Positions 1 to 64,000 of a stretch of DNA of 64,000 nt are shown here, piece by piece. How positions within the stretch are numbered: the first letter of the stretch is position 1; the number at the start of each line of letters is the position of its first letter. The DNA is from Acidobacteriota bacterium (GTDB taxonomy: Bacteria > Acidobacteriota > Terriglobia > Terriglobales > Acidobacteriaceae), in assembly GCA_021779935.1 (NCBI GenBank), contig JAJXZT010000062.1:62001-126000 (forward strand), written 5' to 3'. The notes below the pieces were generated by a model. It ran no database searches and was not told where the DNA came from. It was given only the letters and a program-made list of their open reading frames with translations. The position numbers and the translations under genes were made by a program.

Positions 1-421
1 TCTCGCGCCCGCGAACAGCGCCGCAGTCTCCGGTACCGTAGTGGATGTACACCGACTCCGGCCCATGCGTATCAATTACGCCCCGGAGATTTGCAGCAAT
101 CGTTTTGACTGCCTCATCCCATGAGATTCGCTCGAACTTTCCCTCGCCACGCTTCCCCACGCGCTTCATTGGATATTTGAGGCGGTTCGGATCGTACAGG
201 CGATTTCGCATTGCACGCCCCTTCAGGCAAGCGCGCAACTGCGGGTTTTCCGCCACGTCAGGCGTCACATCCGTGCTAATCCTTACAACGACCCCATCTC
301 TTACGTGCGCTCTCAGGTGGCAACGCCCGCCGCAATTGTTATTGCAGACCACCGGAACAATCTTTGTCCCGTCGTCCACGGCCCCTGCACGAGAGTTTGT
401 GGTCAGCGCTTCTTTATTCAT
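1..421 (-). CDS. dmsA: DmsA-like molybdopterin oxidoreductase, N-terminal part (runs off left edge)
   Basis: Reading the minus strand from an ATG at 421 gives 140 uninterrupted codons to the window edge. Cys26, Cys30, Cys34 and Cys65 form the [4Fe-4S] motif of DMSO-reductase-family molybdoenzymes. The stretches RLKYPMKRVG, RGEGKFERISW and YGTGDCG closely match what I remember of E. coli DmsA, so an S- or N-oxide reductase catalytic subunit (bis-MGD cofactor) is likely. The start has GGAAGG directly before it, which is tight spacing. No twin-arginine signal is visible in the first 25 residues or in the open frame just upstream, unlike exported DmsA, so either the start is wrong or the enzyme is cytoplasmic. 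Catalytic domain, Mo ligand and partner subunits lie outside the window. Confidence 0.85.
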   Translation of the reverse strand, partial: MNKEALTTNSRAGAVDDGTKIVPVVCNNNCGGRCHLRAHVRDGVVVRISTDVTPDVAENPQLRACLKGRAMRNRLYDPNRLKYPMKRVGKRGEGKFERISWDEAVKTIAANLRGVIDTHGPESVYIHYGTGDCGAVRGRE

Positions 422-639
422 CCTTCCAGACCCGGCGTCCAGCCTACCGGCGTGAGCAAGGGGTGTCTGTGACGTGCCGCACGCTGGATTTATCTCCCCG
501 GAGCCGCTTTTTGTTACAGGAATGTTAAAGGACGATGAATTTGAGCCCGAAAGCCCTATTAGACGCACAAATCCACAGGCCGCTCACTGACAAAGCAAAC
601 CCGGCCATATAACATGTGCGGTTAAAGGGGATAACTTCC

Positions 640-831
640 ATGAACACTGAATCTCACAAGCAGGTATGGTTTAACCCCCCGAAGTTCTGGTCAGCCACGG
701 AAAAGATGAGCAAGCAGGAAGCCGACACGCTCATGGAAAAGGTGTACGCGCTGGCCGAGAAACATGAGTTCGAACAGCTTCGCCAGTTCGGGTTCATCAG
801 TATCTCGGAAGTTCGAGATCACGACGCGTAA
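640..831 (+). CDS. Small soluble protein, 63 aa, function unknown
   Basis: A 63-residue reading frame starts at ATG 640, preceded by an AAAGGGG ribosome site; a GTG at 616 extends the frame but lacks a good site. The product is polar and looks helical, with a Trp/Phe-rich start (VWFNPPKFW) followed by a Lys/Glu-rich segment (EKMSKQEADTLMEKVYALAEK) shorter than a usual domain. I do not recognise a family. It stands alone, with a hairpin terminator immediately downstream, so it is probably its own transcription unit. Its codon use and ribosome site make it more convincing than a chance frame. Confidence 0.6.
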   Translation: MNTESHKQVWFNPPKFWSATEKMSKQEADTLMEKVYALAEKHEFEQLRQFGFISISEVRDHDA

Positions 832-862
832 CGGCTGAGGGACTAATCTCTTGTTGCTCATC

Positions 863-894
863 CCGATTCAGCTATGAATCGGATAAAATTGCTT
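863..894 (+). terminator. Hairpin terminator after the 63-aa gene
   Basis: CCGATTCA (863-870) and TGAATCGG (875-882) form a perfect 8-bp stem with a GCTA loop. The following bases are A/T-rich and end in TTTT. The position, about 30 bases past the stop at 831, fits an intrinsic terminator. Confidence 0.6.
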
Positions 895-912
895 TTCTCT
901 GAAATCCTTTCC

Positions 913-941
913 TTAAGAAAGTTCGCCTCCTCTCCTATAAT
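913..941 (+). promoter_or_regulatory. Candidate sigma-70 promoter for the muropeptide pair
   Basis: A perfect TATAAT lies at 936-941, with TTAAGA (4 of 6 to consensus) at 913-918, a 17-base spacing. It is about 45 bases upstream of ATG 987. The context around the -10 (CTCCTATAATCGCC) recurs before ilvE at 52135-52150, which supports it as a real promoter element. Confidence 0.5.
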
Positions 942-986
942 CGCCAAGGTTTGACCGCGAGACACGTCATCCTCCGAGGTAAGACA

Positions 987-1925
987 ATGCCCACCAGCAA
1001 GTCGTGCAGGACACGCAGTCTGCACATTTTCCTTACGCTGTTCGCACTGTTTTTCATTTGTTCGTCTGCCGCACAACAGGCCCCTGCTGCGGCGAAATTC
1101 GTGGTCGTCAAGCCGGTTGCAAATATGTACCGCCAGCCAAGCGAAGATGCAGGTGTAATTTCGCAGGCCATCTACTCCACCAACGTCATTTCCGCGGAGG
1201 ATCAGAACACCTCCAACCTGCCGGGCTGGGTAAAGGTTCGCACCCCAGACGACTACGCGGGCTGGATGCAAACGTCGGCTCTTCGTCCCGTGACTGAGAA
1301 GGCTTATGCAACCGAAGGCAGCGTGGTGCGGGTGGCACAATTCAGCGCCAATATTTACCGTGAACCTGACGTGACGCTCCACGAACCGCTCGCGACCGCT
1401 CCCTGGGAAAGCCGCCTCGAAGTGCTCGACGAAAAGGTGGCCGATGGCAGCCGCTGGCTGAAAGTTCACCTGCCGGACGATCGCATCGGGTTCGTCCAGA
1501 GCGGCGATGTGAGTGCGGACTTCTCCCCGCTCACCATCGAACAGACGATTGCGCTGGCCCGCAAGTTCCTCGGCGTTACCTACACGTGGGGTGGCGCATC
1601 ATCGTTCGGCTACGACTGCTCCGGATTCATGCAGATGCTGGTTCGCCAGCGTGGAGCACTGATGCCGCGCGACGCCTACATGCAGGCGGCGTGGAGCGGA
1701 GTTGTCGCCGTCGACCGCAAGGACCTGCAGCCCGGAGACTTGCTCTATTTCGGCTCGCGCCCCGATAAGATCACCCACACCGGCATGTATATCGGCAACG
1801 GAGAGTTTATTCACGACACCACACATACACATCCGGTCATCCAGATCAGCCGGCTTGACGACATGCCGTGGACCAAGCTTCTGGTGGCAGCCCGCCGCTT
1901 GAAAATGGAGGCACCAAAGAAATGA
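987..1925 (+). CDS. Exported SH3b-NlpC/P60 muropeptide endopeptidase (YkfC-like)
   Basis: The 312-residue product has a signal peptide (residues 1-30, ending near SSAAQQ), two SH3b-like segments (about 38-100 and 110-175) and a C-terminal NlpC/P60 domain. The catalytic Cys is Cys211 in YDCSGF, with His264 (THTGMY) and a third polar residue near His276. Such enzymes cut the gamma-D-Glu to diamino-acid bond of cell-wall peptides. ATG 987 was chosen over the longer frame at 951 because a GAGG site precedes it and the signal peptide then starts properly. The stop overlaps the ATG of the Ala-Glu epimerase gene (ATGA), the same partnership as ykfC/ykfB in Bacillus, which supports the muropeptide-recycling role. 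Confidence 0.88.
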   Translation: MPTSKSCRTRSLHIFLTLFALFFICSSAAQQAPAAAKFVVVKPVANMYRQPSEDAGVISQAIYSTNVISAEDQNTSNLPGWVKVRTPDDYAGWMQTSALRPVTEKAYATEGSVVRVAQFSANIYREPDVTLHEPLATAPWESRLEVLDEKVADGSRWLKVHLPDDRIGFVQSGDVSADFSPLTIEQTIALARKFLGVTYTWGGASSFGYDCSGFMQMLVRQRGALMPRDAYMQAAWSGVVAVDRKDLQPGDLLYFGSRPDKITHTGMYIGNGEFIHDTTHTHPVIQISRLDDMPWTKLLVAARRLKMEAPKK

Positions 1926-3046
1926 ATCGACGCGATTGGTTGAAAACCGCCGGAATGGCTGGAGTCGCAGCGGCCCTGCCTCTCGGCAGCCTGCCCGCAA
2001 CAGCACAGGATAAGCGCGGGCCGACGACTGTAAAAGTTGAGTTGAAGCGCCTTAACCTGCGCCACACCTGGACCACGACGATGTCCTCCAGCACCTACCG
2101 CGATACCGTGCACGTGCAGTATCTGCGCGACGGCATCACCGGCTATGGCGAGGGTGCGCCGATCCAGCGCTACGAAATTACTCCGGAACAGGCCATGGCT
2201 GCCATTGCGGCTTCCGCAGGTTTTATCGCGGCAGGCGATCCTCGGCAGTTCGACAAACTTTTCACCCAGGTTCGCGGCAAACTCGGCCCGAACCAGCACG
2301 CGGCCATGGCTGCCGTGGATATCGCGATGCTCGACTGGTGGGGCAAAAAGCTCGGTGTTCCGCTCTACGAATACTTCGGCCTCGATCCCGCCGACGCGCC
2401 CGTAACCACGTTCTCCATCGGCATCGACACTCCGGAGATCACCCGGCAGAAAACCGCAGAAGCCGCCGACTTCCCCGTGCTCAAGATCAAGGTCGGGCTG
2501 AAGACCGACAAAGAGACCATTGAAGCGGTCCGCAGCGTGACGAAGAAACCGCTTCGTGTCGACGCCAACGAGGGTTGGACCGACAAGGAACAGGCCATCC
2601 GCGAGATTAACTGGCTGGAAACCCAGGGTGTGGAGTTCATTGAACAGCCGATGCCGGCACACATGTTTGACGAGATCAAATACGTGCGCAGCAAGGTGCA
2701 CCTGCCGATCATCGCCGACGAAGCCTGCACCAGCGCCGCCATGATTCCGAAGCTCCGGGAAGCCTATGACGGCATCAATGTCAAGCTCGACAAGGCCGGC
2801 GGCATCCTCGAGTCCTATCGCTGGATACAGATCGCGCGGTCGTTGAACATGAAGGTCATGCTCGGGTGCATGATTTGCAGTTCCTGCTCTTGTACGGCGG
2901 CAGCTCACCTCTCGCCGCTCGTGGACTACGCCGATCTTGACGGCAGTCTTTTGATCGCCAACGACCCGTACGTCGGCGGAGTGAAGGTGGAAAAGGGCAA
3001 GCTGATTCTGCCAAACGAACCGGGACTGGGCGTACGGCTGGCTTGA
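1922..3046 (+). CDS. Tat-exported L-Ala-D/L-Glu epimerase (enolase superfamily, YkfB-like)
   Basis: The 374-residue product is an enolase-superfamily dipeptide epimerase that interconverts L-Ala-D-Glu and L-Ala-L-Glu released from cell wall. Visible residues are the KxK acid/base motif (Lys188, Lys190), metal ligands Asp214, Glu241 and Asp266, the opposite-face Lys288, and the DLDG substrate motif near 338-341. The N-terminus has a twin-arginine signal (RRDW at 3-6, hydrophobic run to about 28), unusual for an enzyme that is cytoplasmic in Bacillus. Start ATG 1922 overlaps the previous stop, so translation is probably coupled. Oddity: the strand that in relatives reads like GCMIESS is here GCMICSSCSC, giving four closely spaced cysteines (316, 319, 322, 324). 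Confidence 0.85.
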   Translation: MNRRDWLKTAGMAGVAAALPLGSLPATAQDKRGPTTVKVELKRLNLRHTWTTTMSSSTYRDTVHVQYLRDGITGYGEGAPIQRYEITPEQAMAAIAASAGFIAAGDPRQFDKLFTQVRGKLGPNQHAAMAAVDIAMLDWWGKKLGVPLYEYFGLDPADAPVTTFSIGIDTPEITRQKTAEAADFPVLKIKVGLKTDKETIEAVRSVTKKPLRVDANEGWTDKEQAIREINWLETQGVEFIEQPMPAHMFDEIKYVRSKVHLPIIADEACTSAAMIPKLREAYDGINVKLDKAGGILESYRWIQIARSLNMKVMLGCMICSSCSCTAAAHLSPLVDYADLDGSLLIANDPYVGGVKVEKGKLILPNEPGLGVRLA

Positions 3047-3059
3047 TCGTCCCCCGGCT

Positions 3060-3120
3060 TCCACGGAACGCGGCTCCCGGCGGGCAATTGTCCGCTGTTC
3101 GAAGGGCCGCGCTCCGTGGA
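3060..3120. repeat. Long inverted repeat in the leader of the ECF sigma gene
   Basis: Arms at 3060-3074 and 3106-3120 pair over 15 positions with one mismatch (TCCACGGAACGCGGC against GCCGCGCTCCGTGGA), enclosing 31 bases. It ends 21 bases before the sigma factor ATG and has no T-run after it, so it looks more like a leader structure or protein site than a simple terminator for the epimerase gene. Confidence 0.6.
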
Positions 3121-3141
3121 TAATAGGGGTACGGCCTAGGC

Positions 3142-4023
3142 ATGCGTCCAGAACTCGTACAAGCTACCGAACTCCTCCGCTCGCGCGACCCGCAGAGCAT
3201 TGAGCAGGCGTTGCTCCTGCTCCAGGACACCGTCTTTTCGTTCAGCATGAAAGTCTGCGGCCACCGCGAGGACGCCGAAGACACCATGCAGGACGTCCTG
3301 CTTAAGTCGCTGCCCTATCTTGCAAAGCTGGAGAATCCTAAGGCCCTGGCCGTGTGGCTCTACAAGGTGACACGCAACCGCTGCTGGATGTCGCGTCGCC
3401 GCAGCAAGTTCGCGCCCAAGCAGATGCTCGCGCTCGACGATCTCATACCCACCAGCAGCGAACTTGAGTCGCTGGCGACACACCCGGATAAGAGCCCCGA
3501 GCACAACGCCATCTCGCAACAGGAAAGTGAAAAGCTCCAGCAGGCCATTCTGCGCATCCCGGCGAATTACCGCCTGATTCTCGTGCTCCATGACATGGAA
3601 GACCTCGATACATCCGAGGTCGCCAAGGTCACCGGATTGCGCGAAGGAACGGTACGTGTGCGCCTGCACCGTGCACGGCTGTTTGTCCGCCGCGAACTTA
3701 CTCTCGATGGAAACTCCGAGGGCCACAAGAGCACGTCGACCAAGAAGTCGGCTCGTCCCACGAAGTGCCGGGAGATGTTTGCCTCGCTTTCCGAGTACAT
3801 CGACGGGCGCTCTGACAATCTTTCCTGCGAGCACATCCAGAAGCATCTACAGACGTGCCCTCCCTGCATGGCCTTCATTTCCGACCTCGAAAAGGCCATC
3901 GACCGCTGCCGAACCTACAAGGTTCCGTGCAAGTCCGAAACTACCGATAAGATCCGTGCGCTCCTCGTCAAGGAATACTTGCGCATCCTGGAGTCGGTTC
4001 CTAACCGGAACCACGTCAATTAG
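3142..4023 (+). CDS. ECF sigma factor with fused C-terminal zinc-finger (zf-HC2-like) domain
   Basis: Residues 20-87 form sigma region 2 and residues 130-185 region 4, including the helix-turn-helix (SEVAKVTGLREGTVRVRLHR). After a Lys/Ser-rich linker (190-208) comes a segment with Cys209, Cys229, His235, Cys239 and Cys242; H-x3-C-x2-C is the zinc motif of anti-sigma factors. The protein is 293 residues, about 100 longer than a plain ECF sigma. It sits directly upstream of a tolC/MFP/RND operon on the same strand, so control of that pump is a reasonable inference. No separate anti-sigma gene is nearby, so the tail may act as a built-in regulator. Exact ECF group not determined. Confidence 0.85.
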   Translation: MRPELVQATELLRSRDPQSIEQALLLLQDTVFSFSMKVCGHREDAEDTMQDVLLKSLPYLAKLENPKALAVWLYKVTRNRCWMSRRRSKFAPKQMLALDDLIPTSSELESLATHPDKSPEHNAISQQESEKLQQAILRIPANYRLILVLHDMEDLDTSEVAKVTGLREGTVRVRLHRARLFVRRELTLDGNSEGHKSTSTKKSARPTKCREMFASLSEYIDGRSDNLSCEHIQKHLQTCPPCMAFISDLEKAIDRCRTYKVPCKSETTDKIRALLVKEYLRILESVPNRNHVN

Positions 4024-4100
4024 TTAGCCCAGATTTGTAACACTCTTCGGGACTCTCGCATTTATCGTCATGAAAGACGCCCAGAGGGCGCACCATTGCG

Positions 4101-5468
4101 ATGCGAAACCTAATCAGAAAATCAAATCGTCTTCTAGTCCTTTCGGGACTTTTTCTTCTGGCGGCTTCATCCGTCGCACAGACGCAGCGCCTGACCGTCT
4201 CGCAAGCCGTGGCCATTGCGTTGGAAAAGAGTCCCTCCCACAAGATTGCTCTTGCCGAACAGATTGCCGCCGGAGCGGGTGTAAAGGAAGCCAAAACCGC
4301 TTACCTTCCACACGTGGCGTTTTCCGAATCGGCCATGGCCGGAAACGATCCGGTCTTTGCCTTCGGAACCCGGCTTCGCCAGGGACGCTTCACGGCCAAC
4401 GACTTTGCGCTGAACAGCCTGAACTATCCCGACACGATCGGCGATTTCAACACCAAGGTCGGCGGTCAGTGGACGCTCTTCGACTCCTTCAGCACGAAGT
4501 GGCAGGTGGAGCGCGCGGGCCTGATGAAGAAATCCGCGGACCTGCAACTCACGCGCTCCGATCAGGAGCTGGTTTATCGGGTTGTCGCCTCCTACTACAA
4601 CCTGATGTTTGCCGCCAAACAGGCCGAACTCGCCGAGCAAACCGTCAAGACCGCCGACGCATTGGTAGCCAGCAGTCGCGCACGAGTGGAATCTGGCATG
4701 GCCGTAGACTCCGATTTGCTCTCCTCGCAGGTGAACCTGGCTTCCCGCCAGCAGGAATTGATTCGCGCCCGCAGCGCAGTCTCGCTGGCGCGCACACAAC
4801 TTGAGACCGTGCTGGGTACACCGCTTCCGCCTGATGTCCAGCTCGTCGAAGCCCTGAAAGACAAGTCCTGGCCAGATGTCGTACTCACCGAGGCCGAGCA
4901 ACAGGCCAAGAAGCAACGCGCCGACTTGCAACAGGTGTCGACGCAAGTCGCCGCACAACAGACCGGAGTCAAGCTCGCCAAGGCCGCCTTTGGGCCGCAG
5001 GTTAACGTCTTCGGATCGTGGCAACGCGACAACGTTTCGCTCTTCGCCAACGGAAATAGCAACTGGGTCGCCGGCGCCGAGCTCAAGATCGACCTGTTCC
5101 CCTCTGACAAGCTGGCACGGCTTCAGCGCGAGAGGGCCATGCTCACGCGCGCCGAAGCTTACCAGCAATCCGCACAGGACAATGTCCGGCTCGACGTTCG
5201 TCGTGCCTACTACGAATACGACGCGGCGCGACAGATGCTCGACGTGGCTCGCAGCAGCGTGGCGCAATCCGAAGAGAGTCTCCGCATTGTCAAGAACCGT
5301 TACGACTCCGGTCTGACAACCATCACGGACATGTTGCGCGCCGAGGATGCCGAACGAGCCTCTCGAAACAATTACTGGCAATCCGTCTATCAATACGCGG
5401 TTAGCTTTGCCGCCCTGCAATTGGCAGCGGGCGATCTGAACTCTCAATCACCGGTGGTGCAGCAATGA
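4101..5468 (+). CDS. TolC-family outer-membrane efflux protein
   Basis: The 455-residue product has a signal peptide (cut near SSVAQTQ, residue 26) and two outer-membrane-efflux repeats with long Gln/Ala/Glu-rich helices; the first repeat opens with LTVSQAVAIALEKSPS and the second carries SEESLRIVKNRYDSG, both typical of TolC/OprM proteins. It would form the outer-membrane channel of the tripartite pump encoded with the next two genes. Its stop overlaps the MFP start (ATGA). Start ATG 4101 follows GCACCATTGCG, without a strong ribosome site. Confidence 0.9.
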   Translation: MRNLIRKSNRLLVLSGLFLLAASSVAQTQRLTVSQAVAIALEKSPSHKIALAEQIAAGAGVKEAKTAYLPHVAFSESAMAGNDPVFAFGTRLRQGRFTANDFALNSLNYPDTIGDFNTKVGGQWTLFDSFSTKWQVERAGLMKKSADLQLTRSDQELVYRVVASYYNLMFAAKQAELAEQTVKTADALVASSRARVESGMAVDSDLLSSQVNLASRQQELIRARSAVSLARTQLETVLGTPLPPDVQLVEALKDKSWPDVVLTEAEQQAKKQRADLQQVSTQVAAQQTGVKLAKAAFGPQVNVFGSWQRDNVSLFANGNSNWVAGAELKIDLFPSDKLARLQRERAMLTRAEAYQQSAQDNVRLDVRRAYYEYDAARQMLDVARSSVAQSEESLRIVKNRYDSGLTTITDMLRAEDAERASRNNYWQSVYQYAVSFAALQLAAGDLNSQSPVVQQ

Positions 5469-6589
5469 AACGTCTCCTCTCCATTTTTGTTCCAACCCTG
5501 ACGCTGCTCTTGATCGCGGGCACGTTTACCTCCTGCTCTTCCCGGAAGGCCGACACCACGACTGCGCCTGAAGTGGTTCATGGAATCCAGCTCTCCCAGG
5601 CAAAGTCGGCGGAGATTCCGGACATCCTCGACGTACCCGGCACGGTGCATGCCGTGGAAACCGCGCAACTTGCCCCTCAGATGATGGGCACTATCGTCGC
5701 CGTCAAGGTTCACGAGGGCGACAAGGTGGGTCGCGGCGAAGTGCTGGCACTCATCGATGCCGCTCAGCCTGCTGCTGGAGTCGATCGTGCCCAGGCCGCG
5801 GTCGCAGCCGCCAACCACGAAGTGGCAGCCGCCGAGAGCCAATACGCTCTGGCCAAGTCAACCCTGGCCCGCTACCAGTCGCTCTTCGACAAGCACTCGG
5901 TGAGCCCGCAGGAGTTCGACGAAGTGAAGACGCGCTTCGAGGGCGCCTCGGCACAGCTCGACATGGCGAAGTCGGGGCAGGCGCAGGCCGCGGCCGCGCT
6001 CGCACAGGCTCGCACCATGTTGAGCTACACGCAGATACGCGCTCCCTTCGCAGGCGTTGTCACACTGCGCAGCGCCGACCCCGGCGCGCTGGCGTCACCC
6101 GGTGTCCCGATCCTGACGATTGAGAGTACCGGCCGCTATCGCCTCGAAACCAGCGTGGACGAAAGCCAGATGCAATACGTTCACCTCGGCGAAAAGGTCC
6201 AGGTGCGCTTTGACACTATGCCGGACAAGGAACTCACCGGCTCGGTCTCGCAGATCATTCCCGCGGCCGATCCCGGCAGCCGCAACTTCGGCGTGAAGAT
6301 TGACCTTCCCATCGATTCCGCCTTGCGCAGCGGCATCTTCGGCCGCGCCATGTTCGTGCGCGGTCAGCGTAATTCCATCATTCTTCCGCAAACGGCTATC
6401 GTAAATCGCGGTGCGCTCCAGGTGGTTTACGTGGTCAACCCGGACAAGCTCGCGCAGATTCGTTATGTCACCACCGGACACACCACGGGCGACTCGGTAG
6501 TAATCCTCTCCGGCCTCTCTCCCAACGAAACGGTTGTCACGGCTCCGGGAGACCGCGAACTTGCCGGCAAGCGCATTGAGGTGCAGTGA
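5465..6589 (+). CDS. RND efflux periplasmic adaptor (membrane fusion) lipoprotein
   Basis: The 374-residue product begins with a lipoprotein signal (lipobox around FTSCSS, Cys near residue 20), then a barrel-sandwich/lipoyl half motif ([20 protein letters not shown]), an alpha-hairpin (about 105-185), the returning half ([15 protein letters not shown]) and a beta-barrel. This is the adaptor joining pump and channel. It overlaps tolC by 4 bases and its stop TGA shares a base with the pump ATG, so the three genes are one operon. Confidence 0.9.
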
Positions 6590-9500
6590 TGAAAAAGGCC
6601 CTCGGACTCGCTGGAAAAATCGCGCACGGATTCATCGACTCCAAGCTGACGCCGCTGGCGATTGTCGCGGCCCTGCTGCTCGGCGTCTTCGCCATCGCCA
6701 ATACTCCGCGCGAAGAGGACCCGCAGATCAAGGTCCCCATGCTCGACGTGATGACGGCCATGCCCGGGGCCTCGCCGCACGAAGTTGAGCAGCGCGTCAG
6801 CATCCCGATGGAGAAACTCCTGCGGCAGATTACCGGGGTCAAGTACGTTTACTCGACCTCAGGCTCGGGCTTCAGCCTCGTCACCGTGCGTTTCGAAGTC
6901 GGCACGAAGGAAGAGGACGCGATTGTCACGGTCTACAACAAGCTCTACTCGAACTTCGACAAAGTCGCGCCGGGCGTCTCGATGCCGCTTATCAAGGCAC
7001 GCTCGATTGATGACGTCCCAATCCTGGCGCTCACTCTCTGGGGCAGGAACTACAACGGATATCAACTGCGCCAGATCGCCGAAGAAATCGACGACTCGAT
7101 CAAGCAGGTGCCGAACGTCTCCGAAACTACCCTGATCGGCGGACTGCCGCGCGCCGTGCGCGTCGTGCTCGACACGAATAAGCTCGCCGCCTACGGCCTC
7201 ACGCCGGGGGCGATTGTCCAGCAACTGCAGGGCGCCAACGCCCGCGCCATCGCCGGCAGCTTTGCCCAGGACAACCAGGAAATCCAGGTCGAAGCCGGAC
7301 GCTTCTTGGAAAATGCCTCGGATCTCAACGCGGTGGTCGTCGGAGTGCGCAACGGTAATCCCATCTATCTGCGCGACGTCGCCGAGAAAATCGTCGATGG
7401 TCCAGAGGAACCGAAGAATTACGTTCTCTTCGGTACGGCCGTCGGTACGGTGAAAACCGCGAGTGTGGCTGGCGTCCAACCTGGCGAAGAGTTCCCCGCC
7501 GTCACCATCTCAATCGCCAAGCGCAAGGGCACCAACGCCACCATCATTTCCAATGAGGTTCTTAAGCAAGTTGCCGAGATGCGCGGCAATGTCATCCCCA
7601 ACGATCTGGTTATCACCACCACGCGCAACTACGGCAAGACCGCCGAGGAAAAATCCAACGAACTGCTCGAGCACCTGCTGATCGCCACCCTCTCGGTGAC
7701 GCTGCTGATCGGGATTGCGCTCGGCTGGCGTGAATCCGGCGTCGTGCTGCTGGCCATTCCTGTCACCCTGGCGTTCACCCTCGCCGTAGTCTATTTCTAC
7801 GGATACACGCTGAATCGGGTGACGCTCTTCGCGTTGATCTTCAGCATAGGCATTCTCGTCGACGATGCCATCGTCGTCGTCGAGAACATCGTTCGCCATT
7901 TCCGGCTACGTGAAAACAAGGGACGCCCCCTGACCGATGTCGCCGTCGAGGCCGTCGACGAAGTCGGCAACCCGACCATACTGGCGACGATCGCCGTCAT
8001 CGCGGCCATCCTTCCCATGGCTTTCGTCAGAGGCTTGATGGGTCCTTACATGCGCCCCATCCCCGTCGGCGCATCGTCGGCCATGATCTTCTCTCTGATC
8101 GTGGCGTTTGTCGTCTCGCCCTGGGCCGCGCTGCGCCTGCTTCGCCACTACGCCTCGCCGGATGGCAACGGCCATCACGAGACCGAGGGTTGGACCATCA
8201 GATTCTATCGCCGCGTGATGAACCCGCTGATTTATAACCGCAAGCGGCGCAATCTCTTCCTCGGCACGATTATTGTTCTGCTTCTTGCCGCGGTTGCTCT
8301 CGTGCCTCTCACGCTGGTGCGCGTCAAGATGCTGCCCTTCGACAACAAGAGCGAGTTCCAGGTCATCATCAACATGCCGGATGGAACCCCGCTCGAGCAG
8401 ACGACGCATGTCGCACAGGAACTCGGCAACTACCTCGCCACGCAATCCGAGGTCGAGAACTACCAGATCTACGCTGGAACCTCCGGCCCCTATAACTTCA
8501 ACGGACTCGTCCGCCACTACTTCCTGCGCAAGCAACCCAACCAGGCTGACATCCAGGTCAACCTGCTTCCAAAGGACAAGCGCAGCGAGCAGAGTCACGC
8601 CATCGCCCGCCGAATCCGTCCGGAGCTCGACAAAATTGCCGCGCCGTTTGGCGCACGCATTCAAGTCGCAGAGGTTCCCCCTGGCCCGCCTGTTCTGGAA
8701 ACGCTCGTCGCCGAGGTCTATGGCCCGAATCTGAAGGGCCGGATTGACGTTGCCCGCCAAATTAAGGAAATCTTCAAAAAGACACCCGGCGTGGTCGACG
8801 TCGATTGGTACGTCGAGGACCCGCAGACCAAGTACGATTTCAATGTGGACACCGACAAGGCCGCACTGCACGGCGTCAACGCCGCCGAAGTCACCAGCAC
8901 GCTACAGATTGCCTTGCACGGCGCCGACGCCGGTCTCCTGCACTCGCCCACCTCGCGCCAGGACATCCCGATTGAAGTCCGTCTCCGCCGCGCCGACCGT
9001 TCGGGACTCGATCAGTTGGATAGCATCAAGCTGCCCGACGCCAGGGGCGGCATGGTCTCGCTCCGCGAAGTCACCGATCTCGAGAAGAAGACCATCGACA
9101 CCAGCATCTACCGCAAGAATATGCGGGATGTCGTCTATGTCACCGGCGACGTCGCCGGACAGGAGGAGAGTCCGATCTACCCAATCCTGAGGATGAACAA
9201 GGAGATCGATCAGCTCAGGATGCCTGGTGGAAATCACATCAAGATATATAACTCCGAGCAACCGGAGAATACCCAGCGCTACTCCATGAAGTGGGATGGC
9301 GAGTGGCAGATCTCCATAGAGGTCTTCCGCGATCTGGGCATCGCCTTTGCGGTCGTTCTTGTCCTTATCTATGTACTCGTCGTTGGATGGTTCCGGTCGT
9401 TCACCACGCCGTTGGTCATCATGGCGCCAATACCGCTCACGCTGATCGGCATCCTGCCCGCACACGCGCTGATGGGTGCGTTCTTTACCGCCACCTCGAT

Positions 9501-9876
9501 GATTGGTTTCATCGCCGGTGCAGGCATCATTGTGCGCAACTCCATCATCCTTGTCGACTTCGTCGAGTTGCGCAGAGGACAGGGTATGGGGCTGGAAGAC
9601 GCCGTGATCGATGCCGGTGCGGTTCGTTTCCGGCCGATGCTGTTAACCGCCGCCGCCGTCGTCGTCGGCAGCAGCGTCATCCTCTTCGACCCGATTTTCC
9701 AGGGCCTTGCAATTTCACTGATGGCCGGAGAAGTGGCAGCTACGGCGCTCTCCTTCCTGACCATCCCGGTTCTTTACTACATCGTCGAGCGTGGAAAGAC
9801 GCCTCCTCCGGAAGGACACATGCACGCGCCGGAGAATATTGCAGAGTGCGACACAACGCAATGCGACACGGAATAA
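6589..9876 (+). CDS. RND efflux transporter, inner-membrane pump (HAE-like)
   Basis: The 1095-residue product has the standard RND plan: TM1, a large periplasmic loop, TM2-7, a second loop and TM8-12. The motif [18 protein letters not shown] in TM4 carries the paired Asp residues of proton-driven drug-type pumps, in contrast to the metal-type pump at 14068. ATG 6589 was preferred over GTG 6586 because the stop/start arrangement TGATG is the usual coupled form. Substrate cannot be told from sequence. The adjacent ECF sigma suggests stress-induced expression. Confidence 0.92.
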
Positions 9877-9910
9877 TACGTCCGCCACGCCGGCGGATAA
9901 GGAGGAATCT

Positions 9911-10138
9911 ATGACTGTGGAACGTGCTCTTCGACTGGTGGCAGGACTCTTCATCCTGCTCTCACTCGCACTCGGATACTGGGTTTCACCTTACTGGTAT
10001 CTGTTTACGGCCTTCGTCGGCCTCAACCTCTTCCAGTCCGGACTCACCAACTGGTGCCCGGCAATGTACATCTTCCGCAAATTGGGATTGCGGGACGCGT
10101 CGTCCACACCGAACGCAGCGAAGTCCGCATCCCACTGA
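9911..10138 (+). CDS. DUF2892 small inner-membrane protein
   Basis: A 75-residue protein starting at ATG 9911 behind a near-perfect TAAGGAGGAATC ribosome site. Two hydrophobic segments (about 7-22 and 28-46) and the core GYWVSPYWYLFTAFVG...NLFQSGLTNWCPA match the DUF2892 / YgaP membrane-tail family. A Cys-Pro (NWCP) follows the second segment. It lies 34 bases after the RND gene and before a strong terminator, so it probably ends that operon. Function unknown; relatives are found fused to or beside rhodanese and sulfur-handling proteins. Confidence 0.85.
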   Translation: MTVERALRLVAGLFILLSLALGYWVSPYWYLFTAFVGLNLFQSGLTNWCPAMYIFRKLGLRDASSTPNAAKSASH

Positions 10139-10163
10139 AGCATCTCGTCTCCAAGGGAATTAT

Positions 10164-10199
10164 GGCCCTCATCCGCCACTGCGGAGAGGGCCGTTTTTC
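10164..10199 (+). terminator. Strong intrinsic terminator of the ECF/RND operon
   Basis: GGCCCTC (10164-10170) pairs with GAGGGCC (10186-10192), extended inward by CCGC/GCGG around a CACT loop, followed by GTTTTT. This is a textbook Rho-independent terminator. Confidence 0.9.
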
Positions 10200-10276
10200 G
10201 TCAGTGCGCGCCTGCTATGCTGAAGGTGTGTCGCGCACATCGCCGGCGGCACCAATTCTTCCCCGAGAGAAGTCCC

Positions 10277-10654
10277 ATGATCACCGGAATCGAACACGTA
10301 GCCATCGCCAGCCATCATCCGCACGACCTCGCCGCCTGGTACGTCGATACGCTTGGCCTCACCGTTTCTTCGCGGTCAGAGACCAGCCAGATGTTGCGCA
10401 CTCCCAATGGCATCTGCCTTGAGGTGATTCAGGCTGAAGGAAATTCGCTCTCCGCGCCGCAATTGCGCGACCAGGGTCTTCGCCACATTGCGCTCGTGGT
10501 CGACGATCTCGCCGCCACTTACGCGCTATTCAAATCGCGGAACGTCCGCTTCCTGAGCGAACCTTTCCTCGCTGGCGGAAACTCCGTCGTCTTCTTTACC
10601 GATCCCGAGGGCAATTTCCTGCACCTCATTCAGCGTCCCGTTCCTCTAACTTAG
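10277..10654 (+). CDS. VOC (glyoxalase/bleomycin-resistance fold) family protein
   Basis: The 125-residue product has two beta-alpha-beta-beta-beta modules: GIEHVAIASHHPHDLAAWYVDTLG at the start and GLRHIALVVDDLAATYALFK in the middle, ending in the typical FFTDPEGNFLHLIQ. Likely metal ligands are His (IEHVAI), Glu (CLEVIQ), His (LRHIAL) and a late Glu/His. The family includes dioxygenases, isomerases and resistance proteins, so the reaction is undetermined. Start ATG 10277 follows GAGAAG. It stands as a single gene between a terminator and the copper cluster. Confidence 0.8.
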   Translation: MITGIEHVAIASHHPHDLAAWYVDTLGLTVSSRSETSQMLRTPNGICLEVIQAEGNSLSAPQLRDQGLRHIALVVDDLAATYALFKSRNVRFLSEPFLAGGNSVVFFTDPEGNFLHLIQRPVPLT

Positions 10655-10702
10655 TGTGCTTGGCGGCAGGCAGGCCCAGCTTTGCATTATGTACATCACC
10701 TG

Positions 10703-10718
10703 TGTGACACTCATCACA
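10703..10718. promoter_or_regulatory. CRP/FNR-family-like operator (TGTGA-N6-TCACA)
   Basis: TGTGA at 10703-10707 and TCACA at 10714-10718 flank CACTCA, matching the E. coli CRP consensus core exactly. It lies about 50 bases upstream of the first gene of the metal-efflux cluster. Which regulator uses it here is unknown. Confidence 0.5.
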
Positions 10719-10728
10719 GGCGCGCGTT

Positions 10729-10738
10729 ACGCATGCGT
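10729..10738. promoter_or_regulatory. Perfect 10-bp palindrome before the metal-efflux cluster
   Basis: ACGCATGCGT is self-complementary and sits 17 bases before ATG 10756, next to a TATCCT sequence that could be a -10 box. It may be an operator; it is short enough to be chance. Confidence 0.3.
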
Positions 10739-10755
10739 GTAGTATCCTCATATCT

Positions 10756-11154
10756 ATGGTTCGTGGCTCCAGATTCGTAGCGCTGTGGTTGGTGCTGGCA
10801 ATACTTGCGATTCCAGCGCTCGCCGCCAGTTCGCTCACAAATCAGGGAACCATGTCCATGCAGTGCCACTGCTGTTGCTGCCGCCCATCGGAACACGCAA
10901 CCAACACCGCATATCACCCGGCAGGCTCGCCGCAGAAGGCTGAAACGCGCCACTGCTGCTGCCAGGCGGTTCCATTGCGGCCCGCTCCGGCAACCGAATC
11001 GCAGCTTCCCATTGCACCGGTTGCGACTGTTCCTGTCGCCGCAACTGTTGCCGTTGACCTCGTCGAGATGGCGACTCGGACGAACGCTCCGCCGGAACCC
11101 TTTGCCGATACTGGCCCCTCTTCCCAGGCCGTACTCTGCACCTTCCTGATCTGA
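10756..11154 (+). CDS. Exported Cys-cluster protein heading the metal-efflux cluster
   Basis: The 132-residue product has a signal peptide (residues 1-24, cleavage near ALAAS) and two cysteine clusters: Cys37 plus Cys39-42 (CHCCCC) and Cys67-69 (HCCC) with adjacent His residues. The rest is Ala/Pro/Val-rich with a hydrophobic stretch near 88-105. Dense Cys/His in an exported protein directly before cus-like genes suggests metal binding in the periplasm. I do not recognise a named family; there is a loose likeness to DUF2946-type proteins found beside copper genes. The ribosome site is weak. Confidence 0.6.
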   Translation: MVRGSRFVALWLVLAILAIPALAASSLTNQGTMSMQCHCCCCRPSEHATNTAYHPAGSPQKAETRHCCCQAVPLRPAPATESQLPIAPVATVPVAATVAVDLVEMATRTNAPPEPFADTGPSSQAVLCTFLI

Positions 11155-11237
11155 TCCTCTCGCTTCTGCGTTGATTCCTGCGGACACCGTTGTGCCCGCC
11201 GTTATCCCTGTTTCACGCAAATAGCGAGAGATCTCAC

Positions 11238-12587
11238 ATGCACAGGAAATTACTCGTGCTGGTGATCGGACTGCTGTTGCCCCTGGCGATGTTTTGCCAG
11301 GATGGCGCAACGGCTCCGGCCCCTGCGCAGTCTGACCATCAGACTGGAAGAGTTCCCACATCCAGCTTCCTGACGTTGAATGAAGTCGTACGTACGGCGC
11401 TTACCCGCAGCCACGAAGTACAAAGCGCCGCGCATGACGTGGCCGCATTGCGCCACACCGTGCCCCAGGCTGAAGCGCTGCCCGATCCGACTGTCACCGT
11501 CGGCTGGATGGGAAACACTGCACCGTTCAGTGTCATGGATGGCGACCCATCCAGCTATCGCAGCGTTACAGCCATGCAGTCCATCCCTTATCCCGGCAAA
11601 CGAAAACTCCAGGGAGAGATTGCAGGTAAAGATGTCGCTGCCGCCGAAGCCTCGTACGAGGCGGTGCGCCGCAAGGTCGCCACCGAAGCCGAGACCGCTT
11701 TCTTTGACTACTTCTATTACGACCACGCTCTACAGATCACGCTCAAGGACAAGGATCTTCTCGAAAAACTCTCCAAGATCTCAGAGGCGCGCTACCGCGT
11801 CGGCAAGGGCTTGCAGCAGGACGTTTTGAAGTCGCAGATGGAAATCTCCCTCCTGCTGCAAAAGATCATCGTTCTGCGGCAGAAGCGTGCCACCTCCCAG
11901 GCGCGGCTCAACACCCTGATGCTTCGCCCGCCCGATGCCGAACTGCCTCCTGCCGCCGATGTCACCCTCGCCAATACATCGACAAATCTCGATAATATCT
12001 ACCGTCTGGCCAACGTCAACGATCCCGGTCTTCAGCGGGATCAGCAGCTCATCGAGCGCTCGCAGGCTGCGGTCGCTCTCGCCCGCAGGCAATATCTTCC
12101 CGACTTCAGTGTCGGCGTCATGTACCAGCAGCGACCGATGATGCCCGACATGAAAGGTGCGACCTTCAGCATCAACATTCCCATCTTCTATCGCAACAAG
12201 CAGCGTCAGGCAGTCGAGCAGGCAAAGGAAGAAGTTCTCGCCGCGCAACAGGGCCGCGAAGACCGCGCCAACGAACTCAAGTTCCAGCTCAAGCAGGCGT
12301 ACCTCTCGGCGAAGGCCGCGAAGGATCTTGCCGATCTTTACACCAGGGCCATCATTCCGCAGGCATCGCTTGCGCTCGAATCTTCCATGTCGGCCTACGA
12401 GGTCGGCAATACCGACTTTCTCACCGTGCTCAGCAATTTCAGCACGCTCCTCAATTACGAGTCCGACTACTACCGGCAGGTTGCCGACTATCGCACGGCG
12501 CTCGCGCAAATCGAAAGCGTCGTTGGCGTGAACCTCACGCCCTCGCAAGACGCCTCTCAATCGAACGTCAAGGTGGTGACCCAATGA
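11238..12587 (+). CDS. CusC-like outer-membrane efflux channel
   Basis: The 449-residue TolC-family protein has a signal peptide (residues 1-20), an acidic/Pro-rich segment and two OEP repeats (FLTLNEVVRTALTRSHEV and the later LIERSQAAVALARRQYLPD). It forms the outer-membrane duct of the metal pump. Start ATG 11238 (MHRKLLV) gives a clean signal peptide after a GCGAGAGA site. The stop overlaps the adaptor start by ATGA, so the OMF and adaptor are translated together. Confidence 0.88.
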   Translation: MHRKLLVLVIGLLLPLAMFCQDGATAPAPAQSDHQTGRVPTSSFLTLNEVVRTALTRSHEVQSAAHDVAALRHTVPQAEALPDPTVTVGWMGNTAPFSVMDGDPSSYRSVTAMQSIPYPGKRKLQGEIAGKDVAAAEASYEAVRRKVATEAETAFFDYFYYDHALQITLKDKDLLEKLSKISEARYRVGKGLQQDVLKSQMEISLLLQKIIVLRQKRATSQARLNTLMLRPPDAELPPAADVTLANTSTNLDNIYRLANVNDPGLQRDQQLIERSQAAVALARRQYLPDFSVGVMYQQRPMMPDMKGATFSINIPIFYRNKQRQAVEQAKEEVLAAQQGREDRANELKFQLKQAYLSAKAAKDLADLYTRAIIPQASLALESSMSAYEVGNTDFLTVLSNFSTLLNYESDYYRQVADYRTALAQIESVVGVNLTPSQDASQSNVKVVTQ

Positions 12588-14056
12588 AATCCCCTGGAAA
12601 TTTTCTTCGAATCTTCGCACTCGTCTCCGTCGTGGCGGTCTGCCTTGCCATTCTCTTCGGTGGACGCGTCGCCGCCTTCCGCCCGCACAAAGCGTCGCCA
12701 ACGGATATGTCGCAGAACGACATGAACGGTATGGGCATGCAACCCGCCGCGCGCAAGATTCTCTACTGGTACGACCCGATGCATCCCGCCTACAAGGCCT
12801 CCAAGCCCGGTAAGGCGCCCGACTGCGGCATGGACCTCGTGCCGAAGTACGCTGACGGCGCTCCCTCTGCCCCCAGGCAGAATGGCGGTCAACAAACGCA
12901 AGCCCCTGCCGCGCCCTCCGGTCGCAAAATCCTTTACTGGTATGACCCGATGCTGGCCGGTTACCGCTCAGACAAGCCCGGAAAATCGCCGATGGGGATG
13001 GAACTCATCCCGAAGTACGCCGAACCCGAGGCCGCGCAATCGACGGCTCCCGGAACCGTGGCCATCACACCAACGCAGCAGCAACTCATGGGCGTCACAA
13101 CCGGCATCGTTCAGCGCAAACTTCTCGTTCGCGACATCCACACCACGGCGACGCTGACTCCCAATGAAACGAAGATCGCGCACATCCACGTCAAAGTCTC
13201 CGGATTCATCGATAAGGCATACGTCGATTATGTTGGCCAGTTCGTAAAGAAGGGACAACCGCTCTTCACTCTATACAGCCCCGAACTCGTTGCCACGCAG
13301 GACGAATACCTCATCGCCAAGCGCGGCGATCGCATGCTAGGCAACGCCCCGTACAAGGAAGTGGCCGATGGAGCGCAATCGCTGCTTCGCTCTGCCCGCG
13401 AGCGCCTCAAGCTCTGGGACATCTCCGACGGCCAGATCCGCAAACTCGACGAGACTGGCAAGGTCAGCCGCGACATCACGTTCTATTCACCCATCACTGG
13501 TTTTGTCACGGATCGCAAAGTTTTCCCGCAAACCTCCGTCACGCCGGAGACTGACCTTTACACCGTCTCCGATCTCTCCACCATCTGGGCCCTCGCCGAC
13601 GTCTACGAGTACGAGCTTCCTTACGTCCACGTCGGACAGAGCGCAACGTTGCAGTTGAGCTATTACCCTGGCAAGACCTATTCCGGGCGCATCTCCTACA
13701 TCTATCCCACCGTCGATCCCGTGACGCGAACCGCAAAGGTGCGCATCGATATCCCGAATCCGCGCTTCGATCTCAAGCCAAACATGTTTGCCGACGCCAC
13801 GCTGAAGATCAGCTATGGTCGCCAGATCGCTGTCCCGCAGAATGCCGTTCTTGACTCCGGCCTTAAGCAGACCGTCTTTGTCGTTCACAAGGGTGGCCAG
13901 TTCGAGCCGCGCTCGGTGCAGGTTGGTCCAACCATCGATGGCCAGGTGGTGATTCTCTCCGGGCTCAAACCCGGAGAAGAGATCGTCACCTCCGGCAACT
14001 TCCTCATTGACTCCGACAGCCAGATGTCCGGTGCGCTGTCAGATATGAAGCATTAG
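12584..14056 (+). CDS. cusB: CusB-like adaptor with two heavy-metal-binding modules
   Basis: The 490-residue product has an N-terminal anchor (about 8-26), two tandem 'YWYDPM...KPGK...GM.L.PKY' heavy-metal-binding modules (about 61-89 and 118-145), and then a CusB-type fusion-protein core with the barrel-sandwich signature AHIHVKVSGFIDKAYVDY and beta-barrel. The first module keeps Cys81 (PDCGMD); the second reads SPMGME and has lost it. Several Met-rich stretches (DMSQNDMNGMGM) precede the first module. This fits periplasmic Cu/Ag capture and hand-over to the pump encoded 11 bases downstream. Confidence 0.88.
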   Translation: MKSPGNFLRIFALVSVVAVCLAILFGGRVAAFRPHKASPTDMSQNDMNGMGMQPAARKILYWYDPMHPAYKASKPGKAPDCGMDLVPKYADGAPSAPRQNGGQQTQAPAAPSGRKILYWYDPMLAGYRSDKPGKSPMGMELIPKYAEPEAAQSTAPGTVAITPTQQQLMGVTTGIVQRKLLVRDIHTTATLTPNETKIAHIHVKVSGFIDKAYVDYVGQFVKKGQPLFTLYSPELVATQDEYLIAKRGDRMLGNAPYKEVADGAQSLLRSARERLKLWDISDGQIRKLDETGKVSRDITFYSPITGFVTDRKVFPQTSVTPETDLYTVSDLSTIWALADVYEYELPYVHVGQSATLQLSYYPGKTYSGRISYIYPTVDPVTRTAKVRIDIPNPRFDLKPNMFADATLKISYGRQIAVPQNAVLDSGLKQTVFVVHKGGQFEPRSVQVGPTIDGQVVILSGLKPGEEIVTSGNFLIDSDSQMSGALSDMKH

Positions 14057-14067
14057 GGAGAAGCGAA

Positions 14068-17000
14068 ATGATTAATCGCATCATTGAGTTCAGCGCAAAG
14101 AATCGCTTCTTCGTCCTGCTGTTTGTTGCCGTCGCCACACTCTACGGAGTGCATGCCATGCGCAATACCAAGGTCGATGCCATTCCCGACCTCTCCGACA
14201 CGCAGGTCATCGTCTACGCCAAGTGGGATCGCAGCCCGGACATCATGGAGGACCAGGTCGCCTATCCCCTCACTACCGCCCTCCTTGGCCTTCCGAAGGT
14301 GAAGGACATCCGCGCCTACTCCGACTTCGGATACACGTACATCTACATCATCTTCGACGAAGGGACGGACATCTACTGGGCACGTTCCCGCACGCTTGAG
14401 TACCTCAACTCCGTCACCTCGCGCCTGCCCAAGGGCGTCGATGTCGAACTCGGCAAGGACGCCACCGCTGTTGGATGGGTTTATGAGTATGCGCTGGTCG
14501 ACACCTCGGGCAAGTACAACCTCGCCCAGATGCGCAGCTACCAGGACTGGTATTTGCGCTATGCCTTGCAGACTGTTCCCGGCGTGGCAGAGGTGGCTTC
14601 TCTCGGCGGCTTCGTGCGCGAGTACCAGGTCAACGTAGACCCCAACAAGCTGTTGGCTTACAACATCCCCATCAACAAGGTCTCGGAAGCCATCAAGCAA
14701 TCGAACAACGACGTCGGCGGACGGGTCGTCGAACTCTCCGGCCGTGAATACATGGTGCGCGGCCGCGGCTACATCAAGTCTCTCGATGACATCCGCAACA
14801 TCGTCGTGATGACCAATCCCGCCACCGGCACGCCCGTGCGCGTCGGAGACCTCGGCACTGTCACGTTCGGCTCGGACATGCGTCGCGGCGTCGCCGAGTT
14901 GGACGGCAATGGCCAGGTCGCCGGCGGAATCGTCATTGCGCGCTTCGGAGCAAACGCACAAAAGGTGATCGAGCTCGTCAAGGCGAAGATCGCCGCCTTG
15001 CAGCCCACTCTTCCTCCTGGACTGAAGATCGTTCCTACCTACGACCGTTCGCTGTTGATTGATCGCTCCATCGACAATCTCAAGCACACGCTGATCGAAG
15101 AACTCATCATCGTCAGCATTGTGATTCTCATTTTCCTCTGGCACTTTCCCAGCGCCATCATCCCCATCGTCACGATTCCCGTCACCGTCATACTCGCATT
15201 CATTCCCATGCAGCTTTCCGGCATGACGGCCAACATCATGTCACTTGGTGGAATCGCCGTCGCCATCGGCGCCATGGTCGATGCCGCCATTGTTGTCGTC
15301 GAGCAGACGCACAAAAAGCTCGAACACTGGGAGGCCGAAGGACGCCCCGGCGACTACCACGCCGTCGTCATTTCGGCCGTCAAGGAAGTCGGCGGCCCAA
15401 GCTTCTTCGCGTTGTTGGTCATCGCCGTTGGATTCCTGCCGGTGTTTGCCTTGCAAGGTCAGGAGGGACGCCTCTTCCACCCGCTTGCGCTCACCAAGAA
15501 CGTCGCCATGATCATCGCGGCGCTGCTCGCCATCACGCTCGATCCCGCAATGCGGCTGATGATGACGCACATGGAAAACTACAATTTCCGGCCGCGCTGG
15601 CTCGCCCGCGTCGCCAACGCGGTCCTCGTCGGCAAGATCCACAGCGAAGAGAACCACCCCATCAGCCGCCCGCTGATGAAGATCTACCATCCCGTGGTGG
15701 AGTTCGTCCTCGAACACAAGTGGCTTCCCATCTGCGCGGCGGTTCTCGCTATGGCCGTCACCGTTCCCATCTATTTCAAGCTCGGCTCGGAGTTCATGCC
15801 GCCGCTCGATGAGGGCACGCTTCTCTACATGCCCAGCACGGTCCCTGGCATCTCCGTCACGGAGGCTTCGCGCCTCCTGCAGACGCAGGACAAAATTCTC
15901 AAGAGCTTCCCGGAAGTCCAGCGCGTCTTCGGGAAGGCCGGGCGCGCCGAGACCGAGACGGATCCTGCTCCTTACTCGATGTTTGAAACCGTCGTCGAGC
16001 TCAAGCCGCAGGACCAGTGGCCGAAGGTCAAGCGCTGGTACTCCTCGTGGGCCCCCGAACGCTTGCAGGGCGTCTTCCGCCGCTTCTGGCCCGATCACAT
16101 CACCACCGAGCAGCTCATCTACGGCCCTGGCGGCATGAACGAAGCGCTTACCATTCCCGGTGTCGCCAACTCATGGACCATGCCCATCAAAGCGCGCATC
16201 GACATGCTCTCCACTGGCATCCGCACGCCTGTCGGCATCAAGGTTCTCGGTGCAAATCTCACTGAGATCCAGAATATCGGCGAGCAGATTGAAGCGGCAC
16301 TCAAAAACGTTCCCGGCACCGCCTCCGTCTTCTCCGAACGCACGGCGGCTGGATACTATCTCGACTTCGATCTGAAGCGCGACCAGCTCGCGCGTTACGG
16401 CCTCACCGTGCAGGATGCTGAAGACGTGGTCACTTCGGCCATCGGCGGAGACCATGTCACCACCACGGTCGAAGGCCGCGAGCGTTATCCCGTCGACGTT
16501 CGCTATCTCTCTGACTACCGCGACGACATCCAGACGCTGAAGCGCGTTCTCGTCAGCACCCCGTCCGGAGCGCAGATACCCATCTCTCAAATCGCTGACG
16601 TTCAGTTGAAGACTGGTCCCGGCATGATTCGCGATGAGGACGGGCGCCTTGCCGGCTACGTTTATGTCGATGTTAACGGTCGTGACATCGGCAGCTACGT
16701 CAAGGATGCGCAGCAGGCCGTCAGTCGCAACGTCCACGTTCCCAGCGGCTACGAACTCGTCTGGAGCGGACAATACGAGTACATGCAGAGCGCCAAGAAG
16801 CGCCTCCAGCTTGTCGTCCCCATCACGCTCTTCATCGTCTTTTCGCTGCTTTATTTCAACACTGGCTCGGTCGTCAAGACGTTCATCATCCTGCTCGCCG
16901 TGCCCTTCTCCGCCATTGGCGCAATCTGGCTGCTCTATCTTCTCGGTTACAACATGAGCGTCGCCGTCTGGGTCGGCCTCATCGCCCTGCTTGGCGTCGA

Positions 17001-17370
17001 CGCCGAGACCGCCGTCTTCATGCTGCTCTATCTTGACCTCGCCTATCACGAGGCGCAGTCCAAGGGCCTCATGCGCAACTGGAACGACCTTCGCGAAGCC
17101 ATCGTCACTGGCGCGGTCAAGCGACTCCGCCCCAAGGTCATGACCGTCTCCTGCATGTTGTTCGGCCTTCTGCCCATCATGTGGTCCGTCGGTTCCGGCG
17201 CGGATGTGATGAAGCGAATCGCCGCTCCCATGGTCGGAGGAATCATCACGTCCTTCCTCATGGAGCTCATCGTTTATCCACCCATCTTCGCCATCTGGAA
17301 GTGGAACTGGGAGGTGAAACCCGCACTTAAGAAGGCCGAGTTCACGTCCCCGGAGCCAAGCAATGCGTAG
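14068..17370 (+). CDS. cusA: CusA-like heavy-metal RND efflux pump
   Basis: The 1100-residue product is an HME-type RND pump: [13 protein letters not shown] at the start, [12 protein letters not shown], and the TM4 motif [17 protein letters not shown], whose Asp/Glu/Lys pattern separates metal pumps from drug pumps. [12 protein letters not shown] and [10 protein letters not shown] retain methionines that in E. coli CusA help coordinate Cu(I)/Ag(I), as I remember that protein. With the Cys-rich and Met-rich neighbours this points to copper or silver and not to Co/Zn/Cd. The next gene starts 8 bases before its stop. Confidence 0.9.
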
Positions 17371-18106
17371 AGCTGCACCACTCATCATGCTCATGCTGTT
17401 GTGCGGAATGCCGCTGCTTGTCGAGGCACAGGCAGTGGCCTCCTCCGCTGACGCGCAGTTCGCGCGAATCCACGCACAACTTAGCTCCATGGCCGATCAG
17501 CTCGTCGCAAGTGCGGGCGCTGTTCCCTCTGCGCAAATTTCGCAGCCTTCGGGTGACTTCCACGAGCAGTACAAGGCCGAGGGTAGCTCTGCCATCAGCC
17601 TCGCCACACAGCGCGTCCGTGCGCTTATGCCCGTCATCCGTCCAATTTTGCATGAGCAGGGTGTGCCGGAGAATCTTGCAGCGGTCGTTCTTGTGGAGAG
17701 CGGTGGCCTGCCCACTGCCCTGTCGCCCAAGGGTGCTCGCGGTCTCTGGCAGTTCATGCCGGCCACTGCGCGGCGGTACGGATTAATTGTGAACGCCGCG
17801 GTCGATGAGCGTCTCGATGTCCTCAAGTCCACGCGCGCCGCCGCTCTTTATCTCCGCGATCTTCATGCGCAGTTCGGCGACTGGCAACTGGCATTCGCCG
17901 CTTACAACGCGGGAGAACAGGCCGTGGCGCGCGCACTTGCCCGTTCCGGCGCGCAGAGCTTTCCGGCTGCAATGTCGTACTTGCCGGCTGAAACCCAGCA
18001 CTATGTACCCGCCGTAGAAGCGGCGATTGCCATGCTTCATCGACAATCGTCTATCGATCAACCCAACTCGCAGGCATTGGTTCTCTATGCGGAGAGTCGA
18101 AACTGA
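17363..18106 (+). CDS. Exported lytic transglycosylase (SLT domain)
   Basis: The 247-residue product has a signal peptide (1-23) and a soluble-lytic-transglycosylase domain from about 85: catalytic Glu112 in VVLVESGG, then [21 protein letters not shown] and [11 protein letters not shown], all family hallmarks. It cuts glycan strands to anhydro-muropeptides. It starts inside the end of the pump gene, so it belongs to the metal-efflux operon; a wall-cutting enzyme there may help place the trans-envelope complex (inference). Confidence 0.88.
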
Positions 18107-18161
18107 TCCCTGGAATCGTTTCTCCGCCAAGGCCGCGACGCTATCCATTCAAGGAGACGCT

Positions 18162-18482
18162 ATGAAAACACTCGCAGCTAAGCTATTTGTAATGACGCTT
18201 CTTCTGTCCACCATCGCCTTTGCCACCCCGGTAACGCTCACTGGCACGGTTTCTGACACAATGTGCAAGGGAAAACATATGATTCCCGGCAAGAGCGATG
18301 CGGAGTGCGCTCGCGCCTGCGTCAAGGCCGGAGCCACGTGGGCACTGGTAAGCAACGACAAGGTCTATGTCCTGAGCGGCGACGCGGCGGCTCTGAGCCG
18401 GGCGGCCGGAAAGCACGTAACCATCACGGGGGAAGCGATGGGCAATACCGTCAAGGTAAGCACGATCACCGGCGTACGATAG
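18162..18482 (+). CDS. Small exported protein with three cysteines, unknown function
   Basis: A 106-residue product with a clear signal peptide (1-22, cut near AFATP) starts at ATG 18162 after a strong AAGGAGACGC site. The mature part has TGTVSDTMCKGKHM, then AECARACVKAGATWALVSNDKVYVL interrupted into short beta strands, a compact Cys-stabilised fold. Similar small proteins are common in Acidobacteria, but I do not know a function. It lies between the transglycosylase and the cytochrome, so a role in the metal-stress cluster is possible. Confidence 0.75.
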   Translation: MKTLAAKLFVMTLLLSTIAFATPVTLTGTVSDTMCKGKHMIPGKSDAECARACVKAGATWALVSNDKVYVLSGDAAALSRAAGKHVTITGEAMGNTVKVSTITGVR

Positions 18483-18609
18483 CTGAAGGATGATCGACGG
18501 CAGGCGGCTGGGACAGGAAGGCCTTTGGTTTTGATTCAATTCCTTCCTGGCCACGGCAAGCGGAAAGTGGATACATGCATTCCAAACTTGGATCAAAAGG
18601 AAAAATATC

Positions 18610-19206
18610 GTGCGTAAGTACCTTCTGGGATTCGCAGCAGGCATTGTTGTCGTGCTGTTGGTGGGATTCAGCTACGTGCGCTTTGGCTTTGTAAACTCGT
18701 GCGCCGACATGCCGGTCAATTCCATGGAAAGCATGATGGCGATGCCCGCGCTGGATGCCTCGGTCGCCCGTCGTGCTCCTGAAGTCCCCAACCCTGTTTC
18801 GCCAACAGATGACAACCTGGTCGCGGGAATGAAAATCTACCAGGCAAACTGCGCAACCTGCCATGGCGACGTCCATCGTCCAGAAGCGATGTTGGCGGAT
18901 GCGCTCTACCCTCGCGCGCCCCAGTTTGTTGACGACGCACCCGACATGCCGGAGAACCAGAACTTCTACATCATCCAGCACGGCGTACGGCTGAGCGGGA
19001 TGCCGGCGTGGGGGCAGACACTCAACGCCCAGCAGATGTGGCAGGTCACGACTTTTCTCAGTCACATGGACAAGCTACCGCCGCAGGTCTCCGACGCGTG
19101 GAAAACGGCGGCTGGCGGACCAGCGGGCAGCAGTTCCCCGGCAGCCACACCCACAATGGACATGCACGGTATGAACATGGGTGGCAAAAAGATGAACATG
19201 CAGTGA
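18610..19206 (+). CDS. Membrane-anchored cytochrome c with Met-rich copper-type tail
   Basis: The 198-residue product has an N-terminal membrane segment (5-22), a class I cytochrome c domain with CATCH haem motif (Cys81, Cys84, His85) and distal Met131 (SGMPAWG), and a tail from 183 with six Met, one His and two Lys (MDMHGMNMGGKKMNMQ). The start is GTG 18610 with AAAAGGA upstream. The tail resembles Cu(I)-binding methionine motifs of copper-handling proteins; its location after cusA supports a role in copper-linked electron transfer. What accepts or donates the electrons is not evident. Confidence 0.82.
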   Translation: MRKYLLGFAAGIVVVLLVGFSYVRFGFVNSCADMPVNSMESMMAMPALDASVARRAPEVPNPVSPTDDNLVAGMKIYQANCATCHGDVHRPEAMLADALYPRAPQFVDDAPDMPENQNFYIIQHGVRLSGMPAWGQTLNAQQMWQVTTFLSHMDKLPPQVSDAWKTAAGGPAGSSSPAATPTMDMHGMNMGGKKMNMQ

Positions 19207-19299
19207 TTCGTCACCAACTTTGCGATCCGATAAATTGTTCGTGAACGGTCTGTGACAGATCGATTGCGTGGTCGTTTCCCGTGCTAGTCTGAGCGCCAG

Positions 19300-20643
19300 A
19301 TGGCCACGTTCCCTGATAATTTTCTGTGGGGGGTCTCCACCTCCGCTCACCAGTTCGAAGGCGACGGTCTTCTGAATCAGTGGTCCGAATGGGAACGTCA
19401 AGCACGCATCCGCTCCGGCGACTCCTGCGGTCTCGCCTGCAATTGGTGGAATAAACCCGAAGCCGACCTCTCGCTCTGCCAGGACCTTGGTCTCAACGCC
19501 CTGCGCATTTCGCTCGACTGGGCACGTATCGAACCCGCGCCAGACCGATGGGACTACGCCGCCATCGACCGCTACTGTCGTCTGGTCGAAGCAATTCGCG
19601 AGCGCGGCATGAGGCCCTTCGTCACGCTGCATCACTTCACCCATCCCAACTGGTTTGAAGCCCGGGGAGCGTTCCTTCCATCCGACTCCCCTGAACTCTT
19701 CGCCCGCTTCGCCGAGTTTGCCGCCTCGCATCTCTCCGGACTTTGCTCCGACTGGCTCACTTTCAACGAACCCAACGTCTACGCCGTCTTCGGCTACATG
19801 TTCGGCGAGTTCCCTCCCGGACTGCGCAATCGTGTTCGTGACACGGCCGTTGTCCTCGCCAACATCCACCGCGCACACGCCCTTGCCTACGACGTCATTC
19901 ACCGCATTCAACGCTCCGCCAGCGTCGGGCTTGCCACCAACTGGGTCGAACTTCAGTCCGCCACCTTTTCTCCCACCGATCGCCTTCTCGCGTATCTGTA
20001 CGATGGCGTCTTCAACCGCTCCACCCTTGAGTTGTTCCTCAGCGGCGGCCTTCAGTTTCCCTTCGGAGCTCTGGCTCCGGAAGTCCCGGAGGTTCTCGAC
20101 AAGACCGACTTCATCGGCCTCAATGTCTACAACCGGCTTCATGTGCGGTCTCCGTGGAATGACGCTCTCAGACGCACGGGGGGGCTCTTCGTTCCCGAAG
20201 ACGCGCCCCAGGGCGATCCTGGCATAGAACTTCCTTACGGTGAGGCCTATCCCGATGGCGTCATCAGCGCCGTTCGCGAATACGCTCGCCTCCACGTCCC
20301 CATCTACATCACGGAAAACGGCGTCCCCGACCGCGACGATCGCATCCGTCCGTGGGTGCTGGTGCAGACCCTGCGCAACGTCTCCAGGTTGATTTCCGAG
20401 GGGTTCGATCTCCGCGGATACTTCCACTGGAGCATCGTCGACAACTTTGAATGGAATGAAGGCTGGACTTTGCGTTTCGGTTTGTACGAACTCGACTGTG
20501 CTACCCAGGTGCGCACTCCACGTCGCAGCGCGCACCTCTATCGCGAAATTGTTCGCGCCAACAAGATCAGCGACGAGCTACTCAGCAGGTTCTCTGAACC
20601 GCCCGCCGCCGGTGGCATACTTCTTTCGGGAGGATGCCACTAA
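19300..20643 (+). CDS. Glycoside hydrolase family 1 (beta-glucosidase-like)
   Basis: The 447-residue product opens with FPDNFLWGVSTSAHQFEG, the GH1 N-terminal signature. The acid/base is Glu157 in TFNEP and the nucleophile is Glu339 in ITENG; FHWSIVDNFEW near 410 completes the aglycone region. No signal peptide, so it is cytoplasmic. It hydrolyses beta-glycosides with retention; the exact sugar cannot be told. It converges with the minus-strand glycosyltransferase gene and overlaps its end by 4 bases. Confidence 0.9.
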   Translation: MATFPDNFLWGVSTSAHQFEGDGLLNQWSEWERQARIRSGDSCGLACNWWNKPEADLSLCQDLGLNALRISLDWARIEPAPDRWDYAAIDRYCRLVEAIRERGMRPFVTLHHFTHPNWFEARGAFLPSDSPELFARFAEFAASHLSGLCSDWLTFNEPNVYAVFGYMFGEFPPGLRNRVRDTAVVLANIHRAHALAYDVIHRIQRSASVGLATNWVELQSATFSPTDRLLAYLYDGVFNRSTLELFLSGGLQFPFGALAPEVPEVLDKTDFIGLNVYNRLHVRSPWNDALRRTGGLFVPEDAPQGDPGIELPYGEAYPDGVISAVREYARLHVPIYITENGVPDRDDRIRPWVLVQTLRNVSRLISEGFDLRGYFHWSIVDNFEWNEGWTLRFGLYELDCATQVRTPRRSAHLYREIVRANKISDELLSRFSEPPAAGGILLSGGCH

Positions 20644-21362
20644 ACTTCAGTCCAGTAATTCTGGTCGCGCAGAAAGTAATCGTGGTTCCACGAGTTCAGC
20701 GCGGTCTTCACGAACATCCGCGCAATCCGCAGGTGCCCCATCTTCTTGAATCGCCGGTTTGTCGTCAGCACCTTTCCGCGCACAATCCCAAACTTTCCCG
20801 GCGAAATCTGTTTGCTCAGCAGGTAATCCTCGGCGTACAGCGCCCGTTCGTCGAACCCGCGGAGTTCATCGAACTTCTTCTTCTCGAACAACATGAACAT
20901 CCCCGTGCTGAACGGTTTCGTCCACGACGACACATACTGCACCAGGTCGTTGCCCGCATACAGCAAGTGGTCCATCAGCGTTCCGCCCGAGCACCAGATA
21001 TTCGTCGTCAGGCACTCCAGCCTCCGGCGCTTCATCTTCTCCATTGCTCGCCGCAGTAGCGTCTCGTCCGAGAGTTCCATGTCCGCGTCGAGGAACAGTA
21101 CGTATGGTGTCGTCGCTCGCCGCGCGCCTTCGTTCCGTCCCACCGACGGCAGTCCTCCGGGGATTACCGCGATATTCAGCCGGTTCGCGAAAGACAGTGC
21201 CACCGCAACCGTGTTGTCCGTTGAACGCGCGTCAGCAACGAAGACTGTGGTAGCCGGCAAAAGCGGGTAATCCTGCCTGCTCAAAGAGGTCAGTAGCTGC
21301 GGCAGGTTGCGGCTCTCGTTCTTCGCTGGGATAACGATCGTCAACTCTGCATTGGTATTCAT
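20640..21362 (-). CDS. Family 2 glycosyltransferase
   Basis: The 240-residue product has the GT-A/GT2 opening LTIVIPAKNESRNLPQLL, a nucleotide-sugar-binding VADARSTDNT and the metal-binding LFLDADME. A hydrophobic stretch is absent, so it is a soluble or peripheral enzyme. ATG 21362 was chosen because GGAG lies nine bases upstream; a TTG nine bases earlier would abut that site. The first 131 bases overlap the 3' end of the upstream metallophosphoesterase gene in another frame. The pair suggests envelope glycolipid synthesis (inference). Confidence 0.85.
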   Translation of the reverse strand: MNTNAELTIVIPAKNESRNLPQLLTSLSRQDYPLLPATTVFVADARSTDNTVAVALSFANRLNIAVIPGGLPSVGRNEGARRATTPYVLFLDADMELSDETLLRRAMEKMKRRRLECLTTNIWCSGGTLMDHLLYAGNDLVQYVSSWTKPFSTGMFMLFEKKKFDELRGFDERALYAEDYLLSKQISPGKFGIVRGKVLTTNRRFKKMGHLRIARMFVKTALNSWNHDYFLRDQNYWTEV

Positions 21363-22041
21363 GGATGGCAACTCCTTCTTCGCCCACCGTTACATAGGTC
21401 GCGCGGGGATCGATCCAGGACCCTGTGTTGTAGTACGCCACTCCGTCTTGCATCTTGTGGGCGGCCACATGCGTGTGCCCGCAAAAAACTCTCTGCACTC
21501 CGCCCAGCTTCGCGTATGCAATCGCTCCCGACTCAATCTTCGATGACAGCCGCAGCCAGCGCGTATTCAGCCTGTCGAGAAACCGCGAGAATCGTTTCGT
21601 CTTGCTGTCGAGTTTTTGTATCTCTTCGTAGAGAAGTACTCCCACGCGGCTGATGTAGAAGTTCTTGCTTCCGAAACGGTCAAACTGATGACCGTGGACT
21701 GCCAGGTGCCGTTTGCCCTGGTACTCCCACACATAACGCTGGTAAACCGGAACGCCCACAAGGTGCGACATGATGTTCGACAACCCGTGGTCGTGATTCC
21801 CCTCTACCCACACCACTTCCGTCTTACGTTTGGGATTCGACAACTTGCGGATATAAGAGAGGAATTTCCAGTGGTCACCCGTCAGGCGACGGAAATTGAG
21901 ATCGGAAAAGATGTCGCCGAGCAGGATCAGGCGGCGGAAGTCCTGCGATTGCAATAGTTCCAGTGCGTCCCGTGCACGGCTGACCTCCGACCCCAGGTGG
22001 ACGTCGGAGATGATAAGCGAGTCATAGATCTCTGCCGACAT
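21232..22041 (-). CDS. Calcineurin-type metallophosphoesterase (LpxH/UDP-diacylglucosamine hydrolase-like)
   Basis: The 269-residue product has the five metallophosphatase motifs in order: ISDVHLGS, LLGDIFSD, EGNHDHG, VHGHQFD and CGHTHVA. The family includes LpxH-like UDP-2,3-diacylglucosamine pyrophosphatases, which this resembles in length and in the spacing of motifs. ATG 22041 is used; GTG 22047 is possible. After the domain ends near NTGSWIDPRATYV there is a roughly 40-residue polar tail, and this tail is exactly the part that overlaps the glycosyltransferase gene, suggesting a read-through of an old stop. Confidence 0.82.
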   Translation of the reverse strand: MSAEIYDSLIISDVHLGSEVSRARDALELLQSQDFRRLILLGDIFSDLNFRRLTGDHWKFLSYIRKLSNPKRKTEVVWVEGNHDHGLSNIMSHLVGVPVYQRYVWEYQGKRHLAVHGHQFDRFGSKNFYISRVGVLLYEEIQKLDSKTKRFSRFLDRLNTRWLRLSSKIESGAIAYAKLGGVQRVFCGHTHVAAHKMQDGVAYYNTGSWIDPRATYVTVGEEGVAIHEYQCRVDDRYPSEEREPQPAAATDLFEQAGLPAFAGYHSLRC

Positions 22042-22261
22042 GCTCACATTTTCGCTAACCCCCGTTACATCCCTGTAAACCCCATGTGAAAAACCGGAAA
22101 ATCATTCACCACCGCACCTGCCACGCCACTCCCCGCCGCCCGAACACTGTTGCCTTTGGCCTGCTTCCCCTTCATGAACACAATGTCATCTTCCGGCAAG
22201 TCGCCTGTCATCTCCGTCAAATAAGGTAAGTTCACCTAAATCTCTTCCAGCAGGGTGAATC

Positions 22262-23623
22262 GTGGCGATTGGTGGTGTCGCGTTGAGCACTCGGTCTTCC
22301 TATTCGGATTACGTCAATCCGCAGTGGGTTCGTCTTCTGGAGCTTCTCCAGATGAACGTGAAGTACGAACGCTGCCTTGGCGTCGAGCTCTTCACTGCCG
22401 ACGGTGACCGCGTCCTCGACTTCCTCTCCGGTTATTGCGTTTACAACGCCGGACACAATCATCCCCGCATCGTTGCCGCCCTCAAGGATGAGCTCGACCG
22501 CTGCGGTCCGTCCATGCTTCAGAGTCACGTCCCCGAGCTCGCCGGTGAACTCGCGCACCGTCTCTGCGAAGCTGCCGCCGGACCTCTCTCCAAGGTTTTC
22601 TTCGCCAGCTCCGGCAGTGAAGGCGTCGAAGCTGTCATCAAGTTTGCTCGCGCCCACACCCGGCGCTCAGGACTTCTGTACGCGAAGGACGCCTTCCATG
22701 GACTCACCTGCGGCGCCTTGTCGCTGATGTCCAATCCCTTCTGGACCGAGGGTTTCGGCCCCTTGCTGCCCGATACCGAATCTGTCCCCTTTGGCGAGAT
22801 CGAACCTGTCGCGCGCCAGCTTGCCACTCGCAAGTTCGCCGCCTTCATCCTCGAACCCATCCAGTCTGAAGGTGGCATCCGCATTCCCACCCGTGCATAC
22901 CTCCAGGATGTCCAGTCCCTCTGCCGCAAGTACGGCACGCTCTTCGTTCTCGACGAAGTGCAAACCGGCATGTATCGCACCGGCCCGTTTCTTGCCGCCC
23001 ATCACTTCGACGTCCAGCCCGATATGGTTGTGCTCGCCAAGGCGATGAGCGGCGGCCTCATCCCCTGCGCCGCCGTGCTCATGACCGACGCCATCTACCA
23101 GTCCGTCTACGGATCGCTCAAGCGCGCCATTGTCCACACCTCCACTTACAGCGAAAACGGCCTCGCCATGCGTGCCGCTCTCGCCACGCTCGACGTCCTC
23201 CAGCAGGAGCGCCTCGGTGAGCGCGCCACCGCCATGGGCGAAGATTTCCGCTCGAAACTCCGCTCCCGCCTCTCCCGCTACGAAATGTTCAAGGAAGTCC
23301 ACGGCCTTGGCATGTTAAATGGCATTGAGTTCCAGTCACCTTCGCGCCTTGCCCTGCGCATCTCGCTGGAAGCCTTTCGTGCCATTCATCCCGGCATGTT
23401 CGGCCAGATGCTCGTCATGCGACTTTTCCGCCAGGAGCGGGTTCTCACCCAGATATGCGGAAATAATTTCATGGTCCTCAAGGCCGCTCCGCCTCTCGTC
23501 GTGGAACAGCAGCAACTCGACCTCTTCGTTGACAAGATCGATCGCGTCCTCGGTGAGATACACTCTTCCACAGCGTTCTGGACGGATGCACTCGGGCTTG
23601 CCCGCCGCGCCGTAAACATCTAG
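22262..23623 (+). CDS. Class III PLP-dependent aminotransferase
   Basis: The 453-residue product has fold-type I class III features: FFASSGSEGVEAVIKFAR, LEPIQSEGGI, Asp231 in LDEVQTGMYRTG and the Schiff-base Lys260 in LAKAMSGG. It belongs to the acetylornithine/ornithine/4-aminobutyrate aminotransferase group; the amino donor is not evident. Start is GTG 22262 after AGCAGGGTG. It is divergent from the metallophosphoesterase gene across a 220-base gap and lies just before a two-component system. Confidence 0.85.
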   Translation: MAIGGVALSTRSSYSDYVNPQWVRLLELLQMNVKYERCLGVELFTADGDRVLDFLSGYCVYNAGHNHPRIVAALKDELDRCGPSMLQSHVPELAGELAHRLCEAAAGPLSKVFFASSGSEGVEAVIKFARAHTRRSGLLYAKDAFHGLTCGALSLMSNPFWTEGFGPLLPDTESVPFGEIEPVARQLATRKFAAFILEPIQSEGGIRIPTRAYLQDVQSLCRKYGTLFVLDEVQTGMYRTGPFLAAHHFDVQPDMVVLAKAMSGGLIPCAAVLMTDAIYQSVYGSLKRAIVHTSTYSENGLAMRAALATLDVLQQERLGERATAMGEDFRSKLRSRLSRYEMFKEVHGLGMLNGIEFQSPSRLALRISLEAFRAIHPGMFGQMLVMRLFRQERVLTQICGNNFMVLKAAPPLVVEQQQLDLFVDKIDRVLGEIHSSTAFWTDALGLARRAVNI

Positions 23624-23678
23624 GCACACTTTGGTGGGTGACTCCTCTGTTCCGCTACTTCAGGCTGGGGGACAAAGC

Positions 23679-24356
23679 TTGCGTCTGCTCGTCGTTGAAG
23701 ACGATTTGGAAATTCAGGATTTTCTTCGCCGCGGATTGACCGAGGCGGGATACGAAGTCGATGCCGCCGCCGATGCAGCTTCCGGCGAAAACCTCGCGCT
23801 GGAGGGAATCCACGATGCTCTCATCATCGATCTTGGACTCCCCGACCGCGATGGCCTTGAGTTGATCGCCCGTTGCCGCGCGCAGGGCAGTCAGGCGCCC
23901 GTACTTATTCTTTCCGCCCGCCGCTCCGTCGATGAGCGTGTCCGTGGACTTGAACAGGGTGGCGACGACTATCTCACCAAGCCATTCGCGCTCGCCGAAC
24001 TTCTTGCCCGCCTGCGCAACCTGCTTCGCCGCAGCTCGCCCGCGCAACAGGAATCTGCCCGCCTGCGTGTCGCCGACCTCGAACTTGATCTCGTACGCCG
24101 CGAGGCTCATCGCGGCAAGCGCGAGTTGCAGCTCACCAGCCAGGAGTTTGCGCTGCTCGAGTATCTCTGCCGCAACGCCGGACGCGTCGTCACCCGAACC
24201 ATGATTCTCGATCACGTCTGGCGCATGCGTTTCGATCCCGCCACCAACGTCGTCGATGTTCACATCTATCGACTTCGCAGCAAGGTCGATCACGAAGCCA
24301 AACAGCCGTTGATTCAAACCATCCGTGGAGTGGGTTATGTCCTTAAAACTTCGTGA
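23679..24356 (+). CDS. OmpR/PhoB-family response regulator
   Basis: Receiver domain at the N-terminus (LLVVEDDLEIQDF, phospho-acceptor in IIDLGLPDRDG, conserved Lys in LTKPFA) and C-terminal winged helix (LTSQEFALLEYLCRNAG...VVDVHIYRLRSKVD). TTG 23679 was chosen because GGGGGA lies just upstream and the receiver then starts at once; a longer frame begins at 23631. The kinase gene overlaps its 3' end by 20 bases, so the two are co-expressed. Targets unknown. Confidence 0.88.
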   Translation: MRLLVVEDDLEIQDFLRRGLTEAGYEVDAAADAASGENLALEGIHDALIIDLGLPDRDGLELIARCRAQGSQAPVLILSARRSVDERVRGLEQGGDDYLTKPFALAELLARLRNLLRRSSPAQQESARLRVADLELDLVRREAHRGKRELQLTSQEFALLEYLCRNAGRVVTRTMILDHVWRMRFDPATNVVDVHIYRLRSKVDHEAKQPLIQTIRGVGYVLKTS

Positions 24357-25770
24357 CGCCCTACGCTCCACCGCTGCCTGGCGCATTTCGCTCTGGACTA
24401 CCTTCGCCTTTGCCGCCGGAACCGCCATCGCCTTCGTCATCATGTACGTGCTCGTCGCCCACGATATCCAGCAGCGCACCGATGCATGGCTCAGTGGCGA
24501 AGCCGAAGTCCTCGCCGACGTCGCCGCCAACACTCCGCGTGACAGTCTCTACGATCGTCTCGTCGAGGAAGTAGCCGAACTCGCCAGTCGCGAAGTCCCC
24601 ACCGACCCCGGCGAAAAAGGCGCCCGCAAAAACACCGTCTTCTTTCTCGACGCGCGCCCCGGACAGGCGCCTATCTGGGTCGGTCCCGGCCCCATGGATT
24701 CCTTCGTTGCGGCCATTCGCGACGCCAATCTCGTTCCCGGCGTGCCCCAAACCATCCATGTTAAGGGATGGCCGGAACCCTTCCGCGCGGTTTTTCATGT
24801 CAATGAATCTGGCGGCAAACTTTTTCTTGGCTTTTCCGATCTCGCCGCCACCGACATGATGCATCGCCTCACCGTGCGCTTCCTTGTCATCGGCGCCGGC
24901 ATCGTGCTCCTCGGCTTCATCATCTCCAGCGCCGGCGCCTTCCGCACCTTGCAGCGTGTCGAGCGCATCGCCGAAACCGTCTCTCAGATCGGCAGCGAAG
25001 ATCTCACCCGTCGCGTTCCGGAAGGCTCCCGCAACGACGAAATCTCCCGTCTCTCGCGCACCTTCAACAACATGCTCGACCGCATACAGGCCTCGGTCCG
25101 CGAACTCCATGTACTTACCGACTCCGTCGCCCACGATCTCAAGAGTCCCGTCACCGCCATCCGTGGCAGTCTTGAAGTCGCGCTCTCCGAAGCCAACGAA
25201 TCAACCTGGCGCGACACCGTCGCCGACGCCATCGAGAAGCTCGACCGTCTCTCGCAGACGCTCAACACCGCGCTCGATCTCGCCGAGGCCGATGCCGGCG
25301 CGCTCCAGCTTCATCGCCAGCCCGTCGATCTCGGCAACCTCCTCCGCCAGCTCGTCGATCTCTATGAACCCGCCATGGGCGAGCGCAATCACGAACTTGC
25401 CTGCCATTTCCAGGAAGGCGTCATCGTTGACGCCGACCTTTCGCTTCTCCACCGCGTCCTTGCCAACCTGCTCGATAACGAAATCGCACATCTGCCGCCA
25501 TCGCGTTCCATTGTCATCACCCTGCGCGGCGGTGAATCACAGGCCGAGCTCACCGTCGAAGACGACGGTCCCGGCTTCACTCCGGAGTTGAAGGACAAGG
25601 CCTTTGAGCGCTTCGTCAAGGGAGAACAGTCCACCGGCCACGGCCTCGGCCTCGCCTTTGTCCACGCCGTCGTGCGCGCCCACGGCGGCAGTGTCACCAT
25701 CAAGAATCGCCCCGTTTCTGGAGCTATCATCACGCTTCAATTGCCCGTCATGAGCGTTGCTATCGCCTAA
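24337..25770 (+). CDS. Membrane sensor histidine kinase
   Basis: The 477-residue product has two membrane segments (about 18-42 and 182-205) around a periplasmic sensor, a HAMP linker (RVERIAETVSQIGSEDLTRR region), a HisKA dimerisation helix with the phosphorylated His in SVAHDLKSPV, and a HATPase domain (HRVLANLLDNEIAHLPP, EDDGPGF, GHGLGLAFV). ATG 24337 (MSLKLRD) has GTGGAG upstream and overlaps the regulator gene. It would phosphorylate that regulator. The signal is unknown. Confidence 0.88.
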   Translation: MSLKLRDALRSTAAWRISLWTTFAFAAGTAIAFVIMYVLVAHDIQQRTDAWLSGEAEVLADVAANTPRDSLYDRLVEEVAELASREVPTDPGEKGARKNTVFFLDARPGQAPIWVGPGPMDSFVAAIRDANLVPGVPQTIHVKGWPEPFRAVFHVNESGGKLFLGFSDLAATDMMHRLTVRFLVIGAGIVLLGFIISSAGAFRTLQRVERIAETVSQIGSEDLTRRVPEGSRNDEISRLSRTFNNMLDRIQASVRELHVLTDSVAHDLKSPVTAIRGSLEVALSEANESTWRDTVADAIEKLDRLSQTLNTALDLAEADAGALQLHRQPVDLGNLLRQLVDLYEPAMGERNHELACHFQEGVIVDADLSLLHRVLANLLDNEIAHLPPSRSIVITLRGGESQAELTVEDDGPGFTPELKDKAFERFVKGEQSTGHGLGLAFVHAVVRAHGGSVTIKNRPVSGAIITLQLPVMSVAIA

Positions 25771-25779
25771 GGAGTTCCT

Positions 25780-26625
25780 TTGTTTTCTCGCTGTCGATTC
25801 TATCTTGTTGCCATCGTCGCTTTCTGTCTTGTAACGCTCGCCGCCTCGGCGCGCACCGAGCCAATCCCCGCGCCGTCCACGCTCGGTACTGGCTACCGCC
25901 AGATGTACAACCTCGATTTCACCGATGCCCACAAAACGTTCCTCCAGTGGCAGCACGACCATCCACAGGATCCCATGGGCTTCGTCTCCAACGCCGCAGC
26001 GTATCTCTTCTCCGAGTTCAATCGTCTGCACATACTTGAAGTTGAACTCTTCACCGACGACTCGGAATTCGAAGCTCGCAAGAAGCTTGCGCCCGATCCC
26101 ACCGTCAAGGCTGCATTCAAGCAGCAGCTCGCCGAGTCCGATCAGCTCGCCGACGCCATCCTTGCCAGGTCTCCGCAGGACACCAACGCTCTCTTCGCCA
26201 AGATCCTCGCCGGAGGGCTCCGCGGCGATTACGCCGCCATGATCGAGAAGCGCAATCTCGCCAGCCTCAGCTACATGAAGCATTCGCGAATCCTCGCCGA
26301 CCAGCTTCTTCAGCGCGACCCAACTTGTTATGACGCTTACCTTGCCGTCGGCGTGGAAAACTACCTGCTCGGCATCGACCCAGCGCCCATCCGTTGGATC
26401 CTTTCCATGACCGGCGCCCAGCCCGACAAGGCCGCCGGAATCTACAAGCTGGAGTTGACCGCTATTCACGGACACTACCTCGCCCCGTTCGCGCGTCTCC
26501 TGCTCGCCGTCGCCGCCATCCGCGACAAGAATCTCCCCAAGGCGCGCTCTCTCCTGCAAGGTCTCTCCAGCGAGTTCCCCCAGAATCCCCTCTACGCCCA
26601 CGAACTCGCCCGCATCTCCCACTAA
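25780..26625 (+). CDS. Exported TPR-like protein, unknown function
   Basis: The 281-residue product has a signal peptide (1-23) and is helical throughout, with repeated Tyr/Ala/Leu heptad-like pairs of helices (YRQMYNLDFTDAHKTFLQW, YDAYLAVGVENYLLG, FARLLLAVAAIRDKNL), typical of tetratricopeptide arrays. The start is TTG 25780 following AAGGAGTTCC. It is 9 bases after the kinase gene, so probably in the same operon. It may be a periplasmic scaffold; no enzyme motif is visible. Confidence 0.7.
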   Translation: MFSRCRFYLVAIVAFCLVTLAASARTEPIPAPSTLGTGYRQMYNLDFTDAHKTFLQWQHDHPQDPMGFVSNAAAYLFSEFNRLHILEVELFTDDSEFEARKKLAPDPTVKAAFKQQLAESDQLADAILARSPQDTNALFAKILAGGLRGDYAAMIEKRNLASLSYMKHSRILADQLLQRDPTCYDAYLAVGVENYLLGIDPAPIRWILSMTGAQPDKAAGIYKLELTAIHGHYLAPFARLLLAVAAIRDKNLPKARSLLQGLSSEFPQNPLYAHELARISH

Positions 26626-26724
26626 CCCGGTTCACTTTCTGGGTGCCCGATTTCAAGCCCGCTTTTGGCTTGAGTGGGGTCGTTGACGTTGCTTTTGATT
26701 TTGACGTTTCTTCTATAAATAGGA

Positions 26725-26773
26725 CGCGGGCGAGAATTTCTCCCCGCCCGCGATGTCGGTTTTTGGTTTTGCT
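26725..26773 (+). terminator. Intrinsic terminator of the aminotransferase/two-component/TPR region
   Basis: CGCGGGCG (26725-26732) pairs with CGCCCGCG (26745-26752), extended by GAGAA/TTTCTC inside, followed by GGTTTTTGGTTTTGCTTT. A weaker hairpin, TCAAGCC/GGCTTGA, lies upstream at 26653-26673. Confidence 0.8.
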
Positions 26774-26775
26774 TT

Positions 26776-26810
26776 GCCTAGTGCCTAATACCTGGCGCCT
26801 ACTACCTCTC
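26776..26810. repeat. Degenerate heptamer repeat, five units (RCCTNNN)
   Basis: Five consecutive 7-base units: GCCTAGT, GCCTAAT, ACCTGGC, GCCTACT, ACCTCTC. The core CCT stays in register while other bases vary. It fills the gap and overlaps the last codons and the stop of the YceI gene on the minus strand. Confidence 0.7.
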
Positions 26811-27401
26811 TATTTCTCCCGCCCCCTGAATACTGACCTGCACCACTTTCTCCACTCGCAGCACAAACGTGCTCGGATCTTTCATTCCCCACGCGACATA
26901 TGGCACTCCGAATCCTGTCGTCATCGTGATCTGGCTTCCGTGCACTGTCACCGGCACATTCAGCGTCAGCGGATGATCGATCCCATGAATGCGGAATATT
27001 CCTTCCACGTTCACCACCGAATTTCCTTCCGGCGCCACGTGCCCTATTACCTTCTTGGGCAGGAAGACAACGTCTGGAAATTTCACCACTTGCAGAATCT
27101 CTTTCTTCATCTTGCGATCCCGCATGCCATTGCCACTGTCGCCGCTTGCTGCGCTCACCACCAGTTCGCCGCTCGCCGCCCCTGTCGTCTCGTTGAAGGT
27201 GATTGTTCCGCTCGTAAGCTGGAATGTCCCATGAACCGTATGCAACACATCGCCCAGCGTCCACGAAATCGTCGTCTTCGCCGGATCGAACTTTACCGTC
27301 GTCTCCTGTGCCCGTGCCGGCCCAGCCAGCAGCAGCATCGCCGCCAGCATCGCCCCTGCCAGCAAATTCCGTGTGCCTGTGTACAGCCCGCGTCTTTGCA
27401 A
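26802..27401 (-). CDS. YceI-family exported lipocalin-like protein
   Basis: The 199-residue product has a signal peptide (cut near GPARAQE, residue 32) and a beta-barrel YceI fold: VKFDPAKTTISWTLGDVLHTVHGTF, then ILQVVKFPDVVFLPKKV and GIFRIHGIDHPLTLNVPV. YceI proteins bind isoprenoid-type lipids in the periplasm. The start is TTG 27401, behind AATAAGGAGTC. It is next to a flavoprotein and a type III polyketide synthase gene on the same strand, so it may carry a lipid-like product (inference). Confidence 0.85.
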   Translation of the reverse strand: MQRRGLYTGTRNLLAGAMLAAMLLLAGPARAQETTVKFDPAKTTISWTLGDVLHTVHGTFQLTSGTITFNETTGAASGELVVSAASGDSGNGMRDRKMKKEILQVVKFPDVVFLPKKVIGHVAPEGNSVVNVEGIFRIHGIDHPLTLNVPVTVHGSQITMTTGFGVPYVAWGMKDPSTFVLRVEKVVQVSIQGAGEIER

Positions 27402-27431
27402 CCGAGACTCCTTATTAACTGTTGTCCTGAT

Positions 27432-28550
27432 TTATGCCGTCAGCAGATGCCACCCGAAAGCCAGTGATCGCTTCACACCGAACGAGTACGGCGAGGCGTC
27501 TCCGGTGTGCACTGCCAGCATCTTCGAGAAAAACTCCGGTTGCGCCGCGAACGCCCGGAATACTCTTTGCCGCAGCTTCGGATGTCCATCCATCGTCAGC
27601 ATCAGCCCGGCCATCGCTCGCGGAACCTTCGCAATTTCCTTGTGTGCCTCTTCGTAGCTCAAGAGGTTTCCGCTTCGCATCGCGCCCGCCAGCGCTACCG
27701 CCTGCTGGAACGCCATCGACAGTCCTTCTCCGGTGATCGCGTCCACCGATCCCGACGCATCGCCCACCAGCGCCACCCGGCCCTTTTGCACGGCTCGCAG
27801 TCGCCGCGTCGATGAAACTGCTCCCATCAGGCGCGTCGTTTCTGTCGAGCCGTGCAAACGGGGTGCCAGGTCCGGGAAACTTTGCAGTGCGTCTTCAAAG
27901 CGCGCATGTTGTTGCCGCGTGATCAGCGCAACACAAATTTCGTCTCTGCTCACCGGCGTGATATACATCTGCCCCTGGTCGCTCCAGTGCACTTCCACGA
28001 ACTGCGACCATGGTGCCACCCTGTAATGCCTCCGGAACCCGAATCTCCTGCGCGGCAAGCTTCCTTCGTCCAACCCGGCCATCTTTCTCGACTGCGAGTT
28101 CTGGCCATCCGCGCAAATCAGCCAGCGGAAGCTGTACGCCTGCCCGTTCACTTCTGCGTATTCCTGCGAAAGGTTTGCCAGCCGCGCTCCCCATTTCAGC
28201 GATACTCCGGCTCTATCCGCGTAATCCGCCAACACGTTGTGCAGCACCGGACGCCGTATTCCGAGCCCTTCTCCCTGCGCAAAGTCCGCGTCCACCTTCC
28301 CCGACTGGTCCACGAATCGAATCCCGCGAAATGGCGCCGTGCAACTCGCCGGCAGTTCCACTCCCAGCCGCCGCAGTGCCGCCAGTCCATCCGGCATGAT
28401 CCCTTCGCCGCATGCCTTGTCGATCGGCATCTGCGAGTGGTCCACCACCGTTACGTCGAACCCCGCCATGCGCGCGGCGAGCCCAGCCGCGAGTCCTGCC
28501 GGCCCGCCTCCCACGATAAATACATCTGTTCTTTGCATGTCTTTGACCAT
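27432..28550 (-). CDS. FAD-dependent oxidoreductase (geranylgeranyl-reductase/aromatic hydroxylase type)
   Basis: The 372-residue product has the dinucleotide motif VFIVGGGPAGLAAGLAARMAG at the start, the CGEG motif (KACGEGIMPDG) seen in geranylgeranyl-reductase-like flavoproteins, and the second FAD motif GDASGSVDAITGEGLSMA. It starts 3 bases after the stop of the type III polyketide synthase gene. Known pairings of this kind (for example Streptomyces srsA with srsC) hydroxylate alkylresorcinols to quinones, so a hydroxylase acting on the polyketide is the leading idea. Confidence 0.82.
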   Translation of the reverse strand: MVKDMQRTDVFIVGGGPAGLAAGLAARMAGFDVTVVDHSQMPIDKACGEGIMPDGLAALRRLGVELPASCTAPFRGIRFVDQSGKVDADFAQGEGLGIRRPVLHNVLADYADRAGVSLKWGARLANLSQEYAEVNGQAYSFRWLICADGQNSQSRKMAGLDEGSLPRRRFGFRRHYRVAPWSQFVEVHWSDQGQMYITPVSRDEICVALITRQQHARFEDALQSFPDLAPRLHGSTETTRLMGAVSSTRRLRAVQKGRVALVGDASGSVDAITGEGLSMAFQQAVALAGAMRSGNLLSYEEAHKEIAKVPRAMAGLMLTMDGHPKLRQRVFRAFAAQPEFFSKMLAVHTGDASPYSFGVKRSLAFGWHLLTA

Positions 28551-28553
28551 GGA

Positions 28554-29603
28554 TCACCAGCGCAACAAAACCAGTTCAGCGCAGAACCCCGGGCCCATCG
28601 CCGCCAGTATGCTGAACGATCCCGCCGCCGGACGCCGTCGATTCATGAACTCTTCCAGCACCAGCAGCACCGACGCCGACGAAAGATTCCCCACCTTCCT
28701 TAGACACTCCCATGAAACTTCCAGTGCCTTTTCCGGCAACTCCAGCGCCTCTTCCGTTGCCTCCAGAATCTTCGGGCCGCCCGTATGCATGATCCAGCTA
28801 TCGATATCGCTTCTTCGCAACCCCTGGTCTGCCAGGAATCCGTCCACGTCCTTTGCCAGGTACTTCAACACCACGTCCGGCACGCCCGGCGACAGCACAA
28901 TCTGGAATCCCTTTTCCGAGATGTCCCATCCCATCACTTCTTCCGTGTCTGGATAGAAGGAAGAACGCGTCGCCAGCACTTTCGGCCCGTGAGCCTCCCG
29001 CGCTGCGCCTGTCATCACCACTGACGCTGCGCCGTCGCCGAACAGTCCCGACGAAATAATGTTCGCCACCGAAAGGTCTCCCCGCTGCCACGTCAGCGAA
29101 CACAACTCCACTGACACCAGCGCTGCTACCTCGTTCGGAAACCCTCGCAGATAATCCGCCGCTCGCGCAATTCCCGCCGCTCCCGCCACGCATCCCAGCC
29201 CAAAGATCGGAACTCGTTTAATCGACCGGGGCAGTCCCATCCGATTCACCAGTTTCGCGTCGATCGAAGGACTCGCGATTCCCGTCACCGACACGAAAAA
29301 GATTGCGCTCAAGTCTTGTACGGAAAGTCCCGCGCGTGTAAGGGCCCTGCACAACGCCTGGTCCGCTAGTTCTTCCGCCACCTCGATCCATGCGTCGTTC
29401 GCCTGTCCCCAGGTCTTCATCTGCTCGTACTTGTCGATCGGCAGCGACAGGTGTCGCCCTTCCACTCCCACGCGTGATAGCAGGCGGTTCAGCACTTCGG
29501 GATTTGCTAGCTTCCCTTCCCACTGCGCCTTCAACGCCGTGGCAATTTCCTGCTGCGTGTAGTACTGCTTCGGAAATGCGCTGGCTACTCCGGCGATCTG
29601 CAT
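28554..29603 (-). CDS. Type III polyketide synthase
   Basis: The 349-residue product has the thiolase-fold triad of chalcone synthase-type enzymes: Cys138 (FGLGCVAGAAG), His273 (MHTGGPK) and Asn306 (VGNLSSAS). Such enzymes extend an acyl-CoA with malonyl-CoA and cyclise it to resorcinols, pyrones or phloroglucinols. ATG 29603 is preceded by AAAGGAAAAAG; a longer frame to 29645 adds 14 unlikely residues. It leads a two-gene operon with a flavoprotein, and a YceI gene follows. Product class cannot be told. Confidence 0.88.
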   Translation of the reverse strand: MQIAGVASAFPKQYYTQQEIATALKAQWEGKLANPEVLNRLLSRVGVEGRHLSLPIDKYEQMKTWGQANDAWIEVAEELADQALCRALTRAGLSVQDLSAIFFVSVTGIASPSIDAKLVNRMGLPRSIKRVPIFGLGCVAGAAGIARAADYLRGFPNEVAALVSVELCSLTWQRGDLSVANIISSGLFGDGAASVVMTGAAREAHGPKVLATRSSFYPDTEEVMGWDISEKGFQIVLSPGVPDVVLKYLAKDVDGFLADQGLRRSDIDSWIMHTGGPKILEATEEALELPEKALEVSWECLRKVGNLSSASVLLVLEEFMNRRRPAAGSFSILAAMGPGFCAELVLLRW

Positions 29604-29829
29604 CTTTACTTTTTCCTTTCGGGATACACCACCGACTGTATGCATCCTACGCGGCGCAACTGAAGTCCGCTTTTCAGGCAGATGACAATCCGTTCATCTC
29701 CTGTCATCTGCACCCCATTCTTGTGCCGGATTAGCGATGCTCACACTCGCCTGTGCGCTGCGCACTTCCGGCCCTTATCCCCCTTCCGTACTCTTGTTCA
29801 CCTTGAGCAATGCTCTCGCGGGGGATCCC

Positions 29830-31071
29830 TTGTCCTTTGTCACCGAGTTGCGTTGTGTTGCCTGCGGAAAAAACTGGCCCATCCGCGTCCCATACACGTG
29901 TCCTGCCTGCGGCGTCACCGGCATTCTTGATGTCCTGTACGACTACCGTGCCATTCGCCGCTCGCTTACCCGTCGCGCCCTCGCCAGCCGCGCCGATTTT
30001 TCTCACTGGCGCTATCGCGAACTTCTTCCGCTTTCCGCGCGCTCCGTCCTGCCCCACCTGCAAGTCGGCTGGAGCCCTCTCTCCGAGACCGTCGCTCTTG
30101 CCCGCCATCTCGGCCTTCGATCTCTTTATATAAAGGATGATGGCCGCAACCCCAGCGGCTCACTCAAAGATCGCGCCAGTTCCATTGCGGTTGTTCGCGC
30201 CCGTGAAAAGCGCAACCCCATCGTCGCCTGCGCCAGCACCGGCAACGCCGCCTCCTCGCTCGCCGGAATGGCCGCCGCCATGGGTCTCCGCAGCGTCATC
30301 TTTGTTCCGCAGCGCGCGCCCGAGCCCAAAATCACGCAGTTGCTCATCTTCGGAGCTACCGTCTTTCGCGTCCTCGGAGGCTATGACGACGCCTTCCGCC
30401 TCTCACAGGAGTGTTGCGAACGCTTCGGCTGGTACAACCGAAACTGCGCCATAAACCCTTATCTCGTCGAAGGAAAGAAGACCGTCAGCCTCGAAATCGC
30501 CGAACAGCTTCAGTGGAATGTCCCCGACTGGGTCGCCATGTCCGTTGGCGATGGCTGCTCGATTGCCGCCGCCTGGAAGGCCTTCCGCGAACTCAAACTC
30601 CTCGGCCTCATCGAGCGCACGCCGCGGATGCTCGGTGTGCAGGCCGCCGGCGCCGCCCCCATCACCACCGCCTTCCGCTCCGGAAAGCCGCTCTGGCCGG
30701 TTGTTCCGCAGACCATTGCCGACAGCATTGCCGTTGGCGTTCCGCGCAATTGGCAGAAGGCCGTCCTCGCCATTCGCGAATCCGGCGGAACCATGCTCAA
30801 CGTCGCCGACGGCGAAATCCTCGACGCCATGGGTTACACCGGCCAGCTCGCAGGCATCTTCGCCGAGCCCGCCGCCGCCGCTTCCATCGCCGGCCTGAAG
30901 CGTGCCGTCGCCGAAGACATCGTGCCCAAACGCGCTCGTGCTGTCGCCGTCGTCACCGGCAGCGGACTCAAGGACATCCGCGCCGCGCAGACCGCCGTTT
31001 CTAAGCCTTTTGATGTCTCACCCGACGGTCATGAGCTCGACCAGATCCTGCATGACCGTCAGCTTGTGTAA
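29830..31071 (+). CDS. Threonine synthase-like fold-type II PLP enzyme
   Basis: The 413-residue product begins with a zinc-ribbon-like pair (CVACG and CPACG), then the PLP lysine in NPSGSLKDRASS, the phosphate-anchoring ASTGNAASSLAG and VPQRAPEPKITQLLIFGA, and a late GSGLKD. This is the threonine synthase layout, which turns O-phosphohomoserine into threonine, though the usual GSFKD reads GSLKD. TTG 29830 is proposed as start because GGGGGA precedes it and the ribbon then begins at once; ATG 29737 would add 31 atypical residues. It lies just before the purine cluster. Confidence 0.75.
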   Translation: MSFVTELRCVACGKNWPIRVPYTCPACGVTGILDVLYDYRAIRRSLTRRALASRADFSHWRYRELLPLSARSVLPHLQVGWSPLSETVALARHLGLRSLYIKDDGRNPSGSLKDRASSIAVVRAREKRNPIVACASTGNAASSLAGMAAAMGLRSVIFVPQRAPEPKITQLLIFGATVFRVLGGYDDAFRLSQECCERFGWYNRNCAINPYLVEGKKTVSLEIAEQLQWNVPDWVAMSVGDGCSIAAAWKAFRELKLLGLIERTPRMLGVQAAGAAPITTAFRSGKPLWPVVPQTIADSIAVGVPRNWQKAVLAIRESGGTMLNVADGEILDAMGYTGQLAGIFAEPAAAASIAGLKRAVAEDIVPKRARAVAVVTGSGLKDIRAAQTAVSKPFDVSPDGHELDQILHDRQLV

Positions 31072-31134
31072 TGGAGTACGCTTTCTCCGTGTGCTTCCGT
31101 AAGCCTCTTTTGCTTGCGTGGGTCCGTTGACTTT

Positions 31135-31162
31135 GCTTGCAGCTTGTCGCTTGCCGCTTGTG
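31135..31162. repeat. Degenerate heptamer repeat, four units (GCTTGNN)
   Basis: Units GCTTGCA, GCTTGTC, GCTTGCC and GCTTGTG follow one another without a gap; only the last two bases vary. Confidence 0.8.
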
Positions 31163-31179
31163 GTGCACTCTCTACTGTC

Positions 31180-31207
31180 TGAATGCTGAGTGCTGACTGC
31201 TGAATGC
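31180..31207. repeat. Degenerate heptamer repeat, four units (TGANTGC)
   Basis: Units TGAATGC, TGAGTGC, TGACTGC and TGAATGC in perfect 7-base register; only the fourth base varies. It ends 20 bases before the 8-oxoguanine deaminase start, in that gene's leader. Confidence 0.85.
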
Positions 31208-31227
31208 TTCTTTTTACGAGGATTCCC

Positions 31228-32607
31228 ATGACCACCGCCAATTCGCTCCTCATCCGCGATCTCCACACTCTCGTCACCATGAACGATGACCGCGAAGTCA
31301 TCCATGGCGGATTCCTCTATGCGGAAGATGGTGTCATCAAGCTCATTGGCCAGCGACCGCCTCGCAATCTCCGCGCACGTCGCGTCATTCGCGGCAACGC
31401 TCTCATCGCCGTCCCCGGACTCATCAACACTCATCACCATCTCTTTCAGACGCTCACCCGCGCCTGCACCGCTGCCGCCAACGCCGAGCTTTTCGACTGG
31501 CTGCGCACTCTCTATCCTCTCTGGTCGCGTATCGACGAAGAGGCCACCCATGTCGCCGCCCTCGTCGGAATGGCCGAACTCATGCTCTCCGGCTGCACCA
31601 CCACCTCCGACCATCATTATTTGTTCCCGCGCGGCCAGTCCCGGCTCATCGACGCCCAGATTGCCGCCGCCCGCAAGATCGGCATTCGCTTCCACGCCAC
31701 CCGTGGCAGCATGAGCGTCGGCGAAAGCAAGGGCGGCCTTCCACCCGACTCCGTCGTTCAGGATGACGACACCATCCTCGCCGACTCCGAGCGCGTCATC
31801 CGCAAGTACCATGATCCTCAACCCGGAGCTATGATCCGGGTTGCTCTCGCTCCCTGTTCGCCCTTCAGCGTCTCGCCTGAACTTATGCGTCGCACCGCCG
31901 AACTTGCCGAGCGCCATGACGTTCGCCTCCACACCCATCTAGCGGAAACTCGCGATGAAGAGCGCTATTGCCTTGAGCATTTCGGCAAGCGCCCGCTCGA
32001 TTTCCTCGACAGTGTCGGCTGGCTCACCGATCGCTCCTGGCTTGCCCACGGCATCTACTTCTCTGCCTCCGAGGTCCGTCGTCTTGGACGTGCCCACGTC
32101 GGCATTGCCCACTGCCCCACCTCCAACATGCGCCTCGGTTCCGGCTTCTGCCCTGCGCTTGCCCTCCAGCGCGCCGGTTCGCCTGTCGGTCTTGGTGTCG
32201 ACGGCAGCGCCTCCAATGACAGCTCCCACATGCTCGCCGAAGCCCGCAACGCCCTTCTTCTCAACCGCCTGCGCCACGGAGCCGCCGCCATCACCGTCGA
32301 ACAGGCCCTCCGCATGGCCACCGTCGAGGGCGCCCATTGTCTCGGACGTTCCGATATTGGAACACTCGAACCCGGCAAGCGCGCCGACATCGCCCTCTTC
32401 GACCTGCGCAACCCCTCCTATTCCGGCGCGGAAGATGCATTGTCCGCGCTTCTTCTCTGCGCTCCCGCCACCGTGCACACCCTCGTCGTTGAAGGTCGCG
32501 TCGTTGTGGAAGACGGCGTCCTGAGCACTCTTTCGCTCGACCCCATCCTCCGCCGTCACAGACGTATAGCGACGCGCGTCACAAACAATCCGCGCCCACT
32601 CTGCTAA
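31228..32607 (+). CDS. 8-oxoguanine deaminase (amidohydrolase superfamily)
   Basis: The 459-residue product is an ATZ/TRZ-type metal amidohydrolase: His69/His71 in INTHHHLFQTLTR, a mid-sequence LHTHLAETRDEE, HCPTSNMRLGSG and the catalytic Asp in GVDGSASNDSSHMLAE. The RACTAA...FDWLRTLYPLW segment and SASNDSS are features I associate with 8-oxoguanine deaminases, which release ammonia from 8-oxoguanine to give uric acid. Start ATG 31228 follows ACGAGGA. It leads the purine cluster, so it would supply urate to the downstream XdhD/YgfK/YgfM complex. Other aminopurine or triazine substrates are possible. Confidence 0.82.
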   Translation: MTTANSLLIRDLHTLVTMNDDREVIHGGFLYAEDGVIKLIGQRPPRNLRARRVIRGNALIAVPGLINTHHHLFQTLTRACTAAANAELFDWLRTLYPLWSRIDEEATHVAALVGMAELMLSGCTTTSDHHYLFPRGQSRLIDAQIAAARKIGIRFHATRGSMSVGESKGGLPPDSVVQDDDTILADSERVIRKYHDPQPGAMIRVALAPCSPFSVSPELMRRTAELAERHDVRLHTHLAETRDEERYCLEHFGKRPLDFLDSVGWLTDRSWLAHGIYFSASEVRRLGRAHVGIAHCPTSNMRLGSGFCPALALQRAGSPVGLGVDGSASNDSSHMLAEARNALLLNRLRHGAAAITVEQALRMATVEGAHCLGRSDIGTLEPGKRADIALFDLRNPSYSGAEDALSALLLCAPATVHTLVVEGRVVVEDGVLSTLSLDPILRRHRRIATRVTNNPRPLC

Positions 32608-32685
32608 TCTCCGTCCCCTCTGGAGAAGTTGCAGTCTCGGCCTTTTGTTCGTTTTCGGTACGTTCTTTTTTCACGGGAGGACGTC

Positions 32686-33549
32686 GTGTTCGAGCATGTC
32701 CGGGCTTTTCACCAACCGCGCACTATTTCCGAAGCTATACGTCTGCTGAATCACCGCGATGGCGTTGCCTGCCTCGTCGCCGGCGGTACTGATCTCGCCT
32801 TGCGTGCAGGTCGCACCGTCACCGATCTGGTCGATGTCACCCATCTCGGTCTCGCTTACATCAAGCGCGATGGCCGCGCCATTCGCATCGGCGCCACCAC
32901 CACCATGTCTGCGATCGAGCAATCTTCGTTCATTCAGCACATGGCCAATGGCATCCTTGCCCACGCAGCCGCCAGTTGTGGTTCCGCGCAGACGCGCAAT
33001 CTCGCCACCCTTGGCGGCAATCTCGCCAATGCTTCGCCCGCCGCGGATACCGCGACACCCCTGCTCGTCCTCGACGCCGACGTCGTGCTTCAGGGTCTGC
33101 GCGCCAAGCGCCGTCTTCCGCTCACCGAGTTCTTCACCGGTCCGCACAAGACCGCGGCCAACGCGTCGCTGCTCGTCGAACTCGTCATCCCCGGCCCCGA
33201 GCCGCGCACCGCCTGGTCGTTCCAGAAGTTTGGCCGGACCGAGGTCGACATCTCCATCGTCAATGTCGCTGCCGGCATCAAGCTCGACCGCGCCAATCGC
33301 GTCACCTTTGCGCGCATCGCTCTCGGAGCTGTCGCTCCGCGTCCCATCCGTGCTCACGGAGCCGAGTTCCTTCTTGAAGGTCGCGTCCTCGACCAGCATC
33401 TTCTCGATGCCGTCTCCGAGGAAGCCGCGCAGGAAATCGATCCCATTGACGACGTCCGCGCCTCCGCCGCATACCGGCGCGAACTCACCCAGGTTCTTGT
33501 CCGCCGGGCGCTGCTCGAATGTGCCGCCAGGTTGGAGCGTGCATTATGA
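32686..33549 (+). CDS. ygfM: YgfM-like FAD subunit of a molybdenum hydroxylase
   Basis: The 287-residue product is the medium FAD-binding subunit: VAGGTDLALRAGRT (FAD pyrophosphate loop), GATTTMSAIE, then NLATLGGNLANASPAADTATPLL, the typical flavin site of xanthine dehydrogenases. GTG 32686 was chosen as start because GGGAGGA lies just upstream and the fold starts right after. The stop overlaps the start of the XdhD gene by ATGA. It passes electrons between the Fe-S/Mo subunit and an outside partner, probably YgfK. Confidence 0.85.
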   Translation: MFEHVRAFHQPRTISEAIRLLNHRDGVACLVAGGTDLALRAGRTVTDLVDVTHLGLAYIKRDGRAIRIGATTTMSAIEQSSFIQHMANGILAHAAASCGSAQTRNLATLGGNLANASPAADTATPLLVLDADVVLQGLRAKRRLPLTEFFTGPHKTAANASLLVELVIPGPEPRTAWSFQKFGRTEVDISIVNVAAGIKLDRANRVTFARIALGAVAPRPIRAHGAEFLLEGRVLDQHLLDAVSEEAAQEIDPIDDVRASAAYRRELTQVLVRRALLECAARLERAL

Positions 33550-36404
33550 AGAGATCCGGCCGTAATTCCACTCCCTCCATGCAACTCTCGCTTCGCGTCA
33601 ACGGCGAAGCCCGTGAATGGACCATCGCCCCTGGCGACCTCCTCCTCGACGTCCTTCGTCGCGAAGGCTACTACGGTGTCAAGCGCGGCTGCGAAACCGG
33701 CGAGTGCGGTGCTTGCACAATTCTGCTCGATGGCAAGCCCGTCAACTCCTGCATGATCTTCGCCGCCCAGGCCGAAGATCGCGAGATCACTACCGTCGAA
33801 GGCGTAGCCCACGGTGATCAGCTTCACCCCGTGCAGCAATCGCTTGTCGACCACGGTGGCGTGCAGTGCGGCTTCTGCACTCCCGGCATCGTCCTCAGCA
33901 GCAAGGCTTATCTGGAAGAGCACCCCAACGCCTCCGAGGACGAAATTCGTACCGCGCTCTCCGGCCATCTCTGCCGTTGCACCGGATACAGCAAACCCGT
34001 CGAGGCCGTTCTCGCCGCCGAGCACGCCGCCACGCGCAAACCCTCGCACGCCGCGCATTCGCACGACATCGTCGGTCACAACGAACCCAAGGTCGATGCT
34101 GTCAAATTCGTCACCGGACGCCCCGCCTTCACCGATGACATTCACATCCCCGGCATGCTCTACGGCAAGATTCTCCCCAGCCCCCACGCGCATGCCCGCA
34201 TTCGTTCCATCGATGTCAGCAAGGCCCGCGCCCTTCCCGGCGTCCACGCCGTGCTCACCTATAAGGATGTTCCGCGCGTCCCCCATACCACCGCCGGGCA
34301 AGCATGGCCGGAACCGTCGCCATACGACACATATCTTCTCGACTCCAAGGTCCGCTTCGTTGGCGATCGCGTCGCCGCCGTCGCCGCCGAATCCCGCGAG
34401 ATTGCCGAGGAGGCCCTTCGCCGCATCCAGGTCGAATACGAGGTTCTTCCTCCCGTCCTCGACATGGAGCACGCCTCCGATCCCGGCGTTCCCGTCATTC
34501 ACGATGAAAAGGACTCCACCGGCATTCACGACGCGCGCCACAACGTCGCCTCAGTCATTCACAAGCAGATCGGGGATGTCGAGCAGGGCTTCCGTGACTC
34601 CGACCTCATCTTTGAGAATGAGTACCGCACGCCGCGCCAGCACCATTGCTCGCTCGAACCTCACATCACCATCACCTGGCTCGACGAAGACAAGCGCCTC
34701 GTAATCCGCACCAGTACGCAGATCCCTTTCCATGTGCGTCGCCAGGTCGGCATGATTCTCCAGATTCCCGTGCAGCGTATCCATGTCATCAAGCCGCGCA
34801 TCGGTGGCGGCTTCGGCGGTAAGCAGGAGATGCTCCTCGAGGACATCTGCGGCGCGCTCACCCTTGCCACCAACCGCCCGGTCAAGATGGAGTACACCCG
34901 CCACGAGGAATTCTTCATGGCGCGCAGCCGTCACGCCCAGGTTCTCCGCGTCAAAATGGGCTTCCGCAAGGACGGCACGATTCTCGCCAATCACATGTCC
35001 GTGCTCGCCAGCACCGGCGCTTACGGCAGTCATTCATCCACCGTGCAGGGCAATACCGGCAGCAAGGTTCTGCCGCTCTATCGCGCCCCTCACCTCAAGT
35101 TCGATTGCGACATCGTCTACACCAACACGCCCGTCTCCGGTGCATTCCGCGGCTACGGCTGTCCCCAGGGCTTCTTCGCGCAGGAATCTCTCATCGATGA
35201 AGTTGCCGAAAAGCTCCGCCTCGATCCCATTGAACTGCGCCTCAAGAACCTCATCCGCCAGGGCGACACCGATGAACTCTCCGCGCAGTTGGGCGAGGGC
35301 CGCAAGGGCCTGCCGCGTCTCATCCGCAGTTGCGGCATGGACGAGTGCCTCGCGCGCGGGGCCGCCGCCATCGGATGGAAGCAGAAACGCTCAGCCCGCC
35401 GCGACAAGAAAAGTCCCTTCCAGCACGGCATTGGTGTTGCCTGTTCCATGCAGGGCAGCAGCATCGCCGGCATCGACTGGGGCTCCGCCACCGTCACTCT
35501 CAACGAAGATGGTTCCTACCGCGTCCACACCGGTTGTGCCGATGTCGGCGCCGGGGCGGACACAGTCCTCTCGCAGATTGCCGCCGAAACTCTCGGCGTC
35601 ACCCTCGACAAGATCACGCTTCTCTCCGGCGACACCGATTACACGCCTTTCGACGTTGGCGCTTACGCCTCCAGCACCACCATCATCTCCGGCGGAGCCG
35701 TCAAGAAGGCCGCCGAGAAGGCCCGCGCCAGCTTCCTGGAAGTCGCCGCGCCGCTCATGAAGGTTCCTGTCGAAAAACTGACCTGTCGTAACAATCTGGT
35801 CATCGATCTCGACGACGAGCGCCACACCATGCCCATCGCTGAAGTCGCGCGCCACGCCACTTACAAGGCCAAGGTGCAGATCATCGAGAGCGCCTCGCAT
35901 TTCATTACGGACAGTCCTCCACCCTTCTGCGCCACCTTTGCGGAAGTCGAAGTCGACACCGAGACCGGCAAGGTCCGCGTCCTTCATCTCGTCAACGCCG
36001 TCGATTGTGGCGTCGCCCTCAATCCCAATCTCGCCGAGGGTCAGGTCGAAGGGGCCGCCGCGCAAGGCATCGGCTATGCGCTCCATGAAAACATGCAGCT
36101 CGACGAAAACGGCCGCATGTTGAACGCCAACTTCCTCGACTACAAGATTCTCTCGTCAAAGGACATGCCGAAGCTGACGACCATCCTCGTCCCCACCGAG
36201 GAGCCACTCGGTCCCTACGGTGCAAAGTCCATCGGCGAGATCGCCATCAACAATCCCGGCCCTGCCATCGCCAACGCCATTTACCACGCCATTGGCATTC
36301 GTTTCCGTCAGCTACCCATCCGCTCCGAGGACGTTCTTCGCGCTATCCATGAGCGCGAATCCGCCGCGCAACCCAATTTTGCCGAGGTCTCGAAATCCCT
36401 ATGA
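33546..36404 (+). CDS. xdhD: XdhD-like fused [2Fe-2S]/molybdopterin hydroxylase
   Basis: The 952-residue product joins a two-cluster ferredoxin part (GCETGECGACTILLDG, QCGFCTPG, CRCTGY within the first 170 residues) to the molybdenum domain (RIGGGFGGKQE, SGAFRGYGCPQ, and the catalytic Glu in YGAKSIGEIAINNPGP). Its length and order match E. coli XdhD, whose cluster has been linked to anaerobic uric acid breakdown and earlier to selenate reduction. It overlaps ygfM and ygeY by four bases each. No in-frame UGA and no selenocysteine is present, in spite of the 'selenium' names of these families. Confidence 0.88.
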   Translation: MKRSGRNSTPSMQLSLRVNGEAREWTIAPGDLLLDVLRREGYYGVKRGCETGECGACTILLDGKPVNSCMIFAAQAEDREITTVEGVAHGDQLHPVQQSLVDHGGVQCGFCTPGIVLSSKAYLEEHPNASEDEIRTALSGHLCRCTGYSKPVEAVLAAEHAATRKPSHAAHSHDIVGHNEPKVDAVKFVTGRPAFTDDIHIPGMLYGKILPSPHAHARIRSIDVSKARALPGVHAVLTYKDVPRVPHTTAGQAWPEPSPYDTYLLDSKVRFVGDRVAAVAAESREIAEEALRRIQVEYEVLPPVLDMEHASDPGVPVIHDEKDSTGIHDARHNVASVIHKQIGDVEQGFRDSDLIFENEYRTPRQHHCSLEPHITITWLDEDKRLVIRTSTQIPFHVRRQVGMILQIPVQRIHVIKPRIGGGFGGKQEMLLEDICGALTLATNRPVKMEYTRHEEFFMARSRHAQVLRVKMGFRKDGTILANHMSVLASTGAYGSHSSTVQGNTGSKVLPLYRAPHLKFDCDIVYTNTPVSGAFRGYGCPQGFFAQESLIDEVAEKLRLDPIELRLKNLIRQGDTDELSAQLGEGRKGLPRLIRSCGMDECLARGAAAIGWKQKRSARRDKKSPFQHGIGVACSMQGSSIAGIDWGSATVTLNEDGSYRVHTGCADVGAGADTVLSQIAAETLGVTLDKITLLSGDTDYTPFDVGAYASSTTIISGGAVKKAAEKARASFLEVAAPLMKVPVEKLTCRNNLVIDLDDERHTMPIAEVARHATYKAKVQIIESASHFITDSPPPFCATFAEVEVDTETGKVRVLHLVNAVDCGVALNPNLAEGQVEGAAAQGIGYALHENMQLDENGRMLNANFLDYKILSSKDMPKLTTILVPTEEPLGPYGAKSIGEIAINNPGPAIANAIYHAIGIRFRQLPIRSEDVLRAIHERESAAQPNFAEVSKSL

Positions 36405-37651
36405 CCGCCAACAACACCATCCTCCGCATGCGCGACCGCATCGCCGCCGAAGCCAAGGCTTATGAAGCCGACATCGTGCATTTTCTCCGCGACCTCGTCG
36501 AAATTCCCGGCGAGAGCAGTCACGAAGGCCCTGCCATTCAGCGCATCCGTCAGGAGATGGAAAAGGTCGGCTTCGACGAAATCCGCATCGACCCCATGGG
36601 CAACATCCTTGGACGCATCGGCTCCGGGCGCCACGTCATCATGATGGATGCCCACATCGACACCGTCGGCATCGGCGATCCCGCCGAATGGAAGTGGGAC
36701 CCTTACAAGGGCAAGGTGGAGGACGGTTACATCTACGGCCGCGGCTGCTGCGACCAGCGCGGCGGAATGGCCAGCATGGTCTACGCCGCCAAAATCATCA
36801 AATCCCTCGACCTCCACGGTGACTACACCCTCTGGGTCGTCGGCAGCGTGCAGGAAGAGGATTGCGACGGCCTCCCCTGGCTCTACATTCTCCGCGAAGG
36901 CAACATCCGGCCCGAGCTCGTGTTCATCACCGAGCCCAGCAACCTGCGTGTCTATCGCGGCCACCGTGGGCGCATGGAAATCGAGGTCCACATGCGCGGC
37001 CGCTCCTGTCACGCCAGCGCCCCCGAGCGCGGTGACAATCCCATCTATCGCATGGTCCCGCTTGTCCAGCAGGTTGAGCAGTTGAACACTCGCCTGCGCA
37101 ACGATCCTTTCCTTGGCAAGGGAACCGTCTCCGTCACCGAGATTCGTTCGCTCTCGCCCTCTCTTTGTGCGGTCCCCGGCGCCTGTTCCATTCATCTCGA
37201 CCGCCGCCTCACCGCCGGAGAGACGCGCGAATCCGCGCTCGACGAGATTCGTGCGCTGCCCGCCGCTGCCGGTGCGGAGATCGAAGTCCTCCGCTACATG
37301 CAGCCCAGTTACACCGGCCTCGTCTATCCCATGGACAAGTACTACCCCACCTGGGTGCTCGACGAGCATCATCCCGCCGTCGAGGCTGGCGCCGATACCT
37401 GGCGCGTTCTCACCGGCACCGAACCCATCGTCGACAAGTGGACCTTCAGCACCAACGGCGTCGGCTCCATGGGAACCTGCGGCGTGCCCACCATGGGCTT
37501 CGGTCCCGGCGACGAATCCGTCGCCCACTCCGTCAACGAACGTGTCGCCATCGATCACCTCGTGAAGGCCGCGCAGTTTTATGCCGCCTTCCCTCTTATG
37601 TATGTTCACGCGGCGGAACACGCGTCAGTCGCCAGCGCTGCCGTTCGTTAG
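36401..37651 (+). CDS. ygeY: YgeY-type M20 family hydrolase
   Basis: The 416-residue product is a zinc amidohydrolase of the M20 peptidase/ArgE fold: metal ligand His and catalytic Asp in MDAHIDTVG, bridging Asp in GCCDQRGGMAS, the acid/base Glu pair in SVQEEDCDG, and the late His in MGFGPGDESVAHSVNE. YgeY belongs to the uric-acid/purine gene set and would open an amide of a ring-cleaved purine. ATG overlaps the XdhD stop. It is 32 bases from ygfK. Confidence 0.87.
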   Translation: MTANNTILRMRDRIAAEAKAYEADIVHFLRDLVEIPGESSHEGPAIQRIRQEMEKVGFDEIRIDPMGNILGRIGSGRHVIMMDAHIDTVGIGDPAEWKWDPYKGKVEDGYIYGRGCCDQRGGMASMVYAAKIIKSLDLHGDYTLWVVGSVQEEDCDGLPWLYILREGNIRPELVFITEPSNLRVYRGHRGRMEIEVHMRGRSCHASAPERGDNPIYRMVPLVQQVEQLNTRLRNDPFLGKGTVSVTEIRSLSPSLCAVPGACSIHLDRRLTAGETRESALDEIRALPAAAGAEIEVLRYMQPSYTGLVYPMDKYYPTWVLDEHHPAVEAGADTWRVLTGTEPIVDKWTFSTNGVGSMGTCGVPTMGFGPGDESVAHSVNERVAIDHLVKAAQFYAAFPLMYVHAAEHASVASAAVR

Positions 37652-37683
37652 CCCGGCCCGCGAGCCGCATCCGGAGGATCAAA

Positions 37684-39909
37684 ATGTCGGAACTGGTGCC
37701 CATTCCGCTCGATCTCCAGCTTCGGCGCGCCTATCTCGAATACGAGCGCGAAGACAAGATCTTCGACCTTCCGCGCCGTGCTATCTTTCGCGGCCTGCCC
37801 GGGCTCGACCTCTCCGTCCGCACCAATGGCCATGCGGCCTTCACGCCCCTCGGTCCCGCCGCCGGCCCGCACTCCCAGCTTCTCCAGAACATCGTCCTCA
37901 GTTGGCTCGGCGGTTCGCGCATCATCGAACTCAAAACCGTCCAGGTCCTCGACGCCCTCTCGATCCCGCGTCCCTGCATCGACTCGGAAACCGTCACTTA
38001 CAACGTCGAGTGGTCGCAGGAACTTTCTCTCCAGCAGTCCTTGCGTGAATACGTCTCCGCCATGATGTTCCTGGAGGTCCTTAAGGCATCTTCGCTTCTC
38101 GGCGAGGACCTCCCGCGCGGCTTTTACGACACCGTTTTCGACATGAGCGCCGGCTATAACCTCGAAGGCATCCAGTCCGCTCCCATGCGCGCCTGGTTCG
38201 CCGGCATGATGGATGCATCGACACTCGTCGATGAATTGCGCCTGCTCATCGCCGGCCGTTTCGCCGCCTATCGCGACCTCCCCTTTCCCTCGCGCGTGAG
38301 CGACACCGTCACCCTCTCCACCTTCCACGGCTGTCCGCCCGAAGAGATCGAGCGCATTGTCACCTTCCTTCTCACCGAGGTCGGTCTCAACGTCTGCGTC
38401 AAGATGAACCCCACGCTCCTCGGTCAGCAGCAGGTCGCGCATCTTCTTTATGACGTTCTCGGCTACCGCGAAATCGAGCTTGTCCCTGACGCCTTCGAAA
38501 ACGATCTCCGCTTCGACGCCGCTCTCGACCTCATTCCGCGCCTCCAGTCCGTTGCGCTCTCCTGCGGACGCCGCTTCTCCCTCAAGTTCAGCAACACTCT
38601 CGTCGTCCGCAATCATCGCAACGTCTTCTCCGATGAGCGCATGTACCTCTCCGGCCCTCCGCTGCACGTGCTCACCCTCAACCTCGTGCGCGCCTTCCGC
38701 GAGCGCATGCCCGCCGCGCCGCCGCTCTCTTTTTCCGCCGGCATGACCGCCAACAACGTCGCTTCCGTTGTCGCCATGGATTTCGTCCCCGTCACCACCT
38801 GTTCTGATCTTCTGCGCCCCGGCGGTTACAGCCGCCTGCATCGCTATCTGGACAACCTCGGCGCCGCCATGCGCGAGTGCCATGCCGCGACCATTCCCGA
38901 GTTCGTTCTGCGCCATGCCGGAAAGGGGCGCGACGCCATCCATGCCGTCACCGCCGCCATGCTCGCCGACGCCACGCAGCTCTCTGGCTCTTCGTCCGCG
39001 CGCGAAACCGTCATCCCCTTCATCACCGATGTTGAAGCCCAACTCCTGCGCTGGTTTGAGTCTCCCGGCAAGTCATTGCGTTCGCTCTGCCGCGAGATTG
39101 CCGACGAGTTCACCCACGTCGCGGGCCGCATCCCGCACGAACTCGCCTCTCACCTTCAGGTGCATGTTTCGGGCCTCGAAGATGCGCTCACCGTCTCTGC
39201 TGGCAGCCTCAACACGCCGATTCTCGTCGACCTTGCTACCGGAGACCCGCGCTATCGCTGGGAGAGCAACCGTACTGCGCCAAAAACCATCGCTGCCGAA
39301 CTTTCTCTCTTCGACTGCATCAATTGCGACAAGTGCGTTGCTGGATGCCCCAACGACGCCATGTTCGTCTATTCCGGCGAACCCTTCGAAGTCGATTATT
39401 CCAATTACGAACTGCTGCCCGGCGGCGGATTTCGCGCAATTCCCGGCGGAACTTTTCGCATCACCCGCGCACGCCAGTTCGCCAACTTTGCCGATGCCTG
39501 CAATGATTGCGGCAACTGCGGTGTCCTCTGCCCCGAGCACGGCGAACCCAACCTCCGCAAACCGCGCTTCTTTGGCTCGCTTGAAAGTCTTGCCGCGCGC
39601 GGCACCGTCGATGGTTTCCACATCGTCGCCGAGGCCGGTCAGAAAACCATTCACTGTCTCATCGCCGGCCACCGCTATCGCCTCACCGTCGATCCCGCCG
39701 CCGACCGTGCGCGCTTCGAGAACGAGACCGCGGAGTACGTTCTTCAACCCGGTCGCAATGCGCTCATCGCCTGGCATGTTTTTGACGCCAGCGGCACTGT
39801 GCCTGCCCGTCTCGATCTTTTGCCGTATTTGCAGTTGAAGTTCCTGCTCGACAATGTTTCAGATTCCCGGCACGTCCACTACGCCAACGTTGCCGGTTTG
39901 GAGGAGTGA
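37684..39909 (+). CDS. ygfK: YgfK-like Fe-S protein, short form without NAD(P)H/FAD module
   Basis: The 741-residue product starts at ATG 37684 after GGAGGATC. The N-terminal half has the dihydroorotate-dehydrogenase-like barrel of YgfK (STFHGCPPEEIERI, VKMNPTLLG, SFSAGMTANN). Two ferredoxin motifs follow close together: CINCDKCVAGCPND near 545-558 and CNDCGNCGVLCPEHG near 605-619. E. coli YgfK has about 1030 residues and, as I recall, a GltD-like pyridine-nucleotide domain; no GxGxxG dinucleotide site is visible here and about 290 residues are missing. It probably works with XdhD and YgfM in urate reduction, but its electron source must differ. Confidence 0.85.
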   Translation: MSELVPIPLDLQLRRAYLEYEREDKIFDLPRRAIFRGLPGLDLSVRTNGHAAFTPLGPAAGPHSQLLQNIVLSWLGGSRIIELKTVQVLDALSIPRPCIDSETVTYNVEWSQELSLQQSLREYVSAMMFLEVLKASSLLGEDLPRGFYDTVFDMSAGYNLEGIQSAPMRAWFAGMMDASTLVDELRLLIAGRFAAYRDLPFPSRVSDTVTLSTFHGCPPEEIERIVTFLLTEVGLNVCVKMNPTLLGQQQVAHLLYDVLGYREIELVPDAFENDLRFDAALDLIPRLQSVALSCGRRFSLKFSNTLVVRNHRNVFSDERMYLSGPPLHVLTLNLVRAFRERMPAAPPLSFSAGMTANNVASVVAMDFVPVTTCSDLLRPGGYSRLHRYLDNLGAAMRECHAATIPEFVLRHAGKGRDAIHAVTAAMLADATQLSGSSSARETVIPFITDVEAQLLRWFESPGKSLRSLCREIADEFTHVAGRIPHELASHLQVHVSGLEDALTVSAGSLNTPILVDLATGDPRYRWESNRTAPKTIAAELSLFDCINCDKCVAGCPNDAMFVYSGEPFEVDYSNYELLPGGGFRAIPGGTFRITRARQFANFADACNDCGNCGVLCPEHGEPNLRKPRFFGSLESLAARGTVDGFHIVAEAGQKTIHCLIAGHRYRLTVDPAADRARFENETAEYVLQPGRNALIAWHVFDASGTVPARLDLLPYLQLKFLLDNVSDSRHVHYANVAGLEE

Positions 39910-39912
39910 TCC

Positions 39913-40959
39913 GTGAGCACCCAGACCTTGACGACCAAGCGAGCCCTCTTCAAGGGCAAGGATTACATCACCACCCAGGAGTGGACGAAAGAACAGATCG
40001 ACGTCCTTCTTGACGTCGCCGTTGACTTGCGCCGCAAGTTCAAGAATCGCATCCCGCATCGTTTCTTGCAGGACCAGACGGTCTTTCTCATGTTCTTCGA
40101 CAAGTCCACCCGCACCCGCAATTCTTTTGAAGCAGGCATGACGCAGCTTGGCGGACACGCACACTTCCTTACCGCCGACGTCATGCAGGTCTCGCACGGC
40201 GAAAGCCCCAAGGACACCGGCATCATCCTCTCGCGTTACGGCCACGGCATCGCCATCCGCCACGACCTCATCCCCGGCGAAGGCAACGCATACATGCGCG
40301 AAGTCGCTCGCTGGGCCGACGCCCCCGTCATCAACATGCAGTGCGATGTCGATCATCCCTGTCAGACGCTCGCCGACCTCATGACCATGCGTGACAAGCT
40401 CGGACACAATCTCCGCGGCCTCAAGGTGGCCGTCTCCTGGGCTTATGCGCCCAGCTACGCCAAGCCGCTCTCCGTGCCCCAGGGACTCATCATGCTTCTC
40501 CCGCGCTTCGGCATCGATGTCACTCTCGCGCACCCCCCTGAGTATTTCCTCATGCCGGAAACCATGGCGGCTGCCCGCGAAAACGCACGCCAGGCCGGCA
40601 CAAAGTTCGAAGTCGTCGGTAGCATGGACGACGCTTTCCGTGACGCCGACATCGTCATCCCAAAGAGCTGGGGATGCCTCGACACCATGGGTACGCGCCC
40701 CGAAGAATCCCTGCGCATCGCGAAGCAATACACCAACTGGATATGCGACGAACGCCGCATGGGATTTGCGCGCCGCAACTCGCTCTACATGCATCCGCTC
40801 CCGGCTGACCGCGGCAACGAGGTCACCGACGCTGTCATCGACGGCCCGCACTCCGTCGTCTATGACGAAGCCGAGAATCGTCTTCACACTTGCAAGTCCA
40901 TCATGGCGCTTACCATGGCCGAGCACGAAATCGAGTACCTCGTGGAGACTCCCGCGTAG
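39913..40959 (+). CDS. ygeW: YgeW-type carbamoyltransferase
   Basis: The 348-residue product has the carbamoyl-phosphate loop in FFDKSTRTRNSFEAGM, the HPCQ-type motif DHPCQTLADLMT and HPLPADRGNEVTD, in the order found in ornithine/aspartate transcarbamoylases. Length and wording match YgeW, which has a changed specificity loop and an unsettled substrate; in the purine set it would phosphorolyse a carbamoylated product to carbamoyl phosphate. GTG 39913 follows GGAGTGATC and lies 3 bases after the ygfK stop. No carbamate kinase gene is seen in the window. Confidence 0.87.
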   Translation: MSTQTLTTKRALFKGKDYITTQEWTKEQIDVLLDVAVDLRRKFKNRIPHRFLQDQTVFLMFFDKSTRTRNSFEAGMTQLGGHAHFLTADVMQVSHGESPKDTGIILSRYGHGIAIRHDLIPGEGNAYMREVARWADAPVINMQCDVDHPCQTLADLMTMRDKLGHNLRGLKVAVSWAYAPSYAKPLSVPQGLIMLLPRFGIDVTLAHPPEYFLMPETMAAARENARQAGTKFEVVGSMDDAFRDADIVIPKSWGCLDTMGTRPEESLRIAKQYTNWICDERRMGFARRNSLYMHPLPADRGNEVTDAVIDGPHSVVYDEAENRLHTCKSIMALTMAEHEIEYLVETPA

Positions 40960-40975
40960 CAGGCTGGCATCGACG

Positions 40976-42298
40976 ATGATCATTCACAACGCTCGCATCC
41001 TGACCCTCGACTCCGCCAATCGTGTCATCGACTCCGGCGCCCTCCGGATTCGTCCCGATGGCGCCATCGATTGGCTGCGTTCCGGCGAGCTCAATCGTCA
41101 CGATCCTCCCCACGACGAGCAGGTCATCGATGCCCGCGGCCGTCTCCTCATGCCCGCGCTCATCAACTGTCACACCCATCTCTACAGCACGCTCGCCCGC
41201 GGCCTCTCGCTTTCCTCGCCGCCGCCTCGCAACTTTACCGGAATACTCCGCAAACTCTGGTGGAAACTCGACCGCGCACTTTCCTCCGAAGACATCTATT
41301 ACAGCGCCCTCGTCGCCCTCATCGACTCCGCCAGGTCCGGCGTCGCCACTGTCGTCGACCACCACTCCAGCCCCGGTACATGCGCTCTATCGCTTGATGT
41401 CCTCGCCGCCGCTCTTCGCCAATCCGGCCTCCGCGGCGCGCTTTGTTACGAGGTCTCCGCCCGCAACGGTCTCGCCGCCGCCCGCGAAGCCATCGCCGAA
41501 AACGTTCGTTTCATCGACAAATCTCGATCCATGCACGACGACCGGCTCGCCGCTGCCTTCGGCCTCCATGCATCCTTCACCCTGCCGGACCGCGTCCTCC
41601 GTGAGTGCGTCGAAGCCAACCAGTCTCTCTCCGCTCCGTTCCACATCCACCTCGCGGAAGACCGCTGCGATGTTGACGATTCTCGCCGCCGTTATGGCAA
41701 GTCTCCCGCGCGCCGTCTCTTCGATCTCGGCATCCTCAACCAGCGCACCATTGCCGCCCACTGCGTCCACGTCTCCGCCTCGGATGTCGCGCTCCTCGCC
41801 CGCTGCGGGGCCAGCGTCATTCACAATCCGCAGTCCAATTGCAATAACGCTGTCGGCATCGCGCCGCTCGCGCGCCTCTTGCGCCAGGGCGTTCTTGTCG
41901 GACTCGGTTCGGACGCCTACTCGCCCCGTCTCTGGGAAGAATTTCTGACCGCTGGTCATCTTCTAAAATTGCGCGCCCGCGATCCTCGCGAATCCGGCGC
42001 CTTCACCGTTCTGCTCAACAACCGCGAGATCGTGAAGAAACTCTTTGGCTGGAACCTCGGACGCATCGAGCCGGGCACATCCGCCGATCTCATGTTGCTC
42101 GACTACTATCCGCCCACCGCTCTTACCGCGGACAACGTTATCGGCCACGTTACTTTTGGAATCGCTCACGCAACCGTTCATTCGTTATTGGTCAATGGCA
42201 ACTTCGTCCTTCGCGATCACGAGTGTGTCACCCTGGACGAGCCTGCCATCTGTGAAGAAGCCCGCATTCGGGCTGGAAAACTTTGGCGGCGAATGTAA
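40976..42298 (+). CDS. ssnA: SsnA-type amidohydrolase
   Basis: The 440-residue product is a metal amidohydrolase: HTHLYSTLARGLSL in the first barrel strand, IHLAEDRCDVDDS, AAHCVHVSASDVALL, HNPQSNCNNAVGIAPL and GLGSDAYSPRLWEE. The SP-x2-NF-x-GILRKLWWKLD segment and the length are typical of SsnA. SsnA belongs with YgeY, YgeW, YgfK and XdhD in purine/urate degradation and would hydrolyse a ring-opened or aminopurine intermediate. ATG 40976 lies 17 bases after ygeW. Confidence 0.86.
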   Translation: MIIHNARILTLDSANRVIDSGALRIRPDGAIDWLRSGELNRHDPPHDEQVIDARGRLLMPALINCHTHLYSTLARGLSLSSPPPRNFTGILRKLWWKLDRALSSEDIYYSALVALIDSARSGVATVVDHHSSPGTCALSLDVLAAALRQSGLRGALCYEVSARNGLAAAREAIAENVRFIDKSRSMHDDRLAAAFGLHASFTLPDRVLRECVEANQSLSAPFHIHLAEDRCDVDDSRRRYGKSPARRLFDLGILNQRTIAAHCVHVSASDVALLARCGASVIHNPQSNCNNAVGIAPLARLLRQGVLVGLGSDAYSPRLWEEFLTAGHLLKLRARDPRESGAFTVLLNNREIVKKLFGWNLGRIEPGTSADLMLLDYYPPTALTADNVIGHVTFGIAHATVHSLLVNGNFVLRDHECVTLDEPAICEEARIRAGKLWRRM

Positions 42299-42324
42299 CT
42301 CTCCGCCTGCACACGAGGCTCACG

Positions 42325-43701
42325 ATGCAATCCATGACCTTCGGCCCCACGTATCAGGAAATGCTCCACCCCGAACTTCTTCCGGCGGAACTTCGCCGCC
42401 GCGCTGAAGCTGCACGCGCCAACGAACTCGACCCCGCCAACCTTTTCAACATCACCTGGGAAGCCCCCGACAACTCCGTCCGTCACGTCGTCCTTCCCCG
42501 CGAATTGACCGGCGTCGACGCCAACATTGTCGTGCTCGTCGGACGCCACTTCCCTTCCGGCAGCCACAAAGTCGGTCCCGCCTATTCCACTCTCATGGAG
42601 GGCGAACTCGCCGGAGAGATTCATCCCGGCCAGAACACCATTATTGGACCGTCCACCGGCAACTTCGGCATCGGCTCCGCCTACATCGCGCACCTCATGG
42701 GCTACCCCTGCGTCGTCATCATGCCCGAGCAAATGAGTGCCGAGCGTTACGAGCGCATTCGCAAATACGGCGCCAATCTCGATCTCACTCCCGGCTCCGA
42801 GAGCGACGTTATCCTCGTCCTCGAGCGCACTGAGCATTACAAGAAGGATCCACACAACAAGATCCTCGCGCAGTTTGAGCTTCTTCCTAACTACCGTTTC
42901 CACCGCTTCGTCACCGGGCGCAGCGCACTTCGGGCTGCCAGTCTCCACGGGGACGGTCGCGTTGCCGCCTTCGTTGCCGCTCCCGGTTCTGCCGGCACTC
43001 TCGCCGCCGCCGACGAAATCAAGGCTGTCTTCCCTTCCGCCGCCACCGTCGCGCTTGAACCGCACGAGTGCTCCACTCTCTACAACAACGGCCGCGGCAC
43101 GCATCGCATCGAGGGCATCGGCGACAAGATGGTCACCCTCATTCACAACGTCCTCAACACCGATTACGTCATGCTCATTCACGATGACGATTGCGTTGTC
43201 GCCCTTGAACTCATCGAGCACCAGCAGGCCATACTCGAGCGCACGTTGCACATGCTCCCTGGCGCGCTCGCTTACCTTCGCGGAGTCTTCGGCGTCTCGG
43301 GCACCTGCAACATCCTCGGCTCCATTCGCACCGCGCACTTCCTCGGCCTCGGCCCGGACGACAACATCGTCACCATCGCCACCGATGGCTTTGACCGTTA
43401 CCCCTCCGTCCTCGCCGACCTCGCGCGCCGTCGCGGTCCTTTCAATGCCGGCAATATTCCAGAACATTTCGAGCAGACATACCGCGGTGGCTCCACGGAG
43501 GATATTCTCGACGTTCGTTCGCCCGCGCAAAAGCAGCGCCTCTTCGAATACAAGCAACAGGTCTGGACGCGCTTCGGCTACTCGCTCGAATATCTGCGAA
43601 GCATGACCCATCAGAGTTTTTGGGAGGCTGAGTACGAAAAGATTTGGGATATCGACGCCGCGCTTCTCCGCGCCCGCCGTGTCTCCCTCGCATCGGTTTA
43701 G
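42325..43701 (+). CDS. Fold-type II PLP enzyme (cysteine synthase/ammonia-lyase-like) of the purine cluster
   Basis: The 458-residue product is a tryptophan-synthase-beta-fold enzyme: the PLP Lys is in SGSHKVGPAYST, the phosphate loop in GPSTGNFGIGSAY, and PEQMSAERYERIRKYGA follows. E. coli places YgeX (diaminopropionate ammonia-lyase, near 400 residues) in this operon; this enzyme is longer and has a different active-site wording, so it may fill the same step or a related one. ATG 42325 follows CACGAGG; a TTG at 42283 would overlap ssnA. It ends the cluster before a strong terminator. Confidence 0.75.
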   Translation: MQSMTFGPTYQEMLHPELLPAELRRRAEAARANELDPANLFNITWEAPDNSVRHVVLPRELTGVDANIVVLVGRHFPSGSHKVGPAYSTLMEGELAGEIHPGQNTIIGPSTGNFGIGSAYIAHLMGYPCVVIMPEQMSAERYERIRKYGANLDLTPGSESDVILVLERTEHYKKDPHNKILAQFELLPNYRFHRFVTGRSALRAASLHGDGRVAAFVAAPGSAGTLAAADEIKAVFPSAATVALEPHECSTLYNNGRGTHRIEGIGDKMVTLIHNVLNTDYVMLIHDDDCVVALELIEHQQAILERTLHMLPGALAYLRGVFGVSGTCNILGSIRTAHFLGLGPDDNIVTIATDGFDRYPSVLADLARRRGPFNAGNIPEHFEQTYRGGSTEDILDVRSPAQKQRLFEYKQQVWTRFGYSLEYLRSMTHQSFWEAEYEKIWDIDAALLRARRVSLASV

Positions 43702-43733
43702 TTGGTTTTCGCCTGCAGGTGTTCTTCTTTGCG

Positions 43734-43775
43734 CCCCATTCAAGTCTTCTTTCGGCTTGAATGGGGTGGCTGTTT
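43734..43775. terminator. Strong bidirectional-looking terminator after the purine cluster
   Basis: CCCCATTCAAG (43734-43744) pairs perfectly with CTTGAATGGGG (43756-43766), loop of 11 bases, followed by TGGCTGTTTTT. It lies between the convergent PLP-enzyme gene and the kinase gene and could serve both, though the T-run is only on the plus side. Confidence 0.85.
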
Positions 43776-43782
43776 TTGCGGT

Positions 43783-43824
43783 TCTAATAGCTAACAGCTA
43801 TCAGCTAATGGCTTTCTGCTAAAC
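43783..43824. repeat. Degenerate heptamer repeat, six units (GCTANNN)
   Basis: Units TCTAATA, GCTAACA, GCTATCA, GCTAATG, GCTTTCT and GCTAAAC follow in 7-base register. On the minus strand this sequence encodes the last residues of the histidine kinase (KPLADSC and stop), so the repeat has run into the gene end. Confidence 0.75.
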
Positions 43825-45221
43825 CTCACCGCCATCGTTGTTCCTTCTTCTCCCGTCGCTTCCACGCAAATGGTCCCTCCGTAGGTTTCTACGATTGCGT
43901 TCGCGATCGCCAGTCCCAGTCCGTATCCGCCCGTATCGCGCGTCCGTGACTGGTCTCCCCGATGGAAACGGTCGAAGATTTTTGCTACCTCTTCCTTTGG
44001 AATTCCCGGGCCGCGATCTTCCACCGCCACCCGCGCGCCGGCTTCATCGTTCGTCACTGTGATCCTGACTGTCTCTCCCGCCGGACTGTAGCGCACCGCG
44101 TTTTCCAGCAGGTTCGCCCAAACCAGTTCCAGGTCTTCCGTGTCGGCGCGCATCCGCACCGGCCCGTTGTTCGCGAACTCCAGCTTCACGCCGCGCATGT
44201 CTGCAAACGGCTGCAACCGCTCCATCGCTGACTGGCATGTCGTTCCCAGTTCAATCTCCGGCAAGTCGCGTTGCAGGTTGCCCATCGCCCACTGCTCCGC
44301 CCGCGCCAGTCGCAGCATCGAGTGCAACAGTTTCTCCAGCCGCGCCATGTCCTCCAGGGCCTTTTCAATTCCCGCGCGATACTCCTCTGACCGTCTCGGC
44401 CTGTGCAACAGCGATTGCAGTGTTGACTTCAGGATCGCCACCGGCGTCTTCAGTTCGTGTGCCGCGTTCGTCAGGAACTCCCGCTGCTGTGTGAACGCCT
44501 TCTGTAGCGATCGCAGCATCGATGTCATTGCCTGTGTCAGCGGTCCCAGCTCCGCCGTTGTTTGGGCTTCTTCTGAAACCTGCAGCTCCCAGTTCACCGG
44601 AGAAACCGACGCCGCGCTGTTCGCCAGCGCTTGCAGCGGAAACAGTCCCCGCCGTATGCCCCACAGCGCCAGCCCCGCCGTCACTGCCAGCAGCACCAGG
44701 CTTCCTATTCCCAGGTACAGCCCCGCGCTTGCATACAGCTCATCCATTTCTTCCGTCGGAGCCGCGTAGATCACCGTCAGCGTCGGTGGCGCCGGCGTGC
44801 CCGCGCCTTCGCTGTCCAGCACTGGCAGCGCCGCCATGCGCACCGCACGATACGAAGTGCCGCCTATCGTCACGTGCCAGAATTGTCTTGGCGTCTGCCT
44901 GTCGAATCTTTCTTTCCAGTTCGGCGATTGCGCGGAAAACTTTCCGTCGCTCGAATACACCTTGTATGCGTCCGGATGCTTCGCGTCCAGCGGGCGCGGT
45001 GCCAGTTCACCGTCGAACATCAGCTTTGACGGTTCGTCCTCCGAGTACCGCACCAGTGCCGCGATGCTCATCGACCGTCCTTGCAGTCCCGCGTCGAACG
45101 CCGTCCGCAACTGCCGTCTCAGTGAGTACATACTCAATGCCGCCAGCCCTCCCGCCAGCAGCAGTTGCGACACAATCACCGCCGTAATCAGTTGTCCTTG
45201 GATGGATCGCCGTGCCGTCAT
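43791..45221 (-). CDS. Sensor histidine kinase of the second efflux locus
   Basis: The 476-residue product has two membrane segments (about 14-33 and 170-192) around a periplasmic sensor, a HAMP stretch, a HisKA helix with the His in TNAAHELKTPVAILK, and HATPase boxes (ANLLENAVRYSPAGE, VEDRGPGIPKEEV, GYGLGLAIANAI). It overlaps the regulator stop by four bases and is divergent from the tolC/MFP/RND operon at 46264, an arrangement typical of metal or drug efflux control. The C-terminal seven residues are encoded by a heptamer micro-repeat. Confidence 0.9.
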   Translation of the reverse strand: MTARRSIQGQLITAVIVSQLLLAGGLAALSMYSLRRQLRTAFDAGLQGRSMSIAALVRYSEDEPSKLMFDGELAPRPLDAKHPDAYKVYSSDGKFSAQSPNWKERFDRQTPRQFWHVTIGGTSYRAVRMAALPVLDSEGAGTPAPPTLTVIYAAPTEEMDELYASAGLYLGIGSLVLLAVTAGLALWGIRRGLFPLQALANSAASVSPVNWELQVSEEAQTTAELGPLTQAMTSMLRSLQKAFTQQREFLTNAAHELKTPVAILKSTLQSLLHRPRRSEEYRAGIEKALEDMARLEKLLHSMLRLARAEQWAMGNLQRDLPEIELGTTCQSAMERLQPFADMRGVKLEFANNGPVRMRADTEDLELVWANLLENAVRYSPAGETVRITVTNDEAGARVAVEDRGPGIPKEEVAKIFDRFHRGDQSRTRDTGGYGLGLAIANAIVETYGGTICVEATGEEGTTMAVRFSRKPLADSC

Positions 45222-45889
45222 CGCTTGATCATGTACCCCTGGCCGCGCAGCGTCTGGATCAGTTTCTCGCTGCCGCCCTCGTCCAGCTTCCGTCGCAATC
45301 CCGAGATATACACTTCAATCACGTTGCTGAACCGCTCCCAGTTGAAGTCGTACAAATGTTCCAGCAGTTCGGTCTTTGAAACCACCGTGTTTGGCCGGTG
45401 TGCCATGTATTCCAGCACTCTGTATTCCATGCCCAGCAGGCTCACCAGCGTGCCCGCGCGACGCACCGAATGGTCCGCCGTATTGATCTCGATGTCGCCC
45501 ACCCGCAGCACCGGCGACCTCTGCCCTTTGCCGCGGCGAATCAGCGCCTTCGCTCGCGCCAGCAATTCTCCAAGGTCAAACGGTTTCGTCACGTAATCGT
45601 CCGCACCTGCATTCAGCACCGTGACAATCATCTCTTTCTCGTCTCGCGCCGTCAGCACCAGCACTGGAACGTCCATATCTCCCCCGCGCAGTTTTTGCAG
45701 CACCGTTATGCCGTCCATGCGCGGCAGCATCAGGTCCAGCAGGATCAGGTCATACGGATTCGACTCCGCCATGTAGAGTCCTTCTTCGCCGTCGAACACG
45801 ATGTCCACCGCATATCCACCGCTTTCGCGGAGCACTTCCGCGATGTTCTCCGCCAGCCGGACTTCGTCTTCGATGATCAGTACTCGCAT
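45218..45889 (-). CDS. OmpR-family response regulator of the second efflux locus
   Basis: The 223-residue product has the receiver (VLIIEDEVRLAENI, phospho-acceptor in LLDLMLPRMDG, VTKPFDLGEL) and winged helix (LLGMEYRVLEYMAHRP, VIEVYISGLRRKLD, RGQGYMIKR). This wording is of the CusR/QseB-like type. ATG 45889 has GAGGGC upstream. It most likely controls the divergent efflux operon, acting in the 374-base gap. Confidence 0.9.
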   Translation of the reverse strand: MRVLIIEDEVRLAENIAEVLRESGGYAVDIVFDGEEGLYMAESNPYDLILLDLMLPRMDGITVLQKLRGGDMDVPVLVLTARDEKEMIVTVLNAGADDYVTKPFDLGELLARAKALIRRGKGQRSPVLRVGDIEINTADHSVRRAGTLVSLLGMEYRVLEYMAHRPNTVVSKTELLEHLYDFNWERFSNVIEVYISGLRRKLDEGGSEKLIQTLRGQGYMIKR

Positions 45890-46263
45890 TGCGCCCTCGT
45901 TTGCTGTTCGCCTGCGATTGTCACACGATTTCGCCTGTCACTGCATCCCGGAATCTCCGTGCGCGCATCTGAGTTCTTGATAAACGGGAATTCATTAAAT
46001 AGCGCTGAAATGCCACAAATACTCCGCGTTTGGCGCTTTCGCTTTGTGCTTCCCGTTTGTTTCAGCAACATTTAAGGTAGCGTCCTCAATTCTCAGTTAG
46101 GATTTGTCACGACTGTTTCGTTGGAACTACCGGCCCGGGTACACCGTGCAAGCTGTCTTTTGGCCTGAATGCGGTCGTCGCTGTTCCTGGAACTCGAAAC
46201 TTGAAACTCGAACCTCGAAACTTCCCCTTGCAGGATTTTTTCGTCGCCGAGTGTGAGGGACCT
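45890..46263. other. Divergent control region between regulator and tolC, 374 bases
   Basis: This gap must hold promoters for both directions. Visible are a TGTCAC direct repeat (45919-45924 and 45936-45941, 17 bases apart), which could be a regulator site, an A/T-richer stretch near 45975-46010, and a GAAACTY heptamer repeat at 46189-46223. A short GAGGGA ribosome site precedes GTG 46264. I see no gene here. Confidence 0.4.
46189..46223. repeat. Degenerate heptamer repeat, five units (GAANCTN)
   Basis: Units GGAACTC, GAAACTT, GAAACTC, GAACCTC and GAAACTT in 7-base register, located in the leader of the tolC gene about 40 bases before its GTG start. Confidence 0.8.
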
Positions 46264-47607
46264 GTGCACAAGCTTATCCATACCGCATGTTTTCTAGCCG
46301 CGCTCTCCGTCATACCTGTGTCTTCTCGCGCGCAATCTCCCACGGACCTCTCGGCTCAAACGCCTTCGCCGTCGCCCGCTCCAGCGGCTGTCCCCACTCT
46401 CACGCTCTCTGACGCGCTTGCCCGCGCCCGTACCAACAATCCGCAGTTCCAGGCCGCCGTCGCCGCTTTCGGAATCGCCCGACAGGATCGCGTTCAGGCC
46501 CGCGCCGGACTTCTGCCCACCGTCACTTACAACAACTCCGCCATTTACACCCAGCCAACTTCCGGCCAGGGCTTCAAGTTCATCGCCAACAACGGCGTTC
46601 GTGAATACCTCAGCCAGGGACAGGCGCACGAAGAGATCGGTCTCGCCGGAATCGCCGGTTATCAGCGCGCCTCTGCCGCGCAGGCGCTCGCCGCCGCCCA
46701 GGAAGAAATCGCCGCTCGCGGTCTCGTCGCCACCGTTGTGCAGACTTATTACGGCCTCGTCGTGGCGCAGCATCAGACCGCCAACACCGAACAGGCCAAT
46801 CTTGAAGCGCAGCACTTCCTCACCATCAGCCGTCAGCTTCAGAAGGGTGGAGAGGTCGCATACTCTGACGTCATCAAGGCGGAGTTGCAGGCCAATTCCA
46901 GCCAGCAGGCGCTCGACGAAGCGAAGCTTTCCGAGCTCAACGCGCGACTCGCGCTTGCCGTCCTCGTCTTCCCTAACTTCACCCAGCAGTTCAATGTTGT
47001 CGATGACCTTGGCGCCGTGCCCGCTCTCCCGTCCGTCGCCACCGTGCAGCAACTTGCGGGCAAAAATAATCCCGAGCTGCGCGCTGCATTCGCATCCGTC
47101 AATGTAGCGGACAAGGACCTGCTCGCCGCTCGTGCCGGTCATCTTCCCACGCTCGCGCTCGACTACTTCTACGGCATTGACGCTGCTCAGTTTGCCGTCA
47201 AGTCCTATGGCGTAAACAATCTCGGCTACTCTCTCGCCGCCACTCTGAATATCCCCATCTTCAGTTGGGGAGCCACCCAGAGCAAGGTCAAGCAAGCCGA
47301 GATTCGTCAGCATCAGGCAAAGCTCGAGCTCACTGCCGCGCAGCGCCAGGCCCTTGCCGATCTTGAGAGTTTTTACGCCGAGGCCCGTACCGCGCTCGCG
47401 CAGCTTGACGTCCTTCGCAGCTCCGCCTCGCTCGCCGCCGACAGCTTGCGCCTCACCACCTTGCGTTACCAGGCCGGCGAAGCCACTGCGCTCGAAGTCG
47501 TCGATGCGCAAAACACTCTCGTGCAATCTCGCAATGCTCTCTCCAGCGGCCAGGCGCGTTATCGTCAGGCTCTGGCCAACCTTCAGACTTTGACAGGAAC
47601 CTTCTGA
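46264..47607 (+). CDS. TolC-family outer-membrane efflux protein (second locus)
   Basis: The 447-residue product has a signal peptide (1-23, SSRAQS) and two OEP repeats (LTLSDALARARTNNPQF and later SLAADSLRLTTLRYQAGEA). GTG 46264 was chosen because GAGGGA precedes it and a signal peptide follows; the open frame continues upstream into a heptamer repeat and is not coding there. It is the channel of the next two genes, 4 bases upstream of the adaptor. Confidence 0.88.
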   Translation: MHKLIHTACFLAALSVIPVSSRAQSPTDLSAQTPSPSPAPAAVPTLTLSDALARARTNNPQFQAAVAAFGIARQDRVQARAGLLPTVTYNNSAIYTQPTSGQGFKFIANNGVREYLSQGQAHEEIGLAGIAGYQRASAAQALAAAQEEIAARGLVATVVQTYYGLVVAQHQTANTEQANLEAQHFLTISRQLQKGGEVAYSDVIKAELQANSSQQALDEAKLSELNARLALAVLVFPNFTQQFNVVDDLGAVPALPSVATVQQLAGKNNPELRAAFASVNVADKDLLAARAGHLPTLALDYFYGIDAAQFAVKSYGVNNLGYSLAATLNIPIFSWGATQSKVKQAEIRQHQAKLELTAAQRQALADLESFYAEARTALAQLDVLRSSASLAADSLRLTTLRYQAGEATALEVVDAQNTLVQSRNALSSGQARYRQALANLQTLTGTF

Positions 47608-47611
47608 TCCC

Positions 47612-48880
47612 ATGAAGACTACCTTCGCCACACGAGGTCTTGTGCTCGCGGCCGTTGCGGCCCTGAGTTTTACCGTCGCCTGCTCCTCGAAAGAGAAGGA
47701 GGTGCAACCGGTCGTCACCGTGCAGACCGCCGTTGCCGAGCGCGGTCCCATCCAGCAGGTCATCCGCTCCGAAGCCGTCCTGTATCCGCGCGACCAGGCC
47801 GCCATCACGCCCAAGGTCACCGCTCCCGTGCGCACCTTCTACGTCAACCGCGGCAGTCGCGTCCACAAGGGAGAACTCCTCGCCGTGCTGGAGAATCGCG
47901 ACATTGCTGCCTCCATGGTGGAGAACAAGGGCGCTTACGAGCAGGCCGAGGCGGCTTACAAAACGGCTACTTCCTCCAGTCTTCCTGAGGAGATGCAGAA
48001 AGCCGAGCTCGACGTGAAGTCCGCGCGCCAGGCGTTCGACGCCGACCAGAAGGTCTACGAGAGCCGCCAGAGTCTTTACAAGCAGGGCGCCATTCCGCGC
48101 AAGGATCTCGATCAGTCTGCCGTCACTCTCGTGCAATCGCGCGAGCAATATGAAATCGCCGAGAAGCATTTGCAGGCGCTCAAGGCGATCGGACATCGCG
48201 AGCAGCTGAAATCCGCGCAGGGACAGCTCACTTCCGCCAAGGGCAAGTTCCAAGGCGCGGAGGCCATGCTCAGCTACACCGAAATTCGCAGTCCCATCAA
48301 TGGTTACGTCACCGACCGTCCGCTCTATCCTGGCGAAACGCCCGCTCCCGGCATGCCTCTCATCACCGTCATGGACACCTCCTCGGTCATCGCGCGCGCA
48401 CACATTCCCGCCGAGGATGCCGCCCTGCTCCATCGCGGCGACCCTGCGACCATCATTGCCCCTGGTAATATTCGCGTCGCGGCCAAGGTCACTGTCATCA
48501 GTCCCGCCGTCGATCCCAACAGCACCACCGTTGAAGTCTGGGTCGAGGCTCCTAATACCGATGGCCGCCTGCGTCCCGGCACCACGGTCACCGCCGAGAT
48601 GGTTGCGCGCACCGTCAACGATGCCGTCGTCGTTCCAGTCGAGGCCGTCTTGAAGTCGCCCAACAATGCCACCACCGTCATGACCGTTGGCGCTGACAAC
48701 CATGCACACGAGGTCCCTGTGACCACTGGCATTCGCGACGGCGATCGCATTCAGATCACCAGCGGCCTCAAGGGTGGCGAGACCGTCATCACCGTCGGAG
48801 CCTATGGCATCCCCGACAACACTGAGGTCAAGGTTTCCAATCCGTCGAACAGCACTGCGGCAAAGCCGGAAGGCAATTAA
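47612..48880 (+). CDS. RND efflux adaptor lipoprotein (second locus)
   Basis: The 422-residue product has a lipobox (FTVACSS, Cys near 24), barrel-sandwich halves (APVRTFYVNRGSRVHKGELLAVL and YTEIRSPINGYVTDRPL), an alpha-hairpin between them and a C-terminal barrel ending in a Ser/Asn-rich tail. It is the periplasmic adaptor. A gap of 13 bases separates it from the pump gene. Confidence 0.9.
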   Translation: MKTTFATRGLVLAAVAALSFTVACSSKEKEVQPVVTVQTAVAERGPIQQVIRSEAVLYPRDQAAITPKVTAPVRTFYVNRGSRVHKGELLAVLENRDIAASMVENKGAYEQAEAAYKTATSSSLPEEMQKAELDVKSARQAFDADQKVYESRQSLYKQGAIPRKDLDQSAVTLVQSREQYEIAEKHLQALKAIGHREQLKSAQGQLTSAKGKFQGAEAMLSYTEIRSPINGYVTDRPLYPGETPAPGMPLITVMDTSSVIARAHIPAEDAALLHRGDPATIIAPGNIRVAAKVTVISPAVDPNSTTVEVWVEAPNTDGRLRPGTTVTAEMVARTVNDAVVVPVEAVLKSPNNATTVMTVGADNHAHEVPVTTGIRDGDRIQITSGLKGGETVITVGAYGIPDNTEVKVSNPSNSTAAKPEGN

Positions 48881-48893
48881 TCCCGAGGGGCCG

Positions 48894-51800
48894 ATGAATT
48901 TCCGAGAACTTCTCAAAACCTTGCGTCCCGCTGGCGGTTCCGGCGACGAGCGTTACTGGTTCACCCGCTATGCGCGTTCGCTCGTCTTTCTCATCATCGT
49001 GCTCGCCCTCGTTGGTGCGTACCTCGCCGTCACCATCCCCGTGTCGGTATTTCCCACCACGGATTTTCCGCGCGTCATCATTGGTGTCGATAACGGTGTC
49101 ATGCCCATCGACCAGATGATGGTCACCATCACGCGTCCCATCGAGAACTCCGTCAACAGCGTCCCGGGCCTCGTTAAGGTAAAGTCCATCACCAGCCGCG
49201 GCTCGGCTGAAATCGATCTTTTCTTCGACTGGCACGTTGACATGTTCCAGACGCTGCAATATGTCAACTCCGCCCTCGCGCGCATTCGCACCACGCTCCC
49301 GCCTGATGCAGTCATCGACACTCATCGATTGACCTTCGCCAGTTTCCCCATCATGGGCTACAGCCTCACCTCAGACACTGTTCCCCAGACGCGTCTCTGG
49401 GAGATGGCAACCTACGAACTCGAGCCGCGCCTCAGTCGCATGGATGGTGTCGCTTCGGTCATTGTCCAGGGCGGCCAGGAACCCGAGTTCCACATCACGC
49501 CCAATCCCGCCAAGCTCCTCGAAGCCAACGTCACCGTCACCGACATTCTCGACGCCGTGCGCCGCACCAATCTCATCGATTCGCCCGGCTTGCTTGAGCA
49601 GAATCACCAGCTCTACCTCGGCCTCATCAACGGGCAGGTGCACGACCCCGCGCAGTTGGCCAACATCGTCATCAAGACCACGCCCTCCGGCGTTCCCATT
49701 CGCATCGGCGATGTCTCCACCGTCCACCCCGGCGTCCGCCCCGTCTACACCATCGTCACCGCCAACGGCAAACCCGCGGTGCTTCTCAACGTCTACCGCC
49801 AGCCGCGCAGCAACACCGTCGCCGTCGCCGATGAAGTCCACGCCCAGATTGCGCAGATCCGCAAGGAATTGCCGCCGGGTATCAAGATCGAACCCTTCTA
49901 CGATCAGTCCGAGATCGTCACGGCTTCCATCAAGAGCGTGCGTGACGCCATCATCATCGGCATCATCCTCGCCTCCATCATCATGGTCCTCTTCCTGCGC
50001 GATTGGGGAACCTCCATCGTCGCAACGCTTGTCATTCCGGCCACCATCGCCGTCACGTTCATCATCCTCAAGCTCCTCGGCCAGAGCTTCAACCTCATGA
50101 CTCTCGGAGGGCTCGCCGCCGCCGTCGGCCTTGTCATTGACGATGCCATCGTCGTCGTTGAAAACGTCGCCCTTCATCGCGACGCCGGACAGGACCGCCT
50201 CGAAGCCATTCAGAGCGCGCTTCACGAGCTCACCATTCCGCTCCTCGGCTCCACCATCACACCCATCGTTGTCTTCGTGCCGCTCATCGCCATCACCGGA
50301 GTCACTGGCGTATTCTTCCGCGCGCTTGCCGTCACCGTCGGCGCATCGCTGCTCACTTCGCTCGCCCTCGCACTCACCTGGACGCCTACTCTCAGCCTCT
50401 ACTTCATCCACTCCCATCATCAGGGCGCCGAAACCGAGGAAGATCTCACCGACCAGCAATTGCTCGAAGCCGAGGAGGCCTCGCTCTCTGGATTCTTCCG
50501 CCGCGTCATTGATTTCTACGAACGCTGCTTGCGCTTCGCCCTCGAACGTCCGCGCTGGATTGCCATCTTCACCGTCGTGCTCATCGTCGGCTCGGCAATC
50601 TGCTACAAGGCTCTCGGTTCCGATCTCCTCCCCGCCATGGACGAAGGCTCGTTCGTGCTCGACTACATCACTCCGCCCGGCACCTCGCTCAAGGAGACCA
50701 ACCGCATCGTCTCCCACATCGAGCAGATCGTCCGTTCCATGCCGGAGGTCCAGGGCACATCGCGCCGCACCGGTTTGCAGCTCGGACTCGCCGCCGTCAC
50801 CGAAGCCAACACCGGCGACATCTCCGTCAAGCTCAAGCAGCATCGCAGTCGCAGCGTCGAGCAGGTCATTGCTGACGTGCGCGCCCGTGTTCTTCGCGAG
50901 GAGCCTGCCGCCGAAATCGATTTCTCGCAGACCCTTCAGGACATGATCGGCGATCTCACCAGCGCACCCCAGCCCGTAGAGATCAAGCTCTTATCGCCGA
51001 ACAACGCCGAGCTTCGCGAGTGGGCGCCCAAGGTCGCCGATGCCATTGGGAAGGAGAAGGGTGTGGTCGACGTCCTCGACGGAGTCGAAAACACCATGAG
51101 TGGCCCCGCTACCACCTTCAATATCAATCCCGTCATCGCCGCCCACGCCGGCTTCACTCCCGAGGAAATAGCCACGGACGCCGCCGCCATCCTCCAGGGC
51201 GACCCGTCCGTCACGCCCATCATCGCCAACGACCGCGCATACACCGTTCGCGTCCGCTTCCCGGAAGCCAACCGCGCCACTCTCTCCGCCATGAGCAACA
51301 CCATTCTCAATAGCGCCAGCGGACACACCGCCTCTCTCGGTTCCCTCGCCACCATCTCCGAAGATCCTGGCCAGACGGAAATCACCCGCGAGAATCTTCA
51401 GAACGCCTTGATTGTTACCGCCCGCTTTGATGGCGTCGACCTTGGCAGCGGCATCGCTGAAGTCAAGCGTGCCGTCGACAACCTCCACGTTCCTCCTGAC
51501 ATTCGCATCGAATACGGCGGCACCTACCAGGAGCAGCAACGCTCTTTTGCCGATCTTGTACTCGTCCTCATCCTCGCCGTCGTGCTTGTGTTCATCGTGC
51601 TTCTTTTTGAATTTCGCACCTTCTCCGCGCCGCTGGCGATTCTTGCTTCGGCCTTGCTCTCCACCTCGGGCGTCTTCTTCGCGCTCTTCATCACCCGCAC
51701 CACGTTCAACATCGCGTCCTTCATGGGATTGATCATGGTCATCGGCATCGTCGCCAAGAACGGTATTCTCCTTCTCGATGCCGACCAGAAGTTCCGCCGC

Positions 51801-52043
51801 GCCGGATATTCCCATGAAGATGCCATGATCCAGGCCGGACGTCGCCGCTTGCGTCCCATCGTCATGACCGCCATGGCCGCCGTCGCCGGTATGTTGCCGC
51901 TCGCGCTTGCCTGGGGTTCCGGTTCGCAAATGCTCCAACCCCTTGCCATCGCCGTCATCGGCGGCATCACCATTTCCATGGTGCTGTCGCTCATCATCAC
52001 CCCGGCCGTCCACTTCTACCTCGGACGCCCCAAGGCTCAATAG
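48894..52043 (+). CDS. RND efflux pump (second locus)
   Basis: The 1049-residue product has the 12-TM RND plan with IPVSVFPTTDFPRVIIGVDN in the first periplasmic loop and [18 protein letters not shown] in TM4. The Asp pair is drug-pump-like and not metal-like. ATG 48894 follows GAGGGG; upstream extension in the same frame lies inside the adaptor gene. Probably controlled by the divergent two-component system. Substrate unknown. Confidence 0.9.
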   Translation: MNFRELLKTLRPAGGSGDERYWFTRYARSLVFLIIVLALVGAYLAVTIPVSVFPTTDFPRVIIGVDNGVMPIDQMMVTITRPIENSVNSVPGLVKVKSITSRGSAEIDLFFDWHVDMFQTLQYVNSALARIRTTLPPDAVIDTHRLTFASFPIMGYSLTSDTVPQTRLWEMATYELEPRLSRMDGVASVIVQGGQEPEFHITPNPAKLLEANVTVTDILDAVRRTNLIDSPGLLEQNHQLYLGLINGQVHDPAQLANIVIKTTPSGVPIRIGDVSTVHPGVRPVYTIVTANGKPAVLLNVYRQPRSNTVAVADEVHAQIAQIRKELPPGIKIEPFYDQSEIVTASIKSVRDAIIIGIILASIIMVLFLRDWGTSIVATLVIPATIAVTFIILKLLGQSFNLMTLGGLAAAVGLVIDDAIVVVENVALHRDAGQDRLEAIQSALHELTIPLLGSTITPIVVFVPLIAITGVTGVFFRALAVTVGASLLTSLALALTWTPTLSLYFIHSHHQGAETEEDLTDQQLLEAEEASLSGFFRRVIDFYERCLRFALERPRWIAIFTVVLIVGSAICYKALGSDLLPAMDEGSFVLDYITPPGTSLKETNRIVSHIEQIVRSMPEVQGTSRRTGLQLGLAAVTEANTGDISVKLKQHRSRSVEQVIADVRARVLREEPAAEIDFSQTLQDMIGDLTSAPQPVEIKLLSPNNAELREWAPKVADAIGKEKGVVDVLDGVENTMSGPATTFNINPVIAAHAGFTPEEIATDAAAILQGDPSVTPIIANDRAYTVRVRFPEANRATLSAMSNTILNSASGHTASLGSLATISEDPGQTEITRENLQNALIVTARFDGVDLGSGIAEVKRAVDNLHVPPDIRIEYGGTYQEQQRSFADLVLVLILAVVLVFIVLLFEFRTFSAPLAILASALLSTSGVFFALFITRTTFNIASFMGLIMVIGIVAKNGILLLDADQKFRRAGYSHEDAMIQAGRRRLRPIVMTAMAAVAGMLPLALAWGSGSQMLQPLAIAVIGGITISMVLSLIITPAVHFYLGRPKAQ

Positions 52044-52054
52044 TGGTTCGAGTT

Positions 52055-52095
52055 GCCCGCTTTCGCATAATCGCAAGCGAAGGCGGGCCTGCTCT
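52055..52095 (+). terminator. Hairpin after the second efflux operon
   Basis: GCCCGCTTTCGC (52055-52066) pairs with GCGAAGGCGGGC (52077-52088) with one G-T wobble, 12 bp in all. The T-run after it is poor, so it may be a weak or Rho-assisted terminator. Confidence 0.5.
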
Positions 52096-52140
52096 CTGTT
52101 GGGTCTTCCTGATGTCTAGCTCTTTCTCCCCGCTCTCCTT

Positions 52141-52146
52141 TATAAT
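52141..52146 (+). promoter_or_regulatory. Candidate -10 box for ilvE
   Basis: A perfect TATAAT in the context CTCCTTTATAATCGCC, matching the context at 930-945. No good -35 is visible at 16-18 bases. It lies about 100 bases before ATG 52242. Confidence 0.4.
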
Positions 52147-52241
52147 CGCCTGTCAAGCGCCCATTGGATGGCTGTGGTGCGTTCTCTTCCAGGCATCATG
52201 AGAAATCCCGCTCGACACACATTGTTGTAAGGAGCCTGCCA

Positions 52242-53192
52242 ATGCCCGTACAGAAAACCGATAAGATCTGGCACAACGGAAAGTTCATCGCGTGGGACGA
52301 CGCCAAGCTCCACATCATGGCCCATGTCGTGAACTACGGCTCGTCCGTATTCGAAGGGATCCGCTGTTATCAACTGCCCTCCGGGCCTGCCATCTTCCGC
52401 GCGCATGAGCACATGCAGCGCCTTCTCGACTCCGCCAAGATCTATCGCATGCCCGAGGTCTTCACCCGCGAGCAGCTCGTCGACGCCATGGTCGAGCTCG
52501 TCTCCATCAACGGCGTTTCGCCTTGCTACATCCGCCCGCTCATCCTGCGCGGCTATGGCGAAATCGGCGTCAACCCCCTCACCTCACCCATCGAGGTCTA
52601 CATCGCCAACTATCCCTGGGGAAAATATCTCGGCGGCACCGAAGACGAGGGCGTCGATGTCTGCGTCTCGTCCTGGACTCGCCTCGCCCCCAACACCATG
52701 CCCTCCATGGCCAAGGCCGGCGCCAATTACATGAACTCGCAGCTCATCAAGATGGAAGCCATCCTCAACGGCTACGTCGAAGGCATCGCCCTCGACGCCA
52801 CCGGCTACGTCAGCGAAGGTTCCGGCGAGAATCTCTTCATCGTGCGCAAGGGCAAGCTCCTCACCGCCCCGCTCGGCAACTCCGTCCTCCCCGGCATCAC
52901 CCGCGAGTCTGTCCTTCAGCTCGCTCGCGACCTCGGCATCGAAGTCGTCGAACAGATGATTCCGCGCGAGATGCTCTACATCTCCGACGAAGTCTTCTTC
53001 AGCGGCACCGCCGCCGAAATCACGCCGATCCGCTCCGTCGACAAGATCACCGTCGGCACCGGCAAAATCGGCCCCGTCACCCGCGCCTTGAAAGATGAAT
53101 TCTTCGGTATCCTGGAAGGCCGCAAGTCTGACCGCCACAACTGGCTCACGCCCGTCCCGGTCAAGACCAAGGAGCCCGTCGCCTCTCGCTAA
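52242..53192 (+). CDS. ilvE: Branched-chain amino acid aminotransferase
   Basis: The 316-residue product is a fold-type IV PLP aminotransferase: VNYGSSVFEGIRCYQ, YIRPLILRGYG, the PLP Lys in MPSMAKAGANYMNSQL, and EGSGENLFIVRKG with VLPGITRESVL. It makes Leu, Ile and Val from their keto acids with glutamate as donor. ATG 52242 follows AAGGAGCC. The gene stands alone between its -10 box and a strong terminator. Confidence 0.92.
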   Translation: MPVQKTDKIWHNGKFIAWDDAKLHIMAHVVNYGSSVFEGIRCYQLPSGPAIFRAHEHMQRLLDSAKIYRMPEVFTREQLVDAMVELVSINGVSPCYIRPLILRGYGEIGVNPLTSPIEVYIANYPWGKYLGGTEDEGVDVCVSSWTRLAPNTMPSMAKAGANYMNSQLIKMEAILNGYVEGIALDATGYVSEGSGENLFIVRKGKLLTAPLGNSVLPGITRESVLQLARDLGIEVVEQMIPREMLYISDEVFFSGTAAEITPIRSVDKITVGTGKIGPVTRALKDEFFGILEGRKSDRHNWLTPVPVKTKEPVASR

Positions 53193-53217
53193 CTGCGGCT
53201 TTTCAATCCAACACAAA

Positions 53218-53250
53218 GGGCGCGACTCATCTCGCGCCCTCATCTTTTTG
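53218..53250 (+). terminator. Intrinsic terminator of ilvE
   Basis: GGGCGCGA (53218-53225) and TCGCGCCC (53232-53239) form a perfect 8-bp stem with loop CTCATC, followed by TCATCTTTTTG. Confidence 0.9.
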
Positions 53251-53266
53251 CTTTTGCCTTTTTTCG

Positions 53267-53294
53267 TGACTCCTGACTTGCGACTCGCGACTGC
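53267..53294. repeat. Degenerate heptamer repeat, four units (YGACTNN)
   Basis: Units TGACTCC, TGACTTG, CGACTCG and CGACTGC in 7-base register, filling the space between the ilvE terminator and the 3' end of the convergent mutase gene. Confidence 0.8.
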
Positions 53295-53297
53295 TTC

Positions 53298-54920
53298 TCA
53301 AATCACCATCACTTCCTTGTACTCTCCAAACACCTTCCGCATCGCGTCGGAAATCTCTCCGATCGTGCAGTTCTGCTCCACCGCCTCGATAATCGCCGGC
53401 ATCACGTTGCTTCCGCCGCGCGCCGTGTCTTCCACCTTGCGTACCGCCTGTGCCGCGCGTGCCTTGTCGCGTTTTTCGCGGAACGCCCTCAGCCGTTCCA
53501 CCTGCCTGCGTTCCAACTCCGGATCGATCCGTTGCAGCACTACCGGCCTTTCCTGCTCGATCTGGAATGCGTTCACGCCCACCACGACTTGCTCCACGCC
53601 ATCCACTTTTCGTTGAAACTCATACGCCGCGTTCTGAATCTCCTGTTGCACGTATCCGCGTTCAATCGCTGGCAGCGTCCCGCCCATCGCGTCGATCTTT
53701 TCCAGGTACGCGTTCGCCCGTTTTTCAATCTCGTTCGTCAGCGACTCCACGTAGTAGGACCCGCCCAGCGGATCTATGCTTTGCGGCACGCCTGACTCGT
53801 ATGCAATCACCTGCTGCGTCCGCAGCGCAATGCGCGCCGAGTGTTCCGTCGGCAGGGCCAGTGCTTCGTCGAACGAGTTCGTGTGCAGCGACTGTGTCCC
53901 TCCCAGCACCGCCGCCAGCGCCTGCAGCGCCGTCCGCACAATGTTGTTTTCCGGCTGCTGCGCCGTCAGCGTCGAACCGCCCGTCTGCGTATGGAATCGC
54001 AGCATCAGCGACTTCGGGTTTTTCGCCCCGAAGCGGTCCCGCATGATCCGCGCCCACATCCTTCGCGCCGCGCGAAACTTCGCCACTTCTTCCAGGAAGT
54101 TGTTGTGACATGCAAAGAAGAATGACAGCCTCGGCGCGAATTCATCCACCGGCAACCCATTGTCCATCGCGGCTTTCACATACGTCATGCCGTTTGCCAG
54201 CGTAAACGCCACTTCCTGCACCGCCGTGCATCCTGCCTCGCGCATGTGGTATCCCGAAATCGAAATCGTATTCCACTCCGGAACATGCTCCCGCGCATAC
54301 GCAAAAATATCCGTGATGATCCGCATCGCGGCTTCCGGCGGATAGATATATGTACCCCGTGCGATATATTCCTTCAGCAGGTCGTTCTGCACCGTCCCGG
54401 AAAGTTTCTTCACGTCCGCGCCGTGCCGCTTCGCCACCGCGATATACAGCGATAGCAAAATCGATGCCGTTGCATTGATTGTCATCGATGTAGAGACTTT
54501 CTCCAGGTCGATCCCGTCGAACAGCCGCTCCATGTCCTCGATCGAATCGATCGCCACTCCCACCTTGCCCACTTCTCCCAGCGCAAACGGATGGTCCGAG
54601 TCGTATCCGATCTGTGTCGGCAGGTCGAACGCCACCGAAAGTCCCGTTGTTCCCTGGCTCAGCAGGTAGCGATACCGCTTGTTCGACTCCTCCGCATCGC
54701 CCATTCCCGCGTACTGCCGCATCGTCCACAGCCGTCCGCGATACATCGTCGCCTGCACGCCCCGCGTGTAGGGAAATTCCCCCGGGTTTCCCAGGTCCCC
54801 GTCGTAGCTTTGCCCTTCCAGGTCTTCCGGCGTGTAGAGAGGGTTCACTTTGATATGGGAGGTGGTTTCCTGAACTTCGGCGAGTTTCGTGCTGACTGCC
54901 GGCTTTGCGTGGTTTGCCAT
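53298..54920 (-). CDS. Methylmalonyl-CoA mutase, catalytic (large) subunit without B12 domain
   Basis: The 540-residue product is the TIM-barrel catalytic part of an acyl-CoA mutase: [51 protein letters not shown] and [17 protein letters not shown]. Tyr in RQYAG and Arg in IARGTYI are the residues that mark methylmalonyl-CoA mutases; isobutyryl-CoA mutases carry Phe and Gln. The C-terminal cobalamin domain (DxHxxG) is absent, so a separate small subunit must exist elsewhere. ATG 54920 (MANHAKP) was chosen. Likely in propionate or odd-chain/branched-chain breakdown. Confidence 0.85.
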
Positions 54921-54978
54921 GCAGGCGCCTTTCCAAATGTATGAATCCGGCAATCTTCTCGCCGGCGAGTTTCGATTC

Positions 54979-55344
54979 TTATCTCTTTGCTCTTGCTCTC
55001 CAGAATGACGTCACTCCGAAGTACGTGAACATCAGCGCAAACAGTGCCGCAACAACCGTGCGTCCCGGCCCAATCTTCCCCGTCGCGTAGAGCTTGTACT
55101 CGCGCACCGCCGCAAATCCGCCGATCGTTGCGAAGCACAGGAAGATGAATCCCGTCACTTCCAGGAAGAGCATGTGGGCGACCTTCCACACCGACTTCAG
55201 AAACGCACTTCCGCCCGCCAGGAAGCCCTTGAACAGCCGCTTGCTCTGGTCCTTGCTGCGCAGCACGCGCACCGCCGATCCCATCCCGGCGCCCAGCACT
55301 CCGGCCATGGAATCCGGCTTCTCGTTTCTAGTTGTCTCTGGCAT
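54979..55344 (-). CDS. Small inner-membrane protein, unknown function
   Basis: The 121-residue product has two hydrophobic segments, about 58-76 ([20 protein letters not shown]) and 92-112, after a basic N-terminal region, and ends in ARAKR. No motif recognised. The start is unsettled: ATG 55344 abuts a GAAGG, and TTG 55353 is possible. It lies upstream of the mutase gene on the same strand with a gap of 58 bases. Confidence 0.65.
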
Positions 55345-55591
55345 CCTTCGCAATTCTAGCAGCCGTCCCCAGCGCCGCGCGCGTGATGCCCGTTACATCC
55401 CGCCGTGCCTCTTCCGTGCGGCAAACCCCTCTCTTCCTCACGGCATCCAATCTCGGTGGTTTCAGTAGCTTTACCGGCTCAGCGGCTCTGGCAGCCTCCT
55501 TTTGCGCGCTGTGCTAACATCGGATCAATTCCGAACCCGTTGACAGTCTGGTTCGTCAATCAGGTTCCACATCGATTTGCCAGGAAGCGTG

Positions 55592-56842
55592 ATGAGAGAA
55601 ACTCTTGGAGTCTTGCTGGCCGGAGGAGCGGGAGAACGTCTCTACCCCCTCACGCGTGATCGGGCCAAACCGGCGGTCACTTTTGGCGGTATCTACCGAA
55701 TCATCGACATCACGCTCTCCAACTGCATCAACTCCGGCCTGCGCAGCGTGTATATCCTCACGCAATACAAGGCACTTTCGCTCAACCGCCACATCCGCGA
55801 AGGCTGGAGCATCGTCGCCCGCGAGCTTGGCGAGTTCATCGAAATCCTTCCGCCGATGAAGCGCGTCAGCGACAACTGGTACATGGGAACCGCAGACGCC
55901 GTTTACCAGAACATCTACTCCATCGGCAGCGAGGAACCGAAGCACGTCCTCATTCTCTCCGGCGATCACATCTACAAGATGAATTACGACCGGATGCTTC
56001 GCCAGCATCGCGACTCCGGCGCCGACGTCACGCTTGCCACCATCCTCATCGATCCCGCCGAGACGCGTCACTTTGGCGTCGTCGACATCGATCGCAACGG
56101 CCGCATCGTCGGCTTCGAGGAGAAGCCGCAGAAGACGCACATTCGCTCGCCCTACAATCCGGAGATGGTCTCCGCGTCGATGGGCATCTATCTCTTCAAC
56201 ACGGATGTGCTGATTCCCGTGTTGCTCAAGGACGCCGAGGATCCCGATTCGCGCCACGACTTCGGTCACGACATCCTGCCGAAGATGGTCGACGAGTACA
56301 AGGTCGATTCCTTCAACTTCATCGACGAGAACAAGAAGGAAGCGCTCTACTGGCGCGACGTCGGCACGCTCGAGGCGTATTACGAAGCCAACATGGACGT
56401 GGCTTCCGTCTCGCCCGTCTTCAACCTCTACGACGAGAGCTGGCCCATCCGCACCCACCAGCGCCAGTATCCGCCCGCCAAGTTCGTCTTCGCCGAAGCG
56501 GGACGAACCGGAACCGCCGTCGACTCCATCGTCTCCATGGGATGCATCGTCTCCGGCGCCATGGTGCGCGACAGTGTTCTCTCGCCCGACGTGCGCGTCA
56601 ACTCCTATGCCGAGGTCGATTCCAGCATCGTATTCTCACATGTCAATATAGGACGCCATTGCCGCGTCCGCCGCGCCATCATCGACCGCAACGTCCAACT
56701 GCCCGAAGGCACCGTCATCGGCTACGACACAGAAGCCGACCGCCAGAAATACTTCGTCACCGACAGCGGCATCACGGTCGTCACCCGCGACTACTCGCTC
56801 TTCGAGAACCCCGTGGCCGTCGACTACTTCACCTCGGAATAA
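55592..56842 (+). CDS. glgC: Glucose-1-phosphate adenylyltransferase (ADP-glucose pyrophosphorylase)
   Basis: The 416-residue product has VLLAGGAGERLYPLTRDRAKPAVTFGG, the nucleotidyltransferase signature, then LSGDHIYKMNY, GFEEKP and a C-terminal left-handed beta-helix region with SIVFSHVNIG and RAIIDRNVQLPEG. It makes ADP-glucose from ATP and glucose-1-phosphate, the committed step for glycogen. ATG 55592 follows AGGAAGCG; GTG 55589 is an alternative. It stands alone and has its own terminator. Confidence 0.92.
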   Translation: MRETLGVLLAGGAGERLYPLTRDRAKPAVTFGGIYRIIDITLSNCINSGLRSVYILTQYKALSLNRHIREGWSIVARELGEFIEILPPMKRVSDNWYMGTADAVYQNIYSIGSEEPKHVLILSGDHIYKMNYDRMLRQHRDSGADVTLATILIDPAETRHFGVVDIDRNGRIVGFEEKPQKTHIRSPYNPEMVSASMGIYLFNTDVLIPVLLKDAEDPDSRHDFGHDILPKMVDEYKVDSFNFIDENKKEALYWRDVGTLEAYYEANMDVASVSPVFNLYDESWPIRTHQRQYPPAKFVFAEAGRTGTAVDSIVSMGCIVSGAMVRDSVLSPDVRVNSYAEVDSSIVFSHVNIGRHCRVRRAIIDRNVQLPEGTVIGYDTEADRQKYFVTDSGITVVTRDYSLFENPVAVDYFTSE

Positions 56843-56848
56843 CCGTTT

Positions 56849-56887
56849 GTGGGTGTCTCCCGAAGGGACACCCCCACCCCCTGTTTT
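56849..56887 (+). terminator. Intrinsic terminator of glgC
   Basis: GGGTGTCTCC (56851-56860) and GGGACACCC (56865-56873) form a stem around CGAA with one bulged base, followed after a C-run by CTGTTTTT. Confidence 0.75.
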
Positions 56888-56905
56888 TAAATACTCTGTT
56901 TTCAG

Positions 56906-56933
56906 ATATCTACGCACTTTTCCCCGTAGATAT
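56906..56933. repeat. 9-bp perfect inverted repeat
   Basis: ATATCTACG (56906-56914) and CGTAGATAT (56925-56933) with a 10-base loop; no T-run follows. Purpose unknown. Confidence 0.6.
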
Positions 56934-57153
56934 TTGAACCACAAGGGGTTACGCCCATGTATTTGAAAAGAAAGAGGATCGCCGTCCCTGGAGCCGTGTC
57001 TGCACCGGGCGGCGCAAGACACACTGCTCCTACATCTATTGTTTCACGCTGATGGGGCAAAAGGTGACATCGATCTGGAAACTCTATTTGCCGTGTTTTG
57101 AAATAGCTACGGGAAATGTGTGACCGGCGTCCTCTTGACATGTGACTAATGCA

Positions 57154-57189
57154 GGTTTCGGAGGTGTCAGATGTTTCGGAGGTTTCGAA
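57154..57189. repeat. Period-9 micro-repeat, four units
   Basis: Units GGTTTCGGA, GGTGTCAGA, TGTTTCGGA and GGTTTCGAA follow each other in register. Confidence 0.75.
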
Positions 57190-57215
57190 AAGCAAAGGAC
57201 CACCTCAGAGAAGCG

Positions 57216-57254
57216 CAGAGGAAATTGCCGATTGACGAATTACGAATGACGATT
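57216..57254. repeat. Direct repeat copy 1 with heptamer core (GACGAAT)
   Basis: CAGAGGAAATTG followed by GACGAAT/TACGAAT/GACGATT heptamers. The first 37 bases match 57639-57675 at 33 positions. The two copies bracket the small membrane-protein gene. Confidence 0.75.
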
Positions 57255-57270
57255 GGAAAGAATTTTCGGA

Positions 57271-57294
57271 TTGCCGAATTGCCGAATTGTCGAA
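57271..57294. repeat. Period-8 micro-repeat, three units
   Basis: Units TTGCCGAA, TTGCCGAA and TTGTCGAA in register. Confidence 0.75.
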
Positions 57295-57374
57295 TTTGAA
57301 CGTCGAAGGACGATGGAGCAGGAAATCATTCGCAATTGCGAGCGAGCGGAGCTACAGTGTCCGGCGTGCCGAAC

Positions 57375-57623
57375 ATGCTCAATCACATAAAGAACTACTT
57401 GAAAGGCGTGTTGTACGGGATGTTGGCCTTGCTCGTTGCCCTCTTCATTGCGTTCCAGTGGGGAATGTGGCCCATCTGGCGGCGGCTTGGAAGGGAAAAT
57501 GTTGGCTTCGATCCTGTCAGTTTCGTGGTTCATTACAGTCCGATGCCAATCGTCTGGATCGTAGCCCTTCTCGTCTTCGCCCTCGGATTCTACTGGTCTC
57601 TGCGAAAGAAGATTTCGTCTTAG
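57375..57623 (+). CDS. Small two-span membrane protein, unknown
   Basis: The 82-residue product has two hydrophobic segments (about 12-30 and 58-76: PIVWIVALLVFALGFYW) and a positively charged end (RKKISS), so both termini are probably inside. Start ATG 57375 has only a weak ribosome site; the frame continues upstream to 57336. It lies between two copies of a 37-base direct repeat. No family recognised. Confidence 0.55.
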   Translation: MLNHIKNYLKGVLYGMLALLVALFIAFQWGMWPIWRRLGRENVGFDPVSFVVHYSPMPIVWIVALLVFALGFYWSLRKKISS

Positions 57624-57638
57624 GCAGATCCTTCACCA

Positions 57639-57677
57639 CAGAGGAAATTGTCGATTTACGATTTACGAATAACGACA
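57639..57677. repeat. Direct repeat copy 2 with heptamer core (GATTTAC)
   Basis: CAGAGGAAATTG followed by GATTTAC, GATTTAC and GAATAAC heptamers; second copy of the repeat at 57216. Confidence 0.75.
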
Positions 57678-57724
57678 AAGCTACCGATTGATTGTCGATG
57701 AATGCTCCCTTAGGATTGGTGAAT

Positions 57725-57850
57725 TCAGGACCTAAACATGGCCATGAATTCACGGACAACTTTCAGAAGCTCTGTTAGAGCTGCCAAAATAGGCTTCATG
57801 GCTGCAATAATCGGCAGAATTCGCGATGCCCCTTTTCTGTTCTTGCCCAT
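57725..57850 (-). CDS. 41-aa hydrophobic peptide B, paralogue of the peptide at 59647-59772
   Basis: Too short to be found by length alone, this 41-codon frame is supported by its twin at 59647. It begins MGKNRK (basic), continues as a hydrophobic helix (ILPIIAAMKPILAALTELLKVV) shorter charged turns, and ends EFMAMFRS. It matches the other copy at 20 of 41 positions with no gap, and nearly all other changes are conservative. GGGG lies 10 bases before ATG 57850. The start codon is part of a 10-bp leader hairpin. Basic N-terminus plus a hydrophobic helix and tight leader control are typical of type I toxin-like or membrane-acting peptides; that role is inferred. It lies 151 bases downstream of the HEPN-like gene. 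Confidence 0.7.
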   Translation of the reverse strand: MGKNRKGASRILPIIAAMKPILAALTELLKVVREFMAMFRS

Positions 57851-57892
57851 AGATAGACTGCCCCTTAAAGTTTTAAGCGCATTATCTATGGG
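57846..57892 (-). promoter_or_regulatory. Leader hairpin enclosing the start codon of peptide B
   Basis: On the minus-strand transcript CCCATAGATA (57892-57883) pairs perfectly with TATCTATGGG (57855-57846), which contains the ATG of peptide B. The ribosome site lies in the loop. Such pairing would hide the start codon until opened. Confidence 0.6.
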
Positions 57893-58001
57893 GTAGGATT
57901 AGAAGAAGGATATCCAGCACGGAGGATTTTAGGTCTCAATTCGCACAAGTTTCACAACTTTGTCTCCTGCCCGCATCGAAACGCAACTGAGGTGATGCAA
58001 C

Positions 58002-59396
58002 TTACTGTTCAGCGCGTTGCCGAATAATCGTGTTGGCAAACCGTATGCACGATATCGCGGTCTCAGAGGGGGGTATTACACCGTCGTGAATGGCTCGGTT
58101 CCGGGCGCGACGGATTTCATCCAAGGTTCGGTACGTTTCTTCTGAAAACTCTTCAATTATTCGAAGAGTCTCTATTATCACATCCGCAGTATAGGTGTCT
58201 GTTCTACTTAGCTTCTTAAGTCTGCTGCCTTCCACGTTCTTTGAAGTGAGTTTGTTCATCCAAAACTTCTGCAGCCACCGTTCGATGACCGTCCACCCCA
58301 AAATGAATGCCTGCAGTAATTCCCCCGACCAGAAGTGGTCTGTGGCTGCGTGCCATAATCTGCAGTCCCTGCTGAGTTCCACGTCGGCCGCTACTTTGGA
58401 TGCAAGTAAAATCAGATGCCGTACTCCAGATTCACCAACTAAACGTGGTTGGATTTTGTCGACATCCAAGATTTCGGCTGGATGACTGAACCCAATATAA
58501 GTTCCGTTTTCGGCAATATCAATATCTCCTAAATCAGAACTACCCAGAGGCCGGCACCGAATACCTAAGAGTTCTCCGCACGCTAAAACAAGATTGACAA
58601 GCTCTAAGCCTCCACTCTCGTGCGGCGTATCAACAGCTATAACTCCGGTTTTGAAAAGCACGACATCAGTACCTGCGAGTCTGAACTTCCAAAAGTGTCT
58701 CGAAGGGCACCATGTTGAATTTGGGTACCACTTGGCCCTGATTTTCTCCGCATCCGTCCGTTCTCGTACTTCTCCGAAGTTTGCGGTTGGGATGAACTTT
58801 CCCAGTCGTCCTTTCCGCCTATGCCCTACTTCAAAAATCAGGGGTGAAAGCATGTCATAAGAAGAAAGTCGCGCATTATCTTGAGTCAATTCGCGAGCGA
58901 CTATGTCCTCAGCGTTCAGGCGTGCCATGTTTCCGCTTATGTAGATTATTGCTAAGTGTTCCGTGAAGAGTACGGTGTCAAATATCGTATTCGATACGAG
59001 ATAAGGAACTGGATTCTGTAGAAGTGACCGTAGAAACTCGCTCATGTAACCTGCGAGTGTGCCGTGTGTACCAAAGAAACGGATGGGTTGTACAGGTACG
59101 CTTTCGAACGAATGACACACCTCGGGCAAGTGTTCGACCAAATCTTCGAACTCAAAGCTGCCTACCGGAATGAGCTCATCAACCTGTTCAACCCCAGGAG
59201 TGACGAATAGGATCGTAAAGGACGGGTTCAAGATTTCTATTATTCGACATTGAATCGCTCTCTCTTTGAAGATTCCGAGGTTCCTTCCTGGCCATTTCAT
59301 ATCGAGCCGGTTTATGTTGCTTCTGATATTCCCAATGAGATATTCAATCGTCATAGCGCGATTCATCCTCGTGAAACACTCTGCAAGCGACGGCAT
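58002..59396 (-). CDS. HEPN-type (R-x4-H) protein of unknown function between two peptide genes
   Basis: The 464-residue product has no recognised N-terminal domain. Its last 110 residues look like an all-helical HEPN domain: FILGWTVIERWLQKFWMN followed by a helix ending in DEIRRARNRAIHDGV, where Arg432 and His437 give the R-x4-H ribonuclease motif with the usual polar Asn after Arg. HEPN nucleases act in toxin-antitoxin, abortive-infection and CRISPR systems. Codon use is more A/T-rich than the neighbours, suggesting transfer. ATG 59396 has AAAGAGC upstream; ATGs at codons 11 and 15 are alternatives. Flanked on the same strand by two paralogous 41-residue peptides. Confidence 0.75.
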   Translation of the reverse strand: MPSLAECFTRMNRAMTIEYLIGNIRSNINRLDMKWPGRNLGIFKERAIQCRIIEILNPSFTILFVTPGVEQVDELIPVGSFEFEDLVEHLPEVCHSFESVPVQPIRFFGTHGTLAGYMSEFLRSLLQNPVPYLVSNTIFDTVLFTEHLAIIYISGNMARLNAEDIVARELTQDNARLSSYDMLSPLIFEVGHRRKGRLGKFIPTANFGEVRERTDAEKIRAKWYPNSTWCPSRHFWKFRLAGTDVVLFKTGVIAVDTPHESGGLELVNLVLACGELLGIRCRPLGSSDLGDIDIAENGTYIGFSHPAEILDVDKIQPRLVGESGVRHLILLASKVAADVELSRDCRLWHAATDHFWSGELLQAFILGWTVIERWLQKFWMNKLTSKNVEGSRLKKLSRTDTYTADVIIETLRIIEEFSEETYRTLDEIRRARNRAIHDGVIPPSETAISCIRFANTIIRQRAEQ

Positions 59397-59553
59397 CGTA
59401 AGCTCTTTAAGAGAATAAGAGCCAACTCCACGGCATCGTGCAGCCGCCCTTCCTAGGTGACCGACAAGAAATACAGGCCGCAGTCTTCCACTTCCCTTTC
59501 TCCAAGCGCGAGTCGGAGCTTTTGCCTATCATTTGCATCTGCCACTCCGTTGG

Positions 59554-59574
59554 CTGAATGCTGAGTGGCAACTG
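59554..59574. repeat. Degenerate heptamer repeat, short (CTGANTG)
   Basis: Units CTGAATG, CTGAGTG and GCAACTG; the first two share the core of the repeat at 31180. Confidence 0.5.
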
Positions 59575-59646
59575 CCGTTCTTGTCAATAACGCTTTCACG
59601 GGCATGGCAAGAAGTATTGATTCGCAGTTAGCATCAAAAGAAGAAA

Positions 59647-59772
59647 TCACGACTTAAAAAACAATAATATTTCTCGTGCAATTTTGAAGATGTCCGCCAA
59701 CACCGCGAGAATTGGCTTCAACAGGGCGAGTATCGAAAGAACCCGTGGGATCTGCTTGCGTCGTTTACCCAT
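59647..59772 (-). CDS. 41-aa hydrophobic peptide A, paralogue of the peptide at 57725-57850
   Basis: A 41-codon frame starting at ATG 59772: basic MGKRRK, then a hydrophobic helix (VLSILALLKPILAVLADI) and an end rich in Leu/Phe (EILLFFKS). The KPILA block, the RE pair at 33-34 and the final Ser are shared with peptide B, 20 of 41 identical. GGAG lies 9 bases before the ATG. It is 250 bases upstream of the HEPN-like gene on the same strand. Conservation of length, start, and leader structure across two diverged copies is strong evidence that it is translated. A membrane-acting toxin or signal peptide is inferred. Confidence 0.72.
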   Translation of the reverse strand: MGKRRKQIPRVLSILALLKPILAVLADIFKIAREILLFFKS

Positions 59773-59820
59773 AGTAGATTGCTCCATTAAATGACTTAAA
59801 TCTTTAGAGCAAATCTATGG
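59769..59820 (-). promoter_or_regulatory. Leader hairpin enclosing the start codon of peptide A
   Basis: CCATAG (59769-59774, containing the ATG complement) pairs with CTATGG (59815-59820), and GATTGCTC (59777-59784) with GAGCAAATC (59807-59815), with small bulges. Start codon and part of the GGAG ribosome site are thus paired, as in the leader of peptide B. Confidence 0.55.
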
Positions 59821-59964
59821 ACACAAATACGTTACGCGCCTTTTGCTGTTTTGGTGCGCAGTTTGGGGAGTTTTGTCAGTTTTGTTGTGTGCGGGTTCCA
59901 AACTGGCGTGAGCACGTGTCCTGCCCTTGCTTGTCACTTGCAGCACCAACACCTCAGCCGCCAC

Positions 59965-60498
59965 CTACACCCACCGACTCTTCACTCCCACGGCTCCCAC
60001 GCACCACATGATGGCGTCTTCGATTCGTTCGCGGTCGATCCCTTGTTCTTCCACCCAGCTTCCGAACTCCGGGTTTTCCAGCAGACGCGCGCTCAGGGCG
60101 CTCAGCACCGTCATGTAATCTGCCGGGACGCTGAGTTGCGTGGCCCTCACCAGGTCGTCGAGACACGCGATGCAGTCCAGCAGCACTCCGTCCTCGTCCG
60201 ACTTCTGTGAATTTGCGATGAACAGGCTCTCGGCTATATCGCAGAGAATATCGACCTCCGCCGGCGGCGTGCCCAATTCGCGCAAACCGTTGTCCGAGGC
60301 GGCAACGGCCGCTGCTGCCCGGTCGGCGCGCGTGAAGAACAGTATGCGTCCTTCGGACATGGCCGGACGGTCATTCTCTCCCTCCAGGGCGAACACCGTA
60401 TAAAATTGCGGCACTGGCGAAGCAGGATCGATGCGGAATCCCACCAGCGACAATCCTTCCACTGGCGCGGGCGGGGGAAACGGAACAAATTCGTTCAT
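59965..60498 (-). CDS. Soluble acidic protein, unknown function
   Basis: The 177-residue product has an N-terminal beta-rich half with FVPFPPPAPVEGLSLVGFRID and EGRILFFTRADRAAAA, and a helical, Asp/Glu-rich C-terminal half (DILCDIAESLFIAN, VLLDCIACLDDLVRA). No membrane segment or signal. Not recognised. ATG 60498 is preceded by a GAGGAG-type site (AGTTGTGAGGAGTTTACCAGC region), so the start is firm. It is divergent from the lipoprotein gene across 100 bases. Confidence 0.7.
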   Translation of the reverse strand: MNEFVPFPPPAPVEGLSLVGFRIDPASPVPQFYTVFALEGENDRPAMSEGRILFFTRADRAAAAVAASDNGLRELGTPPAEVDILCDIAESLFIANSQKSDEDGVLLDCIACLDDLVRATQLSVPADYMTVLSALSARLLENPEFGSWVEEQGIDRERIEDAIMWCVGAVGVKSRWV

Positions 60499-60598
60499 GC
60501 TGGTAAACTCCTCACAACTTCTCGCGTCAAATTAGGTTAGCAGTAACGAGAGTTCCGGACGACAACATCCTCGTTCCTTTGAACGACTGGGAGTATTT

Positions 60599-62044
60599 AT
60601 GCGCGTACGTCACTTACTTTTACTATTATCGATCTTCTCGATTGCATTTCTCGCCAGTTGCGGCGGTGGTGGCGGCAGCAGCAGTTCGCCCTTGCCTCCT
60701 CCTCCCAGCGGCAGCGGATCGTATACCAATTCCAGTCTGAACGGAACCTACGCCTTCACCGTCAACGGGACCAATGGCGGCAACGCATTCGCCCTGCTCG
60801 GCGTGTTTACCGCCGACGGCAACGGCAAGATCACCGGCGGACAGCAGAGCGTGAATGACGATGCGGGCGGCTACTCGCCCGCCAGCTCCATCAGCGGCAC
60901 CTACTCGGTCAGCGGCGACGGACGCGGCGAAATCGATTTGAACTTCTCCAGCGGCTCCGCCGTTCTGCGCTTCGTCTTTACCTCGACGGGCAAGGGGCGG
61001 TTGATCGAATTCTCCGGCACGGAAAACGCCAGCGGCCAGATTGAAAAAATTGACGCCACGGCTCCGGCCACCTTGAGCGGCACCTACGTCATGCGTCTCA
61101 ATGGCGATGACAATGGCGGCATTTACGCCGCAGTCGGCTCGCTCACCTTCGGCGCGAGCGGCAACGTCACCGGCATTCTCGACGAGAACGACGACGGATC
61201 GTATACGCCCTCGATGGCCGTGACCGGTTCCGTGACCGCCGGCAGCAGTTCCAATGCCGGATCGCTGTTGCTCAACACGCCCAACGGTCCCATCAACCTC
61301 ATCTATTACGTCGTGGATTCCTCGCACATTGAAGTGCTGGGCACGGACACGACCTTCCACGTATCGGGTTATGCGGACATGCAATCGTCGTCGGGCTTCT
61401 CCACGGCAGCGGCCAACGGAAGCTTCGTCTATGCCATTGCCGGTCTTTCCACCAACGGAAACATCATCGAGGTGGGCCGCTTTACGCTCGATGGCAGCGG
61501 CAACATCAGCGCCGGCCTGGAAGACTACAACGAAGTTGCCAACTACTATCCCAGCGTGGCTTTCACCGGGACGTATTCGGTGGACGCAACCGGACGCATG
61601 ATCGCCCAGTTCGTCTACGGCGGCACCAACGTCAACCTGGTCGGCTGGCTGAGTTCTTCGACGAAGGGCGTGCTGATGACAACGGATTCCTCGCTGGTGG
61701 AGTCCGGCGTGGTCAAGGCGCAATCGTCCTCGCTCTCCACGGCGAGCCTGAGCGGCAACTACGGAGCGCAACTTTCCGGCTACTACACCTCGAACGTGGA
61801 CTACATTGCGGCCCTTGCGGCCGACGGCAACGGGAACCTCACCGGCACGGCTGACATCAATGCCGGCGGAGCGCTCTCCACCCCGAGCGCCGCCGGGACG
61901 TACTCCATCGGCTCCAATGGGCGCGGCACCGGCACGCTCAGCGGCTTCAACGTGGCCTACTACGCCGTGGACGGCACCACCGCGTACTTCATCGCGGCAG
62001 ATCCCAACCGCGAATACCTCGGCTCGCTCCAGCAGCAGCAGTAA
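60599..62044 (+). CDS. Surface lipoprotein with four beta-rich repeats
   Basis: The 481-residue product has a lipoprotein signal with lipobox LASC (Cys about 21), then a Gly/Ser/Pro linker and four repeats of about 110 residues. Each repeat has an opening 'L.G.Y...L.G', a 'G..T.DG.GN.TG' turn and a closing 'GTYS...GRG'. The pattern is beta-rich with Gly-Asn turns, as in many exported acidobacterial lipoproteins. The role, perhaps adhesion or carbohydrate contact, is unknown. A strong terminator follows. Confidence 0.8.
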   Translation: MRVRHLLLLLSIFSIAFLASCGGGGGSSSSPLPPPPSGSGSYTNSSLNGTYAFTVNGTNGGNAFALLGVFTADGNGKITGGQQSVNDDAGGYSPASSISGTYSVSGDGRGEIDLNFSSGSAVLRFVFTSTGKGRLIEFSGTENASGQIEKIDATAPATLSGTYVMRLNGDDNGGIYAAVGSLTFGASGNVTGILDENDDGSYTPSMAVTGSVTAGSSSNAGSLLLNTPNGPINLIYYVVDSSHIEVLGTDTTFHVSGYADMQSSSGFSTAAANGSFVYAIAGLSTNGNIIEVGRFTLDGSGNISAGLEDYNEVANYYPSVAFTGTYSVDATGRMIAQFVYGGTNVNLVGWLSSSTKGVLMTTDSSLVESGVVKAQSSSLSTASLSGNYGAQLSGYYTSNVDYIAALAADGNGNLTGTADINAGGALSTPSAAGTYSIGSNGRGTGTLSGFNVAYYAVDGTTAYFIAADPNREYLGSLQQQQ

Positions 62045-62050
62045 ATCCCT

Positions 62051-62084
62051 CCGTCCCCGGGCAACCGCGCCTGGGGACGGTTTT
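62051..62084 (+). terminator. Intrinsic terminator of the lipoprotein gene
   Basis: CCGTCCCC (62051-62058) pairs with GGGGACGG (62073-62080), followed by TTTTC. Confidence 0.9.
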
Positions 62085-62285
62085 CATTCCTTTCCCGGAA
62101 CCGCTTCTTCGCCTCCCTTTCGCCATACTTTCGCCACAATTTCTGCCGTTCGTTGATACAATGCAGCAGCCCTAAGTCCAGCGAACTTTTTTGTTTACAG
62201 GTCCGTATAAGGCGGTATGGCCTGCGGTGCGGCAATCCCGTTGTCTGCCCCGGGAGCTTCCGCCCAATCCCAGAGGGAGACGCGC

Positions 62286-62885
62286 GTGGAAGACGCCCAG
62301 GTAGTCGAGCTGCTGGTTCGCCGGTGCATCGCCGGCGACGCCGCCGCCTGGGAAGAAATCGTCCAGCGCTTCAATCGCCGCATCTATAACATTTGCTACC
62401 GCTTCGCAGGTTCACCCACGGACGCCGAAGACCTCACGCAGGACGTTTTCATCAAGGTCTATCGCACCATGGCGAGCTACGATGGCGAGCGCGCGTCGTT
62501 CAATACCTGGATCACGACCGTTACGCGCAACCTGCTGGTCGACCACTTTCGCAAGACCAAGAACGACCGCATCACCGACTCCATCGATGCCGCTCCGGGA
62601 GAGAGCGAGGACGCCCTCCCGTTGAGCGATCGACTGGAGGACACCGGCCCGGCTCCGGACGCGCACCTGGAGCGTCGCGAAACCCGCGAACTGGTGCAGG
62701 CGGCATTGCAGAAGCTCTCCCCGGAGCTGCGGGAGGCCGTTATTTTGAGGGACTTGCAAGATATGGATTACAAAGAGATTGCACAGGCCCTGAGGGTTCC
62801 CGAAGGGACTGTGAAAAGCAGAATCAATCGTGGGCGGGCGGAACTTGCGCGCCTGCTACAACGTACATATAGGCAGGTGATGTAA
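62286..62885 (+). CDS. RpoE-like ECF sigma factor
   Basis: The 199-residue product has region 2 (CYRFAGSPTDAEDLTQDVFIKVYR, TWITTVTRNLLVDHFRK) and region 4 (LSPELREAVILRDLQDMDYKEIAQ, VPEGTVKSRINRGRAELAR). GTG 62286 is proposed because AGGGAGA precedes it and the typical length results; ATG 62217 would add 23 residues. The next gene, starting at once after the stop, is its zinc-finger anti-sigma partner. Confidence 0.88.
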   Translation: MEDAQVVELLVRRCIAGDAAAWEEIVQRFNRRIYNICYRFAGSPTDAEDLTQDVFIKVYRTMASYDGERASFNTWITTVTRNLLVDHFRKTKNDRITDSIDAAPGESEDALPLSDRLEDTGPAPDAHLERRETRELVQAALQKLSPELREAVILRDLQDMDYKEIAQALRVPEGTVKSRINRGRAELARLLQRTYRQVM

Positions 62886-63692
62886 ATGTACGGCGAATCC
62901 AAATCCGGTATGCAGTGCGCTGAGTTCGACCTGCTCATGACGGACGCAATCGACGGTCTGCTGACGGGCGACCAACTCAGCCGGTTCGAGCAGCATAAGA
63001 CTGCTTGTCCGACGTGCAGTGCCATGTTCGCCGAGGCCGAGGCCGGTCTCCACTGGCTCGGCCAGTTGGAGGAAGTCGATCCTCCGGTGAACCTGGCGCG
63101 AAACATTGTGCTGGCAACTTCCGGCCTCGCCAACGAAGGCGCACGCGCCTCGCTGCGGTCCGTCGTCAATACCACTCCGGGCCGCCCGCTGTGGGACCGC
63201 ATGCGCGACGCCTTCAGCCCGCGCACCATCTGGGACCATGTGCGCGGTACGGCCAGGGCCATCTTCTCGCCCATGGCAACGCCGCGCTTCGCCATGTCGG
63301 CCGGAATGGCGTTCTTCTCGCTCTCCATGGTGTTCACCGTTTCAGGCGTCAAGATCAGCGACCTGCGGAATCTCGATTTGACGCCGCGCAACCTCACTCG
63401 CACCTACTATGCGACCGAGGCGCGCGCCGTGAAGTATTACGAAAATATCCGGCTGGTCTACGAGATCGAGTCGCGTGTACGCGAACTTCGCCGTGCCGCC
63501 AGCACGAGCTCGGTGGAACCCGAGCAGGAAAACAAACAGAAGAACAAACAGGATCAGAAATCTCCCAAGGAAAACGAACAGCGACAGTACCAGAACTTCA
63601 GCCGGCAAGACAGCGCTTCAGTCGTGATCGCCACGTTCGACCCAGGAGAGTCCGTAATCGGGGAATCTGCGAGGCAAAGGAGGAAATTATGA
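62886..63692 (+). CDS. Zinc-finger anti-sigma factor, membrane-anchored
   Basis: The 268-residue product has the zf-HC2 motif (Cys11, His37, Cys41, Cys44), a central hydrophobic segment near 136-155 (SAGMAFFSLSMVFTV) and a Gln/Lys/Glu-rich periplasmic tail. It would hold the sigma factor at the membrane until a signal frees it. Its ATG directly follows the sigma stop, and its stop overlaps the next gene's ATG. Confidence 0.85.
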   Translation: MYGESKSGMQCAEFDLLMTDAIDGLLTGDQLSRFEQHKTACPTCSAMFAEAEAGLHWLGQLEEVDPPVNLARNIVLATSGLANEGARASLRSVVNTTPGRPLWDRMRDAFSPRTIWDHVRGTARAIFSPMATPRFAMSAGMAFFSLSMVFTVSGVKISDLRNLDLTPRNLTRTYYATEARAVKYYENIRLVYEIESRVRELRRAASTSSVEPEQENKQKNKQDQKSPKENEQRQYQNFSRQDSASVVIATFDPGESVIGESARQRRKL

Positions 63693-64000
63693 ACTGCGCA
63701 AAGCACACCGATGTGACGGCAGTCGCGTACTGCCGAACCTGCGGAAAGGCGCTGTGCGCGAACTGCACGCGTAACGTGCAGGGGACGATCTTTTGTGAAG
63801 ACTGCCTCGCGGCCCGCGTTCAACAGGCCTCGTCTCCACGTCCCGCTCCGCACGCCGTCGCCGCATCCGCCGAGGGCAGCCCCGGACTGGCAGCCATGCT
63901 CGGCTTTATCCCCGGCGTCGGCGCCATGTACAACGGCCAATTCATGAAGGGCTTCCTTCATGCCATGGCGTTCGTCTGCCTGATCGCGCTGGCCAATTCC
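63689..64000 (+). CDS. B-box-type zinc-finger membrane protein, partial (runs off right edge)
   Basis: A 104-codon open frame from ATG 63689 (strong AGGAGG site) to the window edge. The N-terminus has a B-box-like zinc pattern (Cys3, His6, Cys15, Cys18, Cys23, Cys26, Cys36, Cys39), then a Pro/Ala linker and the start of a membrane region (LAAMLGFIPGVGAMYNGQF). The overlap with the anti-sigma gene by ATGA puts it in the same operon. Full length unknown. Confidence 0.8.
   Translation, partial: MNCAKHTDVTAVAYCRTCGKALCANCTRNVQGTIFCEDCLAARVQQASSPRPAPHAVAASAEGSPGLAAMLGFIPGVGAMYNGQFMKGFLHAMAFVCLIALANS

Follow-up and report, generated by a model that had tools for sequence, protein, structure and literature searches.

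The 64,000-nucleotide stretch of Acidobacteriota DNA analysed here (the window) carries eight open reading frames between positions 31228 and 43701, all on the + strand, intact and without internal stops; these are the eight genes that the first-pass annotation named a complete urate-type cluster headed by an 8-oxoguanine deaminase. It overlooked that YgfK lacks its NAD(P)H module, and it missed an upstream gene for a ThrC-like PLP enzyme (29737-31071). Because the latter is conserved with the operon, the gene block comprises nine collinear genes rather than eight, arranged as follows.

29737..31071, + strand: ThrC-like fold-type-II PLP enzyme (PF00291, 229.8 bits; true start may be ~29833)
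31228..32607, + strand: 8-oxoguanine deaminase-type amidohydrolase (NF006055, 665.5 bits)
32629..33549, + strand: YgfM-like FAD subunit of a Mo hydroxylase (PF00941, PF03450; start probably ~32683)
33519..36404, + strand: XdhD-like fused 2Fe-2S and Mo subunit (37% identity to E. coli XdhD)
36401..37651, + strand: YgeY, M20 hydrolase (TIGR03526, 579.8 bits)
37684..39909, + strand: short YgfK, 741 aa, FMN barrel and 4Fe-4S dicluster (E. coli YgfK alignment)
39913..40959, + strand: YgeW-like knotted carbamoyltransferase (39% identity to E. coli YgeW)
40976..42298, + strand: SsnA aminohydrolase (PRK07203, 459.4 bits)
42325..43701, + strand: CysK/SbnA-like fold-type-II PLP enzyme (alternative start 42283)
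43732..43768, + strand: terminator-like hairpin after the last gene (15 pairs, T-rich tail; consensus scan only)

Gene identities were assigned by NCBIfam profile search, in which the 8-oxoguanine deaminase, YgeY, and SsnA (by PRK07203) passed their cut-offs, and YgfK, YgeW, XdhD, and YgfM were homologues scoring under those of the E. coli-type models. A decaying operon was rejected, as none of the nine frames has an internal stop. By number, the support for the hairpin is weak (six terminator-like sites in the stretch vs a mean of 10.2 in shuffles).

As far as the contigs reach, all 15 relatives' loci that were chosen for having a YgfM and an XdhD with 60% identity or more keep the gene order of the window on a single strand, and the grouping is thus not due to chance. 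Compared with its kin, the window operon lacks carbamate kinase only, as does that of locus L046. In the window ssnA starts 16 bases past ygeW, whereas 13 of the 15 relatives have carbamate kinase at that spot within the operon; HyuA also lies within it in two. Both functions are encoded elsewhere in the host genome, HyuA at C28:137616-138995 (TIGR02033, 638.4 bits vs cut-off 393.25) and carbamate kinase on C20 (TIGR00746, 372.9 vs 358.25), and a PF00860 permease is present as well. The genome search that the first-pass annotation proposed for these genes and for transporters thus gave candidates for the two absent steps, which may complete the route, as it had suggested (its other option being a different route); its word "complete" did not hold, since the cluster has no hyuA, carbamate kinase, or ygeX gene. 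HyuA adjoins pyrimidine-reduction genes in a genome that holds preA, preT, and hyuA, and may serve uracil only. The genome gave 12 amidohydrolase matches, two of them the cluster's own and two sharing one frame; typing identified NagA, PyrC, HutI, and HyuA, together with three weak frames that resemble Xaa-Pro dipeptidase. No typed frame exceeded the cut-off for allantoinase of the oxidative route, the typing having covered all but C28:261726 and C56:10120.

In E. coli and C. difficile, urate is known to be broken down reductively through yanthine to pyruvate, and the E. coli cluster consists of xdhD, ygfM, ygfK, ssnA, hyuA, ygeW, yqeA, ygeY, and ygeX (PMC12507026). The window block has in common with it homologues of XdhD (including a Glu606-type motif), YgfM, the N-terminal barrel of YgfK, SsnA, YgeW, and YgeY. 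In contrast to the E. coli cluster, its YgfK has no counterpart of about 405-904 of the E. coli protein, a CysK-like PLP enzyme is present in place of YgeX, 8-oxoguanine deaminase and ThrC-like genes are added, hyuA and carbamate kinase lie outside, and no YgeV-type activator is found among the nine genes. Homology and the conserved order in relatives support the earlier urate-type assignment. Database names such as selenate reductase and "selenium metabolism protein" would instead place the cluster in selenium metabolism, and selD is indeed present in the genome; however, the maturation gene yqeB (TIGR03309) had no match there at E 0.001 and urate degradation has been demonstrated for the corresponding E. 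coli proteins (PMC12507026), so we rejected this meaning as highly improbable.

The XdhD-like protein was 37% identical to E. coli XdhD over 966 columns and scored 721.9 bits with TIGR03313 (cut-off 1101.9) and a slightly higher 751.8 bits, also below cut-off, with an XdhA model; since it scores about as high to both, these models do not discriminate between directions or substrates. Similarly, the YgfM-like protein was 27% identical to E. coli YgfM and 33% to E. coli XdhB, and scored 91.5 with TIGR03312 (cut-off 241.5), the XdhB models scoring better. The LGEGR of the window XdhD aligned with IGEGK of E. coli, its Glu matching Glu606 of EcXdhD, which was proposed from a model to orient urate (PMC12507026). 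This GEG[KR] Glu was kept in all 20 XdhD rows with 54% identity or more, the window's among them, and in none of the remaining 21 rows from the loci (27-45% identity); E. coli XdhA also lacks it. XdhD-YgfM is predicted to be a urate-to-yanthine reductase. The slight lead of the XdhA model would suit a Mo enzyme running in the ordinary way, from hypoxanthine or xanthine to urate, with the other genes acting on some other compound resembling a purine or pyrimidine, for which the reductive pyrimidine genes of the host might speak, and with the deaminase acting mainly on guanine, isocytosine, or methylated guanines, in line with the known range of its family. Against this stand the Glu606-type motif in every close XdhD row and the joint presence of SsnA, YgeY, YgeW, YgfK, and XdhD, which is the published urate set (PMC12507026), and we regard the ordinary direction as unlikely.

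The window YgfK was 39% identical to E. coli YgfK at 7-404 and then matched only at 905-962, so that the counterpart of about 405-904, the FAD/NAD(P)H module, is missing; the E. coli-type model gave 361.1 bits against a cut-off of 835.3. Short forms, the full-length ones of which were represented in alignment A1 (52 of 66 loci plus the window), clustered apart as a single group in a tree of 66 rows. The AlphaFold model (pLDDT 87.1) resembled the FMN barrel of dihydropyrimidine dehydrogenase and DHODH over about 15-517 (Z 25-26), the part after 517 being barely covered; unlike those enzymes, to which it is 12-17% identical, the short YgfK carries C-terminal Fe-S motifs and no NADPH domain. Queries with the E. 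coli YgfK middle domain, E. coli YgfT, and the host's PreT found no GltD-like partner near a short YgfK in loci L001-L125, many of which have short flanks, and matched only long YgfKs, E. coli YgfK/YgfT/YgfS, and the host PreT; one long and one short YgfK occur together in L117. In the C. difficile uricolytic cluster (UacX, UacY), too, the dearomatising reductase has no FAD/NAD(P)H domain of its own and is presumed to use ferredoxin (PMC12507026). UacX is, however, described as a PydA homologue (PMC12507026) and the window reductase is a YgfK-family protein, and the window keeps YgeW instead of UacY and has a YgfM subunit. We predict that the short YgfK is a yanthine reductase. In SAR324 and Myxococcota loci it lies beside Mo hydroxylases without the GEG motif, and therefore it need not always act on yanthine.

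YgeY clearly passed its model (TIGR03526, 579.8 vs cut-off 321.5) and was 56% identical to E. coli YgeY, and is predicted from this likeness to remove the second ureido group. The YgeW-like protein, 39% identical to E. coli YgeW over 340 columns with WAYxPSYxKPLSVPQG common to both, reached 248.7 bits with PRK07200 (cut-off 453). SsnA, 37% identical to its E. coli namesake, passed PRK07203 (459.4 vs 444) and narrowly missed TIGR03314 (450.8 vs 455.5). The cluster thus contains both SsnA and a dearomatising reductase, the YgfK-family barrel being encoded two genes upstream of ssnA, and SsnA is predicted to open the ring after YgfK has acted.

The deaminase-type protein scored well above the curated cut-off of NF006055 (532), in the same family as, and like, the Pseudomonas aeruginosa 8-oxoguanine deaminase and the Sargasso Sea enzyme 3hpa. 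Its closest solved structures were 3hpa and 7ww2, with which it shares Gln, Glu, His, and Asp, judged by eye to be the presumed catalytic set of PMC13054789. Because members of the family differ in substrate, some of them using guanine, isocytosine, or N2,N2-dimethylguanine, the predicted 8-oxoguanine may not be its preferred one. That it feeds the cluster, as initially proposed, is supported by homology, by conserved order, and by Elusimicrobia contigs L100 and L103, in which it lies next to short YgfK. Among 396 genomes drawn from the phylum (43 with YgfK), it was absent in 32 of the 43, absences being soft because only the best two (YgfK) or best four (others) first-look candidates were scored per genome. 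Across relatives the deaminase and ThrC-like genes are present or absent together: the latter immediately precedes the former in seven loci, and three of ten relatives have no ThrC-like gene beside the operon, the same three that lack the deaminase, which means that the core does not depend on it in those relatives. The ThrC-like protein scored 215.3 with TIGR00260 (cut-off 167.1) and 286.2 with NF006050 (cut-off 303), and the Lys of its S-L-K-D-R stretch was invariant in 14 rows.

The first-pass annotation rightly placed a PLP enzyme last but missed that it is CysK-like and differs from YgeX. Cysteine synthase models matched it far under cut-off, its structural model was closest to beta-cyanoalanine synthase and CysK, and its Lys82 was invariant in 22 rows. 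A YgeX hidden elsewhere in the host genome was rejected, the best match reaching 49.8 bits against a cut-off of 532.25. The ThrC-like and CysK-like enzymes might merely be linked amino-acid or diaminopropionate synthesis rather than the end of the pathway, since their closest models (threonine synthase, cysteine synthase, SbnA) are biosynthetic and three of ten relatives lack the ThrC-like gene beside the operon. However, the CysK-like gene occurred in 41 of 43 YgfK genomes vs 23 of 353 others (soft absences again, and Fisher p-values overstate the co-occurrence because the genomes are related), within 30 kb of YgfK on the same contig in 19 of those 41. Among short-YgfK genomes, classed by open-frame length (short 416-943 aa, long 1046-1317 aa; the frames of G155 and G200 are partial), it was found in 20/20 and a YgeX-like gene in 2/20; the G200 YgfK is nearer to E. 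coli YgfK than to that of the window (L043) and is probably long, judged from sequence, which would make the counts 19/19 and 1/19. Its fold neighbours, moreover, carry out beta-elimination or beta-replacement. We therefore consider the purely biosynthetic reading rather doubtful, and predict that the CysK-like enzyme takes the place of YgeX.

Taken together, we think it probable that the nine genes form a variant operon, presumably co-transcribed, for reductive uric acid breakdown in an Acidobacteriota. In the proposed route, the first amidohydrolase would convert 8-oxoguanine, perhaps also guanine analogues, into urate, from which XdhD-YgfM would strip the 6-oxygen to give yanthine. The short YgfK would then reduce the ring with electrons from a source other than a built-in NAD(P)H domain, the candidate donors being ferredoxin, XdhD-YgfM, or a flavoprotein encoded apart from it, for example the PreT of the host. 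SsnA would open the reduced ring to ureidomethyl-hydantoin, the HyuA encoded outside the cluster would open the hydantoin, YgeW would release carbamoyl phosphate for the carbamate kinase encoded outside the cluster, and YgeY would yield 2,3-diaminopropionate, which the CysK-like enzyme, alone or together with the ThrC-like one, may convert by beta-amino elimination into pyruvate and ammonia. More tentatively, and with the balance somewhat against it, the short YgfK may represent a reductase class of its own within urate pathways, supplied with electrons by a carrier and not directly by NAD(P)H, working with a CysK-family diaminopropionate/albizziin lyase in a reductive urate route that can start from oxidised guanine in respiring soil bacteria. 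Two COX1 genes suggest that the host can respire oxygen, and the names of relatives' records indicate that it probably lives in soil.

In titles and abstract starts of the literature searched, which lay outside subscription papers and bioRxiv, we found no report of the variant operon or of an 8-oxoguanine deaminase tied to a reductive urate operon. The SsnA phyla given by Li et al. are Pseudomonadota, Bacillota, Chloroflexota, Actinomycetota, Spirochaetota, and Elusimicrobiota, Acidobacteriota not being named in the text consulted (PMC12507026). Related gene blocks are found in other environmental bacteria. What emerges is a conserved Acidobacteriota block whose reductase lacks the NAD(P)H module and whose last enzyme differs, carried by a genome with two COX1 genes. 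It offers functions that can be tested for one family of reductases and two of PLP enzymes, and shows where the carbon and nitrogen of 8-oxoguanine might go. If the more tentative reading is true, products of nucleic-acid damage would be a source of carbon and nitrogen, and a pathway described in anaerobes would extend to several environmental phyla.

The operon comprises nine co-oriented genes, which are presumably co-transcribed, and it lies in the following surroundings.

26805-29645, minus strand, divergent from the operon: type III polyketide synthase-like, FAD monooxygenase-like, and YceI-domain genes, possibly a small gene cluster of the polyketide or quinone type
29737-43701, the operon: ThrC-like gene (29737-31071), 8-oxoguanine-deaminase-type gene, YgfM, fused XdhD, YgeY, short YgfK, YgeW, SsnA, and CysK-like PLP enzyme (42325-43701)
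31072-31227, gap between the ThrC-like and deaminase genes: imperfect short repeats, e.g. ctgaatgctgagtgctgactgctgaatgct
43732-43768: terminator-like hairpin of 15 pairs
43791-45889, opposite strand to the operon and to the nearby pump: two-component system
47612-52043, plus strand: AcrB-type RND pump and HlyD-type fusion protein

The deaminase gene lies 156 bases downstream of the end of the ThrC-like frame, and from it onward the genes overlap or are separated by gaps of less than about 100 bases, with ssnA beginning 16 bases past the end of ygeW. Elsewhere in the window, two untyped gene groups (4101-9873 and 11190-17367) are similar in size to the pump group. The G + C content falls to 0.509 at 56001-60000, against about 0.60 in the flanks, and is low at third positions in the frame 58005-59396; this segment is possibly foreign DNA.

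Both the pathway of E. coli and a Clostridium variant of it have already been described in the literature (PMC12507026; PMC12990295). Unlike the E. coli type, the operon encodes a YgfK without the NAD(P)H module, and no YgeX in the genome passes the model cut-off; thus, it is not a plain member of that type. It is fairly probable that it works like the E. coli pathway, as a variant. The short YgfK aligned with E. coli YgfK at residues 7-404 (39%) and, after a gap, at 905-962, with nothing matched between 404 and 905, so that the protein lacks the FAD/NAD(P)H part. In a search of the homologous loci L001-L125, whose flanks were often short, this part was found only in long YgfK, E. coli's own proteins, and the PreT of this genome. 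A tree of the N-terminal region (66 rows) separated 53 short from 13 long proteins on one branch with 100/100 support, although its midpoint root does not distinguish loss from gain of the module. All eight Fe-S cysteines were invariant across the 53 short rows, and four of them fall in low-confidence stretches (534-554 and 614-624) of an AlphaFold model with a mean pLDDT of 87.1 and a pTM of 0.89. About 15-517 of this model matched DHODH and the pyrimidine domain of dihydropyrimidine dehydrogenase (Z 25-26, rmsd 2.6-3.6); the Foldseek TM over the whole model was about 0.3.

We examined 396 genomes of the phylum, scoring the best two (YgfK) or four (other genes) first-look candidates in each, so absences are soft. 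YgfK was found in 43 and the PLP protein in 64, the latter in 41 of the 43 YgfK genomes versus 23 of the 353 without YgfK (naive Fisher p 1e-36); the two genes lay on one contig within 30 kb in 19 of the 41 genomes having both. YgeX above the model cut-off was found in none of the 396, and YgeX-like genes (match at E 1e-60) occurred in 13/43 YgfK genomes and 24/353 others. With YgfK length classed by open frame, YgeX-like genes were present in 2/20 short-YgfK genomes versus 11/23 long, and one of these two (G200) probably carries a long YgfK. The PLP gene was present in 20/20 and 21/23, respectively. Since nearly all long-YgfK genomes have it and 11 have a YgeX-like gene too, the CysK-like gene is a general partner of YgfK, and the reading that it replaces YgeX draws on the short-YgfK set. 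The enzyme would act on 2,3-diaminopropionate by removing the beta-substituent, the chemistry that this step needs; the folds nearest to its model were beta-cyanoalanine synthase and cysteine synthase. PLP matches split into a close group (at least 45%) and a distant one (32-43%), which may differ in function.

Fifteen relatives' loci, defined by XdhD of at least 60% identity plus YgfM, all showed the identical order on a single strand to the limits of each contig. Carbamate kinase sits between ygeW and ssnA in 13 of them; of the other two, L046 yielded no match to it and the L072 contig stops short of this position. L049 and L070 have HyuA downstream of the PLP gene. Where at least 2.9 kb is available upstream of YgfM, the deaminase and ThrC-like genes were both present in 7/10 loci, as in the window, and neither in L052, L065, and L073. 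An Elusimicrobia contig (L100) has ThrC-like, PLP, deaminase, and short YgfK genes as neighbors, and short YgfK adjoins the deaminase in L103. The deaminase occurred in 24/396 phylum genomes (23 above cut-off), namely 11/43 with YgfK versus 13/353 without (naive p 6e-6). As 32/43 YgfK genomes lack it, its association with YgfK is optional, and we read the deaminase as an entry module. At L068:4269-5001, this gene is divided between two overlapping frames, reflecting an assembly frameshift or a decaying gene. In SAR324 and other proteobacterial-type contigs (L075, L077, L079, L083, L085, L091, and L113), SsnA and short YgfK occur together with an XdhD-like gene that lacks the GEG motif, with carbamate kinase also in L079, L085, L091, and L113 and YgeW in L079 and L113; these loci may encode the same pathway but use another Mo enzyme.

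The window spans 62001-126000 of its source contig (243,824 bases), which belongs to a 4.49 Mb genome in 72 contigs, 99.02% complete. The host is probably a member of the class Terriglobia in Acidobacteriota. Its closest named relatives by YgfK are MAGs of Acidobacteria, Terriglobia, and Bryobacterales, whose record titles suggest soil, peat, lake, and groundwater. YgfK (E 1e-40) was found in three same-family genomes, including this one, but in 0/36 further ones; the trait is therefore patchy. A selD match (contig C49, 44337-45260; L130) crosses one in-frame TGA, and thus SelD of the host may itself be a selenoprotein. Outside the operon, the genome encodes HyuA (C28; TIGR02033 638.4 vs 393.25) next to preA, preT, and an MMSDH-type gene, with 60% identity to HyuA of the L070 operon, a carbamate kinase (C20) flanked by ornithine and aspartate carbamoyltransferase genes and only 43% identical to operon-type kinases, and a single PF00860 permease (C20:87396). 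If these are shared, the genome itself can supply the remaining steps of the route. Two COX1 genes exceeded the cut-off, so the host can probably respire oxygen, and a facultative lifestyle is possible.
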